Assembly (NCBI GenBank): GCA_946407065.1
Contig: CAMJMQ010000016.1
Coordinates: 1 to 64,000, forward strand
Origin: an uncultured Clostridia bacterium
GTDB taxonomy: Bacteria; Bacillota; Clostridia; Oscillospirales; Acutalibacteraceae
Direction of reading: 5' to 3'
Length of the DNA: 64,000 nucleotides
Below, piece after piece: positions 1 through 64,000 of this stretch (the stretch's first letter is position 1; each line of letters begins with the position of its first letter). Below the pieces are notes generated by a model. It was not told where the DNA came from. It ran no database searches and saw nothing but the letters and a program-made list of their open reading frames with translations. Made by a program: the position numbers and the translations under genes.

Positions 1-55
1 CTCGTCGGGCTCATAACCCGGAGGTCGTGAGGTTCAAGTCCCACCCCCGCAACCA
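1..55 (+). tRNA. Initiator tRNA-fMet (CAT), 3' part only
   Basis: The window opens inside a tRNA. The anticodon stem-loop GTCGGGCTCATAACCCG has the three G:C pairs typical of initiator tRNA, followed by a T arm and an encoded CCA ending at base 55. The 3' sequence CCCCCGCAACCA puts an A opposite the expected 5' C1, the unpaired 1:72 pair of bacterial fMet tRNAs, and the segment is very close to the E. coli fMet gene. The 5' half lies before the window. The 3' end is repeated downstream, which makes this a likely integration site. Confidence 0.93.
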
Positions 56-90
56 AAGAAGCAGTCCATTTAGGACTGCTTCTTCTCTTT
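56..90 (+). terminator. Rho-independent terminator of tRNA-fMet
   Basis: A 12-bp stem, AAGAAGCAGTCC paired with GGACTGCTTCTT around ATTTA, is followed by a T-rich run. It starts directly after the CCA end. An identical copy follows 72 bases later. Confidence 0.85.
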
Positions 91-199
91 AGGTCGTGAG
101 GAAAGGTCTCCGTAACCCCCGCAACCAAAGAAGCAGTCCATTTAGGACTGCTTCTTCTCTTTAGGTCGTGAGGAAAGGTCTCCGTAACCCCCGCAACCA
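56..199 (+). repeat. Perfect 72-bp tandem duplication of terminator plus tRNA-like 3' end
   Basis: Bases 56-127 and 128-199 are the same 72-bp unit: the terminator hairpin, then AGGTCGTGAGGAAAGGTC, then TCCGTAACCCCCGCAACCA. The tail ends in the tRNA's own last 12 bases, but the T arm before it differs (GAAAGGTCTCCGTAA in place of GTTCAAGTCCCA), so these are not intact tRNA ends. A third copy is at 2896. This looks like a reused or repeatedly recombined attachment site. Confidence 0.85.
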
Positions 200-203
200 A
201 ACT

Positions 204-242
204 AAGACTCTCGATTTGATACAATCGGGAGTCTTGTTCTTT
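204..242 (+). terminator. Terminator-like hairpin after the duplicated tRNA ends
   Basis: AAGACTCTCGATT pairs with AATCGGGAGTCTT around a short loop and is followed by GTTCTTTTTT. It could be the original terminator of the tRNA locus or one brought in by the element. Bases 243-452 hold no gene that I can see. Confidence 0.75.
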
Positions 243-452
243 TTTGAAACGTCCAACAAAATCGCATAGACAAGCCATTTCTAGGAAATATAGGCGCAAT
301 AATACCCTGCCGGGGAATCAAGTGTTTATGACTTTGATTTCGCCAACAGGGCATTTTTTCTTGCCGAAACAAGGCAATCGTTTGATTTTTAGGCTAAAGT
401 TTGCCTTATGGGGTTAGTTTAACTGAAGTGAAAGTCTTTTGGCTAATATGAA

Positions 453-962
453 CTACCCAATGATATATTTTATATCATCTAAAGTTAGATCGCTATAAAT
501 ACTTTGATCATTATCCAAATATGATTGCTCGATTTCTTGATATCTGGCAAGCATATTACGATACCGATTTAAATGTGGATAATGGCTATTCAATTCGACT
601 CCCTGTTGTTCATTATATTTATCCATTTCTCTAATCAAGTAACAACAGTACGCATAGTGTTCAAATTCTTCATTTTCATCAAAGCCATGAAACTTTATTG
701 AATACTCTTTAATACCATCGTCAGGCGTCTTAAGCTTATCATATCTGTCATTAATTGTCCGAAACATTTCGAGTATACCATAAACCTCAGATTTAACGCT
801 TTCTGCTGTGCCATGAAGAAACTCTAACATTTCTTCAATATCACTATCACTACCAATCTCAAGCGTTCTCTGATCTTTTTCGTAATCCTCCATTTGCTCA
901 GGGTTAAGGTGTTTTAGAATTTCAAGTTGGTTATAAACTACATATCTTTCCTCTTTTGTCAT
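453..962 (-). CDS. YfbU family protein
   Basis: The 169-aa protein resembles E. coli YfbU through most of its length. Shared features are the N-terminal 'LEILKHLNPE' region, a central 'YGILEMFRTINDRYDKL' helix, then 'IKFHGFDENEEFEHYAYCCYLI', and a C-terminal 'PHLNRYRNMLARYQ' helix, in the same order and spacing. The family is a soluble all-helical domain of unknown biochemical role. No signal peptide or membrane segment is seen. It lies alone on the minus strand at the left of the AT-rich island, and its base composition differs from the chromosome genes beyond 3 kb, which suggests horizontal gain. The start ATG at 962 has a weak upstream GGAGC. Confidence 0.8.
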   Translation of the reverse strand: MTKEERYVVYNQLEILKHLNPEQMEDYEKDQRTLEIGSDSDIEEMLEFLHGTAESVKSEVYGILEMFRTINDRYDKLKTPDDGIKEYSIKFHGFDENEEFEHYAYCCYLIREMDKYNEQQGVELNSHYPHLNRYRNMLARYQEIEQSYLDNDQSIYSDLTLDDIKYIIG

Positions 963-1057
963 AATGATTAGCTCCTTATTATTTTTTCTTCATGCATTTT
1001 TCAATTACAAGAAAATGCACTTTATAATTTTTCTATGTATTAGTTAAAATATACAAA

Positions 1058-1912
1058 TCAAAACTTGTGTTTACAATGTGTACATTCATACTGCTTCCCA
1101 ATTTTACTAGATGCCAATCCTACTATCGCAACAGAAACTCCCCTATCAATTGACGATATTCTTCTGACGTAATTTTTACTATGGCAAATCGGACATTCAG
1201 GTAATTTGGATAATCTAATTTCTTCTGCTTGTTTTTGGGCTCTGTATCGTTCTTGTCCTTTTCTGGTTTCTTCTGCGACGATTTTATTGTATAACTCAGG
1301 GTTATTTTTTTGAAGATTGTATCTACTAAGACCTCTAAAGTAAATGCCAAGTGTAATTCCAATAATAACAATACCGAAAATAATAAGAATCACACCTTGG
1401 AATGCGGGATCTCCAGAACCATGAGATCTACTTGTTGCTCTTGAAGCTTCGCTCTCAAACAGTCCCGGTAAGCCAATTAAACCAACTATTACACCAACCA
1501 CGATACCAATAATATAACCCTTTGAAAAGCGGGGTCTATTCGATGATGCATTATGGTTATTCCTATAAATCTTTCCTTGCAAATCTCGTTGTGTGTCTAT
1601 ACTTGTCCTTTCCAGATTCCCACAGGAAGGACATTTATTTGAATCAGCTGGATATATTGCACCACACTTTAAACACCGAACAGGTTTTGCGTTACCTCTT
1701 TCTGATAATTCTTCTGGTTCAGTCGTCGTTTTATTGATATTTTCAGATTCGTTTGCTTTTTCACTATCATTCCTGTTACTTACGCTATCTAATTTGACCT
1801 CGGACTTTCTGTCGCAAAAATACTCTCTAATATTAAAACCACATTCAGGACAAGCTTCTGCCGAGTCGGAAACTCTTTCCCTCCCACATTCTGGGCATTT
1901 TATTAGTGCCAT
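1058..1912 (-). CDS. Zinc-ribbon membrane protein
   Basis: This 284-aa protein has three Cys clusters of zinc-ribbon type: CPECGRERVSDSAEACPECG at the N-terminus, CLKCGAIYPADSNKCPSCG near residue 85, and a C-terminal pair CPICH...CTHCKHKF. Two hydrophobic segments (about 130-155 and 175-195) flank a small Gly/Ser loop, so the ribbons are probably cytosolic on a membrane hairpin. I chose the second Met because GGAGGAGG lies seven bases before it; the longer ORF in the track starts inside that ribosome site. Such proteins are common in gut Clostridia and mobile elements, and their function is unknown. It is codirectional with the YfbU gene and equally AT-rich. Confidence 0.75.
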   Translation of the reverse strand: MALIKCPECGRERVSDSAEACPECGFNIREYFCDRKSEVKLDSVSNRNDSEKANESENINKTTTEPEELSERGNAKPVRCLKCGAIYPADSNKCPSCGNLERTSIDTQRDLQGKIYRNNHNASSNRPRFSKGYIIGIVVGVIVGLIGLPGLFESEASRATSRSHGSGDPAFQGVILIIFGIVIIGITLGIYFRGLSRYNLQKNNPELYNKIVAEETRKGQERYRAQKQAEEIRLSKLPECPICHSKNYVRRISSIDRGVSVAIVGLASSKIGKQYECTHCKHKF

Positions 1913-2008
1913 AATAATACCTCCTCCATTCAATAAAGCTCTATTTTATAATAACATCTTTCTTAATCAGTGGAAAATACGATTATCTCCTTTTTTGTGT
2001 ACAGTAAT

Positions 2009-2037
2009 ATTATATCATATAAAGTGTTTGAAAACAA
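2009..2037 (-). promoter_or_regulatory. Sigma-A promoter for the zinc-ribbon gene
   Basis: On the minus strand, TTGTTT, a 17-base spacer and TATAAT lie about 100 bases upstream of the zinc-ribbon start. Confidence 0.6.
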
Positions 2038-2055
2038 TCTCCAGAATAATAATTC

Positions 2056-2115
2056 TTGACTTGTTTCGACAAAGATGGTAATGTCATGCACTAACAAGGA
2101 GTTGGTACCATGACA
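2056..2115 (+). promoter_or_regulatory. Promoter and inverted repeat before the DUF6809 gene
   Basis: TTGACT, a 17-base spacer and TAATGT form a promoter just upstream. TGTCATG (2083-2089) and CATGACA (2109-2115) then form an inverted repeat that brackets the AAGGAG ribosome site and covers the start codon. It could hide the start in RNA or bind a repressor. Confidence 0.5.
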
Positions 2116-2373
2116 GTGTTAGAGGATCTGTACTACGGAAACATACAACCATGCGATAACAAACAGAGCGGAGAGACACGGCGGAAATTGTCTGCGATGA
2201 CCGCAGCGGAAGAAAAGTTGATGGAAGATATACTGGATAATGCGATCCATTCCAAGGTGTTAGAAACGTTCGATAAGCAGACGGAGCTGATAGCTCTCTG
2301 CGAACGCGATGCCTTTATTGACGGATTTCGTTTAGGAGTAAGGCTGATGATCGAAATTCTGACAGTGCCGTAA
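2110..2373 (+). CDS. DUF6809 family small protein
   Basis: The 87-aa protein begins with 'LEDLYYGNIQPCD' and ends with 'FIDGFRLGVRLMIEIL', the two signatures I associate with the DUF6809 family of small Firmicutes proteins that often sit in integrative elements. The middle is a charged helix (AAEEKLMEDIL). No Cys pairs or membrane segments are seen. A good AAGGAG site supports the start. It is the only plus-strand gene of the island and lies 150 bases before the iteron-like array, so a role in replication or maintenance of the element is possible but unproven. Confidence 0.7.
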   Translation: MTVLEDLYYGNIQPCDNKQSGETRRKLSAMTAAEEKLMEDILDNAIHSKVLETFDKQTELIALCERDAFIDGFRLGVRLMIEILTVP

Positions 2374-2427
2374 ATACCGGATTAAATCAATCGTATCATG
2401 CTGTATTTCCGAATGCAAGTGATTTGC

Positions 2428-2462
2428 GAAAATGTAGTACGGAATCGCTGAAAATGTAATAC
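2428..2462 (+). repeat. Two direct copies of GAAAATGTARTAC
   Basis: GAAAATGTAGTAC (2428-2440) and GAAAATGTAATAC (2450-2462) are direct repeats 22 bases apart, immediately before the iteron array. They may be protein-binding sites or the remnant of an insertion-sequence end. Confidence 0.5.
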
Positions 2463-2525
2463 AAAGCATAGGGCACTCTTTCCCAAAGCCGGGATCAAGC
2501 GCCCATTATTATGCAATCGTTTGAT

Positions 2526-2651
2526 TGTTGCAAAAAAATCCTAAATGTTGCAAAATCGTCCGAGTGTTGCAAAAAAGTTCAAATGTTGCAAAATTGACCG
2601 GATGTTGCAAAAAACATGAAATGTTGCAAAATCCGTCGAATGTTGCATTGT
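2526..2651 (+). repeat. Iteron-like array: seven TGTTGCA repeats, alternating types
   Basis: TGTTGCA occurs at 2526, 2546, 2565, 2584, 2603, 2622 and 2641, a 19-20-base period close to two helical turns. Six are full TGTTGCAAAA units. The tails alternate: type A (TGTTGCAAAAAA then an A-rich ..AAA) and type B (TGTTGCAAAA then T..., with a CCG or GTCG core), giving A-B-A-B-A-B plus a partial seventh. Arrays of this kind serve as replication-initiator iterons or arm sites for recombinases. Confidence 0.8.
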
Positions 2652-2691
2652 ATCATTTACTGAGTTCTTCTTTTTGATGTAGCTTATATCT

Positions 2692-2740
2692 TCACGACCT
2701 GCGGGTTATGCTATAGGTGGGTACTTAGCTCGTTGGGTTA
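2692..2740. other. Scrambled tRNA-fMet-like fragments
   Basis: TCACGACCTGCGGGTTATG (2692-2710) matches the reverse complement of the fMet anticodon arm in 18 of 19 bases. TAGCTCGTTGGGTTA (2726-2740) resembles the forward D-arm/anticodon stretch. Neither is part of a complete tRNA. They suggest rearranged tRNA debris next to the right repeat. From 2741 to 2895 the sequence is GC-richer with a hairpin (GAAAAACAAT...ATTGTTTTTC) and no gene. Confidence 0.4.
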
Positions 2741-2895
2741 GCGAGCGAAAAACAATCCGGTGAATTGTTTTTCACGAACGGTGTCGTCCAAAGCGCGAGT
2801 ATGGCGAGCCGAGGTGACGAGGCGAAGTCAGACGACTCGCGACGACGACCGGGGCGGGCGTATCCTCCTGATGAAGGCATCCTTTACAATGCGTC

Positions 2896-2945
2896 AGGTC
2901 GTGAGCAAAGGTCTCCGTAACCCCCGCAACCAAAGAAGCAGTCCC
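2896..2945 (+). repeat. Right-hand copy of the tRNA-end repeat (attR-like)
   Basis: AGGTCGTGAGCAAAGGTC and the following TCCGTAACCCCCGCAACCAAAGAAGCAGTCC match 91-139 with one change. It marks the right edge of the AT-rich island. Confidence 0.7.
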
Positions 2946-2964
2946 GTTGTGGGCTGCTTTTTCT
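2936..2964 (+). terminator. Terminator-like hairpin after the right repeat
   Basis: AAGCAGTCCC pairs with GGGCTGCTTT around GTTGT and runs into TTTTTCTTTC. It is the diverged partner of the tRNA terminator at 56-90. Confidence 0.7.
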
Positions 2965-3106
2965 TTCGCTTATGAGGAAGGTCTGCGAGCTTTGCCGCTA
3001 TGTCCGAATCGTCCTTGAACGATGCGGATGATATGGTTTTTATAGCTGATCTATTTTCAGTCCATAGAGAATCCTGTGTTACTTCAACGGTAACTGACAC
3101 ATACCT

Positions 3107-3146
3107 AACAAAAAATCGGTAACCGACATGGTGCCGATTACCGATT
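3107..3146 (-). terminator. Terminator of the antiporter gene
   Basis: Read on the minus strand, AATCGGTAATCGG...CCGATT is a strong stem followed by TTTTTTG, 40 bases past the antiporter stop. Confidence 0.8.
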
Positions 3147-3186
3147 AGAGGTTTCATTCTATTTTATGCGCTTACCATACAGCCGA

Positions 3187-4455
3187 TCATGCCTTCTGCT
3201 TTTTGGTGATGGCTTTGTAAACAGGCTTCATCGTCAAGCCTTGGATGACCGTGGTGAAGAAGACGACGGCATAGGTGCAGCCGAGAATGATATAGTAGAC
3301 CTTTTCGGGCACCATGTCCTTGGTGCTCATCGCAAGGGCAACGGATAAGCCGCCTCGCAGTCCGCCCCATGTGAACAGGGTAACAAAGCCGGATTTGGAG
3401 AATCCGTCGGGGATCTCACCCATGAACAGCGAAGAGATCGACAGACTGCCGACGCGCGCGATCAGGTTTGCGGCGATCGCGGTGAGCGAGAGCAGCAGGA
3501 CGCTCTCCATCTTGAGAACGCTGACGAATGACAGACCTAAGAGGACATACAACAGCGAGTTGAAGAAGACATCGAGCGTCTCCCAGAAGGAGTCGAACAG
3601 CTCGGCGTGTTCCTTCTCCTCGTTCTCCGCATACTTGGAGCGCAGGTGAGAGAACAGGATACCGCAGATAACAGACGCGATCGCGCCGGAGCAGTGGAAC
3701 ACCTCGCACAGCGAATACGCCAGAGAAACGGTCAGCAGGCTGATGAAGATCTTGAGCTGCGGATGCTTGGAGAAGCGGAACATCAGGAAGCATACCAGCG
3801 TGACGATGATGCCGATAGCAACAGCGCCGAGCACCTCACGGAGCATGACGGACAGGAAGCCCTGATCGGAAGAACCGCCGCTTGCCTTTACCATGCCGGA
3901 GAAGCAGACGAACAGCGCTACGCCGATACCGTCGTTGAACAGGGATTCACCCTGGATCAGGAAGGAAGTGTCCTTCGGCAGACCGAACTTGCTCAGGATA
4001 CCGGTCGCGGCGATCGGATCGGTGGGGGCGATGATACTGCCGAACATCAAGCATACGGGCAGCGAGAGATTCAGCCCGAAGGCGAGGCTTGCGCCGTAGA
4101 TGAGCAGTGCGTAGAAGATCGCGCCGAGCAAGGTGCATACCAGCGAGAGCACGGTGATCTGTCGTGCCATACGTTTGAAGTCGGATAGCTTCATATGGCA
4201 GGAGCCGGCGAACAGCATGAAGCACAGCACGCCGTGCATCAAAAAGTCGTGGATATCGAAGCCCTGTATTTGTTTGAGTACCTCTCCGACGCTGGTATCG
4301 TTGAAGATGGCGATGCCGATCAGCAGAACGATACCGAGGATGGTCGAAAACAGCATGAGTCCGATCTCATAGGTCATCTTGGTGACCTTCTCATTGAAGA
4401 AGCCAAGCAGACACACCAGAGCGATGATCGCGACAAAAATATACATAGTTTCCAT
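3187..4455 (-). CDS. Cation:proton antiporter, CPA1/NhaP type
   Basis: The 422-aa integral membrane protein has about 12 hydrophobic segments. It carries the CPA1 landmarks: 'FGSIIAPTDPIAATGIL', then 'GESLFNDGIGVALF' with the conserved ND pair of the ion site, and a C-terminal 'TWGGLRGGLSVALAMS'. It should exchange cytosolic Na+ or K+ for protons. The track ORF starts 27 codons earlier, but AAAAAGGAGG sits correctly before the internal ATG of METMYIF, so I use 4455. It is a single gene with its own promoter and terminator. The C-terminus is short, without a long regulatory tail. Confidence 0.9.
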   Translation of the reverse strand: METMYIFVAIIALVCLLGFFNEKVTKMTYEIGLMLFSTILGIVLLIGIAIFNDTSVGEVLKQIQGFDIHDFLMHGVLCFMLFAGSCHMKLSDFKRMARQITVLSLVCTLLGAIFYALLIYGASLAFGLNLSLPVCLMFGSIIAPTDPIAATGILSKFGLPKDTSFLIQGESLFNDGIGVALFVCFSGMVKASGGSSDQGFLSVMLREVLGAVAIGIIVTLVCFLMFRFSKHPQLKIFISLLTVSLAYSLCEVFHCSGAIASVICGILFSHLRSKYAENEEKEHAELFDSFWETLDVFFNSLLYVLLGLSFVSVLKMESVLLLSLTAIAANLIARVGSLSISSLFMGEIPDGFSKSGFVTLFTWGGLRGGLSVALAMSTKDMVPEKVYYIILGCTYAVVFFTTVIQGLTMKPVYKAITKKQKA

Positions 4456-4534
4456 GTGTAACTTTTCCTCCTTTTTAACCCTCATATTTTGACGGCAATG
4501 ACAGAACAGGCTCCATCCTCGCCGATTTTTATAC

Positions 4535-4563
4535 ATTATAGCATAAAAACAGCGGCTTGAAAA
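4535..4563 (-). promoter_or_regulatory. Sigma-A promoter of the antiporter
   Basis: On the minus strand, TTTTCA, a 17-base spacer and TATAAT lie about 80 bases before the antiporter start. The hairpin array therefore lies upstream of this promoter and not in the leader. Confidence 0.65.
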
Positions 4564-4634
4564 CCCATAAAATAGAAAATTTTACAAACACTTTTGCCGA
4601 GAATATGACCGCTTGATCTGACACACTTCGGCCT

Positions 4635-4945
4635 TTGGGGCAGGTGTGGCAGATAAAAACTAAACTCTCTAAAAAAAGAGCTTTTCTGAAAACAACCATT
4701 TTTTGCTGCCACATCTGCCCCAAGGGTGTTTTTTGGTGCCTTCCTTTTGGTGGAGCAGCCGGAGCAGGTAAAAACAGTACTCTCTTAAAAAGCGCTTTTC
4801 TGAAAACAACCATTTCTTGCTGCTCCACCTGCTCCAAGGGTTTCTCTGATCCGCACAATGTTGCAGATGTTGCAGGTAAAAAGTAAAGTTCCTTAAAAAA
4901 GAGGAAATCTGAAAACGACTTATTTTGCTGCAACACCTGCAACAT
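4635..4945. ncRNA. Three tandem stem-loops with covarying arms and a conserved core
   Basis: Element 1 (4635-4723) pairs TTGGGGCAGGTGTGGCAG with CTGCCACATCTGCCCCAA. Element 2 (about 4750-4837) pairs TGGAGCAGCCGGAGCAG with GCTGCTCCACCTGCTCCA. Element 3 (4858-4945) pairs ATGTTGCAGATGTTGCAG with CTGCAACACCTGCAACAT. The arms differ between elements but stay complementary, and each arm is itself two 9-base repeats ending in GCAG. The roughly 50-base interior is similar in all three: ATAAAAA, a short A-loop hairpin, then CTGAAAAC and ATTT. The array lies between two divergent promoters, so it is in neither mRNA leader. Whether it is transcribed, and from which strand, cannot be told. No known family is recognised. 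Confidence 0.7.
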
Positions 4946-5026
4946 CGCGGAACACTCACCGTATCTGTACGTGTATCATAGGGCAAAAAAGAGGAAGATT
5001 TCTACTTGAACAGCATGGAGAACTAC

Positions 5027-5055
5027 TTGTCAGCCCTAAAAACATATGCTATACT
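5027..5055 (+). promoter_or_regulatory. Sigma-A promoter of the kinase-phosphatase pair
   Basis: TTGTCA, a 17-base spacer and TATACT lie 33 bases before the RsbW-like start. Confidence 0.75.
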
Positions 5056-5087
5056 CATATCATAGGATCGGAAAAGGAGTGATCGGG

Positions 5088-5498
5088 ATGAAAGAGCTGA
5101 CCGTTGACGCTGTGGTAGAGAATATCGAAACCGTCACCGAGTTCGTCAACGCCGAGCTGGAGACCTTCGGCTGTTCGATGAAAATACAGATCCAGATCGA
5201 CGTCGCGATCGACGAACTGTTCGGCAATATCGCGCACTATGCCTATGGGAATGATCGGGGCACAGCGACGGTACGGATCGCTTTTGACGAGGATTCGCAC
5301 ACTGTGACGCTGACCTTCATCGACAGCGGAACGCCCTTTGATCCGCTCAAAAGGGAGGATCCCGACACCACGCTCTCCTTAAAGCAGCGCAGCATCGGCG
5401 GACTGGGCATCTTCCTCGTCAAAAAGACGATGGATCATATGGAATACCGCTACGAGGACGGTCACAATATACTCTCGATCATGAAAAAACTGAGGTGA
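5088..5498 (+). CDS. RsbW-like anti-sigma factor / ATP-binding kinase
   Basis: The 136-aa protein is a stand-alone GHKL ATPase of the RsbW/SpoIIAB type. It has the N box 'DVAIDELFGNIAHYAYG', then 'FIDSGTPFDPL' and 'SIGGLGIFLVKKTMD' for nucleotide binding. Such proteins bind a sigma factor or phosphorylate a STAS-domain antagonist. The start at 5088 follows AAAGGAG; the longer track ORF runs into the promoter. The gene is followed after four bases by a SpoIIE-type phosphatase whose ribosome site overlaps this stop, so the two are coupled as opposing enzymes. No sigma factor or STAS partner is visible in the window. Confidence 0.88.
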   Translation: MKELTVDAVVENIETVTEFVNAELETFGCSMKIQIQIDVAIDELFGNIAHYAYGNDRGTATVRIAFDEDSHTVTLTFIDSGTPFDPLKREDPDTTLSLKQRSIGGLGIFLVKKTMDHMEYRYEDGHNILSIMKKLR

Positions 5499-5502
5499 TA
5501 AA

Positions 5503-6951
5503 ATGGGAAAAATCAAAGATTATTTCAAGATCTATGAATCGGAAGAAACCAAGGATGTGTTTGAACAGAACGATTATGACGGAAACCGCCTGTCCTTTTA
5601 TGTCATACTCTCCTGCGCGGTGATCCTGCTCATATCATGGGCGTTGAACATGGCAGGGATCTTCACCGTCGCGAAACTCAGGATGAATGTCCTCGCAATA
5701 TCCGGCTTGATCGAATTTGCCGTTCCGATCGGTCTGTATCTCAAGTTCAAAGGACAACGGCGCTGGCTCAAATATGTGATGGTCATCACCCTCTTGTTCG
5801 TCTGTACCCAGCTGTTCAGTATCCTCAATCACAACGTCATCCTGATCATGACTCTGCCCGTGCTGCTGTCGAGCCGTTATTTTTCCAAGGGCTTCACGGT
5901 GATGATCTCGACTTTGACGACGCTTTGCGCGGTGGCAGGCAGTATCCTGAGCGTGCTGTTCGGCATCATCGACCTGAACTTCTATCCCTCTCCCGCAAGC
6001 GGTACCGTCATCGTGATCGAAAAGAAACTGCGTGACGCGATCATGGCGCTGGGTATCGATCCGTCAAAAGCGGTGGTCAGCATGCTGGTCAACGGCTTTT
6101 TGCCGCGGCTGCTGGTGTTCACCATCATCGGTTTCATCGCGGTGTATATCGCAAAGAACGGCCATGACATGGTACTCAAACAGGATGAGATCGCCCGCGC
6201 CTCTGCCAACGTCAAGGCGGAGCTGAACACCGCCACCCAGATCCAGAACGGTATGGTTCCCAACATTTTCCCCGCCTTTCCGGAGAGAAAGGAATTCGAT
6301 ATCCACGCCGGCATGTATACCGCCAAGGAGGTCGGCGGCGACTTCTACGACTTTTTCCTGATCGATGATAAGCACCTCGCCATGGTGATGGCGGACGTCT
6401 CGGGCAAGGGCGTACCCGCGGCGCTGTTCATGATGGCGTCCAAGATCCTGATCAACGACAGAGCGCTCATGGGCGGCACGCCCGCTGAGATCCTCGCGTT
6501 TGTCAACGACCGTATTTGCAGCAATAACAAGGCGGAGATGTTCGTCACCGTATGGCTGGGCATCCTCGATATCGAGACCGGCAACGTTATCGCTGCCAAC
6601 GCGGGTCATGAGTACCCCGCGATTCGCAGAAGCGGCGGACAGTTCGAGCTGCTCAAGGACAAACACGGCTTTGTCGTCGGCGGTATGGAAGGCATCCGAT
6701 ACAAGGATTATGAGTTCAAGCTGGAAAAGGGCGACGCCCTCTTCCTCTATACCGACGGTATCCCCGAGGCGAACAATATCGCGCAGGAGCAGTTCGGCAC
6801 CGACAGGATGGTATCGGCGCTGAATATCGACCCCAACGGCGCGCCGGAAGCGATCCTCTCTAACGTCAAAGACGCGGTCAATCAGTTTGTCGGCGACGCC
6901 GTCCAGTTCGATGATCTGACCATGCTGTGCCTGCATTATAACGGCAAGTAA
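5503..6951 (+). CDS. Membrane PP2C/SpoIIE-type serine phosphatase (RsbU-like)
   Basis: The 482-aa protein has an N-terminal membrane module of about six hydrophobic segments (residues 25-225) and a short coiled linker. It ends in a PP2C SpoIIE domain (about 235-480). The catalytic landmarks are 'KEVGGDFYDFF', 'MVMADVSGKGVPAALFM', 'ANAGHEYPAI' and 'DALFLYTDGIPEA', with metal-binding Asp residues retained. It should dephosphorylate a STAS protein that the adjacent RsbW-like kinase phosphorylates, linking a membrane signal to partner switching. GAGGTGATAAA gives the ribosome site. Confidence 0.88.
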   Translation: MGKIKDYFKIYESEETKDVFEQNDYDGNRLSFYVILSCAVILLISWALNMAGIFTVAKLRMNVLAISGLIEFAVPIGLYLKFKGQRRWLKYVMVITLLFVCTQLFSILNHNVILIMTLPVLLSSRYFSKGFTVMISTLTTLCAVAGSILSVLFGIIDLNFYPSPASGTVIVIEKKLRDAIMALGIDPSKAVVSMLVNGFLPRLLVFTIIGFIAVYIAKNGHDMVLKQDEIARASANVKAELNTATQIQNGMVPNIFPAFPERKEFDIHAGMYTAKEVGGDFYDFFLIDDKHLAMVMADVSGKGVPAALFMMASKILINDRALMGGTPAEILAFVNDRICSNNKAEMFVTVWLGILDIETGNVIAANAGHEYPAIRRSGGQFELLKDKHGFVVGGMEGIRYKDYEFKLEKGDALFLYTDGIPEANNIAQEQFGTDRMVSALNIDPNGAPEAILSNVKDAVNQFVGDAVQFDDLTMLCLHYNGK

Positions 6952-7188
6952 CGGGTTTTATGCCGTATTTTGTCCCTTTTTAGGGCATTGCCGTCAAAAA
7001 GCATAAAAAAATCAAAATATTTTAGCTATTCTATCAATGTCTGTCAGCGAAGATTTATGATAAAATAATATAAATATCAATTCGTTGGAAGCATCTGTCC
7101 TGTTTAATCCGCGACCAGTTCCCTTTCTTGTGCGGAACATTATTCGATGATTTCAAATGCCACCGTAAGAAAATCCGTAGGTGATCAT
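6952..7188 (+). other. Intergenic region without a recognised element
   Basis: AT-rich spacer between the phosphatase and the GGDEF gene. No convincing terminator or RNA motif; AAAATAATATAAATAT may include a -10 element for the next gene. Confidence 0.4.
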
Positions 7189-8280
7189 ATGAAAATCCTG
7201 TCAAAAGAATTCTACCGCCAAAAAATGAAAGCGTTCGTTGAAAACGAGGAGAAGTGGAAGCTCTTTCAGAACGCCAGCATCTTTGTGCTGTTCGGATTGA
7301 TCTCGCTGATCATGTCCGTTGTCAATCTGTTTACGAAGCAAGGATTGTTCACATGGATGACGATGGGCTTTGCGCTTGCCTGCTTGATCGACTTGCTGCT
7401 GTTGATGAAAAAGGGGAAGTTTGCTAAAGCAGCGATCATCCTGTTCGCGATAGAGATCTCGGTCACCTTCCTCTTCTTCATCGTGTCCGGCATCCCCGAC
7501 GGCTTCAGCGTGCTGTGGACGGCGATGCTGCCGTCCTTCGGACTGCTGATGTTCGGCGTGCGCAACGGTTCACTGTTATCGGCGGTCATGTTTGCGGCAC
7601 TTGTCTTTTTCTTCTGGACGCCGTTAGGACGCGGGCTGTTACAGTATCCGTATGAGAACACGTTTATGATGCGGTTCCCGCTGTTGTATCTCGCGTTCTT
7701 TGTGGTTACGATGTTGTTGGAGCAAATGCGTGAGATGGCGTACTCCGCGCTCAGGGAATCACGGCTGAAATATGAGTTTTTGTGCTATCACGACGCGCTG
7801 ACGGGGCTTTATAACCGCTTTTGGCTTCAATCGTTCATCCGCGATCCCAAAAGGGAGATCCGGCCCGCGGCGGTCGCGGTGCTGGATATCGATAACTTCA
7901 AGTTCATCAACGACAACTTTGACCACCTCAACGGCGATATCGTGATCCGTGATTTCGGACAGGCGATCCACGACACGCTCGGCAACAGCGGCGAATTGTG
8001 TCGCTGGGGCGGCGATGAGTTCCTGATCCTGTTCCACACCGACATCGACGCGTCGACGGTCTGTAAAAGGATCGTCGACGTCATCCGCGCGCATGAATTT
8101 CGATTCAACGAGGAGCGTCTGAGCACCACGGTGACCGTCGGGCTGGTGATCGCGCCGAACGGCGGAACAACCGATGTGAGAGCACTGCTCCATCAAGCGG
8201 ACGTCAACCTGTATCTCGCCAAGGATCAGGGAAAGAACTGCACCGTCTGCTCACAGCTGAAACCGGAAACATCAAAATAA
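7189..8280 (+). CDS. Membrane diguanylate cyclase (GGDEF)
   Basis: The 363-aa protein has an N-terminal membrane domain with about six segments (to about residue 195) and a C-terminal GGDEF domain. 'HDALTGLYNR', 'VLDIDNFKFINDNFDHLNGD' and an intact 'RWGGDEFLILF' are present, so it should make c-di-GMP from GTP. No RxxD inhibitory site is seen at the usual place before GGDEF, suggesting weak product inhibition. I start it at 7189 because AGGTGAT precedes that ATG; an earlier ATG at 7147 has no clear ribosome site. A terminator follows the stop closely. Confidence 0.9.
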   Translation: MKILSKEFYRQKMKAFVENEEKWKLFQNASIFVLFGLISLIMSVVNLFTKQGLFTWMTMGFALACLIDLLLLMKKGKFAKAAIILFAIEISVTFLFFIVSGIPDGFSVLWTAMLPSFGLLMFGVRNGSLLSAVMFAALVFFFWTPLGRGLLQYPYENTFMMRFPLLYLAFFVVTMLLEQMREMAYSALRESRLKYEFLCYHDALTGLYNRFWLQSFIRDPKREIRPAAVAVLDIDNFKFINDNFDHLNGDIVIRDFGQAIHDTLGNSGELCRWGGDEFLILFHTDIDASTVCKRIVDVIRAHEFRFNEERLSTTVTVGLVIAPNGGTTDVRALLHQADVNLYLAKDQGKNCTVCSQLKPETSK

Positions 8281-8298
8281 AATACAGCGAATATAATA

Positions 8299-8336
8299 AA
8301 GCACATTCGGCATTTTCAGTCGAATGTGCTTTTTTC
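8299..8336 (+). terminator. Terminator of the GGDEF gene
   Basis: AAGCACATTCG pairs with CGAATGTGCTT and is followed by a T run. It lies between two convergent GGDEF genes and may serve both. Confidence 0.85.
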
Positions 8337-8358
8337 ATTGTGATATTCAATTTTTCAC

Positions 8359-9468
8359 TCAACGGCTTGCGTTGATCCGTTCTTTCTCCTGATAGAGCAG
8401 TTGATCTGCCCGTGTCAGATAATCAAAGAACTCCGAAGGATCCTTCGGACACGCCGTAACGCATCCAAAGCTGCAACCTAACTGTGAGTTGATACCCGAG
8501 ATTTTCAGTGCGGAAAACATTGCATTGACCTGCCCGAGCTTTTCCTTTAAGCCGTCAAGATCACCGTTCTTCTCGATGACCAGGAATTCATCACCGCCAA
8601 AGCGGAACACGCTCTCAGCGGGAAAAACCTTTACCAGAATATCGGCAAAGCCCTTGAGCACATCGTCGCCCCTTTGGTGACCGTAGGTATCGTTGACCGC
8701 CTTAAAGCTGTTGATATCGCCCATCGCGATGCAAATATCTTTTCCCAGATAGTCGGGGACATGCTGGTTCAGCGCGTAGCGGTTCTGCAAGCGGGTGATG
8801 CTGTCGTGGTTGGCGATGATCTCTAAAGAGTTATTCAGCATATTTGCCTTATTCTTCTCCGAGATATAGCCTACGGTCAGGCGATAGTTCATGATAGCGC
8901 CTATCACCGACAGCGCCCCGAGCATCATATAGTTATACGGGTTGATCACACCGCGCTCAAAGCCGAAATTCAAAATCAGATAGTTGACGATATAAGAACC
9001 GAAGATGACCGTCGTTGTAAACACGGGATGGAGCTTGACGAACAATGCCGCGATCAGCCCTACCGTGTAGAAGGTCAGGAGCTGTTGATGGTTGATGTAG
9101 TTCCACACCGATACAACCATGCTCCAAACAACCAGTAGGATAAGAAAACTACCGATAAAGAGTCTGACGGATCTCGGGTGCTGTTTGACGGTATCCGGTT
9201 TTTTCATCAAGCTTCCCGCGATCAAATAGCCCAGCACGCAAAGCACGATGCTCATACCGACTCTGATAACAGCGTATAAAACTTCGCTTTCGTTGATTCT
9301 ATTGTGATTCATGATCAGGAATACGACCAGTGAGATAGTCTGCACGATCCCGATCACAAGGGTAACATAATGGATATTCTTGACATTCAGCGAGTCGATC
9401 TCACTTTCTGTCTCCTTGCTCGTGGTTGAAAAAAACCAACTTTTGAGCCAATCCGAAGGTTTTGTCAT
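8359..9468 (-). CDS. Membrane diguanylate cyclase (GGDEF)
   Basis: The 369-aa protein has about six membrane segments (residues 30-215) followed by a GGDEF domain with 'HDSITRLQNRYAL', 'MGDINSFKAVNDTYGHQRGD' and intact 'FRFGGDEFLVIEK'. It should synthesise c-di-GMP. It differs in its sensor region from the neighbouring plus-strand cyclase, so the two probably answer different cues. An AGAGGTGATTGA ribosome site precedes the ATG. The next 228 bases (9469-9696) hold its leader, a GGCAGGAATCTGCC hairpin and no other gene. Confidence 0.9.
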   Translation of the reverse strand: MTKPSDWLKSWFFSTTSKETESEIDSLNVKNIHYVTLVIGIVQTISLVVFLIMNHNRINESEVLYAVIRVGMSIVLCVLGYLIAGSLMKKPDTVKQHPRSVRLFIGSFLILLVVWSMVVSVWNYINHQQLLTFYTVGLIAALFVKLHPVFTTTVIFGSYIVNYLILNFGFERGVINPYNYMMLGALSVIGAIMNYRLTVGYISEKNKANMLNNSLEIIANHDSITRLQNRYALNQHVPDYLGKDICIAMGDINSFKAVNDTYGHQRGDDVLKGFADILVKVFPAESVFRFGGDEFLVIEKNGDLDGLKEKLGQVNAMFSALKISGINSQLGCSFGCVTACPKDPSEFFDYLTRADQLLYQEKERINASR

Positions 9469-9696
9469 TCAATCACCTCTGATTAGAAATGCAATGGGTA
9501 AATCAACCTCATCGGTAAATTGATATTATGTACGAGGATTTTGAAGAAGATCCGGCAGGAATCTGCCGCCGGCAACCAATTGGATGTCAGCACTCTTCAT
9601 CCTGTTATATAATAAAGCATTTTAACTGTGTTTGAGCAAAAAATCAATGGTAATAGTGCCCAAAAATCAAAGGGAATCGGATAAAACAGGCTGAAA

Positions 9697-11820
9697 TCAG
9701 GGCTCCGGATTGAGTTTTGCGACGCGGCGAACCTCATCCTCGGCGTCAAGAAACGCCTGCGCGACGAGCGGATCAAAATGTGATCCCGCGTCCTCGCGGA
9801 TGATGGAGAGCGCCTTTTCGATGGAAAAAGGCTCCTTGTAGCTGCGGCGGGAGACCAGCGCGTCAAACACATCCGCTACCGCCATCACGCGCGCTGAAAG
9901 CGGGATCTCCTCACCCTTGAGACCGGTGGGATAGCCCTTGCCGTTCCACTTCTCATGATGGTAGAGGGCGAGGTTCTTGGCCTCGGTCAGGTAGCCTGTG
10001 TCCTCATCCACAAGCGCCATCGCCTTGTCGATGATCTTGCCGCCCTCGACGGTATGGTTCTGCATGATGCGGAACTCCTCGTCGGTGAGTCTGCCGGGTT
10101 TGTTGAGGATCACATCGGAGACGGTGATCTTGCCCACGTCGTGGAGCGGTGCGGAGTTGACGACCTCCGCGATGTATTCTTCGGTCAGCTGATCGCTGTA
10201 GATGCCTTCCCTGAGCATCTGACAGAGTATGATTTCAGTATATGCGGCAGTTTTGAAAACATGATCTCCCGTGCACTGGTCACGGCTCTCGACCATATCG
10301 GCGAGCACCATGATCAGCCCGTTTTGCAGCTTGGTGAGCTGTTCGCTCTTGCGCTGGATCTCTTCGATGTAGAGAACGGTATGATGCGCCGCCCTTTTAT
10401 AATCTTCATAGAGCGTTTCGATCTCGTCGCCGGTGCGGATATCCAGCGCGTCAAGCATGCTGATCCACTTCTCTCTCGCCTCGGGGGTATCATAGCTCGA
10501 GTGACGCGAGACATGGGCGATGGAGTTGATCGGCTTGACGATATGGCGCTCCGCCAGCCACACCGCGTAGGTGCGGATCAAAATCAAAAAGCCGAGGAAT
10601 AGCGAGATGATCTTGGCGAGAAATTCGATCTCGTCGGAGCGCAGACGGCTCATCTCCATATCGATGCCGATATAGCACTTCACCTGCCCCGCGCTGTTTT
10701 TGACGGGCTCATAGACCGACAGCAGCCAGCCGTCCTCGTCATTCGTGATATCGGTGGGGATCTCCTCACCCGCTAAGAATCGCTCCTTGTATTTTTCGAT
10801 CGATTTGTCATAGCGGATGACCTCGCCGGGATCGTCGCTCTCTACGGTCGCGGTGTCTACATCAAAGATGACATGGGTGCCGTCCTCCATGATGCTGTAG
10901 ATATAGGCGAACTTGATATCGGGTGACGCCTTGACGATCGTCGTGAGGAGCTCCTCGATATCATCGTAACCCTCGGCGGCTCTGCCCTTCTCCATATACG
11001 CGTCGATCCGGTCGGCATTCAGCTTCTCCGCAATGACATGGATAGCATGGTGACCGTCCTCCTCAAACTCGGCGATCGTCGAATTATGGTACTGCAAAAT
11101 GCTGATACCGATCGCCGCCGATGCGACCAGGGTGGTAGAGATCGCGACCACCAACGTGGTTTTCCAGCGCAGGGAAAGCCGCTTGCGGTTGTGCTTGTTG
11201 GACTGCTCAAAGATGGTGAGATAGTACCAGTCACGTGTGTGGATAAAGTCCAGCAGCGGGGAAGGCAGCAGCTTATAGATGACCAGCGCGATCACGGTCA
11301 CTATCGTCTTATCGACAAGGTCGATCAAAAAGACGGACAACAGATTGGACAGAAAATAGCCCATCGGCACCACGCTGTTGATGCGCGCCGCCATGTCGAC
11401 GGCATAGCCCTCGCCGAAGTTCAGCCCGTTGATGAACCAGGTCAGCAATCCGCCCACGACGCCGCCCAAAAAGGCAAAGGTCACGATCCCGAGCAGGATA
11501 TACGGGATCTTCAGGCGGCGCATTTTCTCGGCAAAGGATACCGCCGCTACCGCGACCAGCACGCTGATGATACAGTAATAGATCGTGTAGGAATCGAAAA
11601 AACCATCGATGATATTGGTAAAGAAGCCAACCGTGATACACGGGATGTAGCCGCCCAGCATCGCCGAGAGGATGGTTCCGATATTATCGATAAACAGCGG
11701 CAGTCCCAGCGCGCCGTTGAGCTTGGTGCCGAGGATATTCAGCAGGATGCAGACGACGATGATGCCGATCAGCGACGCTATACTTTTCCATGATGATTTT
11801 GATCTTTGGTTCGATATCAT
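9697..11820 (-). CDS. ECF-like membrane domain, extracytoplasmic sensor, HD-GYP phosphodiesterase
   Basis: The 707-aa protein starts with a 5-6-helix domain (residues 12-190) that resembles ECF-transporter S components ('LPLFIDNIGTILSAMLGGYIPCITVGFFTNII'). A transmembrane-bounded extracytoplasmic region of Cache type (about 230-395), a HAMP-like linker, and a C-terminal HD-GYP domain (about 495-690) follow. The catalytic signature is complete: 'LHDVGKI', 'HHEKWNGKGYPTGLKGEEIP', 'RVMAVADVFDAL'. It should hydrolyse c-di-GMP. GGAGGAGC precedes the start. It is the last gene of the phosphorelay operon, 13 bases after the HPt gene, but has no receiver domain of its own. Confidence 0.88.
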   Translation of the reverse strand: MISNQRSKSSWKSIASLIGIIVVCILLNILGTKLNGALGLPLFIDNIGTILSAMLGGYIPCITVGFFTNIIDGFFDSYTIYYCIISVLVAVAAVSFAEKMRRLKIPYILLGIVTFAFLGGVVGGLLTWFINGLNFGEGYAVDMAARINSVVPMGYFLSNLLSVFLIDLVDKTIVTVIALVIYKLLPSPLLDFIHTRDWYYLTIFEQSNKHNRKRLSLRWKTTLVVAISTTLVASAAIGISILQYHNSTIAEFEEDGHHAIHVIAEKLNADRIDAYMEKGRAAEGYDDIEELLTTIVKASPDIKFAYIYSIMEDGTHVIFDVDTATVESDDPGEVIRYDKSIEKYKERFLAGEEIPTDITNDEDGWLLSVYEPVKNSAGQVKCYIGIDMEMSRLRSDEIEFLAKIISLFLGFLILIRTYAVWLAERHIVKPINSIAHVSRHSSYDTPEAREKWISMLDALDIRTGDEIETLYEDYKRAAHHTVLYIEEIQRKSEQLTKLQNGLIMVLADMVESRDQCTGDHVFKTAAYTEIILCQMLREGIYSDQLTEEYIAEVVNSAPLHDVGKITVSDVILNKPGRLTDEEFRIMQNHTVEGGKIIDKAMALVDEDTGYLTEAKNLALYHHEKWNGKGYPTGLKGEEIPLSARVMAVADVFDALVSRRSYKEPFSIEKALSIIREDAGSHFDPLVAQAFLDAEDEVRRVAKLNPEP

Positions 11821-11833
11821 GATGCTCCTCCGA

Positions 11834-12178
11834 TCAGTCGGCGCACAGCGCGGCGAGCGACTCTCTCTTTGTCAAAAGCGCCTCAAGCAGCGGGGTGTAA
11901 TCCATCTCGGTACGCGCGCGCAGCAGCTCCGTCATCTCACAGCACACCTTGTACATCGGCGTGAGCGACAGATTACCCAGCACGCCCTTGAGCGCGTGAG
12001 CCGCCTCAAACGCGCCGTCGAGATCGCCCGACTGCAGGGCGCCTTGCAGCTTATCGAAACTCGCCTCTGCGGGGATCATCCCCACCAGGCGCAGATACAG
12101 CGCCTCGTTGCCGTAGCAGCGGCCGAGGCCTTCCTGTGTATCGGCGCCGAAATCGTTCAGCTTTTCGATGGTCAACAT
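11834..12178 (-). CDS. Stand-alone HPt phosphotransfer protein
   Basis: The 114-aa protein is a helical Hpt domain with the phosphorylatable His in 'AAHALKGVLGNLSL'. It should shuttle a phosphoryl group between receiver domains. Its ATG overlaps the stop of the upstream receiver-EAL gene (ATGTTGA), and GGGGAG lies upstream, so the two are translationally coupled. I start it at 12178; the track ORF's earlier ATG lies within that ribosome site region. With the hybrid kinase two genes upstream it completes a His-Asp-His-Asp relay. Confidence 0.9.
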   Translation of the reverse strand: MLTIEKLNDFGADTQEGLGRCYGNEALYLRLVGMIPAEASFDKLQGALQSGDLDGAFEAAHALKGVLGNLSLTPMYKVCCEMTELLRARTEMDYTPLLEALLTKRESLAALCAD

Positions 12179-13878
12179 GATGCTTCTCCCCTTTTTTGAC
12201 ATTCCTGTTCGATCAATGCGCCGAAGCGTTCAGCGGGCAGCGGCGGCGAAAAATAATAGCCCTGTACGATATCACAGCCCATTTGCCTGAGCACGTTGAG
12301 CTGTTCTTCTTCCTCTACACCCTCCGCCACGACGGGGACGTCGAGGAATCCCGCGATATCCATCACCAGTCGGACGAGCTTGAGGTTTTTGTCATCCAAC
12401 AGCATGCGTCGGATAAACTGCATATCGATCTTCAAGACGTCGATCGGGATCTCGGTCAGCATATTCAGCGAAGAATAGCCCGAGCCGAAGTCGTCCATCT
12501 CGATCTTGAAGCCTGTATCTCTTAAGCTGTTGACCACCTCGATCAGCCGATCCGCGCTGTCGGCATAGGCGGACTCGGTGATCTCGAGCATCAGATCGTC
12601 GGGAGTGAGGGAGAACTCGTCGAGGATGTCGCAGAGCTTTTTCTCCAGCTCGGGATCGAAGATGTCGACGCGTGACACGTTCACCGAGACCGGAATAGTC
12701 ATCGCGTATTGCTCGCGCCAGCGCTTGATCTGCTCCGCGGCGCTGCGCCAGACATAGTGATCCACCCGACGGATCAGCCCGTTTTGCTCAAAGAGCGGGA
12801 TGAACTCGCCCGGGCTGATGAAACCCAGCTCGGGATGGATCCAGCGGATCAGCGCCTCTGCGCTGGCGAGTACGGGACGCTCACCCTGTATTCTGTATTT
12901 CGGCTGAAAATAAACGACAAAGTTACGGTCATGGATCGCGTCGTCGATGTCGCCGATCAGCCGTTCATGAAAGACCGTGCGTTCATACAGCTCGTTGTTG
13001 TAGCGAGTCGCCAACGAGCCGTACTGACCGCGGATACGGTCGCATGCCGACTTGGCGCGGCTGAACCACGCTTCGGGTTCACTCTCGTGATCTTCACAGG
13101 AATAGATACCCGCTCTCAGGCGCAGACTGCGCGATTTGGCAAACGCCGCGAGCTTACTCTGCATCTCTTCCATCAGCGATTCATACTCCTGTTGCCGTTC
13201 GCAAAAGAGGAAGAAGGTGTCGCTCTCACTGCGGCAGGCAATGCCGCGCAATTCAGAAAGTTTTTCAGAGATCAACTCACCGATGGTGGCGAGCACACGG
13301 TCGCCCTCGTCGCGCCCGAACAGCTCGTTGATCAGATGGAAGCGGTCAAGGTTGAGCACCAGCGCGTCCATCGGCTTTTCGAGCCGGGGGATCATCCGCT
13401 GCAGGTAGGCGAAAAAGTAACCGCGCGTATACAGTCCCGAGACCTTGTCGCGCTCGGTGGAACGGATGATGCTCTTGTCCTCGCTCAGCTCAATGATCCT
13501 CTCGCACCGCGCGAGAATGACCTCGGGCATGTCATAGGGCTTGGTGATGAAATCCGCCGCGCCCATGCGGATACTGCGCACCTCGGCGGATTTTTCGGAC
13601 GTCATGACGATGATGGGGATCCGCTTGAGCACCTCATCCCTTTGACAGCGCTCAATCACCTCAAAGCCGTCCATCACGGGCATCATCAGATCGAGCAGGA
13701 TCAGCGAGTAATTCGCGTCGGGCTGTGTCAGCGTCATCATGGCCTCCTGACCGTTTGACGCTGTTTCGATCTCAAAGGTCTGTGACAGCATGGCGCCGAG
13801 CAGCTCCCGGTTGATCAATTCATCATCAACTATCAGCACGCGGCGTTTGATGCCGCTTGCCGTCATATAATTCTTCAT
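12172..13878 (-). CDS. Response regulator: receiver, degenerate GGDEF, EAL phosphodiesterase
   Basis: The 568-aa protein has an N-terminal receiver ('VLIVDDELINRELL', phospho-Asp in 'LILLDLMMPVMDG', Lys in 'FITKPYD'). A GGDEF-like domain follows in which the signature reads ESDTF, so it is unlikely to make c-di-GMP. The C-terminal EAL domain (about 315-560) is intact: 'EALIRW', 'SVNVSR', 'EITESAY', 'MDDFGSGYSSL', 'LKIDMQFI', 'VAEGVE' and 'QGYYFS'. It should hydrolyse c-di-GMP to pGpG under control of phosphorylation or of GTP bound by the inactive GGDEF. It begins 13 bases after the hybrid kinase, with a CGGAG site at the chosen ATG (13878). Confidence 0.92.
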   Translation of the reverse strand: MKNYMTASGIKRRVLIVDDELINRELLGAMLSQTFEIETASNGQEAMMTLTQPDANYSLILLDLMMPVMDGFEVIERCQRDEVLKRIPIIVMTSEKSAEVRSIRMGAADFITKPYDMPEVILARCERIIELSEDKSIIRSTERDKVSGLYTRGYFFAYLQRMIPRLEKPMDALVLNLDRFHLINELFGRDEGDRVLATIGELISEKLSELRGIACRSESDTFFLFCERQQEYESLMEEMQSKLAAFAKSRSLRLRAGIYSCEDHESEPEAWFSRAKSACDRIRGQYGSLATRYNNELYERTVFHERLIGDIDDAIHDRNFVVYFQPKYRIQGERPVLASAEALIRWIHPELGFISPGEFIPLFEQNGLIRRVDHYVWRSAAEQIKRWREQYAMTIPVSVNVSRVDIFDPELEKKLCDILDEFSLTPDDLMLEITESAYADSADRLIEVVNSLRDTGFKIEMDDFGSGYSSLNMLTEIPIDVLKIDMQFIRRMLLDDKNLKLVRLVMDIAGFLDVPVVAEGVEEEEQLNVLRQMGCDIVQGYYFSPPLPAERFGALIEQECQKRGEASC

Positions 13879-13891
13879 AGCTATCTCCGTA

Positions 13892-16810
13892 TCATTTTGC
13901 CCTGATACATTCGGCGAGCGTTTTGAGCAGCTCGTCGGGGTTGAAGGGCTTTGCAACATGGGCGTTCATCCCTGCCTCAAAAGCCTCTTGTCTGTCGGTT
14001 TCAAAGGTGTTTGCCGTAATGGCAATGATGGGGATGCTGGCGTTCTCTCCCGCTGACGCGCGGATCCTGCGCGTCGCGTCATAGCCGTTCATCACAGGCA
14101 TCTGGATATCCATCAGGATCGCGCTGTAATAGCCCTTTTCGGACTGTTCGACCATCTCGGCGGCGATCTGACCGTTTTCGGCGACGTCCACGGTGAAGCC
14201 CTCCTGTGTGAGGATCATCGAGGCGATCTCGATGTTGATCGGGTTATCATCCGCCAGCAGGATCCGCACGCCGCTGAAATCGATTTTCTCGTTCTCACTC
14301 TGATCGGATGCGGTGTGTACCTCATCCTCTTTCGCGAGCGGAAAGCTCAGACGTACCGTAAAGGTGGAGCCCTTGCCCTGCTCGGTTTCGATCAGGATCG
14401 TGCCGTTCATCATCTCGACGAACTTTTTGGTGATCGCCATGCCCAGGCCCGTTCCCTGGATCGCGTCGACGGTACGGCTGCGCTCGCGCTCGAACGAGTC
14501 AAAGATACGCTCGGCAAATTCCTTGCTCATACCGATACCCGTATCGCTGACGCTGATTTCGTAGGTCTTTTCCTGTCCGGCTGTTTTTAGCTCTGTCAGC
14601 TTGGCGCTGACGCTGCCGCCGGAGGGCGTATACTTGTACGCGTTGGAGATCAGGTTGAGCAGGATGCGGTTGAGGCGGTTTTTATCACAGATGACATAGC
14701 GATCCTTGACGCCGCTGTGATCCACCGTATAGGTCAGCGGCTTTGCCTGCATTTGCAGGTCAAAAATATGACAGGTCTCGTCAAAGATCTCGATCAGGTC
14801 GGCGGGAGCGGGGTCGAGCTCCATCTTGCCGGATTCGATGTGACTCATATCGAGGATATCGTTGATCAGCGAGAGCAGTTGTTTTCCCGAGGTATCGATC
14901 TTCTCAAGATAGGCGCGGGTCGAGTCAGGCACGCCATCCTCCTTGAGCGCCAGCGCCGTGTAGCCGGTGATCGCGTTCATCGGCGTGCGGATATCATGGC
15001 TCATGTTGGAGAGGAAGGTGCTTTTGGCGCGGCTGTTTTCCTCCGCAAGCAGCCGTTCGGCTTCGATCAACTGCTCCCGCTTTTTGATGATGGAAAAGAT
15101 GCTGAATATCAAGAGTAAGGAGCCAAGCAGCAGCCCGCCGAGGATCAGGACGTTTTTTCTGACGGTCTCGGCGAACTCATTGAAGCGGTCACCCAGAAAA
15201 CGATTCGTCCGTGTGACGCTGTCATGATGGGCTTCCAGTCCCGCCTGTCCGGCTAGGTCGGTGTGTACCTCCTGCACCTCTTGTGTGACTTCCTTTGCGT
15301 GGTCAACGGTAGTTCGGTTCACCCATGATACGGATACCAAGAGGATCAGACAGAACAGGATGATCCATACGACGGTGCTCTTACCGATCAGTCGGGTTTT
15401 GTCACGCTGCATCAACGCGCGGAACACGATCATACCGATCAGGCTCCACAGGATCAGGATCATATAGGATTCCGCCGCCAGCTCGCTTTGCGAGCGGATA
15501 TGAGGCAGCAGATAGGAGACCGCAAAGATCATGGTGATCAAGGTGCCGATCACGCCGATCAGCAGCGCGGAGAACTTCTTCTCTCGTTTGCCGACGACAA
15601 CGGCACAGATGGATACATAGATATAGACGATCGTCGCGCCGATGGTGGTGACGTCGACGATCCAGCCGATCGCCGTTCTGCCGAAGAACGGGATGATCAT
15701 GGAGATGATCGCGACACACCAAAGCGCGCGTGAGGGGATCCCCTTTTTGTTGAGCTGTCCGACTTTTTTGGGGAGCATATTGTCGGCGGACATGCGAAAG
15801 ATCAGTCGGCTCAGCGCGATCATGTTGCCGATCAAGCCGGTGAAAATGCCGCAGAATGACGCGACGCCTAAGATGATCAGACCGGTCGTTCCCATCGTGC
15901 TCTGCGCGGCGTAAAAGGTCGGCAGACCGCGGATGCCGTCGATGTCGGATAATACGCGGATGTAATCGCTCCAGCTACGGAAGCCGTCGGGCACCGCCAC
16001 AGCGGCGCACAGCGTGAGCATCGTATACGCGAGCGCTCCTGTAGCGAGCGCCGCGATCAGGATCAAAAGGATCTTTTTCGGCTTGAAGTGAAATTCCTCC
16101 GCCGAATGGGAGACCGACTCAAAGCCGATGAACGCCCACGGCGCAAGGATCACGATCGTCAGGATCTGAGAGAAAGGATCGCCCTGTGAGGAGAAGGCGG
16201 GTGTGATTCCGCCGAGCCCGCCGCGACGGATCACGATGGTGACAAAGCATACGGCGATCCCCGCGAACAGCAGAACCGCGCCAATCGTCTGGACCCACGC
16301 CGCAAGGCGTTTGCCCGCAACGCAAACCAGACACGCGGCGGCGAGGATCGCGACGGACAGGAGCACCTCGCCCATATAGACGGTGTAGCCCGCGATCTGA
16401 TAGGAAAAGCCGAAGCAGAAGATGTCGCCGAACAGAAAACGCACGATCAGGGACAGCGCCGTGCTGTTTGCCCAGATGATCGCCGCGTAGGTCAACAGCA
16501 GCATCCACGCGCACAAAAAGCCGTGGTCGCTTCCGAGCACCTTGGCGGCAAAGATATAGGAGCCGCCCGCGTCGGGGTAACGCTCCATCAAAAAGCGGTA
16601 GCTCAGTCCGATGATCAGCATGATGACCGCGCCGATCAGCAGTCCGATCACCGAGCCCCACGGTCCCGCAATGGGCAAAAAGGTAGTGCCGGGCATGACA
16701 AAAGCGCCCCAGCCGACGGCACTGCCGAAGGCGAGTGCCCATACCGCGACCGGGGAGAGGTATTTGGTCAGCCCGTTGTTATTTTGATTGGTGCTTTGAA
16801 TACGAATCAT
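13892..16810 (-). CDS. Amino-acid-permease-like transporter fused to hybrid histidine kinase
   Basis: The 972-aa protein joins three parts. Residues about 15-480 are an APC-superfamily permease ('AFGSAVGWGAFVMPGTTFLP', 'ERYPDAGGSYIFAAK'). A further transmembrane section (about 480-595) leads to a histidine kinase with His in 'FLSNMSHDIRTPMNAITGY' and an ATP lid ('ISVSDTGIGMSKEF', 'GTGLGMAITKKFV'). A C-terminal receiver has Asp in 'ILMDIQMPVMNGYDA'. Permease-kinase fusions are thought to sense the ligand they bind or transport. It heads an operon with receiver-EAL, HPt and HD-GYP genes, so its output is probably c-di-GMP breakdown. GGAGCATACT places the start at MIRIQ (16810); three upstream Met codons have poorer spacing. 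Confidence 0.9.
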   Translation of the reverse strand: MIRIQSTNQNNNGLTKYLSPVAVWALAFGSAVGWGAFVMPGTTFLPIAGPWGSVIGLLIGAVIMLIIGLSYRFLMERYPDAGGSYIFAAKVLGSDHGFLCAWMLLLTYAAIIWANSTALSLIVRFLFGDIFCFGFSYQIAGYTVYMGEVLLSVAILAAACLVCVAGKRLAAWVQTIGAVLLFAGIAVCFVTIVIRRGGLGGITPAFSSQGDPFSQILTIVILAPWAFIGFESVSHSAEEFHFKPKKILLILIAALATGALAYTMLTLCAAVAVPDGFRSWSDYIRVLSDIDGIRGLPTFYAAQSTMGTTGLIILGVASFCGIFTGLIGNMIALSRLIFRMSADNMLPKKVGQLNKKGIPSRALWCVAIISMIIPFFGRTAIGWIVDVTTIGATIVYIYVSICAVVVGKREKKFSALLIGVIGTLITMIFAVSYLLPHIRSQSELAAESYMILILWSLIGMIVFRALMQRDKTRLIGKSTVVWIILFCLILLVSVSWVNRTTVDHAKEVTQEVQEVHTDLAGQAGLEAHHDSVTRTNRFLGDRFNEFAETVRKNVLILGGLLLGSLLLIFSIFSIIKKREQLIEAERLLAEENSRAKSTFLSNMSHDIRTPMNAITGYTALALKEDGVPDSTRAYLEKIDTSGKQLLSLINDILDMSHIESGKMELDPAPADLIEIFDETCHIFDLQMQAKPLTYTVDHSGVKDRYVICDKNRLNRILLNLISNAYKYTPSGGSVSAKLTELKTAGQEKTYEISVSDTGIGMSKEFAERIFDSFERERSRTVDAIQGTGLGMAITKKFVEMMNGTILIETEQGKGSTFTVRLSFPLAKEDEVHTASDQSENEKIDFSGVRILLADDNPINIEIASMILTQEGFTVDVAENGQIAAEMVEQSEKGYYSAILMDIQMPVMNGYDATRRIRASAGENASIPIIAITANTFETDRQEAFEAGMNAHVAKPFNPDELLKTLAECIRAK

Positions 16811-16916
16811 AGTATGCTCCATATCCTCCATGACGGCGGATGGCAAACCACCATCTTTGTTATGGGTGCGAGGTCGCCGTGGATTATTTGTTCGCGGCTT
16901 TTATGTTAACTGATTT

Positions 16917-16945
16917 ATTATAAACTATTGCCGTTAAAAATACAA
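16917..16945 (-). promoter_or_regulatory. Sigma-A promoter of the phosphorelay operon
   Basis: On the minus strand, TTGTAT, 17 bases and TATAAT lie about 105 bases upstream of the kinase start. Confidence 0.75.
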
Positions 16946-17134
16946 TAAAATTCCGAAAAATAGGCGTTTTATACAATGAACGATATGAGAGCTTTGACCC
17001 CCTGTTACGGCAGAGCCGCGCGCTATCGTGATCAGGCGATGATCCTGAGCGGAAAGGTCAGATTTCTTCTTGTGTAGATTTCATAAAATCTACCACATAA
17101 ATATAGAACAAATCCCGATTTTGCCGCGCCCATA

Positions 17135-17163
17135 TTGAAAACTGTCGCAAAAAATATTATGAT
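17135..17163 (+). promoter_or_regulatory. Sigma-A promoter of the PAS-GGDEF-EAL gene
   Basis: TTGAAA, 17 bases and TATGAT lie 46 bases before the start, divergent from the phosphorelay promoter about 190 bases away. A GTGTAGATTT...AAATCTACCAC hairpin (about 17072-17096) lies between them. Confidence 0.75.
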
Positions 17164-17209
17164 TATTTTGATACCCCAGCGAATATGATTCAAAGGAAAG
17201 GGAACGGTC

Positions 17210-19750
17210 ATGAACACAGGTTTTTTCGATCTGCTGAAAACAGTCAGACAGCCCGAAGCCATCGTTCAGTTTCTTGACAATTCATCCTATGATGAGCTGC
17301 TCGAAATCGATCTGAATCAGCAGACTTTCAAAAGCTTATTCCATATTGCCAAAAAGTACGCCATGCCGCTGTCACAGGGCACCTACCGGGAGGTGTTCAT
17401 CGGCATGTCCGAGGAACTCATCCACCCCGGTGAACGCGACAGATTTGTTGAGCTGATGCATCCGGAAACGGTGATGTACCGGCTGTCCGAATCCGAGATC
17501 CCCGGACTGTATTGCGAAGAATACCGTTTTCGGCTGATCGTCGGCAATTGGCACTGGGTAGAGCTGGTGCTGATCGCGGGAGAGGATTACGGGCTGACGC
17601 CCAATGTCATCCGTATGTATGTCTTTGACTGCCAGAGTCGCAAGATCCGCGAACTGGGGTTGACCGACACCGCGGTGTATGCCGACAACAACCGAAGCGA
17701 AATGACCGGATTGCTGAAAAAGCGCCCCTTCATCAAAGAGGTGAAACAGCGCATCAAGGATGAAGGGAAAGAATGGTGTCTGGTCAGTATCGATATCGAT
17801 AATTTCAAGCTCTTCAACGAATGGTACGGCCACAGCGAGGGCGATCTCTTGATGGTACAAATCGGTGCGACGCTGCTCGAAGCCGGTGATCGTACCGGCG
17901 GTACGGCGGGTTACTTCGGACAGGATGATTTCTGTCTGCTGATCCCCTACGACATGGAGCTGATCGGTCACATCTATGAGGATATCGCCTCTTTGATCGG
18001 CTCTCGCGGCAGCAGCTCGAGCTTTTTGCCCGCGTTCGGCGTTTGTATCGTCAAGAAAGAGTATGAGCTGATGGATATGCTCGACCGTGCGCTGTTGGCG
18101 GCACAGGTCGCGAAGGAAGGCTACCACAGCCGCATCCGTATATTTGAAAAGGGAATGTATTCGCGCACCAATGAAGAATATCGCGTGCTCACCGATTTTT
18201 CACGGGCGCTCAAGCAGCATGAGATCGTCTTTTATTTGCAGCCGCAATGCCGCGCGTCATCGGGCAAGATCGTCGGTGCCGAGGCGCTGGCGCGTTGGGT
18301 CAAGCCCGACGGTACGGTCGTGCCGCCCGACGCGTTCATCCCCGTACTCGAAAAGCGCGGGCTGATCTCCGACTTGGATCTGTATATCTGGGACAATGTT
18401 TGCCGCTGGATGCACGACTGGATCGAGAGCGGACACACACCGCTGCCCGTATCGGTGAACGTGTCGGTCTCCGATATCCTGCACACCGACCTTCCCGCTA
18501 TCTTTGAAAACCTGATCAACAAATACTCTCTGGAACGCAGTCTTCTCAAGATCGAGATCACCGAATCCTCCTACATCACCAACACGGCGCTCGTCATGGA
18601 TACCGTTCGATCGTTAAGGGAAAAGGGCTTTACGGTGCTGATGGACGATTTCGGCAGCGGCAGCTCCACCTTGAATATGCTCAAAAATCTGAATATCGAC
18701 GTCATCAAGCTCGACGCGCAGTTTTTGAACATGGATGAAAGCAACGAGGAAAAGAGCATTCGCATCCTGGAATCCGTCACCAATATGACCAAGACGATCG
18801 GTGTGCCGATCATCGTGGAGGGCGTCGAGACCAAGGAACAGAGGGATTTTCTGGTCGACATGGGATGCCGCTATATCCAGGGCTACTACTTCTTCCGCCC
18901 CATGCCGTCAGAGGACTTTGAAAATCTGATCGATAATCCTGAGAAGATCGATACCTCGGGGATCGTCTTCAAGGCGAACCAGCAGTTCCGCCTGCGCGAG
19001 CTGCTCGACAGCAACATCTACAGCGATACCATGCTCAACAACATCCTCGGCCCGTGCGCGCTGTACTCGTGGCACGGCGATGATGTGGATATCGTGCGCT
19101 ATAACGAACAGTTCTATGAGGCGGTCGACGTTCCCGATTTTAAGGATCGTCTGACCTGTATCCAGCGCTTTTTGCCCAAGGCGGACATTCCGCGGATCAC
19201 CGAGCTGCTGCGTCTGGCGCAGCGCGACCGACTCAACGGCTCCAAGGGACTGCTGCATTTCTATAAAACCGACGGCACACTGACTACCTTTGATATGCAT
19301 TTTTATTATCTGCACAGCGAGGGAGAGGAAAAGATCTTCTACGGCTCCGTGCGGAATATCACCAAGCTGAGCAATCTGGAAAAGCAGATGTCGTGGTTGT
19401 CGCATATCTCGAGGGACACGGTTCTTTTTCTGTCCCAAACCTCCGATGATGATCTCCGTTTCACCGTGCTGTTCAACGGTCTGGAGAATATCATCGGCAT
19501 CAGTGCCCATGAACTGGAGGTCGAGCTGAACCGCGAGGACTTCTTCAACAGGATCGGCTCCGAAAACAGGCTCTCCTCTTATCGCGACATCCTGAAAAAG
19601 ATCAAAAGCTCCGAACCGTTCTCGGAGAAGCTGAGCATAAAAAACGCGAACGGAGAATCGGTAGAGCTGAATGCGATCGGTAACTATATGCCCGACGAGA
19701 CGAACACGATGAATTATATCATCATCCTGAGCAGCATATCGAAAGAATAA
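17210..19750 (+). CDS. PAS-GGDEF(degenerate)-EAL-PAS signalling protein
   Basis: This is a soluble 846-aa protein. An N-terminal PAS-like region (about 20-155) precedes a GGDEF domain whose signature is GQDDF, a partly degenerate form that may bind rather than cyclise GTP. The EAL domain (about 320-585) keeps 'EALARW', 'NVSVSDI', 'EITESSY', 'MDDFGSGSSTL', 'IKLDAQFL', 'VEGVET' and 'QGYYFFRPMP', so it should hydrolyse c-di-GMP. About 260 C-terminal residues look like one or two further PAS-type folds ('DVDIVRYNEQFYEAV', 'VRNITKLSNLEKQM'), an unusual place for sensors after EAL. It is a single gene with its own promoter and terminator. Confidence 0.88.
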   Translation: MNTGFFDLLKTVRQPEAIVQFLDNSSYDELLEIDLNQQTFKSLFHIAKKYAMPLSQGTYREVFIGMSEELIHPGERDRFVELMHPETVMYRLSESEIPGLYCEEYRFRLIVGNWHWVELVLIAGEDYGLTPNVIRMYVFDCQSRKIRELGLTDTAVYADNNRSEMTGLLKKRPFIKEVKQRIKDEGKEWCLVSIDIDNFKLFNEWYGHSEGDLLMVQIGATLLEAGDRTGGTAGYFGQDDFCLLIPYDMELIGHIYEDIASLIGSRGSSSSFLPAFGVCIVKKEYELMDMLDRALLAAQVAKEGYHSRIRIFEKGMYSRTNEEYRVLTDFSRALKQHEIVFYLQPQCRASSGKIVGAEALARWVKPDGTVVPPDAFIPVLEKRGLISDLDLYIWDNVCRWMHDWIESGHTPLPVSVNVSVSDILHTDLPAIFENLINKYSLERSLLKIEITESSYITNTALVMDTVRSLREKGFTVLMDDFGSGSSTLNMLKNLNIDVIKLDAQFLNMDESNEEKSIRILESVTNMTKTIGVPIIVEGVETKEQRDFLVDMGCRYIQGYYFFRPMPSEDFENLIDNPEKIDTSGIVFKANQQFRLRELLDSNIYSDTMLNNILGPCALYSWHGDDVDIVRYNEQFYEAVDVPDFKDRLTCIQRFLPKADIPRITELLRLAQRDRLNGSKGLLHFYKTDGTLTTFDMHFYYLHSEGEEKIFYGSVRNITKLSNLEKQMSWLSHISRDTVLFLSQTSDDDLRFTVLFNGLENIIGISAHELEVELNREDFFNRIGSENRLSSYRDILKKIKSSEPFSEKLSIKNANGESVELNAIGNYMPDETNTMNYIIILSSISKE

Positions 19751-19793
19751 CCGTAACCTGCATCGATAGATTCACCGCGTCAATCACAAGATA

Positions 19794-19825
19794 AACCCCC
19801 TGTTCCGAGGAACAGGGGGTTCGCT
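19794..19825 (+). terminator. Terminator of the PAS-GGDEF-EAL gene
   Basis: AACCCCCTGTTCC pairs with GGAACAGGGGGTT around a three-base loop. The tract after it is weak in T. Confidence 0.75.
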
Positions 19826-19977
19826 TATGTTGGTTTATCAGTTGAATTTTCGGTTCTTTCATTCTGTTTAATGGATACTTAGTATAAAGTTTAGCAGGCG
19901 CAATACAACAACATTACAACAAAAACAACACAAATTTTGATTATTTTAAAATTTTTTCAAAAAACTTTTAAAAGGCA

Positions 19978-20012
19978 TAAAAAAGCAGACGTTCCGTGGG
20001 GAACGTCTGCTT
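19978..20012 (-). terminator. Terminator of the exopolysaccharide operon
   Basis: On the minus strand AGCAGACGTTCC pairs with GGAACGTCTGCT and is followed by TTTTTT, 20 bases past the last gene's stop. Bases 19826-19977 are AT-rich and without a gene. Confidence 0.85.
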
Positions 20013-20030
20013 GCTGTGGCGGTTTACTCT

Positions 20031-24387
<4,357 letters not shown>

Positions 24388-24391
<4 letters not shown>

Positions 24392-25800
24392 TGTTCAAAC
24401 TCCTTCCGCTGGATCTTGCCCCATGTTTTACGAAGTTTACGGTATTTGATGATACCCTCCACACGGAAGATGGTGATGATCTGTCGGTAGCCGAAGTTCT
24501 CGAGGATCGCGTAGACGGAGATCGCGATGCTCTGCTTGGCGGTCATCGCGGCACGGTGGGTGTACTGTTCCAGCACGAGGCTGCCCTCCGATAGGATAAC
24601 GCCCAAGGATACCGACAGCAGGAAATAAATGACAAAGAAGAACATGTTCAGCTCGCCCATGATCAGCGTGAACGGTATCAGAAAATAACCGATCGTTTCG
24701 ACCACAGCGCCGAACAGCTCGAAGATCCAGTTGTAGGGCATCGATACCATTCCGACAAAGCCGTAGCGCGGGTTGAAGGTCATGCCGGCATGCGAGATCA
24801 GCGTATCCATCAAGCCGATCTGCCAGCGGCGGCGCTGGCTGCGGATGTCGTTGAGCGACATCGGGCCCTGCGTCCAGCAAACCGAGAATTCGTTGAAGGT
24901 GACTTTATATTTTCTGCGGTGCTTGCGCATATAGTGGTGGATGCGGACGACGATCTCCATATCCTCGCCGATGGTGTTCTTCTTGTAGCCGCCCACCTCG
25001 ATAACGGTCTGCTTGCGGAACAGTCCGAAAGCGCCCGAGACGATGAGCAGGGAGTTGGACGCCGCCCAAAAGACACGCCCCATCAAAAAGGAGCGGTAGT
25101 ACTCGACGATCTGGAAACGCTCAATGAGCTTTTTGGGCATGGTAAAGCCCTTGAGCTCGCCGTCGACGATCTTGGAGCCGTTCGCGATACGCACGATACC
25201 GCCCGCGACGACGGTGCGGGAATCCTTAATGAACTCCAACGACAGGCGCAGCAGCGCGTCCTTTTCGATACGGGAGTCGGCGTCCAGACAGGTGAACAGC
25301 GGATATTTGGAGATATTGATGCCCGCGTTCAGCGCGTCGGACTTACCGCCGTTTGCCTTTTGGACATACAGCAGGTTGGGGTAGGTCTTACTGTAATAGA
25401 CCGCCTCGATCTTCTGGGTCGGGATCTGGTAGCGGATCGAGGTCTCGATCTTGTGCATATGAAAGGCGTTGATCACCCTGTCGCCTGTCTTATCCGTTGA
25501 GCCGTCGTTGACGACGATGATCTCAAAATGCGGATAGTTGAGCTTCATAAGCGAGCGGACATTCTGCACGATATGCTCCTGCTCGTTATATGCGGGGATG
25601 ATCAGCGAGATGGGCAGGAGGTTTTCACTGTCCTCATAGCTGAGATAATCATCGGAAAAGGTCCTGTTATAGTTGTGGTGTACGCGGAAAAAGGACACAA
25701 AGAGCTGGATGATATATATTATGTTGAGCAACAGCGTAAAAGCCATGCAGAAGTAATTGAAATACACGATAAAGTAGCGTATCGCATTCAAAAATCCCAC
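24388..25800 (-). CDS. Processive family-2 glycosyltransferase (exopolysaccharide synthase)
   Basis: The 470-aa protein has N-terminal membrane helices (to residue 40), a GT2 catalytic domain, and three or four C-terminal helices. The D,D,D,QxxRW signature is complete: 'VVNDGST', 'LDADSR', 'TIGEDME' and 'SQRRRWQIG', as in BcsA, PgaC and hyaluronan synthases. It should polymerise a sugar nucleotide and extrude the chain. No PilZ domain follows, so direct c-di-GMP binding is not evident. Translation starts at a GTG with TAGGAGG upstream. It sits between a HEAT-repeat protein and two glycosidase-like proteins. Confidence 0.9.
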
Positions 25801-25886
25801 AGTCTGTTCCTCCTAATCTGATAGTCAGGGCACTACCGCACACCTGAATTTTGCGGTGTTGCCTTTGTTAACGGATGATCATATCC

Positions 25887-26957
25887 TCAGGTGTCGACCG
25901 TTTTATACAGCACGTTCTTCATCGCGTCGGCGGCAAAACGGTCGTATCCGCCTAAGATCTCTTCCAGATCCCTGGGCGAGATATCCATACGGGTGAGCGA
26001 CTGCGCCGCTGTCTGGCGCACCCACCATTCCTTGTCGCCCAGCGCGTGCTTGACGGTGTTGAGCGCGGTCTGCGTCTTTAAGAGCGACAGCCCTCTGACC
26101 GCCGAGGAACGGATCACCCAGTCCTTATCGCCCGCGGCGATCTGCAGGATCTGTTCATCCTCGGGGTAGCCGAAAGCGGCGAGCGCCTTGACGCACGCGA
26201 TCTTGAGCTGGTTATCGTCGCCCGACGCGCCCTCGATGTACATGTTTCTGAAGCCGTCGATCTTGTACTGCGCGATCGTCTTGATGACGGTGCACTTCAT
26301 GTACTTGTTGCATTTTTCAAAGAGCATTGCGGCGAGCTCCTCCCGGTCGCCGGTGAACTGGTCAAAAAATTCGTTGACGATCCTGCCGGAATACTGCGTA
26401 TCGTTCTCAATGCGCAGCAGGTACGCGGCGACCTCATAGACGTCGCCCATCTCACACAGCGCCATCGCGGCGTTATATGCCAGATCTCTGTCCTTGCTGT
26501 CGACACATTCCTTGATCTTGTCGCGGTACTCCAGCGCCTCCAGATCGGCGAGCCTTCTGCAGGCATAGCCCTTGTGGTAGACGTCGCCCTCGTCAAGCAT
26601 CTTGGCGTACATCGCAACAGGATCGACCTGCGTATTGATGCGCTCGATCAGCTTCTCTTTGGCTTCATCATCAAAGCCGGAGCCCTGATGCTCTTTGATT
26701 TCTTTTACAGCCATCTCATAAACGGCGTATTCTCCGTTTATCTCGTCTGCCAATGCCGTTATCTCGGCGTCACGACTGCCCTGTGTGGGTGCATAGAGCA
26801 CCCCTTCCACATGGATATCAAGCCTGCGCCTGATGTTATCGTTGCGGGCTGTATGCTCATCCTGCAATTCAGCCAGCCGATAAAGAAGAATGTACTCTAT
26901 GCCTATGATCAACAGGCACAGCAGTAACCCGATAACGCTTATCAGTTCGATCTTCAA
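25887..26957 (-). CDS. Membrane-anchored HEAT-repeat protein
   Basis: The protein (about 356 aa) has one N-terminal transmembrane helix ('ISVIGLLLCLLIIGIEYILLY') and then a long helical solenoid of HEAT-like repeats, for example 'DKDWVIRSSAVRGLSLLKTQTALNTVKHALGDKEWWVRQTAAQSLTRM'. HEAT solenoids serve as protein-binding scaffolds, here probably for the neighbouring glycosyltransferase. The track ORF begins at a TTG with no ribosome site. I prefer an internal TTG near 26957 that has CAGGAG about nine bases before it and gives M-KIELISVIG. No ATG lies near the membrane segment. The exact start base is uncertain. Confidence 0.75.
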   Translation of the reverse strand: MKIELISVIGLLLCLLIIGIEYILLYRLAELQDEHTARNDNIRRRLDIHVEGVLYAPTQGSRDAEITALADEINGEYAVYEMAVKEIKEHQGSGFDDEAKEKLIERINTQVDPVAMYAKMLDEGDVYHKGYACRRLADLEALEYRDKIKECVDSKDRDLAYNAAMALCEMGDVYEVAAYLLRIENDTQYSGRIVNEFFDQFTGDREELAAMLFEKCNKYMKCTVIKTIAQYKIDGFRNMYIEGASGDDNQLKIACVKALAAFGYPEDEQILQIAAGDKDWVIRSSAVRGLSLLKTQTALNTVKHALGDKEWWVRQTAAQSLTRMDISPRDLEEILGGYDRFAADAMKNVLYKTVDT

Positions 26958-27025
26958 GCGGTTATCTCCTGTTTGTCGGCCTCCCTGAGGAGGTGGGGCT
27001 TTTCTCAAGCCCCCTTTTTATTGAT

Positions 27026-27070
27026 AATAGTCTTTGCGATGCCCCTTTAGGGGCTGTGGCAATCTCAACC
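27026..27070. repeat. REP-like palindrome (TTGCGA...GGCAATCTCA family)
   Basis: ATAGTCTTTGCGATGCCCC and GGGGCTGTGGCAATCTCAAC form a palindromic element of the same family as those at 48041, 48950, 55325 and 58308. It lies in the gap between two genes of the operon. Confidence 0.75.
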
Positions 27071-27101
27071 GATGGACACGTTAGTGCTTGCACCGGGAAG
27101 T

Positions 27102-30100
27102 TTATTGCCCCGAAAAATATTGTTTGAGTGTATCAAAGCTCTCCTTGCGGCGGGAGGCGTACTTGACGGTCTCCCATTTATCCCACTGAAAGACTTTGTA
27201 TCCGGGGTCGTGTTTATCGACGGGGAAGGCATACATCAAGTCGCCCTCCTCACGCTCGCCGACCATGACGGATACCAGCACGCCGTTGGTGGTGACGGTC
27301 TTGGCGGTCTTCTCCTTGAAGGAGGTGTCATTGATCACGAGCTTTTTGGACGGATCGGCGACGTTGAGCCATGTCCACGGCAAGCGGATATAGATCGTCG
27401 AGCCGGTCTGGTAGAACTGGGTATCGCCCGAGGTAAAGCCGCCGTAGCTCAGATCTGCCACCTTGTTGTAGTCGCCGGTATAGCTTTCTTTGGTATATGC
27501 CGAGCCCTTGCTGCGGTCATAGGTCTCGATGACGTACAGCGCGGCGTTCTGCTTGCCCTCAAAGCGGAGGGAGTATTCCATACCGGAGAGGGAATTCGCC
27601 GTGAAGTCGTCGGCATAGTAATATTCACCGTCGTTGCGCTGGAAGGTATCCAGACCGATGAACATCGCGTTATCCTTATAATCGATCTCCTGTAGCAGCT
27701 GCAGGGTGATATACAGATAGCCCGCGTCGCTGTACATGGAGACCGCCTGCGCCAGGTCGTCGTCGGAGAGGACCAGACCCGGTGTCTCGGGCATCACGCT
27801 GTCCATCGCGATCAGACCGGTCATCTGCTCGGGGTCACAGGTGTTGTGCCACAGATGGCTGTCGGAGGCGGAGGAGCTGAAGAACGCCATGTCCTCGCCG
27901 ACCTCGCTCCAACTGTCGTTGAGGTCATACACGGTCGCGCCCAGGATGTCGCTGTCCTTCGCTGCCTTGAGTGCTGAGATGATCCGCTCACCCTGCTGTG
28001 CCTCGGTGACCGCGTCCTGATCGTAAACCGCGTTGACGTCAGAGAACGATACACCCGAAGCGAGCACAGGCGACGTGATCTTTTTGAGCTCGTTGAAAAC
28101 GCTCAGATACTTTGTCTCTACGGTGTCGGATTTTTTGCCGCCGCCAATGATCTTCGCGTTATCGAGAGCGATATCACAGAAGTAATATTCCTGACAATCG
28201 TCAGTGACGATGTCGTTGAACACATACGCGTTTTTATCCTTGACGCCCGTCATACCCTTGATCATCTCATAGGAGCCGCAGACGGAAACAGGCGTATGGT
28301 AATCGTAATCATCGCAGGAAACCGTCTGGGCGGTATCGTACAGATATGCCGCAAAGCCCTCGACGCCCTTGCTTTCCTTGACATACTTGCCGCTGTAGGA
28401 ATAGGAGGAAAGCCCGGTCATCGCCGCGACGTTCTGAGAGGTCAGCGCGGGATCGATGCTCACGCCCAGCACATACTCCGATACATCGATGAAGTAGGTC
28501 GCCGCGCCGAGCTTTTCACTCTGCGCGTGGCCGTTGCCGTGGAGCGCTTTGATCGTAGTCGTGATCGACTCCTTCCATTGATCGAGGCCGTCGGACTTGA
28601 GATAATCCGCAGCACTGAGCTCATCGGGCACACCGGTGCGCTGCAGGATATAGATCGCCCCATTCTCGGGATTCTTGTTATAGCGGCTGACTGCCGCGTA
28701 GAACTCGGGCGGTAACAGATCCTTTGCCACAAGACAGTTGACGCCCATCTCGCCGGCGGATTTGATCAGATCCTCATAGAAGGTGAAATCGCGCGAGTAG
28801 GTCGCCTTGCCGGGCTCCTGCGCGTTCAGGGCGGCGGCTTTGAGCGTCATGCCGCGCCACTTTTCATCCTCGAGCACCTGGAAGCTGCCGTTGTTGACGC
28901 GCGCGACCTCCGCGTGCGCCTCCTTCTCCTCTACATACTTATTGCTCTTGGTATCGGACAGGATATGGCGGATCAGCGGATTGTAGAACCGCCAGTAAAA
29001 GTTGGAAATATCGCCCTGTCGGTCGTAGGACAGGAATTTGAAAAACTGGTTGGAGAATAGAAAATCGCCGTAGCGGTCGCCGTTAACATAGTCGTTGCAG
29101 TCGCCCGCAAAGTAGTAGACGGGCGCATAGCCCTCTTCCTGATGGCGTGAGATCGCGCAGAAGCGCGGTGTTTTGCTGATCTCGCTGATCTTTTCCATAC
29201 CGGTGGCGTTGAGGTCAAAATCAAAGGTCGCCAGCGTTTCAACGCCGTAGTTCGGCTCGACAAGCTCGAACCAATTATAGAAGTTGCATTTATCGCAGCC
29301 GGAGAATTCCTTGCGGTATTCCTCGTTGATATAGATCCGCAGCAGATTTTTGGATAAGAAATCCGTATTCTGCTCCAAGATGATAATCTTGCCGTCGGAC
29401 GATACCAGCAGGATACCGGGGCCGGTAAAGCGCCATTCAACGCCCTCCTGCTGCTCATACATCGGCGGCGCCCAGTCGGGAACGTCGGTAAAGTCCTCCA
29501 GATCGACGATATACCTGCCGATCCACTTGGTCGGATTGACGCCGGTGAGCGCGATCAACTGAGCGCGTACCGAGTCGGACAGCGGCGAGCTGAAGAAGGT
29601 GCTCTCCGCAATGATCGGAGCGCCGCTCTCATGCGCGAAGGAGATATACGACATATCGTCGTCGGAGATACCGCCGTTCAGCGGTGAGCCGCCGTTATAG
29701 TGACCGAAGGTATCGTTGCCCAGACCGTAGGCGTCGGAGAGATAGAGCAGGTCGGGCGTGGCATTCGCGTCCTTGAGCTCGACGTCATGGTCAAAGTTAC
29801 CCTCTTCATCGAGCATCGGGCCGAAATAATCCTTTTTATAGTCATAATACTTTCCGTCGGGCTTGACATACCGCTGCTGATGCATGATCCAGTAAAAGCC
29901 CTGGTGCTTACGGTACACGGTATGCTTGATGATGTTCTCATCATCCGCGTAGGCGAGCACGGTTTTGTCCAGTACCGCGACATTCATCGCTTTCTTCGGG
30001 ATCAGATGCCATATGCCGAACAGCAGGATGAGGAACAAAACGATGACGGCAGCCACGATGTGGTACCATTTGAATCTCTTGATATAGAACTTGACCTTTG

Positions 30101-30191
30101 ACTTGCGCGCGGTCTGCTGCTCTTCAAAAGCCTTTTCCTCTGGTGTGGTCGGGACATAGTCGGTCTGCTTATTCTTATTTTCTTTTGACAT
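27102..30191 (-). CDS. Large membrane-anchored glycosidase-like paralogue lacking catalytic Glu
   Basis: The 1029-aa protein has a cytosolic N-tail, one membrane helix ('IVAAVIVLFLILLFGIWHL') and a large outer part. Residues about 70-440 form a unique domain ('LLYLSDAYGLGND', 'GAPIIAESTFFSSPLS', 'KWIGRYIVDLED'). From about 460 it follows its two paralogues, but where they have 'GIEWDP' and 'VAEFGIPTSRG' it reads 'GVSIDP' and 'LASGVSFSD', so both candidate catalytic Glu residues are gone. The C-terminus again looks like a carbohydrate-binding sandwich. It may bind or guide the polymer without cutting it. I start at the ATG at 30191 (AGGCGG before it), not the GTG of the track. Confidence 0.78.
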   Translation of the reverse strand: MSKENKNKQTDYVPTTPEEKAFEEQQTARKSKVKFYIKRFKWYHIVAAVIVLFLILLFGIWHLIPKKAMNVAVLDKTVLAYADDENIIKHTVYRKHQGFYWIMHQQRYVKPDGKYYDYKKDYFGPMLDEEGNFDHDVELKDANATPDLLYLSDAYGLGNDTFGHYNGGSPLNGGISDDDMSYISFAHESGAPIIAESTFFSSPLSDSVRAQLIALTGVNPTKWIGRYIVDLEDFTDVPDWAPPMYEQQEGVEWRFTGPGILLVSSDGKIIILEQNTDFLSKNLLRIYINEEYRKEFSGCDKCNFYNWFELVEPNYGVETLATFDFDLNATGMEKISEISKTPRFCAISRHQEEGYAPVYYFAGDCNDYVNGDRYGDFLFSNQFFKFLSYDRQGDISNFYWRFYNPLIRHILSDTKSNKYVEEKEAHAEVARVNNGSFQVLEDEKWRGMTLKAAALNAQEPGKATYSRDFTFYEDLIKSAGEMGVNCLVAKDLLPPEFYAAVSRYNKNPENGAIYILQRTGVPDELSAADYLKSDGLDQWKESITTTIKALHGNGHAQSEKLGAATYFIDVSEYVLGVSIDPALTSQNVAAMTGLSSYSYSGKYVKESKGVEGFAAYLYDTAQTVSCDDYDYHTPVSVCGSYEMIKGMTGVKDKNAYVFNDIVTDDCQEYYFCDIALDNAKIIGGGKKSDTVETKYLSVFNELKKITSPVLASGVSFSDVNAVYDQDAVTEAQQGERIISALKAAKDSDILGATVYDLNDSWSEVGEDMAFFSSSASDSHLWHNTCDPEQMTGLIAMDSVMPETPGLVLSDDDLAQAVSMYSDAGYLYITLQLLQEIDYKDNAMFIGLDTFQRNDGEYYYADDFTANSLSGMEYSLRFEGKQNAALYVIETYDRSKGSAYTKESYTGDYNKVADLSYGGFTSGDTQFYQTGSTIYIRLPWTWLNVADPSKKLVINDTSFKEKTAKTVTTNGVLVSVMVGEREEGDLMYAFPVDKHDPGYKVFQWDKWETVKYASRRKESFDTLKQYFSGQ

Positions 30192-30213
30192 GAACACACC
30201 GCCTTACTGTCGG

Positions 30214-32421
30214 TTATTGTGCGGTTACAGCTTTGGTACCGTTTTCTTCTTCGCCGATGAACGCAAGGAACTGCTCACAGATAGCGGGGTCAAAGATCTT
30301 GCCCTCGTTATCCTTGAGGTAACGCATCGCGTCCTCCTTGCTCCACGGCTTTTTATAGGTTCGCTCGGAGATCAGCGCGTCATATACGTCGCATACTGTG
30401 ACGACGCGCGCCTCGACGGGGATCTCCTCACCCTTTAATCCGTTGTTGCCGGTACCGTCGTAACGCTCGTGATGATAGCGTGCGATCACGGCGGCTGTGG
30501 CGAGCATGGGATCATCGTCATATGCCGAGAGGATGGTATAGCCGAATTCGGTATGGCTGTTGATGATCACGCGTTCTTCTTCACTGAGCCTGCCCTCTTT
30601 ATGGATGATGTCCTTGGGTACGGCGATCTTGCCCAGGTCGTGCAGCTCCGAGGCGATGGAGATACGCTCGGCTCTCTCCTCTTCGATGCCGATCCTCAGA
30701 CACAGCTCGCGGCTATTGTTCCTGATATTGATCAGGTGATCGACGCTGCAGCCGTTGTCAATCTCTGTATTTTCGGCAAGCTCGGCAAAGATCACGTTGA
30801 TATCGCGGTGGGTACCGTCGGTGAAGATATCTTCATAGGTGGTCACCAGTCCGCAGTAGGCGGCTTCGATCATGCTGATGAAGAAGACGTCCATACCGTC
30901 TTTGATGTTCTCAAAATGGAAGACAGCGCCGACTTGATCATTGTTTTTGAGGATGTATTCAAAATAAGTCCCCGCAAACAGACATTCCTTATCATTCTTG
31001 CGTCCGTTTTGCTCGATCAGGTCATAGCGGCAGCCTTCGATTCCGTTGTTGACCACTTCCGTGTAAGCATCTCCGTTTTTGACGGCGACGCAGTAGCGGA
31101 TATCGGTGTTGTCCGGATGATATTTGACGATCAAATCGAGGATCTCGCGGACAGCCGTATCATAAAACCTCGATTTGTCACGACAATCGAGCATATGGCG
31201 GATAAACTGCGAGATGCCCTCTACCGATTTGCTGTATTTGGTGCTCTGAAGGCGAACGTCGCTGTTCTGCTTTTCCTGACGGAAGTGGCGGATATAGATG
31301 TATTCGAGCACGCACATGATGACGATCGACGATATCGTGACATTATAGATGTACAGGATCCGCTGGCGGGTGATCATAAAGATCGCCGCGAGCACCATGA
31401 TCATCGTGCAAAATACACACATCACAAAGATGGGCGCCGCGTATTGGATCCGTCGGTCGAGCTGTACCATCGCCGTGTGCGAAACAAACACCGCGGCGGC
31501 GGTGGTGAGCAGGCACATCAGCAGGATGGCGATCTTGACCGTCAGCGGATTGAACGCCACCAGCAGCGCGATCGCCGATATCACGGAAGCGACCAGGATC
31601 GCGATCACGGTTTTACGCGATTCCTTGAACAGTCCGTTCAGGCACAGCAGTACCGCCATAAAGGTGAGGTGAACGGGCAGCGCGGTGATGCTCAGCCACT
31701 TCGGCGTATTGAACGTATAGGTGACTTCGGGCAGCATGTACAGCGCCAGAGCAAGCCCTACATAGCACAGCAGTCCCGAAACGATGACCGAACGGAACAG
31801 GCGTTTTTTGACAGCCGAGAGGATCCCGAAGACGATCGCCGCCAACAGACCGAGCCCCATCAGGATCAGCCCGATGGTAAAGCCGGGCATGTAGGTAAAG
31901 GTCGGATCGCCGGGGGGATTCAGATAGGTCTCAAACCGTACCGAGAAGGGCAGCTTGAGCATGACCTCCAGCTGTCGCTCCTGTGTGGACGGCTCCAGTG
32001 TGACGGCGTTGTAGCAGTTGCCAACATACTCCGCCGTGTCGAATTGGTTATTGTAGATCTCTTTGCCGTTGAGTCGGATCTTGACCGGCGCGAAATCGGT
32101 GATGAGCACAAAGTTGCTCGCCTTATCCGATGGTTCCAGCGTTTTAGTGAAGTAAATATTGCTTTTGTTGCCATCCGATACGATCGGGTTCTGCGCGTTA
32201 TAGATGCGCAGCTCGCCGTCGGGCACGGAGCCCGCCTTTTCGGTATACAGGTAGTTCCAGTTGGAAAAGCGGTTCTCGTCCGTATAGCTGTTGGCGACAT
32301 AGTGCGCGACAAAGTAGACCGCCACGGTCAGCAAAAGGATGATCAGCGATACGCCTAAAAGGGGGAGCACTCCCCCTTTAGTGACCTTGTCATTCAGTTT
32401 TTTTAAGCGGATCTTTTTCAT
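30214..32421 (-). CDS. 7TM-sensor HD-GYP-like protein with altered GYP motif
   Basis: The 735-aa protein has one N-terminal helix, an extracytoplasmic beta domain (about 60-180), seven membrane segments (about 185-380) in the manner of 7TM-DISM sensors, a GAF-like linker, and an HD-GYP domain (about 545-725). 'ELHDLGKI', 'HTEFGY' and 'RYHHERYDGTG' are present, but the canonical GYP reads GNN ('DGTGNNGLKGEEIP'). It may still be a c-di-GMP phosphodiesterase or have a changed substrate. GGAGC precedes the start. Lying within the glycan operon, it could adjust c-di-GMP locally. Confidence 0.85.
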   Translation of the reverse strand: MKKIRLKKLNDKVTKGGVLPLLGVSLIILLLTVAVYFVAHYVANSYTDENRFSNWNYLYTEKAGSVPDGELRIYNAQNPIVSDGNKSNIYFTKTLEPSDKASNFVLITDFAPVKIRLNGKEIYNNQFDTAEYVGNCYNAVTLEPSTQERQLEVMLKLPFSVRFETYLNPPGDPTFTYMPGFTIGLILMGLGLLAAIVFGILSAVKKRLFRSVIVSGLLCYVGLALALYMLPEVTYTFNTPKWLSITALPVHLTFMAVLLCLNGLFKESRKTVIAILVASVISAIALLVAFNPLTVKIAILLMCLLTTAAAVFVSHTAMVQLDRRIQYAAPIFVMCVFCTMIMVLAAIFMITRQRILYIYNVTISSIVIMCVLEYIYIRHFRQEKQNSDVRLQSTKYSKSVEGISQFIRHMLDCRDKSRFYDTAVREILDLIVKYHPDNTDIRYCVAVKNGDAYTEVVNNGIEGCRYDLIEQNGRKNDKECLFAGTYFEYILKNNDQVGAVFHFENIKDGMDVFFISMIEAAYCGLVTTYEDIFTDGTHRDINVIFAELAENTEIDNGCSVDHLINIRNNSRELCLRIGIEEERAERISIASELHDLGKIAVPKDIIHKEGRLSEEERVIINSHTEFGYTILSAYDDDPMLATAAVIARYHHERYDGTGNNGLKGEEIPVEARVVTVCDVYDALISERTYKKPWSKEDAMRYLKDNEGKIFDPAICEQFLAFIGEEENGTKAVTAQ

Positions 32422-32453
32422 CTTACGCGCTCCATCGGATAGAATCTGTCGCG

Positions 32454-32654
32454 TCAGTGCAGACGCGAATACTTTTTGAGAAGCTCTTTGACGTCCTCAT
32501 CCGTCACCGGCGCGGACTCGGTCTGCTCGTTTGTCGCGAGCAGATCGCTCACTTCGTTCAGTATTTTTTGTATCTCGTCTTTATGCTCCTTGATCTTTCT
32601 CAGAGCACCGAGCAGGCGGGCGTTCTCACTCGCCAAGGCTTTGTTATCTTCCAT
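32454..32654 (-). CDS. Small coiled-coil protein of the exopolysaccharide operon
   Basis: The 66-aa protein is almost entirely charged helix with heptad-like hydrophobic spacing ('SENARLLGALRKIKEHKDEIQKILNEVSDLL') and a short C-terminal helix 'DEDVKELLKKYSRLH'. It has no membrane segment. AAAGGATTCGAT places its start, 10 bases after the lipoprotein stop. It may be a small partner of one of the membrane proteins. I do not recognise a family. Confidence 0.7.
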   Translation of the reverse strand: MEDNKALASENARLLGALRKIKEHKDEIQKILNEVSDLLATNEQTESAPVTDEDVKELLKKYSRLH

Positions 32655-32664
32655 ATCGAATCCT

Positions 32665-33354
32665 TTACTCTGCTTTGAGTGAATAGATCACGGGTTTGCC
32701 GTCTTGGATCTTGACCGTGAGTGTCGCTCTGCCGAACAGGGTCTTGCGTTCCAGCTCGTTATAGAAGGTGGTGATGATCTCCGCCTGATCCGAGCTGACG
32801 TTGACCGCGTCGATATTATAATAGATGTTGGTACCGTAAGAGGGGATCCACATCTCAAAGATCTTTTTATCGGCGTTATACAGCATCGAGGAGGTGACGT
32901 TGAAGTCATCGGTGCCGAACTGCGTCTTGAGAACGTCGCGGATCTGCTGTTCCTCGGCGCTGCGGTACTGTACCGTTTTGTTATTGATGGTGTAGAAATC
33001 GTCGAAGAAAACATGGATAAAGGCGTACTGTACGGCAGCCTCGAGCGGGATGTCCTTCGGCTTATCGAACTTCTTTTGCGCCATCATGAACGCCAGCTCA
33101 TAGGAGCGCACCGCATAGTCCTTGACATTGACCGTAACGTCGCCGACCTTTACGGGGTCGGTTTTGCCCTTTCCGTAAGCATAAAAGCCCTCGCGCTCGG
33201 TCTCCTGATCTTCGCTGTCGATCTTGACTTTGTAGTCCGATGTCGCTTGATCCTCCTGCTTCACCTTGGGGTCTACGCCGCAGGCGGAAAAAGCCGATGC
33301 CGCAAAGACAACAGCGGTGAGAAATGCCAGTAATTTTATCATGTGATTCTTCAT
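32665..33354 (-). CDS. Lipoprotein, first gene of the exopolysaccharide operon
   Basis: The 229-aa protein has a signal peptide with lipobox 'AFSAC', then a charged linker and a mixed alpha/beta domain ('FIHVFFDDFYTINNKTVQYRSAEEQQ'). I do not recognise the family. The start at MKNHMIKLL (33354) has AAAGGGG upstream; the longer track ORF has no site. It is the first gene of the minus-strand operon that runs to 20031. Upstream lies an imperfect inverted repeat ATTCCCTGACT...AGTCAAGGAAT (33376-33410) that could be an operator or leader hairpin. Confidence 0.72.
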   Translation of the reverse strand: MKNHMIKLLAFLTAVVFAASAFSACGVDPKVKQEDQATSDYKVKIDSEDQETEREGFYAYGKGKTDPVKVGDVTVNVKDYAVRSYELAFMMAQKKFDKPKDIPLEAAVQYAFIHVFFDDFYTINNKTVQYRSAEEQQIRDVLKTQFGTDDFNVTSSMLYNADKKIFEMWIPSYGTNIYYNIDAVNVSSDQAEIITTFYNELERKTLFGRATLTVKIQDGKPVIYSLKAE

Positions 33355-33476
33355 AAAAAATCGCCCCTTTATAAGAATATTCCCTGACTCGTGAAAAATC
33401 AAGTCAAGGAATAGTCTTTTGGATAGTTCACCAATAAATCAGCCGTCGAAATCATCGTGGCTGTCTATTTTACTAT

Positions 33477-33510
33477 GCTTTTGAACGGTGTGCTGCCACC
33501 GTTCAAAAGC
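33477..33510 (-). terminator. Strong hairpin after the riboswitch-controlled gene
   Basis: GCTTTTGAACGGTG pairs perfectly with CACCGTTCAAAAGC around six bases, 24 bases past the stop. No T run follows on the minus strand, so it may be a 3'-end stabiliser more than a terminator. Confidence 0.6.
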
Positions 33511-33533
33511 AGGATCTCAAGGTGCTGAAAAGG

Positions 33534-35594
33534 TTATTTCCAGGTGTAGTCGTTGACGCTGGTCAGGAACTCATCCTCGTAGATGCCTTCACCGGAGTTA
33601 TTAACGATGAGGATATCGGCGCTGTTGACCTTTTCATAGTTATGATAAGCGTCACAGGTGATGGTCGAACCGAGCGGAAGGTTGACGGACAGGCTCTCGA
33701 GCGGGGTGTTGATGACCTGCTTGATGCCGGTCTGCTTGTTGTAATCCTCGCCCTCAAAGTGGAATCTGTACGCCATGAAGAAGTTGTTGACATCGGTCTC
33801 GAGGTGCGTATCCTTCGCGTCGATGTTGATGATGATCTTTTTGCCTACGTTGTCGATGATATCGATACCCTTGACGGTGTATCTGTCGGGATCTTCCTTA
33901 GCGGCCTTAGCCAGCTCGTTGAACTCGTTCTGATGAACAACTTCCATTCTGTAGACGACGGTACCGCGGATGCCGTTGCCGTCATCATCAAAGGTGCCGT
34001 TATCCCAGTTGACAGCGCACATCTGGAAGGTGTACTCCTTGCCGACGGTGACGTCCTTCATCTCGCCGCCGTAGTATACGGTGCCGTCCTCAAATACGAC
34101 GGCCATCTTCAGCGGCACATCGATCCTCAGACCGACTTTGCCCTGATCAGCGGGCTCGTCGGGGGTGTCGGGCTCATCGGGCTTCGACTCCTGCGCCTTG
34201 ATGCGGGCCCATACGGAGACGGTGCCTGCGGGAGCGGCGTAGGTCATATCGCCCTTGGTGCTCTCGACCTTGACGCTGGCAACGTCAGCGATCGCGACAG
34301 CGTCCTCGTTGAAGAACCATCTGTCGGAAGAGCCGAAGTAATTGTCGTTGATAGAAAGGGTAGCAGCGTCCTTGTCGACTGCGTAATCGCCTGCTGTCGC
34401 CGCAAAGAGGTCGACGTTGTCGCCGATCACGATGCGATCAGCTACGGGAGTCGCGCCGTCTACGGGAGAAATCTGCTTGCTCGCGCCGATCGCGGGAGCC
34501 TGGGTGGCGCTGATCGCGGTCACCTTGGCGTTGCCGGTGATCTCGATGGTGCCGCCGGTATGTGTACCTCTGCCGGAGCCGATCGCGGCGCCGCCGGAGT
34601 TGAGCTCTTTTGCTCTGTTGTTCGCGGTGATCGCGGTAACGTCAGCGTTGCCGCCGATCTTGACATTTACTGTATAGGTATCCTGATTATACTGAGCGGT
34701 TTTGCTGGTGCCGCGGCCGCCGCCGATGCCTGCGCCGCCGCAGGAACCGATCGCTACGACCTTACCGCCGTTGATCTCAATGTCGGGAGCGGAGGAACCG
34801 TAGCCGCCGCCGATGCCCGCCGCAAAGGTGCCGGGATCGTTTGCGTTCAAAGCAGCCAGATCGCTGTAATCAAAGCCCTGGTTCCATGCGGTAGCCGCAT
34901 AAACCTCGCCGCCGTTGATGACGATACGGCCCGCGCTGTAATCGCCGACTGCCGCAACGCCGGACGCGCCGCCGCTGGTGCCGTAGCCGGTGCCGATACC
35001 GGCGCCGCACTCGTTACCGTAAGCGTGGATCACACCGCCGTTGATGGTGATGGTGTTGGCGTCAACATGATAGCCGGAGCCGATGCCGGAGCCTCTTCTG
35101 CCGGCGAAAGCGTTGATATAACCGCTGTTGATGGTGATCTCGCCGACCTTGACTCTCTCCTCAGCCGGGATGTTGCGGTCTGTACCGTAGGAACCGATCG
35201 CCGCGCCCCAAAGACCGCCGGTCACGTTCAGCGTGCCCTGACCCTCAAAGGTGACCTTGGAGCCGTACTCGACTTCGATACCGCAGGAATATGCGTTGGA
35301 GTCGCCCTCGACGGTGCTGAAGCCCTCTAATACGAAGGTGACGTCGGAGTTGTTCATGACCTTGATCGCGGAACGGCCGGTGGAGAAAACACCCGCGTCG
35401 GCAAGGGTGATCTTGCCGGTCACGCCGTCGATATCGACCGCATTGTAGTCGTTTTCATCCAAAACGTAGTCACCGTTCTCGTTGATGGTGAGCGTTTTTA
35501 AGTCCCCCTCAGCCGCGTTTGCCGCCAGCGGGATCACGGATACCAGCAGAAAGACTGCCAGTAATACGCATAAAATCTTTTTCATCGTAATCAT
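33534..35594 (-). CDS. Secreted beta-helix-type repeat protein under c-di-GMP riboswitch
   Basis: The 686-aa protein has a classic signal peptide ending 'LAANAAEG'. Residues about 30-450 are Gly-rich repeats of the form 'ITINGG..HAYG..CGAGIGTGYGT', consistent with a parallel beta-helix or Cthe_2159-like carbohydrate-binding fold. A C-terminal part (about 470-686) has beta-rich 'KVGLRIDVPLKMAVVFEDGTVYYGGEM' and a second unknown domain. It has no LPxTG motif or S-layer repeats, so attachment may be through glycan binding. It is the sole gene behind a c-di-GMP-I riboswitch. Co-location with the exopolysaccharide operon suggests a matrix or adhesion role. Confidence 0.8.
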   Translation of the reverse strand: MITMKKILCVLLAVFLLVSVIPLAANAAEGDLKTLTINENGDYVLDENDYNAVDIDGVTGKITLADAGVFSTGRSAIKVMNNSDVTFVLEGFSTVEGDSNAYSCGIEVEYGSKVTFEGQGTLNVTGGLWGAAIGSYGTDRNIPAEERVKVGEITINSGYINAFAGRRGSGIGSGYHVDANTITINGGVIHAYGNECGAGIGTGYGTSGGASGVAAVGDYSAGRIVINGGEVYAATAWNQGFDYSDLAALNANDPGTFAAGIGGGYGSSAPDIEINGGKVVAIGSCGGAGIGGGRGTSKTAQYNQDTYTVNVKIGGNADVTAITANNRAKELNSGGAAIGSGRGTHTGGTIEITGNAKVTAISATQAPAIGASKQISPVDGATPVADRIVIGDNVDLFAATAGDYAVDKDAATLSINDNYFGSSDRWFFNEDAVAIADVASVKVESTKGDMTYAAPAGTVSVWARIKAQESKPDEPDTPDEPADQGKVGLRIDVPLKMAVVFEDGTVYYGGEMKDVTVGKEYTFQMCAVNWDNGTFDDDGNGIRGTVVYRMEVVHQNEFNELAKAAKEDPDRYTVKGIDIIDNVGKKIIINIDAKDTHLETDVNNFFMAYRFHFEGEDYNKQTGIKQVINTPLESLSVNLPLGSTITCDAYHNYEKVNSADILIVNNSGEGIYEDEFLTSVNDYTWK

Positions 35595-35700
35595 CCTTTC
35601 TTGATTTGACTTTTGCTTGGGTGATTAAAACATATATATTGATATGATGATATCAATAAACCCTCAGCCGCATGGCGCGGATCGGGATTTTGACCGGATA

Positions 35701-35759
35701 ATAAAAATGACCGCCTGCCAGTTTCTTACACTCGTAAAAAACTATGCAGCCGGTCGGTC
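35701..35759 (-). terminator. Riboswitch expression platform: intrinsic terminator
   Basis: On the minus strand GACCGACCGGCTGC and GGCAGGCGGTC can pair, with an inner stem GTTTTTTAC/GTAAGAAAC, followed by ATTTTTATT. The 5' arm uses bases that also close the aptamer's second stem, so terminator and ligand-bound aptamer look mutually exclusive. Confidence 0.7.
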
Positions 35760-35824
35760 ATATAGAATCGCTATTTAGACACCTGAGCTTTGCGTCCCCG
35801 CCTTTCAGCGAGTTTGCCGTTTTA
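35738..35824 (-). ncRNA. c-di-GMP-I (GEMM) riboswitch
   Basis: The minus strand carries the GEMM core. It reads ACGGCAAACTCGCTGAAAGG then CGGGGACGCAAAGC: a six-pair stem capped by a GAAA tetraloop and flanked by GGCAAA and GACGCAAAGC. TCTAAATAG follows as a tetraloop-receptor-like stretch, then the 3' strand GACCGACCGGC. Its promoter lies directly upstream and a terminator directly downstream. It controls the secreted beta-helix gene. If the 3' strand is shared with the terminator as drawn, c-di-GMP would turn expression on; that direction is inference. Confidence 0.88.
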
Positions 35825-35834
35825 GATATATATT

Positions 35835-35863
35835 ATTTTATCATAGATTTTTGCAAATTGCAA
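35835..35863 (-). promoter_or_regulatory. Promoter of the riboswitch transcript
   Basis: TTGCAA, 17 bases and TAAAAT on the minus strand place the start of transcription just before the aptamer. Confidence 0.65.
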
Positions 35864-36007
35864 TCTCTTTTTGCCTAAAATTTTTAACCTTTCTTTGTGC
35901 AATATCACGATATCAAAGGCGTTTTCGTCCATCGAGCCCCGTTTCCGTTGGATGCACGATACGTTGTGACCGTCAACAAAGGGGGGATGGAAAATCCCGC
36001 GGATCGC

Positions 36008-36036
36008 TTGACTTGCTCCCGACAATCGTTTATTAT
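36008..36036 (+). promoter_or_regulatory. Promoter of the NAD salvage pair
   Basis: TTGACT, 17 bases and TATTAT lie about 90 bases before the nicotinamidase-like gene. Confidence 0.65.
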
Positions 36037-36125
36037 CAAAACAGAGATGTTATGGCATCCGACTGCCGATCATCTGCCCCGCCCGGGGCGGCGAAGATCG
36101 CAGCCAAAGCGGAAGGAGAAAGACA

Positions 36126-36650
36126 TTGAAGCATTATTTGGTCGTTGTCGATATGCAAAAGGATTTTGTGGACGGCGCGCTCGGCACAAAAGAAGCCGTC
36201 GCGATCGTTCCCGACGTCGCGAAGAAGATAGCGGACTTTAAGGGCGCGATCTTCGCCACCCTCGATACGCATTTTGAGAATTATATGCAGACCGCCGAGG
36301 GCAGAAAGCTCCCCGTTCCCCATTGCATCAAGGGCACCGAAGGGTGGGCTTTGGACAAGACCGTCGCCGCGGCGCTGGAGCAGAAAGGCTATACGCCGGT
36401 CGAGAAGCTGACCTTCGGCTCTGTTGATCTGCCCGCAATGATCCGCAAGGCGGCCGGTGACGAAGATTTCACGATTGAGCTGATCGGTCTTTGCACCGAC
36501 ATCTGCGTTGTCAGCAACGCTTTGCTGCTCAAGGCGAGCTTCCCCGAGGTCGAGATAGCGGTGGACGCCGCCTGCTGTGCCGGTGTGACGCCCGAAAAAC
36601 ATGAAGCGGCGCTCGAAACGATGAGAAGCTGCCAGATCGAAGTAAAGTGA
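36126..36650 (+). CDS. Nicotinamidase-like cysteine hydrolase
   Basis: The 174-aa protein belongs to the isochorismatase/nicotinamidase family. It has the catalytic Asp in 'VVDMQKDFVDGAL', the catalytic Lys in 'VEKLTFGS', and the nucleophile Cys in 'GLCTDICVVSNA'; 'LDTHFENY' supplies metal ligands. Nicotinamidase converts nicotinamide to nicotinic acid, and the directly following NAD synthetase gene supports that role over isochorismatase. GAAGGAGAAAGAC precedes the ATG. The protein is slightly shorter than E. coli PncA. Confidence 0.82.
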   Translation: MKHYLVVVDMQKDFVDGALGTKEAVAIVPDVAKKIADFKGAIFATLDTHFENYMQTAEGRKLPVPHCIKGTEGWALDKTVAAALEQKGYTPVEKLTFGSVDLPAMIRKAAGDEDFTIELIGLCTDICVVSNALLLKASFPEVEIAVDAACCAGVTPEKHEAALETMRSCQIEVK

Positions 36651-36660
36651 GGGAATGATG

Positions 36661-37401
36661 ATGTTTAACGCGGAACAAATCAAAAACGAATGCGTACAGT
36701 GGATACGCGATTTCTTTGACAAAAACGGGAAAGGCTGTAACGCCGTTGTCGGGATCTCCGGCGGAAAGGACAGCTCCATCGTCGCGGCGCTGTGTGTCGA
36801 GGCGCTGGGCAGGGACAGGGTCATCGGCGTGCTGATGCCCAACGGCGAGCAGTCGGATATCGACAAGGCAAAGCTGTTGGTCGACACGCTCGGCATCCAA
36901 CATTTCATCATCAATATCAAGGACGCTTTTGACGGCGTAATGAACCAGCTGCCCTTTGAGCCGACGGAGCAGACCCGACAGAACCTGCCGCCGCGTCTGC
37001 GTATGGCGACACTCTACGCGGTATCCCAGAGCCATAACGGCAGGGTCGTGAACACCTGTAACCTCAGCGAGGACTGGGTCGGCTACTCCACCCGTTACGG
37101 CGACAGCGTGGGCGATTTCAGCCCATGCTCCCATCTGACGGTCGACGAGGTCAAGCAGATCGGCAGACTGCTCGGACTGCCTGCGGAATTGGTCGACAAG
37201 GTCCCCTCCGACGGGCTGTGCGGCCGGACCGATGAGGACAAGCTCGGCTTCACCTATGCGGAGCTGGATCGCTACATCCGCACCGGCGAGATCGAGAATC
37301 CCGTCAGCAAGGAACGGATCGACCGCCTGCATAAGATGAACCTGTTCAAGCTGGCGCTCATGCCCGCCTTTGATCCGGGGCTGACGACCTTTGAGCCGTG
37401 A
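36661..37401 (+). CDS. nadE: NAD synthetase, ammonia-dependent type
   Basis: The 246-aa protein has the PP-loop 'VVGISGGKDSSIVAAL' and later 'GDFSPCSHLTVDEV' and 'SDGLCGRTDEDKLGFTYAELD', which bind ATP and deamido-NAD. There is no glutaminase domain, so it should use ammonia to finish NAD. Three ATG codons follow each other; GAGGG spacing fits the third (36661) best. It starts within 12 bases of the nicotinamidase stop, forming an NAD salvage pair. Confidence 0.9.
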   Translation: MFNAEQIKNECVQWIRDFFDKNGKGCNAVVGISGGKDSSIVAALCVEALGRDRVIGVLMPNGEQSDIDKAKLLVDTLGIQHFIINIKDAFDGVMNQLPFEPTEQTRQNLPPRLRMATLYAVSQSHNGRVVNTCNLSEDWVGYSTRYGDSVGDFSPCSHLTVDEVKQIGRLLGLPAELVDKVPSDGLCGRTDEDKLGFTYAELDRYIRTGEIENPVSKERIDRLHKMNLFKLALMPAFDPGLTTFEP

Positions 37402-37427
37402 TCCGTACAGGCTCGCTTTAAAAAAGT

Positions 37428-37464
37428 CAGATAACAGGGCTAGACCTCACAAGGCTGTTATCTG
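37428..37464 (+). terminator. Hairpin after nadE
   Basis: CAGATAACAG pairs with CTGTTATCTG with further pairing inside. It has no direct T run, so it is a weak terminator call. Confidence 0.5.
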
Positions 37465-37574
37465 TATGGGATTCCTTTGTTTTTGGTAACGAAACACAAA
37501 AAAGCATCGACATAAGATACCCGTAAAATACGGACGATATGCCGTTGAAGCTTCAACGGGAAAGGGGATTGACT

Positions 37575-38495
37575 ATGAACAGACTGCAGGCGAATCTCTG
37601 CCTGATCTGCGTCACGCTGTGCTGGTCGACAGAGGTGATCATCTTTGCCTGTATCCCGGACAGTGTTTTACCGTTTGCGACGACATTCATCTGTAACGCG
37701 ATCGCATCGGTGATCCTTGCCGCCTGTTTTTCCAAGCGTGTCAAAAATGAGCTGCACCGCTCGGGAAAGAAGCTCGTTTTGCGATGTTTGTTGCTGGGCG
37801 CGCTCAACTGCGGCTACAACACCCTGTACCTCTACGGCTTGAACTATTTTGACGTTTCCACGGGAGCGTTCACCTTTTCGATGACGGTGGTGGTACTGCC
37901 CGTCGTACTGCTCACGATGAGAAAGGCGGTCGGAGCGAAAACGTGGCTATCCGTTGTGCTTGTCCTGTCGGGTATCGTCTGCGCTCTGGGCGGCAATATA
38001 GCGGGGATCCATCCTACCGGCTTTATCCTAATGCTGCTGGGCTGTATCGTGCGTGCCGTCTTTATTGTCAAACTGAATGATTTTGCGCGGGAGCACGATT
38101 CCATTACGCTGTCAACGTTTATTTCCATTTTTGTTTCCGTGATCAGCTTCGGCATCTGGTTCTTTCTCCAGCCGGAGACCTTCGGCGCGATCCCGTGGTC
38201 GAGCACGATCATCGCCAGCTTGTTTATCCATGCGTATTTTATCATCGCGTTCGCGCAGACGCTGAATATATTCGCTCAAAAACGCACTACGGCGGCAGAG
38301 TCGACCATCATCTACGCGCTGGAGATCGTCTTTTCACTGATATGGGGCGCTGTCTTGCCGGAAACGCTGATCGACCGCGCGATCCCGACTCCGTTCCAAA
38401 TCGTCGGAGCGGCGCTGATCGTCGCGGGCAGCGTGATCGAGATCGTTGAGTTCAAAGGAAAAAGGAGGCTCGTCAATGGCGCTGAAAAGCAGTAA
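37575..38495 (+). CDS. DMT/EamA-family transporter
   Basis: The 306-aa protein has ten hydrophobic segments arranged as two EamA repeats. The first starts 'NLCLICVTLCWSTEVIIFACIP' and the second 'GFILMLLGCIVRAVFIVKLNDFA', with a final 'AIPTPFQIVGAALIVAGSVIEI' helix. Such proteins export metabolites or amino acids; the substrate is unknown. AAAGGGGATTGACT places the start at 37575, 12 codons inside the track ORF. Its end overlaps the start of an ECF S component, so the two are probably co-transcribed. Confidence 0.85.
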   Translation: MNRLQANLCLICVTLCWSTEVIIFACIPDSVLPFATTFICNAIASVILAACFSKRVKNELHRSGKKLVLRCLLLGALNCGYNTLYLYGLNYFDVSTGAFTFSMTVVVLPVVLLTMRKAVGAKTWLSVVLVLSGIVCALGGNIAGIHPTGFILMLLGCIVRAVFIVKLNDFAREHDSITLSTFISIFVSVISFGIWFFLQPETFGAIPWSSTIIASLFIHAYFIIAFAQTLNIFAQKRTTAAESTIIYALEIVFSLIWGAVLPETLIDRAIPTPFQIVGAALIVAGSVIEIVEFKGKRRLVNGAEKQ

Positions 38496-39054
38496 CCTTC
38501 CCAAGCCCGTTCGGCAATGTGCCCTGACGGTCATCCTGATCTTCGTCTATCTGATCATCGCGATCCCGTTCAAGGTCATGGGCGTCATTCCCGGGTTCAC
38601 CGATATCCGTCCCGTCATGCTGCTGAAACCGGTTTTCGGCGTATTCTTCGGGATCCCGGGCTGTATCGCCTTTGCGATCGGCAACCTGATCGGGGATATC
38701 ATGAGCGACAGCCTGAGATGGTCATCGATTGCGGGCTTTGCGGCGAACTTCTTGGGGCCGTTTCTGTTTTATGTGTTTTGGCGGCGGATCTCAAAAGAAC
38801 CCTTCTCCCTCCGAACGGGAAAAAGCCTGCTCAAGCAGACGGCGGTCATCCTCGCCTCCGCAACGATGGAAGCGGTCATCATCACCCCCGCTGTCAATTT
38901 GATCTATCCCGACATCGATTTCGGGTTGTTCGCTGTCATGGTGCTTCTCAACGGAACGGTATTCCCGCTCTTTCTCGGGATCCCTTTGATGATTCTCATG
39001 CAAGAGGAGCTCCATGTAAAACCGATTGAAAATAAAAACAACGCGGATCAGTAA
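38476..39054 (+). CDS. ECF-type transporter S component
   Basis: The 192-aa protein has about six membrane helices with the S-component pattern 'GFTDIRPVMLLKPVFGVFFGIPGCIAFAIGNLIGDIM'. It should bind a micronutrient and work with a shared ECF energising module, which is not in this window. The start (38476) has AAAAAGGAGG eight bases upstream and lies within the end of the DMT gene in another frame. The substrate cannot be read from the sequence. Confidence 0.8.
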   Translation: MALKSSNLPKPVRQCALTVILIFVYLIIAIPFKVMGVIPGFTDIRPVMLLKPVFGVFFGIPGCIAFAIGNLIGDIMSDSLRWSSIAGFAANFLGPFLFYVFWRRISKEPFSLRTGKSLLKQTAVILASATMEAVIITPAVNLIYPDIDFGLFAVMVLLNGTVFPLFLGIPLMILMQEELHVKPIENKNNADQ

Positions 39055-39084
39055 GCAGAACGCTTGCCTATCCGCGTTGTTTTT
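39037..39084 (+). terminator. Terminator of the DMT-ECF operon
   Basis: AACAACGCGGAT pairs with ATCCGCGTTGTT and is followed by TTTAATAAG. The 5' arm lies in the last codons of the gene. Confidence 0.85.
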
Positions 39085-39473
39085 AATAAGGATTAGTATT
39101 ATTTGTGTATCATTGTCAGACGGTATCGTCCTGTGTCCCGGTCGCAATGGCCGTCATCGTAAAAACAAACAGAAGAAGGGTGATCATTATGATGATGAGC
39201 GTAACTTTTTCGTTGGTTTTGCTTTTGCATAAATCGTAATGCTTTTTCCCGAACAGACGGTTTTATTCCCGAATTGCATCGACCAAAAGCCGTCGGGCTT
39301 TCCCCCTCAAGATGAATCGGGCCGTGAAATGTCATGGTTTTGTCACAGTATCCATGGTATAATAAAAATATAACAGAGAGAAAAGCACTCTCTGATACCA
39401 TCAATAATCGCGTAAAAGCGGATGCAACCATTCGGCTTTGCGTATCGCTTCCCGAAAGAAAGGAGAGATAATG
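39085..39473 (+). other. Intergenic region upstream of the ABC pair
   Basis: This stretch holds no credible gene. A TATAAT at 39358 about 115 bases before the ABC gene is a likely -10, but TTGTCA upstream of it is only 12 bases away. Confidence 0.45.
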
Positions 39474-40364
39474 ATGAACACGATTTTAACAACGCAAAAT
39501 CTGACAAAGAAATACGGCAACAAAATCGCCGCCGGCAACATCAATATCCATATCCGCGAGGGTGAGATCTACGGACTGATCGGCAGAAACGGCGCCGGCA
39601 AGACGACGATCATGCGGATGATCAGCGGGCTGTCCGCTCCGACGAGCGGCAGCTATGAGATCCACGGTGAACACAGCCGCGGGGTCGGCGTGCTCATCGA
39701 AAGCCCCGGCGTTTATCACAACCGCTCGGCGTTTGATAATCTGAAGATCAAGTGCATCGCACTGGGGTGCTATTCCAAGGAATATGTCGATGACCTGCTC
39801 AAAACGGTGGGGCTTGCGGATACCGGCAAAAAGAAGGTCGGTTCCTTCTCACTGGGCATGCGCCAACGCCTCGGGATCGCCCTCGCGCTGGCGGGGGATC
39901 CGAAATTTATTATCCTCGACGAGCCGATCAACGGGCTCGACCCGCAGGGTATCGCCGAGGTCAGAGAAACACTTGAAAAGCTTAGGGATGAAAAGGGGAT
40001 CACCGTGATGGTCTCCAGCCATATCCTCGAGGAGCTCGGCAAGGTAGCGGATTCCTTCGGAATTATCAACAACGGCGAGCTGATCCAGGAATTCACAAGC
40101 GAAGAACTGGAACGCCGCTGCGGACAGTACATCACCGTCAACACCGACGATAACGACAAGGCGATGGAGATCATCCGATCGCTCGGCATCGAGAACGCGG
40201 TGAAAAGCGGCAACAAAATACGAATCGACGACCATCTGGATCAGACAGCAGCTATCAACAAAGCGTTGGTGGAGGCGGGTCTGGCGGTCGACGAGATCCA
40301 CACGACGAATATTTCGCTGGAGAATTACTACCTCAGCCTGACGGGAGGGAAGCAGAATGACTAA
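39474..40364 (+). CDS. ABC transporter ATPase, bacitracin/lantibiotic-resistance type
   Basis: The 296-aa protein has Walker A 'GLIGRNGAGKTTIMRM', signature 'SLGMRQRLGIALAL' and Walker B 'FIILDEPINGLDP'. The Q-loop region 'VGVLIESPGVYHNRSAFDNL' is typical of BcrA/LanF-type ATPases that export or remove peptide antibiotics. Two adjacent ATG codons follow AAAGGAGAG; I use the second. The permease gene overlaps its end by eight bases. No two-component system lies next to it, unlike many peptide-sensing BceAB systems. Confidence 0.87.
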   Translation: MNTILTTQNLTKKYGNKIAAGNINIHIREGEIYGLIGRNGAGKTTIMRMISGLSAPTSGSYEIHGEHSRGVGVLIESPGVYHNRSAFDNLKIKCIALGCYSKEYVDDLLKTVGLADTGKKKVGSFSLGMRQRLGIALALAGDPKFIILDEPINGLDPQGIAEVRETLEKLRDEKGITVMVSSHILEELGKVADSFGIINNGELIQEFTSEELERRCGQYITVNTDDNDKAMEIIRSLGIENAVKSGNKIRIDDHLDQTAAINKALVEAGLAVDEIHTTNISLENYYLSLTGGKQND

Positions 40365-41121
40365 CTTGATCAAAATGGAATGGTATAAGCTCAGAACATC
40401 CAAGCTGTTCATCATATTATTGATCGTGACTTTCGCGCTCAACGCGATATTCCTCGCGTCACTGCCGATGATCACCTCAGCTCTGGGCGCTGAGATGACC
40501 GCGACAGAGCTCTCCTCGATCCTCGCCTCTCCCTTTGCGTTGGGATTGTTGATGATACCGATCTTCATCTCGGCGGTATCGTTCCTGTATCTGGATTTTT
40601 CGGGCGGCTATATCAAAAACATCGCGGGGCAGCTTGCCGATCGAGGCAGTCTGGTATTCGCCAAATTCATCATGATCGGCGTCCATAACCTGATCTTCTT
40701 TGTCGCTGCCGCGATATCCGCTGTCCTCGCGACAGCTTTGACGGGCGGGATCGTCGTGGACGCGGCAGTATGGAGCGGTATCTTGACGCTGCTGCTCAAG
40801 TGGCTGTTATCCCTGTCGCTGTGTACCGTACTGATGTTCTTTGCGGTCGGGCTGAGGAACAAAACGCTCGCGATCATCATGGCGGTGGTCTTTTCGACAG
40901 GCGCGTTATCACTGCTTTATATGGGCATCAACACCGGGATCACGGCGCTGTTCAAGGTCGAGAACATCGACGTCGGCAACTACCTGCCCGACGCGCTGAT
41001 GGGCTCCGTGAACGTGATCACAGGCGAGCTGGTGGTCAACGCGATCATCGTAGCAGCCATTTTCATCGGCGTGTTCCTGTGGCTGACATATATGATGTTC
41101 AAAAAACGCGATGTGAAGTAA
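40357..41121 (+). CDS. ABC transporter permease, BcrB/LanG-like
   Basis: The 254-aa protein has six membrane helices, begins 'MTNLIKMEWYKLRTSKLFIILLI' as ABC-2 permeases do, and has a large loop 'SALGAEMTATELSSILASPF' after the first helix. It pairs with the ATPase that overlaps its start. The likely job is self-protection against antimicrobial peptides, though other exported substrates are possible. A terminator follows. Confidence 0.82.
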   Translation: MTNLIKMEWYKLRTSKLFIILLIVTFALNAIFLASLPMITSALGAEMTATELSSILASPFALGLLMIPIFISAVSFLYLDFSGGYIKNIAGQLADRGSLVFAKFIMIGVHNLIFFVAAAISAVLATALTGGIVVDAAVWSGILTLLLKWLLSLSLCTVLMFFAVGLRNKTLAIIMAVVFSTGALSLLYMGINTGITALFKVENIDVGNYLPDALMGSVNVITGELVVNAIIVAAIFIGVFLWLTYMMFKKRDVK

Positions 41122-41159
41122 AAGTCAAAACAAACGGAAAAATCAAGCACCGAATCACC

Positions 41160-41200
41160 ACAAGCCTTTTCTTCACCGTTAAGAAAAGGCTTGTTTTATT
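41160..41200 (+). terminator. Terminator of the ABC operon
   Basis: ACAAGCCTTTTCTT pairs with AAGAAAAGGCTTGT and runs into TTTATTG. Confidence 0.88.
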
Positions 41201-41222
41201 GAGAATTTTTGTCAATTAGGGA

Positions 41223-41251
41223 ATGACAACTCTGATTTTTTGTGCTATAAT
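41223..41251 (+). promoter_or_regulatory. Promoter of the YdcF-like gene
   Basis: ATGACA, 17 bases and TATAAT lie 80 bases before the start. Confidence 0.65.
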
Positions 41252-41330
41252 TAATGAGATAGGGCTGTAAACGGGAGATCAATAAAAATTCCGCAAACAG
41301 CTTTTGGGAGTTTTGAGGTGAGAAAAGAAG

Positions 41331-42812
41331 ATGAAAACAAAACTGACACAGAAAAAGAAGATGGACAAAAGATTTTTGATCCTGAATATCGCTGTGATCG
41401 CCGTGATCGTTTTTACGTCACTTTACGTCTGGACGGTCGGCGATGATTATACCCTGCACACGCACTTTTATCCGGAGGACGGAACCATCGATAATGTTGT
41501 CGTCAACGTCAAGGATGACGATGTTGTCGAGTTTGTCAATGTGCGAACGGAAAAAGGAGAGCTCGTGGCAGATTTTCGATCGGACAACCGCGGCAAAACG
41601 GATGTGCTGATCAGTTACAGCATCGGTGATACAAAAATGGATCCGATGGTGTTCAATCTGGAAGTCAATGAGTTCGACACGATCATCGACCATACGATGG
41701 GCGATATCCACTTCAACGGCGACAAGGCTGTGATCATCTCGATCATTGCCCTGCTGGCGCTGGCGGAGGTGATGATGCTGTGGATGTACATTGATTACCG
41801 CAAACAGGGTAAGTTCTCATATACCATGATCGCCTGCGGAGGCCTGAGTATCTTTAATGCGATCCTCCTGGCGTATGTCATCTATTATCTCATCAATATG
41901 TCGAACCTGTCGATCGGTACGTTTTTGATGCTGGTCACGGGTGCGGGTACGATCATGTTGATCGTCCTGTTCCCGCTGATGTTGTTGTTGGCGATCCTCT
42001 TGGCGATCAGCAATATCTGGCTGATGAAAAACGAGGGTTATCGACCCGTCAACGCTCTGGGCATCTTCTTTGCGGTCATCTGGGCACTGGGCACCCTGGG
42101 AACGGTAGGCGTCTACTTCATCCCGTACAGCAACTACAGCAGCGGACGAGTCGGCTACATCGTGCTGATGGTACTGGTGTACATCATCGGTTATCTGGAA
42201 TGTATGTTTATCTCTACGGTGGCATGTTCCTTCCTTGCGACAAAATATAAGGTGCCGACGGATCGCAATTTTATCATCATCCTCGGCTGTGCGATCCGCG
42301 GTGACGGAACGCTCACACCCCTGCTCAAGGATCGTGTTGACGCTGCGGTTGCTTTTGAGAAGAAGCAGTATAGAGAAACCGGAAAGCATGCTGTCTTTGT
42401 CCCCTCGGGCGGACAGGGCGCTGACGAGGTGATCTCGGAGGGCGAGGCGATGGAGAATTATCTGGGGAGCATCGGGATCCCCGAGGAGCGTATCGTGCGT
42501 GAGGACAAGAGTACGAACACCTTAGAGAACCTGAAGCTCTCTAAGGAGATCATCGACGGAATGTCCGACAGCGAGGATAAAAAGATCGCCTTCGCGACCT
42601 CCGGCTATCATGTGTTCCGCGGCTATATCATGGCGAAGAAGATTGAGATGGAAGACGCCAAGGGTATCTCCGCCAAAACCAAGCCCTACTTCTTCCCGAA
42701 CGCATTCCTCAGAGAGTTCGTCGGACTCCTGGTCGATCAAAAGTGGAAGCATATCATCTTTGCGCTGGCGATCGTGGCATTCTTCGGCACTTTGGCTTAT
42801 ATGATTTTCTAA
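41331..42812 (+). CDS. Membrane protein with YdcF/DUF218 domain
   Basis: The 493-aa protein has one N-terminal helix, an outer beta domain (about 45-125), then about five further membrane helices (130-300). The DUF218/YdcF domain (about 305-460) has 'FIIILGCAIRGDGTLTPLLKDRVDAAV', 'PSGGQGADEVISEGEAMENYL' and 'STNTLENLKLS'. The family includes ElyC and SanA, linked to envelope metabolism. The outer beta domain before the YdcF part is not usual. A last hydrophobic segment ends the protein. GGTGAGAAAAGAAG precedes the ATG. Confidence 0.82.
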   Translation: MKTKLTQKKKMDKRFLILNIAVIAVIVFTSLYVWTVGDDYTLHTHFYPEDGTIDNVVVNVKDDDVVEFVNVRTEKGELVADFRSDNRGKTDVLISYSIGDTKMDPMVFNLEVNEFDTIIDHTMGDIHFNGDKAVIISIIALLALAEVMMLWMYIDYRKQGKFSYTMIACGGLSIFNAILLAYVIYYLINMSNLSIGTFLMLVTGAGTIMLIVLFPLMLLLAILLAISNIWLMKNEGYRPVNALGIFFAVIWALGTLGTVGVYFIPYSNYSSGRVGYIVLMVLVYIIGYLECMFISTVACSFLATKYKVPTDRNFIIILGCAIRGDGTLTPLLKDRVDAAVAFEKKQYRETGKHAVFVPSGGQGADEVISEGEAMENYLGSIGIPEERIVREDKSTNTLENLKLSKEIIDGMSDSEDKKIAFATSGYHVFRGYIMAKKIEMEDAKGISAKTKPYFFPNAFLREFVGLLVDQKWKHIIFALAIVAFFGTLAYMIF

Positions 42813-42830
42813 TATAATAGTATATAATAT

Positions 42831-42864
42831 ACAGCGTCGATCGGATAGATCGGCGCTGTTTTTT
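42831..42864 (+). terminator. Terminator of the YdcF-like gene
   Basis: ACAGCGTCGATC pairs with GATCGGCGCTGT, followed by TTTTTC. Confidence 0.88.
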
Positions 42865-42994
42865 CGAGGAGCGAGCGGAGGATTGTTGGTTTTTGCTCTC
42901 TTTTTGTTCTGAGAAGATGATTATCATAGATAGCTATTGATTTTTTTGCATTGTTTTGTTAAAGTAAATGTATATTGATGAAAGGAGACTATCA

Positions 42995-44137
42995 ATGGAA
43001 GAAAAGAAAAAGAACCCTACCCTCCCGTGGAAAGTCGTATCGGGCATTTTGGTCGTCGCGTTGATCGTGATGTCCGTGTTGTACTTCTCCGGTGCGGGTA
43101 AGAACAACAATGCTCAGCCCTCTGCCGAGCCGACAACAGTCAGTGAGTCGAATGCTGACAACTCGCAGGACGCGCTGTCGCTGTGGACAGAGTCCGCGCC
43201 GCTGAAATCGGAACTGACGAGCTATATGAAGACGATCACCGATAAGGACTCCAAGGATTATATCCCCGTCGAGAACCGTATCGCGGTATTTGACATGGAC
43301 GGTACCCTGTGCTGTGAGACCGATCCCGGCTACTTTGATCACAAGCTGCTGTATCACCGTGTGATGGAGGACGAGAGCTATAAGGATAAGGCGTCCGAAG
43401 AAGAGAAGGAGACCGCGGCGATCATCAAAGAATACTTTGAAACCGGCGAGTATCCCAAGGGTCTGGACGTCAAGCACGGCACTGCCGTAGCGACCGCCTT
43501 CAAGGGCATGACCCCCGATGAATTTGACGCGTATGTCAAGGATTACAAGAACACCGCGATGGTAAGCTACAGCAACATGACCAACGGTCAGGCGTTCTAC
43601 AAGCCCATGCTGCAGGTCATCGACTATTTACAGGCGAACGACTTCACCGTTTACGTCGTCAGCGGTACCGACCGTCTGATCACACGCGGTCTGTGTGACG
43701 GCGTGATCGATATCCCGAAATCCCAGATGATCGGCTCCGACGAGAGTTTGGTTGCCAGCAATCAGGGCGATAAGGACGGTCTGGACTACACCTTCTCGAA
43801 GGATGACAAGCTCATCACCGGCGGCGAGTTTATCATCAAGAACCTCAAGATGAACAAAGTCAGCGTCATCGAGAAGGAGATCGGCGAACAGCCCGTACTG
43901 TGCTTCGGCAACAGCTCCGGCGACGCGGCGATGGCGAACTACACCATCACCAACAACAAGTACAAGAGCGGCGCTTATCTGCTTTGCTGTGATGATCTCG
44001 AGCGTGAGAACGGCAACACCGAAAAGGCGGACAAAATGCGCGCGAGCTGTGAGGAAAACGGCTGGACGGCTGTTTCCATGAAGAACGACTGGACGACCAT
44101 CTACGGCGACGGTATTACTTATAGCAAAAGTAAATAA
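42995..44137 (+). CDS. Membrane-anchored HAD-family phosphatase
   Basis: The 380-aa protein starts with one membrane helix ('VVSGILVVALIVMSVLYFS'), so the catalytic part is probably outside. HAD motifs are clear: 'AVFDMDGTLCCETDP' with the nucleophile Asp, 'VYVVSGTDRL' for motif II, and 'CFGNSSGDAAMANY' for motif IV. The arrangement and size recall extracellular phosphomonoesterases such as phosphorylcholine phosphatase. The substrate is unknown. GGAGACTATCA places the start at 42995. Confidence 0.82.
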   Translation: MEEKKKNPTLPWKVVSGILVVALIVMSVLYFSGAGKNNNAQPSAEPTTVSESNADNSQDALSLWTESAPLKSELTSYMKTITDKDSKDYIPVENRIAVFDMDGTLCCETDPGYFDHKLLYHRVMEDESYKDKASEEEKETAAIIKEYFETGEYPKGLDVKHGTAVATAFKGMTPDEFDAYVKDYKNTAMVSYSNMTNGQAFYKPMLQVIDYLQANDFTVYVVSGTDRLITRGLCDGVIDIPKSQMIGSDESLVASNQGDKDGLDYTFSKDDKLITGGEFIIKNLKMNKVSVIEKEIGEQPVLCFGNSSGDAAMANYTITNNKYKSGAYLLCCDDLERENGNTEKADKMRASCEENGWTAVSMKNDWTTIYGDGITYSKSK

Positions 44138-44148
44138 TACGATACAAC

Positions 44149-44178
44149 AAAAGGGTTGGCGTTCTGCCAACCCTTTTC
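44149..44178. terminator. Bidirectional terminator
   Basis: AAAAGGGTTGGC and GCCAACCCTTTT form a hairpin between convergent HAD and CstA genes, with A and T tracts on both sides. Confidence 0.85.
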
Positions 44179-44179
44179 G

Positions 44180-45631
44180 TTATGTGGAAAGTTGTTGATT
44201 TGCTTTGAGGCGTTTGATCAGGAACACGAGATACACGATGAACAGCGCCGCCGCAAACGCCGCGCCCGCGGGATAGGCGATCGCGGTGGAGAGGCGAAAA
44301 CCCTCCTGCGCCGTGAGGATGTAGGTCACGCTCACCGCGGACATAAAGGTCGCGGGCAATGCCGTGATCAGCGAACCAAAGCGGTATTTTCCCTTTTTCA
44401 ATAGATACGCGGTCGACACCCATAATGCGATCATGGCGAGGGTTTGGTTGCTCCACGAGAAGTAGCGCCAGATCGTCTGGAAGCCGTTGTCGTCGACAAT
44501 AGCGTACCAGGTCAGCAGACCGCCGATCACCAGCAGCGGGATCGTGATAATCAGGCGGTTTTTGATCTTCGTCTGATCGGAGTGGAAGGTCTCCGCTAAA
44601 ATCAGTCGCGCGCTGCGGAACGCCGTATCCCCCGAGGTGATGGGGCAGACAACGACGCCCGCCACCGCGAGGATACCGCCGAACACGCCGAGAACGCCTG
44701 TCGAGATCTCGTAGACAACATTGGAGGCGCCGCCTTTGAGTGCCTCATTGAGCAGTTCGGTCGCGCCGTAGAAGGAAACGCCTGCCGCCGCCCATACCAG
44801 GGCGATCACCGACTCGGCGATCATCGCGCCGTAAAAGATCGGTCTGCCCTGTTTTTCGGAGGTGATGCACTTGGCGACCATCGGGGACTGGGTCGCGTGA
44901 AAGCCCGATATCGCGCCGCAGGCGACCGTGATGAACATATACGGCCAGATGGGGGTGCCCTCGGGATACATATTTTGCAGTGATATCTCGGGGATCGTAT
45001 ATTCTCCGCCCGAGAACAGGATACCGCCGATGACGGTCACCGCCATCAAAATCAGCAGTACGCCGAAAACGGGATAGAGCTTGCCGATCACCTTATCGAT
45101 CGGCAGCAGCGTTGCCAAGAGATAGTAAACGAGGATGACGATCGCCCAGAAGGTGCCGTTCATCCAGTCGGGGGTCAGCTCGTCGAGCAGTGCCGCGGGT
45201 GAGGTGACGAACACCACGCCGCACAGGATCAGCAGAACGACGGAGAACACGCGCATGATCCATTTTGCCGCTTTGCCCAGATACGTGCCCGACAGCTCCG
45301 CGATAGAAGCGCCGTTATGTCGCGAGCTGATCATGCCCGACATATAGTCGTGCACCGCGCCGCCGAGGATGGAGCCGAATACGATCCATAGAAAGACGAC
45401 AGGTCCGAACACCGCGCCCATCAGCGCGCCGAAGATCGGTCCCGTACCCGCGATGTTGAGCAGCTGGATCAAAAACGATTTCCACGGCTTCATCGGCACG
45501 CAGTCCACGCCGTCGTTGATCGCGATCGCAGGGGTCTGGCGGTCGTCGGGAGCGAATACTTTTTCTGCCACCTTGCCGTACACCAGATAACCGATGATCA
45601 GTACGGCGAGGGAAATGAACAGTGATATCAT
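44180..45631 (-). CDS. cstA: Carbon starvation protein, CstA family
   Basis: The 483-aa protein has about 13 membrane segments. It carries CstA family landmarks: 'LLNIAGTGPIFGALMGAVFGPVVFLWIVFG', 'GGAVHDYMSGMIS', 'ISGFHATQSPMVAKCI' and 'SGDTAFRSARLILAE'. CstA/BtsT proteins take up peptides or pyruvate with cations. This one is much shorter than E. coli CstA (about 700 aa), as is usual in Clostridia. The start at MISLFISL has AGGAGTGATGTT before it; the track ORF extends 35 codons upstream without reason. Confidence 0.9.
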   Translation of the reverse strand: MISLFISLAVLIIGYLVYGKVAEKVFAPDDRQTPAIAINDGVDCVPMKPWKSFLIQLLNIAGTGPIFGALMGAVFGPVVFLWIVFGSILGGAVHDYMSGMISSRHNGASIAELSGTYLGKAAKWIMRVFSVVLLILCGVVFVTSPAALLDELTPDWMNGTFWAIVILVYYLLATLLPIDKVIGKLYPVFGVLLILMAVTVIGGILFSGGEYTIPEISLQNMYPEGTPIWPYMFITVACGAISGFHATQSPMVAKCITSEKQGRPIFYGAMIAESVIALVWAAAGVSFYGATELLNEALKGGASNVVYEISTGVLGVFGGILAVAGVVVCPITSGDTAFRSARLILAETFHSDQTKIKNRLIITIPLLVIGGLLTWYAIVDDNGFQTIWRYFSWSNQTLAMIALWVSTAYLLKKGKYRFGSLITALPATFMSAVSVTYILTAQEGFRLSTAIAYPAGAAFAAALFIVYLVFLIKRLKANQQLST

Positions 45632-45661
45632 AACATCACTCCTGTGATAAAAGATAAGTGT

Positions 45662-45691
45662 ATTATTCGCCTCGTGAGCGTATGATGTCAA
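45662..45691 (-). promoter_or_regulatory. Promoter of cstA
   Basis: TTGACA, 18 bases and AATAAT on the minus strand lie 30 bases before the cstA start. Confidence 0.6.
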
Positions 45692-45704
45692 ATTACATTC
45701 TTGA

Positions 45705-45739
45705 AAAAATCGGGATGCCGCTCCATCGAGTGACATCCC
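45705..45739 (-). terminator. Terminator of the zinc-ribbon/propeller-like gene
   Basis: On the minus strand GGGATGTCACTCG...GGCATCCC forms a stem and is followed by GATTTTTTC. Confidence 0.8.
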
Positions 45740-45745
45740 TTTTAT

Positions 45746-47743
45746 TCAGTCGAGTTTTTGTTGATCGATATGATAGAAATAATAGTTCTTATCAGACGGA
45801 TCGATGTAAAATGCGGTATGATCCTTGATAGCCAGAACGGATTGACAGCTCAGACTGCCGATATTGTCCGCGGAGGATGAATCATCGTCGATGGCATAAA
45901 TGATGTTTTTGGTGTTGGTGACCGCAATGCAATAGGTCGTCTTTTTGTCGCGGATCACATTGGTATAATTGCTGCCGGCTCCCGACAGGTTGATATGCTC
46001 GGATTCTCCCGAAGAGAGGTCAAAGCGATCGACCGTCTGCTTATCGGCGCCGATAGCATATTTGTCATCATAATCCTTTAGATTACTAAACTCGGACAGT
46101 TCGGTTGTTTCTTCGGTTGCGATATCATAGCGGCACAGCTTGTAATGAACGGATGACATCGTACCCGAGGCGAAGTCGGTGTTGATCGTGTAGTACAGCT
46201 GATCGCCGATCACCTTGAAGCTGATCACGTTATCCTCGCTGATCTCCTTGGAGCTCTCTGTCTTTGTATCAAGGCAGTGGATCTGATGAACGCCCATACC
46301 GCCGCCTGCCGCCATGATCTCCCGATAGAAGATTTTGCCGTCATAGGACGCGGTCAGGTGGGCACCGTCACAGAGATACTTCTTCTCACCCGTAGCGGTA
46401 TTGTAGGAGCAGATCCCCTGTGCGAGTCCCGCCATATTGCCGTCAAAATCATCGGGGAAGTCGGTATAATAGACAGTATCACCGACAGCGCAGATCGGTC
46501 TGCCGGCTTCGATGAACGAGGTGAGCTTCTCGTTGGAGCCGGTTTTCAGATCATACTTGTATAGATCATACTGGTTGATATCGATCTTGGTGGAATAGTA
46601 GGAATAGGAAACAGTGTCGTTGAACGCGCCGTAGTAGATGACCTGTCCGTCGGTCGCAAGGTTGGTCGCGGAGCAGGACACGAGCTTTTCGCTCTCGGAG
46701 TCGGGTTCCTTCTTCCATAGTCCGTCGTCATCTGCATAATAGATGACGTCATCGTACTCGACAAGATAATGATCCTTGACAAAGTTTCGGTCCTTTTCTT
46801 CTGCCTGATTGCCGTCGGTTTCCTGTCCCTGAGAGTCAGCGGAATCGGGAGTGGAATCACCCGTTTCGGCAAGATCATCCTTCAGCCGCTTGATGGCTTT
46901 GTCCTGCTTTTCGGAAATGTCCTCAGATACATCGGGGAACAGCTTGTTGAGGTCGTCATCGGATAAGGTCGTGAGGATGATAGTGGTTTTTTGATTGCAT
47001 ATGGAATCGATAAAATCGTTGTATTCCTTTTCGCTGACCTCTTTGAATTCATCGGAATCGAGGAACATATAGGTGTATCCGTCGCTCGACTCGTCATAGG
47101 TGCGCTGTGCGATCAACGCCGGTTGCAGCCGTTTTCTGTCGCTTGCATCCTTGCCGTTGACCAGTTGGAACAGGCAGTTTTGGGTTCGGATGTAGATGGT
47201 GTCTTTGCCATATCCTTTGAACATGGTATACTCAGGGTCAAGTTCGCCCGTGATACCTTTTTCCGCATCGACCTCCACATCCCTTTCGCCGTCCGTGACA
47301 CAGTGCAGATACGGTGTGTTGTTCTCGTCCTGTGTGATATACAGCGCGTCGGGGATACCGGAACCGTTGATATCGACAAAGGCGATGCTGTTGCTGTCGT
47401 TCTTATCCTCGTACTCTGTGATCCCATCCCGATGCTGTTCAATGATCTGTATATATTTTTTGTACGCCTTTTTCTGTGACATACCGGAGTTCAGACGAAA
47501 AATGATAAAAAGCGCAGTTCCCAAAACGACCAGGACGGTCAGGATCGATAAGATGATCACCGTCCACTTGACGGCATTGTTGCTCTTGGGCGGCATCGGC
47601 GGCTGATGCTGATAATATCCCGCGTTTGTATAATCGGGAGAGGGTGCTTGACTGTTTACGGGATCACCGCCGACAGGGGCGCCGCATGCGGGACAATATG
47701 TCATTCCGTTTTGCAGTTCTGTTCCACAATGATAACATTTCAT
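45746..47743 (-). CDS. Zinc-ribbon membrane protein with beta-propeller-like outer domain
   Basis: The 665-aa protein starts with a cytosolic zinc ribbon ('CYHCGTELQNGMTYCPACG'), a Pro/Gln-rich linker and one membrane helix ('WTVIILSILTVLVVLGTALFII'). Outside are a region of about 200 residues with 'IAFVDINGSGIPDALYI' and, from about residue 325, repeated 'VYYTDFPDDFDGNMAGL', 'ICSYNTATGEKKYLCDG' units. The repeats fit a DUF5050-like or other six-bladed propeller. The function is unknown; the layout suggests an outer sensor coupled to an inner zinc ribbon. It starts with no strong ribosome site and has its own terminator. Confidence 0.75.
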   Translation of the reverse strand: MKCYHCGTELQNGMTYCPACGAPVGGDPVNSQAPSPDYTNAGYYQHQPPMPPKSNNAVKWTVIILSILTVLVVLGTALFIIFRLNSGMSQKKAYKKYIQIIEQHRDGITEYEDKNDSNSIAFVDINGSGIPDALYITQDENNTPYLHCVTDGERDVEVDAEKGITGELDPEYTMFKGYGKDTIYIRTQNCLFQLVNGKDASDRKRLQPALIAQRTYDESSDGYTYMFLDSDEFKEVSEKEYNDFIDSICNQKTTIILTTLSDDDLNKLFPDVSEDISEKQDKAIKRLKDDLAETGDSTPDSADSQGQETDGNQAEEKDRNFVKDHYLVEYDDVIYYADDDGLWKKEPDSESEKLVSCSATNLATDGQVIYYGAFNDTVSYSYYSTKIDINQYDLYKYDLKTGSNEKLTSFIEAGRPICAVGDTVYYTDFPDDFDGNMAGLAQGICSYNTATGEKKYLCDGAHLTASYDGKIFYREIMAAGGGMGVHQIHCLDTKTESSKEISEDNVISFKVIGDQLYYTINTDFASGTMSSVHYKLCRYDIATEETTELSEFSNLKDYDDKYAIGADKQTVDRFDLSSGESEHINLSGAGSNYTNVIRDKKTTYCIAVTNTKNIIYAIDDDSSSADNIGSLSCQSVLAIKDHTAFYIDPSDKNYYFYHIDQQKLD

Positions 47744-47793
47744 AGGCTAACTCCATCATCTATATCAGTTTTATCAAATACGGTGAAAAAGGA

Positions 47794-48021
47794 TCATGCT
47801 TTGTTATGCTGATCCACCATCTCTTGCAGCTTTTGCAGCAGTTCGTCGGTCGATAATCCCGCCTTTTTGCTCAGATCGGCGACGGTCGCCTTTTTGATCA
47901 TCATTTTGCCGACCGGCGTATTCACGATCTTAAAGCGGCTGTCGAGTTTGATCAGCTCGTCGGGCAGCCACGGATATGCTGCGAGGATATCGGTCAGCTT
48001 TGTCTGGTCGTTATAGTTCAT
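47794..48021 (-). CDS. DUF1858 domain protein
   Basis: The 75-aa protein matches the DUF1858 pattern: 'LTDILAAYPWLPDELIKLDSRFKIVNTPVGKMMIKKATVADLSKKAGLSTDELLQKL'. The domain often accompanies hybrid-cluster or sulfur/nitrogen-related redox proteins in anaerobes, but no such partner is adjacent here. AAAGGATGAAGAAC favours the second ATG (48021), since the first ATG lies in the ribosome site. Confidence 0.82.
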   Translation of the reverse strand: MNYNDQTKLTDILAAYPWLPDELIKLDSRFKIVNTPVGKMMIKKATVADLSKKAGLSTDELLQKLQEMVDQHNKA

Positions 48022-48040
48022 GTTCTTCATCCTTTATTAT

Positions 48041-48072
48041 GAATAGTCATTGCGAAGGGCGCATAAGCAACC
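48041..48072. repeat. Partial REP-like element
   Basis: AATAGTCATTGCGAAGGGCG is the left half of the repeat family found complete at 48950. The right half is lost. Confidence 0.6.
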
Positions 48073-48075
48073 GAA

Positions 48076-48864
48076 TTATTTGATGCCGCGCAGGTTGATA
48101 TCTTCGAACGCAACGGGCGTGATGCCGCGCTTTGCGAGGTTCTGCTCACATTCGCGAAAGATTTTGTCATTCAGCAATACCTCGGGTGTATGCGCGTCAT
48201 AGCCGATAACCGCCTTGTTACCTGTCTGTGCGACAATGTCCCAGAAGATCGGGTTCGGGTAACAGCGCTTGTTCAGGAAGCCGAGGATGTTGTACTCCAG
48301 CGGGATGTCATGCGTCCCCGCAAAGCGGCAGAGCTCGGTCATTTGCTCAATGTAAAAATCGGGATCACCCTCGTACCAGACGGTGTCGGGATGCGCCAGA
48401 TAGGTGAACGCGCCTGTCGATAAGCCCTCCTTGACCTGGGCGACATACTGCATAAGGTAATCCTCTCTTTTTCCCTTGTCGATCGTAGAGTACGAGCCTT
48501 CGTCGTATTCGTTACCGACAAAATGCTGACCCATGATCATGTAGTCGAGGTGCAAAGGTCTGACAAAGGCGATCAGCTTGTCAAAGGTCTCGGGGTAGTA
48601 TTCCGTCTCAAAGCCCAAGAGGATGCGGATATCGGAGGCATATTCCTTTTGCAGGGCGCGGATGCTCTCGGCGTATTCCTGCGCCTGTTCGGGGAACATG
48701 CGAAAATGGCTGTAATAGTCATCGACAGGAAAGAACTGGGGACAATGATCGGCGAAGCCGAGCGTTTTGAACCCTGCCTTGATCGCCGCCTCAACATATT
48801 CTCGATCTTCGCCCACAGCGTGACGACACCGTGTGGTGTGCGTATGCAGGTTGTAGTCCGCCAT
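48076..48864 (-). CDS. PHP-family histidinol-phosphatase-like hydrolase
   Basis: The 262-aa protein is a PHP phosphoesterase with metal ligands in 'NLHTHTTRCRHA', 'LGFADHCPQF', 'LGFETEY', 'GQHFVGNEYDEG' and 'LAHPDTV'. It matches HisK-type histidinol phosphatases, though PHP enzymes can act on other phosphates. No his genes are near. The start is placed at MADYNLHTH, where AAGGGAG has the right spacing; the track ORF begins 26 codons earlier. Confidence 0.85.
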   Translation of the reverse strand: MADYNLHTHTTRCRHAVGEDREYVEAAIKAGFKTLGFADHCPQFFPVDDYYSHFRMFPEQAQEYAESIRALQKEYASDIRILLGFETEYYPETFDKLIAFVRPLHLDYMIMGQHFVGNEYDEGSYSTIDKGKREDYLMQYVAQVKEGLSTGAFTYLAHPDTVWYEGDPDFYIEQMTELCRFAGTHDIPLEYNILGFLNKRCYPNPIFWDIVAQTGNKAVIGYDAHTPEVLLNDKIFRECEQNLAKRGITPVAFEDINLRGIK

Positions 48865-48895
48865 TTTCATCTCCCTTTCTTGAAAGACTGACTTC

Positions 48896-48924
48896 ATCAT
48901 AACAAATATAAGCTGTTTTGTCCA
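48896..48924 (-). promoter_or_regulatory. Promoter of the PHP phosphatase
   Basis: TGGACA, 17 bases and TATGAT on the minus strand lie 32 bases before the start. Confidence 0.6.
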
Positions 48925-48946
48925 GAACAATTGTAGCGCCATGTAT

Positions 48947-49000
48947 AATAGTCATTGCGAAGCCCCTTGGCACACGGCAAGGGGCTGTGGCAATCTCAAC
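48947..49000. repeat. REP-like palindrome
   Basis: ATAGTCATTGCGAAGCCCCTT and AAGGGGCTGTGGCAATCTCAAC form a stem of the repeat family seen at 27026, 55325 and 58308. Confidence 0.78.
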
Positions 49001-49003
49001 AAA

Positions 49004-49034
49004 TAAAAAAAGAGACTCCCTTTTCGGGAGCCTC
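49004..49034 (-). terminator. Terminator of the second beta-helix gene
   Basis: On the minus strand GAGGCTCCC pairs with GGGAGTCTC, followed by TTTTTTTATTTG. Confidence 0.85.
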
Positions 49035-49063
49035 ATGAGGATGGAAAATGAAGAAAAAGATGA

Positions 49064-50509
49064 TCAGTTATTGGGTTTTTCGGGAGGGGTACCGCGGTCG
49101 GAGCCGCCCTCACCGGGCTTGTCGGGAGGGGTGCTGCCGCCGCCGTGACCGCTGCCGGTCGATACGACCGCGATCGACTCCCCTGTGGATGCGGTGCCCG
49201 CGGTGTACGCTTTGCCGTTCACGTAGAGTGTGTGACCGTTGAGGTCGATGCTGTCCGCGTCACAGGTCAGCGAGGTAATGTAGCTATCAGCTGTGAGCGT
49301 CCATTTCGCGCCGCCGCTGAGGTCGACATAGACCTCGCCCGCTTCACCGGAGCTGTTGATCGCGCCGCTGAAGACAGAGCTGTCGGAGAGGTAGAGGTTG
49401 AGGTGGGATACGTCATCCACCACCATGTCGCCGTTGATGGTCTGCTGTTTGGCGTTCATGGTGACCTGGCCGCCGTTTTTGCCGTCGCTGCCCCAGCCGG
49501 CTGCCGCCGCTCTGAGGAATACGCCTTCCGCGTCATTATTGGTGATGGTCGCGTTCGTGAGATTGATGTCGGTCGCGGTGTTGTTGACGAAGAACACATC
49601 GCCGTTTTGGTTCGTGAGCGTACCGCCGTTCATCGTGAAGGACGAGGTGCCCTCTGCCGCGTCGCCCGACATGCTCTGATAGATCATGACCGCCTGATAA
49701 TACGAGGACTTATTGCTGTTCTTCTTGTTGTTATCTGCGTTGAGGTTGACGTTGTTCAGCGTGACGCTGTTCTTGCCTTCGACCACCACGCCCTGTGAGG
49801 CGGTGGAGGTCATCTCAGCATTGGAGACGGTGATGTCGGCGGTGGAGTAGATGACGGGCGAGCCGGTGCCCGAGGTGGTGTAATATCCACCGTCCACGTT
49901 GACGGTACCGCCGCCGCGGTCGGAGCGGATCGCCGCCGAGGAGTTGCCCGAGGTGTTGATGGTGAGGTTCTCGGCGTTCATCGTGCCGCCGCCGGTGGTC
50001 ATCAAGCCGCCCGAGCAGTTGCCGGCGGTCTCGATGTAGGAATCCTTGATGTTGACGGTCGTGCCCTCGCCGTAGCTGAACACGGCGTTGGCGTGCTTGC
50101 CGTCGGACTTGACGACGATCTCGCTTAAGTCGAGCGTACCGCCGTTCGTGGCGAAGATCGCAGCGTTATCGCCGTAGAAGTCGGCTTCGTCATTCTCACT
50201 GCTGTCGCCGCTCTTGACGACCTTGACGTTGCTATAACTTGCTTTTTCACCGTCGGCAGTGATCGCATGCTCGCCGCCGGTAGTATTCTCGATGGTTTGG
50301 GTGGTGTTGACATCCGCTTCCGTGAGCTTTTTGGCGGTGGAGCCTGCTGTATCGGCAGTGGCTGCCGCGGCAGGACGGGTCGCTTCATCAACGGTAGCTA
50401 CCGACTGCGTCGCCTCCGTGCTGCCCTTTTGAGTGCCGCATGCCGCGAGCGGTAATGCCATGAGTGCCGCAAGAATAATCGCGGTACCTTTCTTCGATAA
50501 TAATTTCAT
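49064..50509 (-). CDS. Beta-helix-type surface lipoprotein
   Basis: The 481-aa protein has a lipoprotein signal ('ALMALPLAACG') and a Ser/Thr/Ala-rich linker. Residues about 70-430 are short beta repeats of the kind 'GGTVNVDGGYYTTSGTGSPVIYSTADITVSN', consistent with a right-handed beta-helix. The C-terminus is low complexity: 'GSGHGGGSTPPDKPGEGGSDRGTPPEKPNN'. It is probably a surface-exposed adhesin or matrix protein. It is only distantly similar in style to the riboswitch-controlled protein at 33534. No GEMM motif is seen in its 140-base leader. Confidence 0.78.
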   Translation of the reverse strand: MKLLSKKGTAIILAALMALPLAACGTQKGSTEATQSVATVDEATRPAAAATADTAGSTAKKLTEADVNTTQTIENTTGGEHAITADGEKASYSNVKVVKSGDSSENDEADFYGDNAAIFATNGGTLDLSEIVVKSDGKHANAVFSYGEGTTVNIKDSYIETAGNCSGGLMTTGGGTMNAENLTINTSGNSSAAIRSDRGGGTVNVDGGYYTTSGTGSPVIYSTADITVSNAEMTSTASQGVVVEGKNSVTLNNVNLNADNNKKNSNKSSYYQAVMIYQSMSGDAAEGTSSFTMNGGTLTNQNGDVFFVNNTATDINLTNATITNNDAEGVFLRAAAAGWGSDGKNGGQVTMNAKQQTINGDMVVDDVSHLNLYLSDSSVFSGAINSSGEAGEVYVDLSGGAKWTLTADSYITSLTCDADSIDLNGHTLYVNGKAYTAGTASTGESIAVVSTGSGHGGGSTPPDKPGEGGSDRGTPPEKPNN

Positions 50510-50608
50510 AGGATGACCTCCTTGTTTCTTGATTGTGTCTAAATATTAACATATGATATTGAAAATCATTTGAACGTATTGTGATGATTATGTGAAATTT
50601 GGTTGGAT

Positions 50609-50641
50609 ACAAAAAACGGAGCCCACATAGGGACTCCGTGT
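50609..50641 (-). terminator. Terminator of veg
   Basis: On the minus strand ACGGAGTCCC pairs with GGGCTCCGT, followed by TTTTTTG. Confidence 0.85.
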
Positions 50642-50649
50642 TGAGCAGG

Positions 50650-50910
50650 TCATGATGATGATACCATCGTCGGATCCTCGATGATCTCGATATTATGCGT
50701 GAGGATGTCGACATATTGCAGGGAGTGTGTTCTCGGTGATCCGGTGGAGGTCTCTTCGATACAGAAAATGTTTTTATACACGCCCTTTATCTCGACAAGA
50801 TCATTTTTCAGCTCCAGTCGGGGATGGGTCAATCTCACATTGATGTGGATCTTCGGTGAGGTTGTGTACAGATAGGCGACCTTCTTTTTGATCATTTCCA
50901 GTTGTGTCAT
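50650..50910 (-). CDS. veg: Veg family protein
   Basis: The 86-aa protein fits the Veg family (DUF1021) in length and in 'MIKKKVAYL', the central 'LVEIKGVYKNIFCIEE' and the C-terminal 'HSLQYVDILTHNIEI', which mirrors the 'RVSYSYADILTETVEL' of Bacillus Veg. In Bacillus, Veg stimulates biofilm formation. GAAGG before MTQLEM (50910) sets the start. A strong promoter drives it alone with a leader of about 90 bases. Its presence adds to the biofilm theme but it is also a common housekeeping gene. Confidence 0.82.
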   Translation of the reverse strand: MTQLEMIKKKVAYLYTTSPKIHINVRLTHPRLELKNDLVEIKGVYKNIFCIEETSTGSPRTHSLQYVDILTHNIEIIEDPTMVSSS

Positions 50911-51008
50911 TACATAGCCTTCTTTCTCATGATTCGCTGTATTCGTATAAAGAAAAACGTGCAGTACCAACCGGACTTACGCAGTTGATCGCTACACGTT
51001 GTAAGATG

Positions 51009-51037
51009 ATTATAACAGATTTTTGATAAAATTTCAA
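51009..51037 (-). promoter_or_regulatory. Strong promoter of veg
   Basis: TTGAAA, 17 bases and TATAAT on the minus strand. Confidence 0.8.
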
Positions 51038-51066
51038 GCGAAAAATGGGGATGATCCCTGTCGTGA

Positions 51067-51336
51067 TCAGGCGTTGCCGTGTCGGATCAGCTCGAGCTTT
51101 TCCTGTCTTGTCAGCTGTTTGATCTGATACTCGCGGCGCATCGCCTCCTGCTTTGTCGCGAAATGTTCGGTGTAGACGAGCTCGACCGGTCGGCGCGGAA
51201 AGGTGTATTTTGACGCCGTGCCCGCGTTATGGGCGGCGAGTCGCTTTGCAAGATCATTGGTCCAGCCGCAGTAAAAGGTGCCGTCGGCACATCTCAGGAG
51301 ATAGGTGTAATTGGTTTTGTCGTTTGTGCTGTTCAT
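51067..51336 (-). CDS. GIY-YIG nuclease domain protein
   Basis: The 89-aa protein has the YhbQ/UPF0213-type single GIY-YIG domain: 'YTYLLRCADGTFYCGWTNDLAKRLAAHNAGTASKYT', where the motif appears as TYLL/YCGWT, followed by 'EAMRREYQIKQLTRQEKLELI' with the catalytic Glu region. It may act in DNA processing. GAGGAGCCC precedes the ATG at 51336. Confidence 0.88.
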   Translation of the reverse strand: MNSTNDKTNYTYLLRCADGTFYCGWTNDLAKRLAAHNAGTASKYTFPRRPVELVYTEHFATKQEAMRREYQIKQLTRQEKLELIRHGNA

Positions 51337-51412
51337 GGGCTCCTCACAGTCATCATGATATCTGTCGATATGATACACCAAAAAGCGGGATTTGTCCAAT
51401 GGACGGCTGAAC

Positions 51413-51441
51413 TTGACAAACAGGAAAAAAAGAAATATAAT
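51413..51441 (+). promoter_or_regulatory. Consensus promoter of the HMA-ABC operon
   Basis: TTGACA, 17 bases and TATAAT, a perfect sigma-A promoter. A GTTAGCAACAGATAAC half-palindrome lies just downstream and could be a weak regulator box. Confidence 0.85.
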
Positions 51442-51511
51442 GCAGTTAGCAACAGATAACCGTTAAGAAACCATGCCGCATCCCGTGATCGGATGCTTCT
51501 TTTTTGGCAAA

Positions 51512-51532
51512 GGGTTAGCTCTTGCTAACCTC
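51512..51532 (+). promoter_or_regulatory. DtxR/IdeR-like box in the HMA gene leader
   Basis: GGGTTAGCTCTTGCTAACCTC is an inverted repeat, GGTTAGC/GCTAACC, with the core of DtxR-family metal-repressor sites. Similar boxes stand before feoA. Confidence 0.6.
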
Positions 51533-51571
51533 AATAATAACAGTTATCGACGATAGATAGGGAGGATTCGT

Positions 51572-51829
51572 ATGATCAAAACAACATTGAAGATCGATGG
51601 CATGATGTGCTCGATGTGCGAGAGCCATATCAACGATACCGTCCGCAGGGACTTTCAAGTGAAGAAGATTTCTTCTTCTCATTCCAAGGGGATCACCGAG
51701 ATCATCAGCGAAGGTGAGTTGGATGAAACCGCGCTGAGAGAAGCAATCGGCAAAACGGGCTATCAGGTGCTGGAATACCACGCCGAGCCTTATGAAAAGA
51801 AGAAGTTTTCGCTGTTCGGGAGGAGATAA
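51572..51829 (+). CDS. Heavy-metal-associated (HMA) domain protein
   Basis: The 85-aa protein has an HMA ferredoxin-like fold with the metal-binding CxxC in 'IDGMMCSMCESHIND' and a short C-terminal tail 'YEKKKFSLFGRR'. HMA proteins carry Cu+ or other soft metals. It is the first gene of an operon with an ABC exporter. Unusually, its promoter region carries a DtxR-like box instead of a CopY- or CsoR-type site. AGGGAGG precedes the start. Confidence 0.85.
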   Translation: MIKTTLKIDGMMCSMCESHINDTVRRDFQVKKISSSHSKGITEIISEGELDETALREAIGKTGYQVLEYHAEPYEKKKFSLFGRR

Positions 51830-51830
51830 C

Positions 51831-52532
51831 ATGGCGATCGTTCAATTTGAAAATGTGACCAAAGCCTACATTAGCGGCGACCATGAGCTCAAAGCGCTCA
51901 ACGACGTCAGCTTTACGCTGGATGAGGGCAAATTCGTCGTCATCCTCGGACCCTCGGGCGCGGGCAAAAGCACCTTATTAAATATGCTGGGCGGTCTTGA
52001 CAGTCCGAGTGAGGGCACCATCACCGTGGGTGGCAGGGATATCAGCACCCTGTCCGACAATGAGCTTGCCGATTACCGCGCGGCGACCGTCGGCTTTGTG
52101 TTCCAGTTCTACAACCTGATCCCGACCCTGACCGTTTATGAAAATGTCGAGCTGGTGTCGGAGATCTCCAAGGACGCGCTCGACGCAAAACAGATGGTCG
52201 CTGAGGTCGGATTGTCCGACCACCTGCACAACTTTCCCTCCGAGCTCTCGGGCGGTGAGCAGCAGCGCATCTCTATCGCGCGTGCGCTCGCCAAAAATCC
52301 CAAGATCCTGCTATGCGACGAGCCGACAGGTGCGCTGGATTCCGAGACCGGTGTGATGGTGCTAAAGCTCCTGTTGCGTATGGCGCAAAACTACGGCAAG
52401 ACCATCGTCATCGTCACCCATAACCAGAGCATCGCCAAGATGGCTGACGTTGTCATCCGTGTCAAGAACGGCAAGATCCGCTCGATCGAGGAACAAGCCG
52501 ATCCCATGAGCGCCGACGAGGTGGAGTGGTAA
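51831..52532 (+). CDS. ABC transporter ATPase, MacB/LolD type
   Basis: The 233-aa protein has Walker A '[16 protein letters not shown]', signature '[20 protein letters not shown]' and Walker B '[12 protein letters not shown]', which is the MacB/LolD-type subgroup paired with FtsX-like permeases. The ribosome site GGGAGGAGATAAC lies in the end of the HMA gene. The stop overlaps the permease start by one base (TAATG). Together they form a mechanotransmission-type exporter or membrane stress pump. Confidence 0.88.
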
Positions 52533-54922
52533 TGCTGATACGAAAACTATTCCGTACCGCGTGGAGCTACAAGGCGCAGTTCATCTCCATGATCATCATG
52601 ATCACCCTCGGCATGGGCATCTTCCTCGGCTTCAATATGGAGTGGCGCACGATCGAGGTCGACACGGGCAACTTTTTTCGTGATACCAACTATGCCGACT
52701 ATCGGCTCTATTCCGAGAAAGGCTTTACCTCCGATGATCTGCAAAAGATCGCCGCGATCGACGGCGTTGACAAGGCGACGCGGTACCTGACCGTCAACCT
52801 CGACATCAAGGGCGAGAAAAACAAAGCCCTCGCACTGGATGTGAGCGAGGATTTCAATGTGTCGACCTTCCTCGTCACGGATGGCGCGGGGTATGACGCA
52901 AACAGCGACGGCTTCTGGCTGAGCGACAAATTCGCCGCGGCAAATGACTACACGGTCGGCGATACCCTCACGCTCGAATTCCAAGGGGTGGCGCTCAGCG
53001 GCGATATCGTCGGGCTGATCAAGTCGGGCGAGCACATGATCTGTGTCGCCGACAAAAACCAGCTCATGCCCGATTACAACACCTTCGGCTTTGCCTACAT
53101 CACGCCGAAAAAGCTCAAAAGCGCCGTCGAAGCGAAGATGAAGGACACCGCCGCCGAGGAGCTGAAAAAAACGGGTATCCCCGACGAATTCATCGACGAC
53201 AGCCTGTCAAAGCTGTTGTTCACCGATAAAGATATCGACAAGGTGCTCGATCAGGTCTACGCCCAGATCAATTTGATCTCCGACATGGAGAAAGGAGCGC
53301 TGGAGGACGCGGTCAAGGAGAGGCTCGGCCGCACGATCATGGTCACCCCCAAGGACGACCACGTCGTCTATCAGGAGGCAATGGGTGAGGCGGAAGAAGG
53401 CAAGACGATGGGCTCGGTACTGCCCGTTCTGTTTTTGGCGATCGCGATCCTCACCATGGTCACCACCATGCACCGTATCGCGACAAAAGAGAAACTCCAG
53501 ATCGGCACCTTAAAGGCGCTCGGCTTCAAAAACCGCAGGATTCTGCGGCATTACACCTCCTACGGTCTGTTCATCGGACTGGTCGGTACCGGCATCGGCG
53601 CCCTGCTCGGACTGGGCATCTGCAAGCTCGTGATGAGCAAGAACGGCATGATGGGCACCTATTTTGACATGCCCGACTGGTCCGCGGCAGTACCGACCTT
53701 CTGCTATCCCGTGATGGCGGGTACGGTGATCCTGCTGACGCTGATCAGCTTCCTGTCCGTCCGGCAGCAGCTCAAGGGAACAGCCGCCGACGCGCTGCGC
53801 CCCTATTCGCCCAAGAAGATGCGTAAGATGCTGTTGGAGCGCTTCCCCTTCTGGGATAAGATGAAGTTCGGCACCAAGTGGAATCTGCGCGACTTAAGCC
53901 GCCACAAGAGCCGCTCCGCGATGACCCTGTTCGGCATCGTCGGCTGTATGATCCTGATGGTCGGCGGACTGGGGATGCGCGATACGATGGCGGGTTTCCT
54001 CGATCTGCTCGACAGCGACATCTCCAACTATACCACCAAGGTAAATCTTGTCGATAACGCTGAAAAAAAGGACGCGCTAAAGCTCGCCGATGAGATCGGC
54101 GGCGATTGGGAGAGCCTGAGCGGAATCAGCCTTGACGGTGACACGGTCTCACTGGATGTGATCCATAACCCGAACAATATGCTCAACGTCATCGACGAGG
54201 ATAAAAAGCGCATCGAGCTGAGCGACGAGGGCGTCTATCTCTGCCTGAGATTGAAGGATAAAGCCAAGATCGGCGACACGATCACCTTCTCTCGCTACGG
54301 CTCGAGCGATACCTATACGGCTAAGGTCATCGGCTACAATCGCGCCATCATGACCGAAAGTGTGACGATGACCGACACCTTCGCCGACAAGCTCGGCATC
54401 GACTATACCCTCACCGCGATCTATACCGACAAGTCCGCTGATGAAATAAGCTCGTCAGAGCTGATCGCGGGCAAACAGGATAAGGCGCAATTGATGGAAA
54501 CCTTCAACAGCTTTGTACAGATCATGGACAGCATGGTCGTCATTCTGGTCGTTGCCGCCGTGATCCTCGGCATCGTGGTGCTGTACAACCTCGGCATCAT
54601 GAGCTATGTGGAGCGATCCCGCGAGCTTGCCACCTTGAAGGTGCTCGGATTCCGCAACCGCAGTATCGGCAGACTGCTGATCTCACAGAATATCTGGCTG
54701 ACCGTGATCGGCGTCATTATCGGACTGCCCGCGGGCGTCGGGGTACTGCAATGGCTGCTGGCCGCCCTCGCGGGTGAGTATGAGATGAAGCTGATGCTCG
54801 GCGGCTTGACCTATGCCGTTTCCATCCTGTTGACCTTCGGCGTATCGCTGCTGGTCGGCTTGATGGTCGCGCGAAAGAACAAAAAGATCGATATGGTCGA
54901 AGCCCTGAAGGGCGCTGAATAA
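52532..54922 (+). CDS. ABC transporter permease with two FtsX domains
   Basis: The 796-aa protein has one N-terminal helix, a large outer domain (about 45-280), an FtsX core of three helices (about 290-420), another short helix and outer domain (about 470-650), and a second FtsX core (about 660-790). The typical 'LQIGTLKALGFKNRRILRHY' and 'RELATLKVLGFRNRSIGRLL' segments precede the helices. Its position behind the HMA gene and before the feo genes suggests a role in metal or membrane homeostasis, but peptides or lipids are equally possible substrates. Confidence 0.87.
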   Translation: MLIRKLFRTAWSYKAQFISMIIMITLGMGIFLGFNMEWRTIEVDTGNFFRDTNYADYRLYSEKGFTSDDLQKIAAIDGVDKATRYLTVNLDIKGEKNKALALDVSEDFNVSTFLVTDGAGYDANSDGFWLSDKFAAANDYTVGDTLTLEFQGVALSGDIVGLIKSGEHMICVADKNQLMPDYNTFGFAYITPKKLKSAVEAKMKDTAAEELKKTGIPDEFIDDSLSKLLFTDKDIDKVLDQVYAQINLISDMEKGALEDAVKERLGRTIMVTPKDDHVVYQEAMGEAEEGKTMGSVLPVLFLAIAILTMVTTMHRIATKEKLQIGTLKALGFKNRRILRHYTSYGLFIGLVGTGIGALLGLGICKLVMSKNGMMGTYFDMPDWSAAVPTFCYPVMAGTVILLTLISFLSVRQQLKGTAADALRPYSPKKMRKMLLERFPFWDKMKFGTKWNLRDLSRHKSRSAMTLFGIVGCMILMVGGLGMRDTMAGFLDLLDSDISNYTTKVNLVDNAEKKDALKLADEIGGDWESLSGISLDGDTVSLDVIHNPNNMLNVIDEDKKRIELSDEGVYLCLRLKDKAKIGDTITFSRYGSSDTYTAKVIGYNRAIMTESVTMTDTFADKLGIDYTLTAIYTDKSADEISSSELIAGKQDKAQLMETFNSFVQIMDSMVVILVVAAVILGIVVLYNLGIMSYVERSRELATLKVLGFRNRSIGRLLISQNIWLTVIGVIIGLPAGVGVLQWLLAALAGEYEMKLMLGGLTYAVSILLTFGVSLLVGLMVARKNKKIDMVEALKGAE

Positions 54923-54980
54923 AGGAAAATATGCGATCAAAGCGAACGAAATCGCATTGAATGATCCGTATAATTTGTTC

Positions 54981-55009
54981 TTGACAAACCCTGTTTTGAC
55001 TGATATACT
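54981..55009 (+). promoter_or_regulatory. Consensus promoter of the feo genes
   Basis: TTGACA, 17 bases and TATACT, near-perfect, about 105 bases before feoA. Confidence 0.85.
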
Positions 55010-55016
55010 ATATGAG

Positions 55017-55076
55017 TAAGGTTAGGCTAACCGCCTGACCTTACGATTTGCCCAAAGGTTAGCTTTAGCTAATCCG
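55017..55076 (+). promoter_or_regulatory. Two DtxR/IdeR-like operators before feoA
   Basis: GTAAGGTTAGGCTAACCGC (55017-55035) closely matches the DtxR/IdeR consensus TTAGGTTAGGCTAACCTAA and sits right after the -10. AAGGTTAGCTTTAGCTAATCCGG (55055-55077) is a second inverted repeat. An iron-bound repressor would block or stop transcription here. Confidence 0.75.
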
Positions 55077-55113
55077 GTTAGCGAATCATAACTCATTGCA
55101 AAAGGAGATCGCT

Positions 55114-55323
55114 ATGCCGCTCACCTTAGCCGTTATCGGCGAAGAAAACATCATCAAAAGAATCGGCGGAAACGCAGAGGTAAGGACCCACCTGCAAAAC
55201 CTGGGCTTTGTATCCGGCGCAACCGTCACGGTTGTCAGCTCCATGGGCGGCAACCTGATCGTGAATGTCAAAGGCACACGCATCGCCATCAGCAAAGAGA
55301 TGGCGCAGAAGATATTTGTATAA
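55114..55323 (+). CDS. feoA: FeoA domain protein
   Basis: The 69-aa protein is an SH3-like FeoA domain ('HLQNLGFVSGATVTVVSSMGGNLIVNVKGTRIAISKEMAQKIFV'). FeoA is a small cytosolic partner of the FeoB ferrous iron transporter. AAAGGAGATCGCT places the start at MPLTLAV. It is the first of two FeoA genes, behind the iron boxes. Confidence 0.9.
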   Translation: MPLTLAVIGEENIIKRIGGNAEVRTHLQNLGFVSGATVTVVSSMGGNLIVNVKGTRIAISKEMAQKIFV

Positions 55324-55324
55324 T

Positions 55325-55372
55325 CGTCATTGCGAACCCCGCGCGTTTGTGCGGGGTGCGGCAATCTCACCC
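55325..55372. repeat. REP-like palindrome between the feoA genes
   Basis: CGTCATTGCGAACCCCGCG and GCGGGGTGCGGCAATCTCACC pair; it belongs to the repeat family listed at 27026. Confidence 0.78.
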
Positions 55373-55425
55373 GAGTTGATGCTTTGAAGATTGCATGCAG
55401 TGGCAGAGTATAAAGGAGGAAGAGT

Positions 55426-55647
55426 ATGAGAACATTGAAAGAGGTTGCTATCGGCAGTACCTGCAAGGTCAAAAAGCTCCACGGTGAGGGCGCGGTCAAG
55501 CGTCGTATCATGGATATGGGCATCACCAAGGGCGTCGAGATCAAGGTGCAGAAGGTCGCTCCCCTGGGCGATCCGATGGAGGTCACCGTGCGCGGCTATC
55601 AGCTGTCGATCCGCAAGGCGGACGCCGAGATGGTCGAGGTAGAGTGA
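55426..55647 (+). CDS. feoA: Second FeoA domain protein
   Basis: The 73-aa protein has the more canonical FeoA sequence: 'GSTCKVKKLHGEGAVKRRIMDMGITKGVEIKVQKVAPLGDPMEVTVRGYQLSIRKADAEMVEVE'. AAAGGAGGAAGAGT precedes the ATG. Paired FeoA genes before feoB are common in Clostridia. The 178 bases to feoB hold a TTTTCCGCTT/AAGCGGA hairpin but no gene. Confidence 0.92.
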   Translation: MRTLKEVAIGSTCKVKKLHGEGAVKRRIMDMGITKGVEIKVQKVAPLGDPMEVTVRGYQLSIRKADAEMVEVE

Positions 55648-55825
55648 TGCGCGCATCTTTTTCTGTCTATCTTTAAAGCAGGCTGTATCGGATCATCGAT
55701 GATAAGCTTTTTCCGCTTGATATCACGTAGCTCCCAATGAAAAGCGGATCATTAGCGTAGCTTTTGGCGCGCTATATTTTTTCACCATTAGTTAGCATAA
55801 GACAACCAAGAAATGAGGTATGGAT

Positions 55826-58303
55826 ATGAACATCAAGATTGCCTTGGCGGGTAACCCGAACAGCGGTAAGACCACCCTGTTCAATGCCCTGACAGGCGCG
55901 AATCAGTTCGTCGGCAACTGGCCCGGCGTAACGGTCGAGAAAAAGGAAGGTAAGCTCAAAAAGCACAGCGACGTGACCATCACCGACCTGCCCGGTATCT
56001 ACTCGCTCTCTCCCTACACGCTGGAGGAGGTCGTGGCGCGTAACTATCTGATCGAAGAACGCCCCGACGCGATTTTGAACATCGTCGACGGTACCAACTT
56101 AGAGCGTAACCTGTACCTGACCACCCAGCTCTGTGAGCTCGGCATCCCGATCGTCATCGCCATCAACATGATGGACGTTGTCGAAAAAACCGGCGTCAAG
56201 ATCAACATCGAGGAGCTCAGCCGCCAGCTGGGCTGTAAGGTCGTTTCAATCTCCGCCTTAAAGGGCAAGGGCGTCATGGACGCCGCCGAAGCAGCCATCA
56301 AGGCAGCAGAGGAGAAGAAGCCCGTCCCCAAGCATCCCTTTGACGGATCGGTCGAGCACGCGATCGCGCATATCGAAGAAGCCTGCGTCCATGATATGCC
56401 CGAGGAGGAGCAGAGATGGTACGCGGTCAAGATCTTTGAGCGCGATGACAAGGTCGTGGAGAAGCTCAACCTGAGCAAAGAGACCCTCGACCATATCGAA
56501 AAGGATATCAAGGCTGTTGAGGACGAATATGACGATGACGCGGAGTCGATCATCACCAACGAGCGTTATGTCTATATCGGCAAGATCATCAACAGTGTCT
56601 ATAAGAATAAGCAAAAGGGTCAGCTCTCGACCTCTGACAAGATCGATAAGATCGTGACCAACCGCTGGCTGGGTCTGCCGATCTTCATGGTCGTGATGTT
56701 CCTCGTGTACTATATCTCGATGGTAACGGTCGGATCCGCGGCGACAGACTGGGCGAATGACGGTCTGTTCGGCGACGGCTTCCATCTGTTCGGTATCGGT
56801 TCCGCGCAGTATGAGGAGCACGCCGACGCGATCGGCAAGCTGACAGGCGCGGCGGAATCGGCAGGCAATGAGGATCTGCTCGCGGCGCTCGACTTTGAAT
56901 CGGAAAAATATGACGCCAACGCGGCGGTGACCTCTGTTAAGAGCTTTGCCGCAAGCGTCAAGGACAGTGACGAATTCACCTTTGAGGTCGAGGATGAAGA
57001 GACCCTCGAGGTGAAGAAAGAAACCATCACCGGCAAGGACGTCAAGGACGCCGCGGATATCTTTGTCAAGAACGAAGGCAAGCCCGACGATCCCGCCGAG
57101 TTCGGCGTATGGGTACCCGGTATCCCCGTCGTTGTCGGCAACTGGCTGGAGGCCGCCAAGGCCCCCGAATGGCTGTCGAGCCTGATCCTCGACGGTATCA
57201 TCGCCGGCGTGGGCGCGGTACTCGGCTTTGTACCGCAGATGCTCGTGCTGTTCTTCCTGCTCGCGTTCCTCGAGTCCTGCGGCTACATGGCGCGCATCGC
57301 CTTTGTCCTCGACCGTATCTTCCGCCGCTTCGGTCTGTCGGGTAAGAGCTTTATCCCGATCCTGATCGGTACGGGCTGCGGTATCCCCGGCATCATGGCG
57401 TCGCGTACCATTGAGAATGAGCGCGACCGCCGTATGACCATCATGACCACCACCTTCATCCCCTGCGGCGCAAAGGTGCCCTTCATCGCGATGATCGCGG
57501 GCGCGATCTTCGGCGGCTCTCCGTGGGTCGCGACAAGCGCGTATTTCATCGGCATGGCGGCGATCATCATCTCCGGTATCATGCTCAAAAAGACCAAGCC
57601 CTTCGCGGGCGAACCCGCTCCGTTCGTCATGGAGCTGCCCGCTTACCACTGGCCGACCCTCGGCAACGTGCTCCGTTCGATGTGGGAGCGCGGCTGGTCG
57701 TTCATCAAAAAGGCGGGCACCATCATCCTGCTCTCCACCATCGTTCTGTGGTTCCTGAGCCGCTTCGGCTGGGTCGACGGCAGCTTCACCATGCTGGGTG
57801 AAGAGGAAATCGGCAACAGCATTCTCGCCGTGATCGGCAACGGCATTGCATGGATCTTTGCACCGCTCGGCTGGGGCAACTGGCAGGCGGCTGTCGCCTC
57901 CATCACCGGCCTGATCGCCAAGGAGAACATCGTCGGCACGATGGGCGTGCTCTACGGCGGCGGAGAAATGTCCACATGGGCAGCGCTTGGGAGCGTATTC
58001 ACCGGCGTGACCGGCTTCTCGTTCCTCGTGTTCAACCTGCTGTGCGCACCCTGCTTTGCGGCGATGGGTGCCATCAGACGTGAGATGAACTCCGGCAAGT
58101 GGACCGCGTTCGCGATCGCTTATCAGTGCGGCTTTGCGTATGTGATCGCGCTGTGCATCAACCAGATCGGCGGCGCCTTCACCGGCAACCTGAATGTATT
58201 CGGTCTGATCGTTGCGATCCTGCTGATCGCGTTCATGCTGTATATGCTCTTCCGACCTTATAAAGAAGCGAATAAGCTGACCAAGGACGTCAAGATCAAA
58301 TAG
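55826..58303 (+). CDS. feoB: Ferrous iron transporter FeoB with an outer insertion
   Basis: The 825-aa protein has an N-terminal G domain (G1 'AGNPNSGKTTLFN', G3 'DLPGIYSL', G4 'INMMDV'), a helical GDI region, and two gate-type membrane repeats ('LESCGYMARIAFVLDRIFRRFGLSGKSFIPILIGTGCGIPGIMASRTIENERDRRM'). Between the first membrane helix and 'GIIAGVGAVLGFVPQML' lies an acidic stretch of roughly 110 residues ('EVEDEETLEVKKETITGKDVKDAADIF') that ordinary FeoB proteins do not have at that length. GAGG spacing favours the second ATG (55826). It imports Fe2+ in the anaerobic cell. Confidence 0.93.
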   Translation: MNIKIALAGNPNSGKTTLFNALTGANQFVGNWPGVTVEKKEGKLKKHSDVTITDLPGIYSLSPYTLEEVVARNYLIEERPDAILNIVDGTNLERNLYLTTQLCELGIPIVIAINMMDVVEKTGVKINIEELSRQLGCKVVSISALKGKGVMDAAEAAIKAAEEKKPVPKHPFDGSVEHAIAHIEEACVHDMPEEEQRWYAVKIFERDDKVVEKLNLSKETLDHIEKDIKAVEDEYDDDAESIITNERYVYIGKIINSVYKNKQKGQLSTSDKIDKIVTNRWLGLPIFMVVMFLVYYISMVTVGSAATDWANDGLFGDGFHLFGIGSAQYEEHADAIGKLTGAAESAGNEDLLAALDFESEKYDANAAVTSVKSFAASVKDSDEFTFEVEDEETLEVKKETITGKDVKDAADIFVKNEGKPDDPAEFGVWVPGIPVVVGNWLEAAKAPEWLSSLILDGIIAGVGAVLGFVPQMLVLFFLLAFLESCGYMARIAFVLDRIFRRFGLSGKSFIPILIGTGCGIPGIMASRTIENERDRRMTIMTTTFIPCGAKVPFIAMIAGAIFGGSPWVATSAYFIGMAAIIISGIMLKKTKPFAGEPAPFVMELPAYHWPTLGNVLRSMWERGWSFIKKAGTIILLSTIVLWFLSRFGWVDGSFTMLGEEEIGNSILAVIGNGIAWIFAPLGWGNWQAAVASITGLIAKENIVGTMGVLYGGGEMSTWAALGSVFTGVTGFSFLVFNLLCAPCFAAMGAIRREMNSGKWTAFAIAYQCGFAYVIALCINQIGGAFTGNLNVFGLIVAILLIAFMLYMLFRPYKEANKLTKDVKIK

Positions 58304-58307
58304 GATC

Positions 58308-58412
58308 GTGTCATTGCGAACCGCCGCAAGGCGGTGTGGCAATCTCCTTCCTGCTACGACCGGTCGGTGTGACAGGGGGATGGTCGCTTTGCTCCCCCGG
58401 AATGACATCACA
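58308..58412. repeat. MITE-like element with REP half and GTCATT/AATGAC ends
   Basis: It starts TGTCATTGCGAACCGCCGC, has GGCGGTGTGGCAATCTCC in the middle and finishes TCCCCCGGAATGACATC. The outer TGTCATT and AATGACA are inverted, with an inner GGGGGATGGTCGCTTTGCTCCCCC stem. It may be the complete form of the short repeats elsewhere. Confidence 0.65.
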
Positions 58413-58432
58413 TAACTAAAGGAGTGGACTGT

Positions 58433-58609
58433 ATGCTTACATGGATATCGAATAACATGGGCACGATCATTATCTGTGCGGTGCTGATCGCGATCGTCAC
58501 GGCAATCATCGTCAGCATGATCAAAAAGAAAAAGCAGGGTAAGTCGGTGGTATGCAGCTGCGGTAACTGCAAGCACTGCGCGATGTCCGGCTCCTGTCAT
58601 AAGCAATAG
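58433..58609 (+). CDS. FeoB-associated Cys-rich membrane protein
   Basis: The 58-aa protein has one membrane helix ('MGTIIICAVLIAIVTAIIVSMI'), a Lys-rich stop-transfer and a Cys-rich tail 'VVCSCGNCKHCAMSGSCHKQ'. This is the pattern of the small FeoB-associated Cys-rich proteins encoded after feoB in many Firmicutes, which are proposed to help move iron at the pore. AAAGGAGTGGACTGT places the start at MLTWISNN. Confidence 0.88.
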   Translation: MLTWISNNMGTIIICAVLIAIVTAIIVSMIKKKKQGKSVVCSCGNCKHCAMSGSCHKQ

Positions 58610-58659
58610 TGTTTCCGAGTACCGAGTGCCCAAAGCGCTCGGTACTTTTTGTTAAATGA

Positions 58660-59220
58660 CAAAGATTTTGTAGGGACGACCATCGGTCGTCCGCAGAAAA
58701 CATTGGATAGGAATACAACGTTCCTGCCGTGCGGACGAGCACTTCTCGTCCCTACGAAAACGTGTTATTTTTTCAACCGACGTTGCGTTTTAATCTACGC
58801 CCTACCTTGCGGGTCGTCGAACACGCGTGTCTGCGCCGACCCCTACAGGTGAGATTTGCTCCGCGTAATAAAATGATATAAAGGAAAAGTTTTGGGATGT
58901 CGCAAGCGTCATCCCCTACGATAAACGGTGGAGCGTATTTGTAGGGGAGGGGCTTGCTCCTCCCGCGGTAGGGCGTTGCATAAAAAGCAATTCCTATTGA
59001 GGAGATGTGTGTGTTGTAGGGTACGGCGCTTGCGACGTACCGAATGGCAGAAACGTGGTACACCTATCCGATGCTCCCGATATTGGAAACGCCCGTCATA
59101 CTCGGTACGTCATAAATGCCGTACCCTACGGAAAGATTGATGTGCTTCGCGTTTGGGTGACATGTATCGGAAAGGATTCGGCGGGAGCAAGTGCCGTACC
59201 CTACGGAAAGACCGGTTCCA
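58660..59220. repeat. Cluster of TGTAGGG-type palindromic repeats
   Basis: This 560-base gap has no credible gene but many hairpins sharing a GTAGGG edge. Examples are TGTAGGGACGACC with GGTCGTCCGC (58669), GGACGAGCACTTCTCGTCCCTAC (58732), TGTAGGGGAGGGGCTTGCTCCTCCC (58939), TGTAGGGTACGGCGCTTGCGACGTACC (59015) and two CCGTACCCTACGGAAAGA copies (59121, 59200). They resemble the dispersed intergenic palindromes of gut Clostridia. The short ORFs of the track here are translations of repeats. Confidence 0.72.
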
Positions 59221-59265
59221 TTTGATAAACGATGAAAAAATATTGAAATAACGCATAAATTCCCC

Positions 59266-59324
59266 TTGACAAACTCATTTATATTTGATACAATATAGTT
59301 GCACAATAGATAAAGGGGTGCAAC
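59266..59324 (+). promoter_or_regulatory. Promoter and MarR-type operator
   Basis: TTGACA, 17 bases and TACAAT form the promoter. GTTGCAC (59298-59304) and GTGCAAC (59318-59324) are a perfect inverted repeat covering the start of transcription and the AAAGGGG ribosome site, fitting autoregulation by the MarR protein that follows. Confidence 0.78.
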
Positions 59325-59327
59325 AAA

Positions 59328-59768
59328 ATGGAACTGAGAAAAAAGGAAGAAATGAAGCTCGAGAATCAGCTGTGCTTTCCGCTGTACGCGGCGGCGCGGA
59401 GTGTGACATCTCTGTACACGCCGTACCTCAAACCGTTGGGGCTGACCTACACCCAGTACATCGTTTTTTTGGTGCTGTGGGAAAAGGACGGTATCCCCGT
59501 GGGGGAGCTGGGCAAGCGACTGATGCTTGACAGCGGCACGCTCTCACCGCTCCTCAAAAAGATGCGGCAGGCGGGCTATGTCGAAAAACGCCAGAGCGCG
59601 AAGGATGAGCGATCCTTTCTGATTACTCTGACCGACAAGGGCAGAGCGCTGCAGGAACAGGCGAGCGAGATCCCGCGCAAGGTCGGCGGCTGTATCGCGC
59701 TCAGTCCCGAAAAGGCCGCACAATTATATCAACTCTTGTATGAACTATTAGAAAACATACCATCATAA
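59328..59768 (+). CDS. MarR/OhrR-family regulator
   Basis: The 146-aa protein is a winged-helix MarR regulator: 'LTYTQYIVFLVLWEKDGIPVGELGKRLMLDSGTLSPLLKKMRQAGYVEKRQSAKDERSFLITLTDKGRAL'. An N-terminal Cys in 'LENQLCFPLYAAARSVT' matches the redox-sensing Cys of OhrR proteins, so it may sense peroxides. It leads an operon with a glutathione peroxidase and a flavodoxin-like gene, which fits an oxidative stress switch. The operator overlaps its ribosome site. Confidence 0.88.
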   Translation: MELRKKEEMKLENQLCFPLYAAARSVTSLYTPYLKPLGLTYTQYIVFLVLWEKDGIPVGELGKRLMLDSGTLSPLLKKMRQAGYVEKRQSAKDERSFLITLTDKGRALQEQASEIPRKVGGCIALSPEKAAQLYQLLYELLENIPS

Positions 59769-59793
59769 TCAATGAACCGAAAGGAGAATGACC

Positions 59794-60339
59794 ATGAAAA
59801 CAGTATACGATTTTACGGTAAAAGACAGAAAAGGGAACGACGTCAGCCTGTCCGATTATAAAGGCAAGCTGCTCTTGATCGTCAACACGGCGACCGGCTG
59901 CGGCTTCACCCCGCACTATGAGCCGCTTGAGGCCATGTACCGCGACCTGCGCGACAAGGACTTTGAGATCCTCGATTTCCCGTGCAACCAGTTCGCGAAT
60001 CAGGCGCCCGGAGATGAGGAGGAGATCCACAACTTCTGCACGCTGAAATTCGGTACCGATTTCCCGCAGTTCAAGAAGATCGACGTCAACGGTGACAATG
60101 CCGATCCGCTGTTTGCGTTCCTCGCGACCGAAAAGCCGTTTGAGGGCTTTGGCAAGGGGCTTAAGAACAAGGCGCTCAATAAGTTCGCCGACATGAACAA
60201 CAAGGCGTTCGGCGACAAGGCGTATATCAAATGGAACTTCACCAAGTTCCTCGTTGACCGCGAGGGCAATGTGATCGCCCGTTTTGAGCCGACCGTCGAT
60301 ATGAAGGACGTCAGAAAAGCGGTCGAAGAAGCGCTCTGA
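59794..60339 (+). CDS. Glutathione peroxidase family protein (Cys type)
   Basis: The 181-aa protein has the peroxidatic Cys in 'VNTATGCGFTPHYEPLE', then 'LDFPCNQFANQAPGDEEEIHNFC' and 'KWNFTKFLVDREGNVIARFEPT' of the GPx fold. It uses Cys in place of selenocysteine and probably takes electrons from thioredoxin. AAAGGAG favours the ATG at 59794. It lies 25 bases after the MarR gene and is likely induced by peroxide. Confidence 0.93.
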   Translation: MKTVYDFTVKDRKGNDVSLSDYKGKLLLIVNTATGCGFTPHYEPLEAMYRDLRDKDFEILDFPCNQFANQAPGDEEEIHNFCTLKFGTDFPQFKKIDVNGDNADPLFAFLATEKPFEGFGKGLKNKALNKFADMNNKAFGDKAYIKWNFTKFLVDREGNVIARFEPTVDMKDVRKAVEEAL

Positions 60340-60350
60340 GGTAAAGGCAA

Positions 60351-60761
60351 ATGAAGATCGCAGTCAGATATTATACCAAAACGGGTAACACCGAAAAGCT
60401 AGCTCGAGCAGTCGCCGACGCTGTCGGCGTCAAGGCGCTGCCGATCAGCGAGCCGATCGATGAGCCCGTCGATATCCTCTTCCTCGGCAACTCCTATTAT
60501 GCGTTCAGCATCGACCCCGAGGTACGGAATTTTGTCCGCTCGCTGGACAGCAGCAAGGTGAAGCGCATCGTCAACTTCGGCTCCGCCGCCATGCTCAACT
60601 CCACATGGAAAAAGGTGAAGGCGGAAGCGGATCAGGTCGGCATTACGATGGATGACCGTGAATTCCACTGCAAGGGCGAGTTCAAGGGACTCCACAAGGG
60701 CAGACCCAATGAGAGTGATTTGAAGAAAGCCGCGGCGTTTGCGAGAAAGATCATAAAATAA
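60351..60761 (+). CDS. Flavodoxin-like protein
   Basis: The 136-aa protein has the FMN phosphate loop in 'RYYTKTGNTEKLARAVADAV', then 'DILFLGNSYYAFSIDPEVRNFV' and 'KRIVNFGSAAMLNSTWKKV'. It should carry FMN and donate electrons, perhaps to the peroxidase system. It is the last gene of the MarR operon, with GAGG at the end of the GPx gene as ribosome site. Confidence 0.85.
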   Translation: MKIAVRYYTKTGNTEKLARAVADAVGVKALPISEPIDEPVDILFLGNSYYAFSIDPEVRNFVRSLDSSKVKRIVNFGSAAMLNSTWKKVKAEADQVGITMDDREFHCKGEFKGLHKGRPNESDLKKAAAFARKIIK

Positions 60762-60763
60762 AA

Positions 60764-60799
60764 CAAACCGGTAACTGAACAAATCGGTTACCGGTTTTG
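60764..60799. terminator. Bidirectional terminator
   Basis: CAAAACCGGTAAC-type arms (CAAACCGGTAAC with GTTACCGGTTTTG) form a hairpin between convergent operons. Confidence 0.85.
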
Positions 60800-60816
60800 T
60801 CTATATTGTTATTTGA

Positions 60817-61932
60817 TTATTCCAGATTTCGACATTCCTTGAGCAGGGAGATGATCGGCAAATGCTGGGGACACGCGTCCTCGCACTGACCGCATTCAAT
60901 GCAGTCGCTCGCCTTACCCTTGCCCTCGGTGGCGATTTGGTAAGCGCCTCTGCCGCCGTCCCAGTTGCCCGTCTCCTTGTTCTTGACGGCAAAGATTCCC
61001 GGGATGGCAATGTCCATCGGACAGCCCGACACGCAGTATTTGCAGGCGGTACAGCCGATGGAATTGTCCTTTTGCAATTCCCTTTGCACGGCGGCGATCA
61101 CCTTGTATTCCTCGTCGCTCAGCGGCTGAAAGTCTTTCATATACGAGAGGTTATCCTCCATTTGCTCCTCGTTGGACATACCCGAGAGCACCGTGATCAC
61201 GCCCTCGAGCGACGCGGCATAGCGGATGCCCCAGGAAGCATACGACAGCTCGGGACGCGCCTCCTTGAACAGGCGCTTGACAGCGTCGTTCGGATTCGCG
61301 AGTTTACCGCCCTTTAAGGGCTCCATGATGGTCATGGATACATTGTGTTTGCGCGCGATCTCGTAGCATTCCCCGGACGCGACGCCGGGGTTATCCCAGT
61401 CGGCGTAGTTGATTTGCAATTGGATAAAGTCCACGTCGGGGTGCTCTGTCAACAGCTGATCGAGCAGCATCGGATCGCCGTGGAACGAAAAGCCATAGTA
61501 GCGGATGAGTCCCTCCGCCTTTTTCTCACGGGCAAAATCCCAGATGTGAAAGTCCTCGTACTTTTTATAATTGTTCCTGTCCAGCGCGTGCAGGAGATAA
61601 TAGTCGAAGTAGCCCGCGCCGGTGCGTTTGAGACTGGTGAAGAACTGTTGCTTCGCCGTTTCCTCCGTCAAGCCCGACAACGTAGCGTTGAGCTTGGTGC
61701 ACAGGGTGAAACTCTCGCGCGGATGGCGGTCGATCAGCGCTTCCTTAGTTACGCGCTCACTGTCGCCGTCGTCATAGACAAAGGCGGTGTCAAAATAGGT
61801 GCCGCCTTCTTCGATAAAGCGGTCGACCATCTGCGATACCCTCTCGGTATCGTTCGAGCCATCCTCGCGCTTTGGCAGGCGCATGAGCCCAAAACCGAGT
61901 TTGAATACATCTTTTCCAAACCAATCAGACAT
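60817..61932 (-). CDS. Aldo/keto reductase with C-terminal 4Fe-4S ferredoxin domain
   Basis: The 371-aa protein has an AKR barrel ('LGFGLMRLP', catalytic Asp and Tyr in 'YFDTAFVYDDGDSE', 'FHGDPMLLDQLL', 'LQINYADW') and a C-terminal ferredoxin-like part with 'CTACKYCVSGCPMDIAIPG' and 'CIECGQCEDACPQHLPI'. Such fusions are typical of anaerobes and may pass electrons between NAD(P)H and ferredoxin substrates. AAAGGAACAGAAC precedes the ATG, which overlaps the DUF1893 gene by eight bases. Confidence 0.9.
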   Translation of the reverse strand: MSDWFGKDVFKLGFGLMRLPKREDGSNDTERVSQMVDRFIEEGGTYFDTAFVYDDGDSERVTKEALIDRHPRESFTLCTKLNATLSGLTEETAKQQFFTSLKRTGAGYFDYYLLHALDRNNYKKYEDFHIWDFAREKKAEGLIRYYGFSFHGDPMLLDQLLTEHPDVDFIQLQINYADWDNPGVASGECYEIARKHNVSMTIMEPLKGGKLANPNDAVKRLFKEARPELSYASWGIRYAASLEGVITVLSGMSNEEQMEDNLSYMKDFQPLSDEEYKVIAAVQRELQKDNSIGCTACKYCVSGCPMDIAIPGIFAVKNKETGNWDGGRGAYQIATEGKGKASDCIECGQCEDACPQHLPIISLLKECRNLE

Positions 61933-62356
61933 GTTCTGTTCCTTTCCTTAATTCCATCAGGCGCTGTTTGAGCGCGGTAGTCCCCTCTTCGGGGTCGTCG
62001 ATCAGGGCGACCGTCTGTTCCATCGGACAGATACCGTCACCCCTGCGGTTGATGATTATTTCCGTGAGCGTGCCGTAGGCGCAGGGGGTATCGTGCTGCT
62101 GCAAATAGTCATACCCTGCTCTCGACATCACTTCGCCGTACACCTCGCGGATCCCCGCCTTGATAAACAGCATCGCCGCCGCCTTGCCGACGATGATATC
62201 GGCGACAGCATAGCCGCGCAGATCGCGACCCTCCTCCATCAAGCGGAGCATCGGCGAGATCCCACGGCCGTCATCGGTAAAAAGCTCGCCGTCCCTGCAC
62301 AGGCAAATGCTGTGACCGTCAAGGTGAGCCTTTGCAAGCTCGATATCAGTCATCAT
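61925..62356 (-). CDS. DUF1893 family protein
   Basis: The 143-aa protein has the DUF1893 pattern 'AKAHLDGHSICLCRDGELFTDDGRGISPMLRLMEEG' and 'YAVADIIVGKAAAMLFIKAGIREVYGEVMSRAGYDYL'. The family resembles cytidine-deaminase-like folds but its job is unknown. It overlaps both neighbours, so it is coupled with the ECF S component upstream and the aldo/keto reductase downstream. No clear ribosome site is seen, which supports coupled translation. Confidence 0.85.
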   Translation of the reverse strand: MMTDIELAKAHLDGHSICLCRDGELFTDDGRGISPMLRLMEEGRDLRGYAVADIIVGKAAAMLFIKAGIREVYGEVMSRAGYDYLQQHDTPCAYGTLTEIIINRRGDGICPMEQTVALIDDPEEGTTALKQRLMELRKGTEHV

Positions 62357-62924
62357 TCTTGACCAAAACCGCGCGCAGGGCGATGATCAGCAGCGGTACC
62401 GCGATCGCCTGGATCAGCAGTCCGAGCCATCCCGCGACGATCTGTCCCCAAATCATCCGGGGGGAGAACGGCGCAATGCTTTGGAAGATCGCGACCAGTC
62501 CGAGGAACACGGCGCGACCCGCAAGCTGAGCGAGGATCACGGCAGGGAATGCCCACAAGCCGTTTTCATATATTTTCTTCGAGAAAAGTCCCGATACCAG
62601 CGCGAATACAGCAAGCTCCGCCATCATGAACGGCAGTCGCGGAAGGGCGGGCATTGCGCTGCCCGTCAGCGAGGTGATCGCAAAGCTGACGACAGGAGAG
62701 AGCATGCCGACCGCCAGCGCCCATTTCCATCCCAGCAGACAACCGCCGATCAGCACCGGCAGGTACATCGGCAGGAGCTGAACGCCGCCCGGCTGTCCGA
62801 GCGCGATATGGACGATCTGCGGCAGGACGACCGCCAGCGCGATCAGCCCGACGGATAAAACCGCGTGCAGGGTGAGCTTTTTTTGAGTGGTTGCGTTTTG
62901 TTTGGTCAATATATTATCTAACAT
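62346..62924 (-). CDS. ECF-type transporter S component
   Basis: The 192-aa protein has about six membrane helices with the S-component pattern ('GGVQLLPMYLPVLIGGCLLGWKWALAVGMLSPVVSFAITSLTGSAMP'). It should bind a vitamin or similar nutrient. GAGAGGAGAATGATT favours the second ATG (62924). It heads the three-gene operon with DUF1893 and the aldo/keto reductase. The substrate is unknown; co-operon redox genes hint at a cofactor precursor. Confidence 0.82.
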   Translation of the reverse strand: MLDNILTKQNATTQKKLTLHAVLSVGLIALAVVLPQIVHIALGQPGGVQLLPMYLPVLIGGCLLGWKWALAVGMLSPVVSFAITSLTGSAMPALPRLPFMMAELAVFALVSGLFSKKIYENGLWAFPAVILAQLAGRAVFLGLVAIFQSIAPFSPRMIWGQIVAGWLGLLIQAIAVPLLIIALRAVLVKNDD

Positions 62925-63042
62925 AATCATTCTCCTCTCGGTAATTATGCAAATATTGATTATATGATAACAAGAATCCGTCCTCCGTGCAAGAGATTTT
63001 TTGCATGATTTATAACGGAATGTTGCAGGTTTTTCATATTTA

Positions 63043-63071
63043 TTGACTTTGTGGATGGAATCATATAGAAT
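63043..63071 (+). promoter_or_regulatory. Promoter of the small membrane protein
   Basis: TTGACT, 17 bases and TAGAAT lie about 45 bases before the gene. Confidence 0.6.
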
Positions 63072-63115
63072 TGAGCTAACTAATTGTCGGGGAGATTTCC
63101 CTATGAGGAGTCATT

Positions 63116-63331
63116 ATAAACATAAAGAAGTGGAACGCGCGGCTGTCGCTGCTGACTGTCGTGTTGTTTTTGATACATGAGGGGTATCATTTGTATGCCT
63201 ACACTGCCATGTATCACAATCCGACTCTGACAAAGGTCACGGGCTACGCGCTTGCCGCGGCGTTGGGACTGCACGTGATCCTGTCGATCATGAGCGTTTT
63301 TGTCCTGCATGACGCAAAGAAGGTCGCCTAG
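63116..63331 (+). CDS. Small two-helix membrane protein, ATA at the start position
   Basis: This frame is absent from the ORF track because no ATG, GTG or TTG opens it. Translated from ATA at 63116 it gives x-N-IKKWNARLSLLTVVLFLIHEG, then a second helix 'VTGYALAAALGLHVILSIMSVFVL' and a charged end HDAKKVA, 71 residues. The fold recalls fumarate-reductase-type membrane anchors found as small genes in Clostridia; I am not sure of that. GAGGAG lies five bases before the ATA, and a promoter lies upstream. Either ATA is used as a rare start or the start codon was lost by one base change (ATG to ATA). Confidence 0.65.
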   Translation: MNIKKWNARLSLLTVVLFLIHEGYHLYAYTAMYHNPTLTKVTGYALAAALGLHVILSIMSVFVLHDAKKVA

Positions 63332-63387
63332 AAGATCCCGACTCTCGCGTCGATCGCGAAGATGAACCGCAGATAAAGGTGGGGAAT

Positions 63388-63852
63388 ATGAAAAGTAATT
63401 GTCGAAAATTGAACCATCATCATATACACGACCTTATCGCAATATCGGGAGCGGAGGGCTTCCCGTATCCGATCACGGAGGATATCGCGCGGGTCTATTG
63501 CCAAAGCAGGGCCGCGTCTGATTCAGGCGTGCAGACCTACGGCATTTTTGAAGACGACAAGCTCGTCAGCGTAATGACCGCCACCTTTTGCATGGTGTTT
63601 CCGTGTGAGGATTCCCCGAGCGGTCGGATCGCGCATATCAGCGGCGCTTATACGCTGCCCGATCACCGGCATCGTCATTACGCTACCGAGCTGTTGGCGG
63701 CGATAGAAGCGGACGCCAAAGCGTTCGGCGCGGATTATCTCTGCTGTGACAGCACAGCGGACGGCTTATATCTGCGCTTCGGCATGCAGCCGACGTCGGA
63801 TGACGAAACAAGAATGTGGAAAAAGCTAAAAAAAGAGGAGGAAAACATATGA
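63388..63852 (+). CDS. GNAT-family N-acetyltransferase
   Basis: The 154-aa protein has a GNAT core: 'YGIFEDDKLVSVMTATFC', 'GRIAHISGAYTLPDHRHRHYATELLAAIEADAKAFGADYLCCDSTADGLYLRFGMQPT', where 'HRHRHYATELL' replaces the usual Q/RxxGxG/A acetyl-CoA loop. It transfers an acetyl group to an unknown acceptor. The ATG at 63388 fits AAAGGTGGGG. Its stop overlaps the NhaC start (ATATGA). Confidence 0.82.
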   Translation: MKSNCRKLNHHHIHDLIAISGAEGFPYPITEDIARVYCQSRAASDSGVQTYGIFEDDKLVSVMTATFCMVFPCEDSPSGRIAHISGAYTLPDHRHRHYATELLAAIEADAKAFGADYLCCDSTADGLYLRFGMQPTSDDETRMWKKLKKEEENI

Positions 63853-64000
63853 TAGAAACAGGTTGGGTATCGATCCTGCCGCCCTTGATCGCGATCGTGC
63901 TCGCGCTGGTGACCAAAGAGGTATACTCGTCACTGTTTTTGGGCGTATTGTCCGGAATGGTGATCTATGTCGTGTCGGCGCAGGAGCCGTTCATGGCGGT
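63849..64000 (+). CDS. NhaC-family Na+/H+ antiporter, start only
   Basis: The first 50 residues (MIETGWVSILPPLIAIVLALVTKEVYSSLFLGVLSGMVIY) match the N-terminus of NhaC-type antiporters. The gene runs out of the window. It is translationally coupled to the GNAT gene, with AAAGAGGAGGAAAAC before the ATG. Confidence 0.82.
   Translation, partial: MIETGWVSILPPLIAIVLALVTKEVYSSLFLGVLSGMVIYVVSAQEPFMA

Follow-up and report, generated by a model that had tools for sequence, protein, structure and literature searches.

In Bacillus thuringiensis, Bc2 RNA acts on cap by combining a c-di-GMP-I aptamer with an intrinsic terminator, and turns on a cell-surface adhesin by antitermination (PMC4933901). Successive complete c-di-GMP-I aptamers also stand before one gene in thuringiensis (PMC4759541), and tandem and triple arrangements of this aptamer are already known (PMC4759541, PMC12452182). 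In Clostridioides difficile, c-di-GMP output passes largely through riboswitches on surface-factor genes (PMC9286219).

The action of c-di-GMP in gut Clostridia that lack PilZ has been little studied, and the literature that we searched contained no paper linking c-di-GMP riboswitches with rumen bacteria. Here we analyse a 64,000-nt stretch of DNA (the window) from an uncultured Ruminococcus-like gut bacterium, in which a c-di-GMP regulon can be read from the sequence: an aptamer, an adhesin whose tail is common to a family, and a glycan operon.

A c-di-GMP-I aptamer in the window

35742..35828, minus strand: c-di-GMP-I (GEMM-I) riboswitch aptamer (RF01051 score, contact columns, covariation)

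The sequence-only reading had proposed a c-di-GMP-I riboswitch from a GEMM core on the minus strand, GGCAAAC - stem - GAAA - stem - GACGCAAAGC, and had named an Infernal search with RF01051 as the check. The core was found as claimed, and the covariance model matched 35742-35828 (-) over model positions 1-87 of 87 with 64.3 bits, above the gathering score of 35 (E 1.7e-11 in a 4-kb search and 2.8e-10 over the whole window). This was the only match at Rfam gathering level in the 64-kb window, and the folding z of the 141-nt region was -3.9. RF03167 (c-di-GMP-I-GGC), which belongs to the same Rfam clan, is the best-scoring model for three related aptamers (L008, L115 and L116), whereas the window copy scores best to RF01051.

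Alignment columns identified the ligand-contact residues of the window aptamer as G20 (35818), A47 (35791) and C92 (35746), which are kept in 35/37, 37/37 and 37/37 members of the related set, respectively. We take these residues to be model positions 11, 38 and 83, a mapping that follows the numbering of the Vc2 structure. In GGCAAAC, the leading G is G20 itself and the next G pairs in P2; the GAAA tetraloop is invariant in the aligned set, and the receptor strands align to the RF01051 model. Standard pairs filled 96.6% of pair cells across 36 distinct related aptamers, and two-sided changes occurred at 10 of 18 pairs, indicating that the aptamer stems covary; slid controls were at most 45% paired, with two-sided change at no more than 3 pairs. 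In score, contacts and covariation, window 35742-35828 (-) is a genuine c-di-GMP-I riboswitch aptamer and an ordinary member of a well-known class.

The same RNA architecture serves 3',3'-cGAMP in Geobacter (PMC8835794), a GEMM-I RNA with a G20A change was crystallised with cGAMP (PMC6274999), and two of the 37 relatives carry A at position 20 (L007:825 and L025:1888), so that a GEMM-Ib-like ligand has to be weighed here. However, the window aptamer has G20 rather than the A by which GEMM-Ib is recognised, which favours c-di-GMP, and the EAL and HD-GYP-type enzymes encoded in the window are the usual partners of c-di-GMP signalling. We consider cGAMP a very improbable ligand for this copy.

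One P2 pair divides the related set into two equal parts, being C-G in the tandem- and triple-aptamer subset and G-C in the window (18 and 18 of 36 distinct sequences).

Promoter, terminator and predicted switch logic

35835..35863, minus strand: predicted promoter (consensus scan, 9 of 12 matches)
35709..35755, minus strand: intrinsic terminator hairpin, 20 pairs, dG -27.8 kcal/mol (folding; overlap as in all 51 distinct relatives)
35594..35599, minus strand: Shine-Dalgarno sequence AAAGGA, 8 nt before the ATG at 35585

A promoter directly ahead of the aptamer and a terminator directly after it, with one strand in common, had both been claimed, and both were recovered. The promoter comprises a -35 element TTGCAA (35863-35858), a 17-nt spacer and an extended -10 element TG-A-TAAAAT (35840-35835). 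Because the scan found 6 such sites where 3.3 were expected by chance, the promoter alone is weak evidence; its position relative to the aptamer supports it. Since the -35/-10 pair ends at 35835, the transcript should start within a few bases of the aptamer, at about 35828.

The terminator has the arms GACCG.CUGC.UAGUUUUUUAC and GUAAGAAACUG.GCAG.CGGUC, followed by the U-rich tail AUUUUUAUU at 35708-35699 (-). Its 5' arm (35755-35742 and on) is made of the 3' strand of aptamer P3, C92 and the bases that follow, and thus uses 14 aptamer nucleotides. In stepwise folding, the aptamer was the minimum-energy fold of a nascent RNA of 88-95 nt and was displaced by the terminator by an RNA length of 115-120 nt; the complete terminator fold reached -43.9 kcal/mol, as compared to -31.8 kcal/mol for the best fold that keeps the aptamer. 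Because the terminator competes with the aptamer and beats the aptamer-keeping fold, ligand binding must oppose termination, and because it takes C92 among the 14 bases, the ligand should block termination, which makes an ON switch. The ON switch that had been predicted is thus borne out at the level of computed overlap and fold competition. Likewise, a T-tailed hairpin beginning inside the aptamer was present in 51 of 51 distinct related riboswitches, the overlap being at least 4 nt in 50.

In the mechanism that we propose, transcription would start just 5' of the aptamer, which would fold first. With c-di-GMP bound, P3 and C92 would be sequestered, no terminator would form, and RNA polymerase would read into the gene; with no ligand, the terminator hairpin would invade the 3' strand of the aptamer and transcription would stop. 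The c-di-GMP-I riboswitch very probably acts on transcription, as an ON switch ahead of the gene for a secreted beta-helix protein, with ligand binding and termination inferred. It should turn this protein on when the biofilm signal c-di-GMP is high.

Translational platforms do occur among the related riboswitches. In three loci from other genera or families (L114-L116), the hairpin after the aptamer, inspected by eye, contains the Shine-Dalgarno sequence beside the ATG, which suggests that the ON logic is kept there but acts on translation. In the window, however, it is a terminator that competes with the aptamer, the ribosome site lies about 100 nt past it, and no anti-antiterminator element was seen at the riboswitch. 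Of the alternatives that we weighed, the least credible is accordingly a switch that turns the gene OFF or acts on translation alone, and we retain the transcriptional ON switch.

Further elements flank the riboswitch. A second promoter-like site (35656-35629) lies 3' of the terminator, and any transcript started there would escape the switch; an inverted repeat, TTGATAT-catc-ATATCAA (35656-35639), overlaps it between the terminator and the gene, and another, ATATC-gt-GATAT (35913-35902), lies upstream of the promoter. Both repeats are possible operators of a further regulator. It could be argued that the aptamer is a relic and that the gene is driven from another promoter, such as this second site with its inverted repeat, the more so as two orthologues of the downstream gene have no aptamer (L015 and L097). 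Yet the contacts are intact, pairing is strongly conserved and the terminator overlap is kept in 51 distinct relatives, and we find a relic highly unlikely in comparison with a working ON switch.

The predicted target protein and its C-terminal domain

33534..35585, minus strand: secreted beta-helix protein P0001 (translation, PF18889, AlphaFold2 model)
33537..34187, minus strand: C-terminal domain of about 217 aa, common to riboswitch-controlled proteins (alignment of 32 copies)

The open reading frame of P0001 was listed from 35594 (686 aa as listed), but the ATG at 35585 is the likelier start because AAAGGA at 35599-35594 points to it. In P0001, a signal peptide is followed by repeats of a right-handed beta-helix, and a linker rich in acidic residues and Pro (about 465-485) leads to the C-terminal domain. 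Its N-terminal hydrophobic signal and a Pfam match to PF18889, Beta_helix_3 (E 5e-12, 46.1 bits), agree with the secreted beta-helix target of the sequence-only reading. An AlphaFold2 model of the full-length protein was all-beta at moderate confidence (pLDDT 71), with low confidence in the linker. Foldseek with this model gave nothing below E 0.17, so that we assign the beta-helix class from the Pfam match and the repeat pattern. The best viral fold match (E 1.1e-3) had a TM of 0.21 and was rejected. No known surface anchor of the LPXTG, SLH or transmembrane-tail kind was found in P0001, in which we looked for Pfam anchor families, a C-terminal hydrophobic segment and, by eye, LPXTG.

The C-terminal domain was modelled as mostly beta with one helix (pLDDT 86.8). 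None of its 32 copies matched Pfam, an NCBIfam search gave nothing significant, no sequence relative was found in the PDB, the best Foldseek match to a PDB fold had E 0.07, and a plasmid search found no copy. A weak, partial likeness to CBM20 starch-binding domains, with a probability of about 0.5-0.8, an E above 0.1 and a TM to target not exceeding 0.43, was not taken as homology. The N-terminal parts of the proteins that end in this domain differ, being beta-helix, pAdhesive_15 ice-binding-like (E 1e-26 and 4e-31) or short and unknown. P0001 belongs to a set of paralogous, exported, adhesin-like proteins whose N-terminal parts vary and whose C-terminal domain is common to all.

The domain and the aptamer occur together

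Searching with the protein sequence, blind to RNA, we obtained 33 loci. Wherever upstream sequence was available, an aptamer stood ahead of the domain gene, also for second copies within a locus; L015 was the one exception. At L015:2600-3000, where the aptamer would stand, there is a long near-perfect hairpin. Three c-di-GMP-I aptamers occur in the genome itself, which comprises 2.71 Mb in 56 contigs: the window copy and a tandem pair on another contig (G000 contig C23:40118-40409; L004:9619-9910). The tandem pair is followed by a gene whose product closes with the C-terminal domain of P0001, at 76% identity. Triple c-di-GMP-I aptamers stand ahead of domain genes in L019-L021. The aptamers at L007:825-911 and L025:1888-1973, also ahead of domain genes, have A at the G20 equivalent, the change linked to cGAMP in GEMM-Ib.

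In a sample of 100 genomes of the genus, we found 54 aptamers in 30 genomes, of which 53 in 29 genomes were over the cut-off, and 37 domain genes in 22 genomes. One riboswitch match of 30 bits (G010) was below threshold and taken as chance. Three domain genes cut by contig ends (G004:C92, G078:C82 and G007:C199) were left out; a same-strand aptamer lay just upstream in 33 of the 34 evaluable genes, the exception being G058:C18 (L097). Here, as at L015, the P0001 orthologue has either lost the aptamer or never had one. An aptamer over the cut-off was present in 21/22 genomes with the domain and in 8/78 others (Fisher 4e-14, related species not being independent).

Outside the genus, 295 genomes of the order were sampled. 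The domain occurred at high score in four other genera (G142, G256, G195 and G221) as five copies, all 5 of which follow an aptamer of the c-di-GMP-I clan; those of G195 and G221 match RF03167 just under its gathering score (56.9 and 58.8 vs 59, E about 1e-11). A fifth genus (G276) gave a marginal domain match with stops.

The neighbouring lipoprotein and glycan operon

32665..33354, minus strand: lipoprotein, next gene downstream of P0001, associated gene (synteny)
20031..32421, minus strand: glycan operon adjoining P0001 and the lipoprotein (Pfam/NCBIfam matches, paralogy, co-occurrence)

The glycan operon encodes an HD-GYP-type protein, a 1031-aa protein, a HEAT-repeat protein, a PgaC-like GT2 and proteins of 747 and 706 aa. 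The 1031-, 747- and 706-aa proteins are glycosidase-like and mutual paralogues. The GT2 resembles PgaC/IcaA, although its 127.6 bits fall far short of the equivalog cut-off (422). Close orthologues of the 706-aa protein (65% identity or more) were present in 20/22 domain genomes and 0/78 others, in a co-occurrence test that, like the one above, ignores shared ancestry.

Whether the switch extends to these genes depends on read-through past P0001, which would also drive the lipoprotein, HD-GYP-type and glycan genes, so that one aptamer would control adhesin and polysaccharide. All of these genes share one strand, and P0001, the lipoprotein and the HD-GYP-type gene stay together, the latter two following P0001, in orthologous loci that reach that far. 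In four sister genomes (G074, G057, G092 and G060; L098, L099, L100 and L104), the lipoprotein orthologue stands directly behind its own c-di-GMP-I riboswitch and is followed by the HD-GYP-type and 1031-aa genes, so that the riboswitch immediately precedes the glycan operon. The gap between P0001 and the lipoprotein shows no evident T-tailed terminator, only two long hairpins, a perfect one of 15 bp after P0001 (33511-33476) and one of 14 pairs before the lipoprotein start (33413-33378). These hairpins, even with no clear T run, count against read-through, as do the separate riboswitches for the two units in G092 and the 244-nt gap that precedes the HD-GYP-type gene. Control of the whole locus by one aptamer is thus a serious possibility, although we lean slightly against it; the ON switch for P0001 is the reading that we carry forward.

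We infer a matrix role for the domain proteins from their linkage to the glycan operon, that is, from synteny, co-occurrence and the PgaC/IcaA-like GT2. Tentatively, and with homology contributing nothing, we suggest that the C-terminal domain attaches its proteins to the cell surface, where they are presumed to reside, or to the exopolysaccharide of the adjacent operon. Through such attachment, c-di-GMP would raise matrix proteins and matrix sugar together.

Fourteen over-threshold aptamers in the genus sample have no domain gene behind them. Four precede the lipoprotein/glycan operon, seven precede a VTC gene, as judged from near-identical protein starts, and three (G018, G022 and G049:C57) precede unrelated genes. 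One VTC operon (L111:1128-7200) comprises VTC, DUF4956, a polysaccharide deacetylase, CotH and a glycosidase-like protein paralogous to the 706- and 747-aa proteins of the window, and similar operons lie behind a c-di-GMP-I riboswitch in G045, G049, G023 and G043. We found no paper linking the c-di-GMP-I riboswitch with a VTC - DUF4956 - polysaccharide deacetylase - CotH operon. From the genes that the aptamers precede, the riboswitch output of the genus consists mainly of surface proteins and polysaccharide operons.

Enzymes and receptors for c-di-GMP

Where seven c-di-GMP enzymes had been counted in the region, Pfam supported six: two GGDEF proteins, a response regulator-GGDEF-EAL protein, a GGDEF-EAL protein and two of HD-GYP type, one of which has no obvious GYP motif. 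Among the GGDEF domains of the window, only those at 7147-8280 and 8359-9468 keep the GGDEF motif; the proteins at 12172-13959 and 17210-19750 keep EAL but not GGDEF. The two EAL genes of the genome both lie in the window, as do four of its five GGDEF genes. The fifth (G000 C23:39545-39987) stands immediately upstream of the tandem aptamers and, close to its end, passes into a second reading frame through either a real frameshift or an assembly error. At window 11834-16846, an amino-acid-permease/histidine kinase/receiver fusion adjoins an Hpt protein and a receiver-GGDEF-EAL protein, which looks like a phosphorelay tying amino-acid transport to c-di-GMP breakdown.

The absence of a PilZ receptor, noted earlier for the region, held for the whole genome, in which none was detectable while control genomes gave matches. 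Similarly, no MshEN receptor was detectable in the genome, with positive controls. A c-di-GMP-II riboswitch was not found in this genome or in any control genome, so its absence is not proven. Because the GGDEF-degenerate EAL proteins at 12172-13959 and 17210-19750 could themselves act as c-di-GMP receptors, the riboswitches are not proven to be the sole receptors.

Meaning and comparison with known systems

The analysis adds to the sequence-only reading the common C-terminal domain, a tandem aptamer pair on another contig of the genome, and the sister genomes with a riboswitch directly before the glycan operon. As an overall picture, somewhat less secure than the attachment proposed above, the undescribed domain may define a family of exported proteins, of matrix or adhesin type, whose expression depends almost obligately on c-di-GMP-I ON riboswitches. 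In the Ruminococcus-like gut bacteria concerned, which lack PilZ, riboswitches would be the main or only c-di-GMP receptors and would drive adhesins together with a domain-bound PNAG-like polysaccharide. Such a regulon bears on riboswitch-led c-di-GMP signalling and on the attachment of these bacteria. The riboswitch-linked domain family and the PilZ-less regulon appear to be undescribed in the searchable literature and are the parts most worth following, the conserved domain lending itself to structural and binding studies.

The riboswitch itself belongs to a known kind, since its mechanism and target type match those of Bc2/cap: both have a c-di-GMP-I aptamer, an intrinsic terminator, antitermination ON logic (predicted here) and an adhesin-type target. 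The target of Bc2 is a cell-wall-anchored collagen adhesion protein, whereas that of the window switch is a beta-helix protein in which no LPXTG was seen and whose C-terminal domain is undescribed; the host is Bacillus thuringiensis in the one case and, in the other, an uncultured gut bacterium whose switch is known here from its sequence. The tandem arrangement of thuringiensis (PMC4759541) resembles the tandem pair and the triples described above, while the window copy is single. The likeness to Clostridioides difficile lies in the output of c-di-GMP through riboswitches on surface-factor genes; there, however, class II up-regulates and class I down-regulates (PMC9286219), whereas the class I riboswitch of the window is a predicted ON switch.
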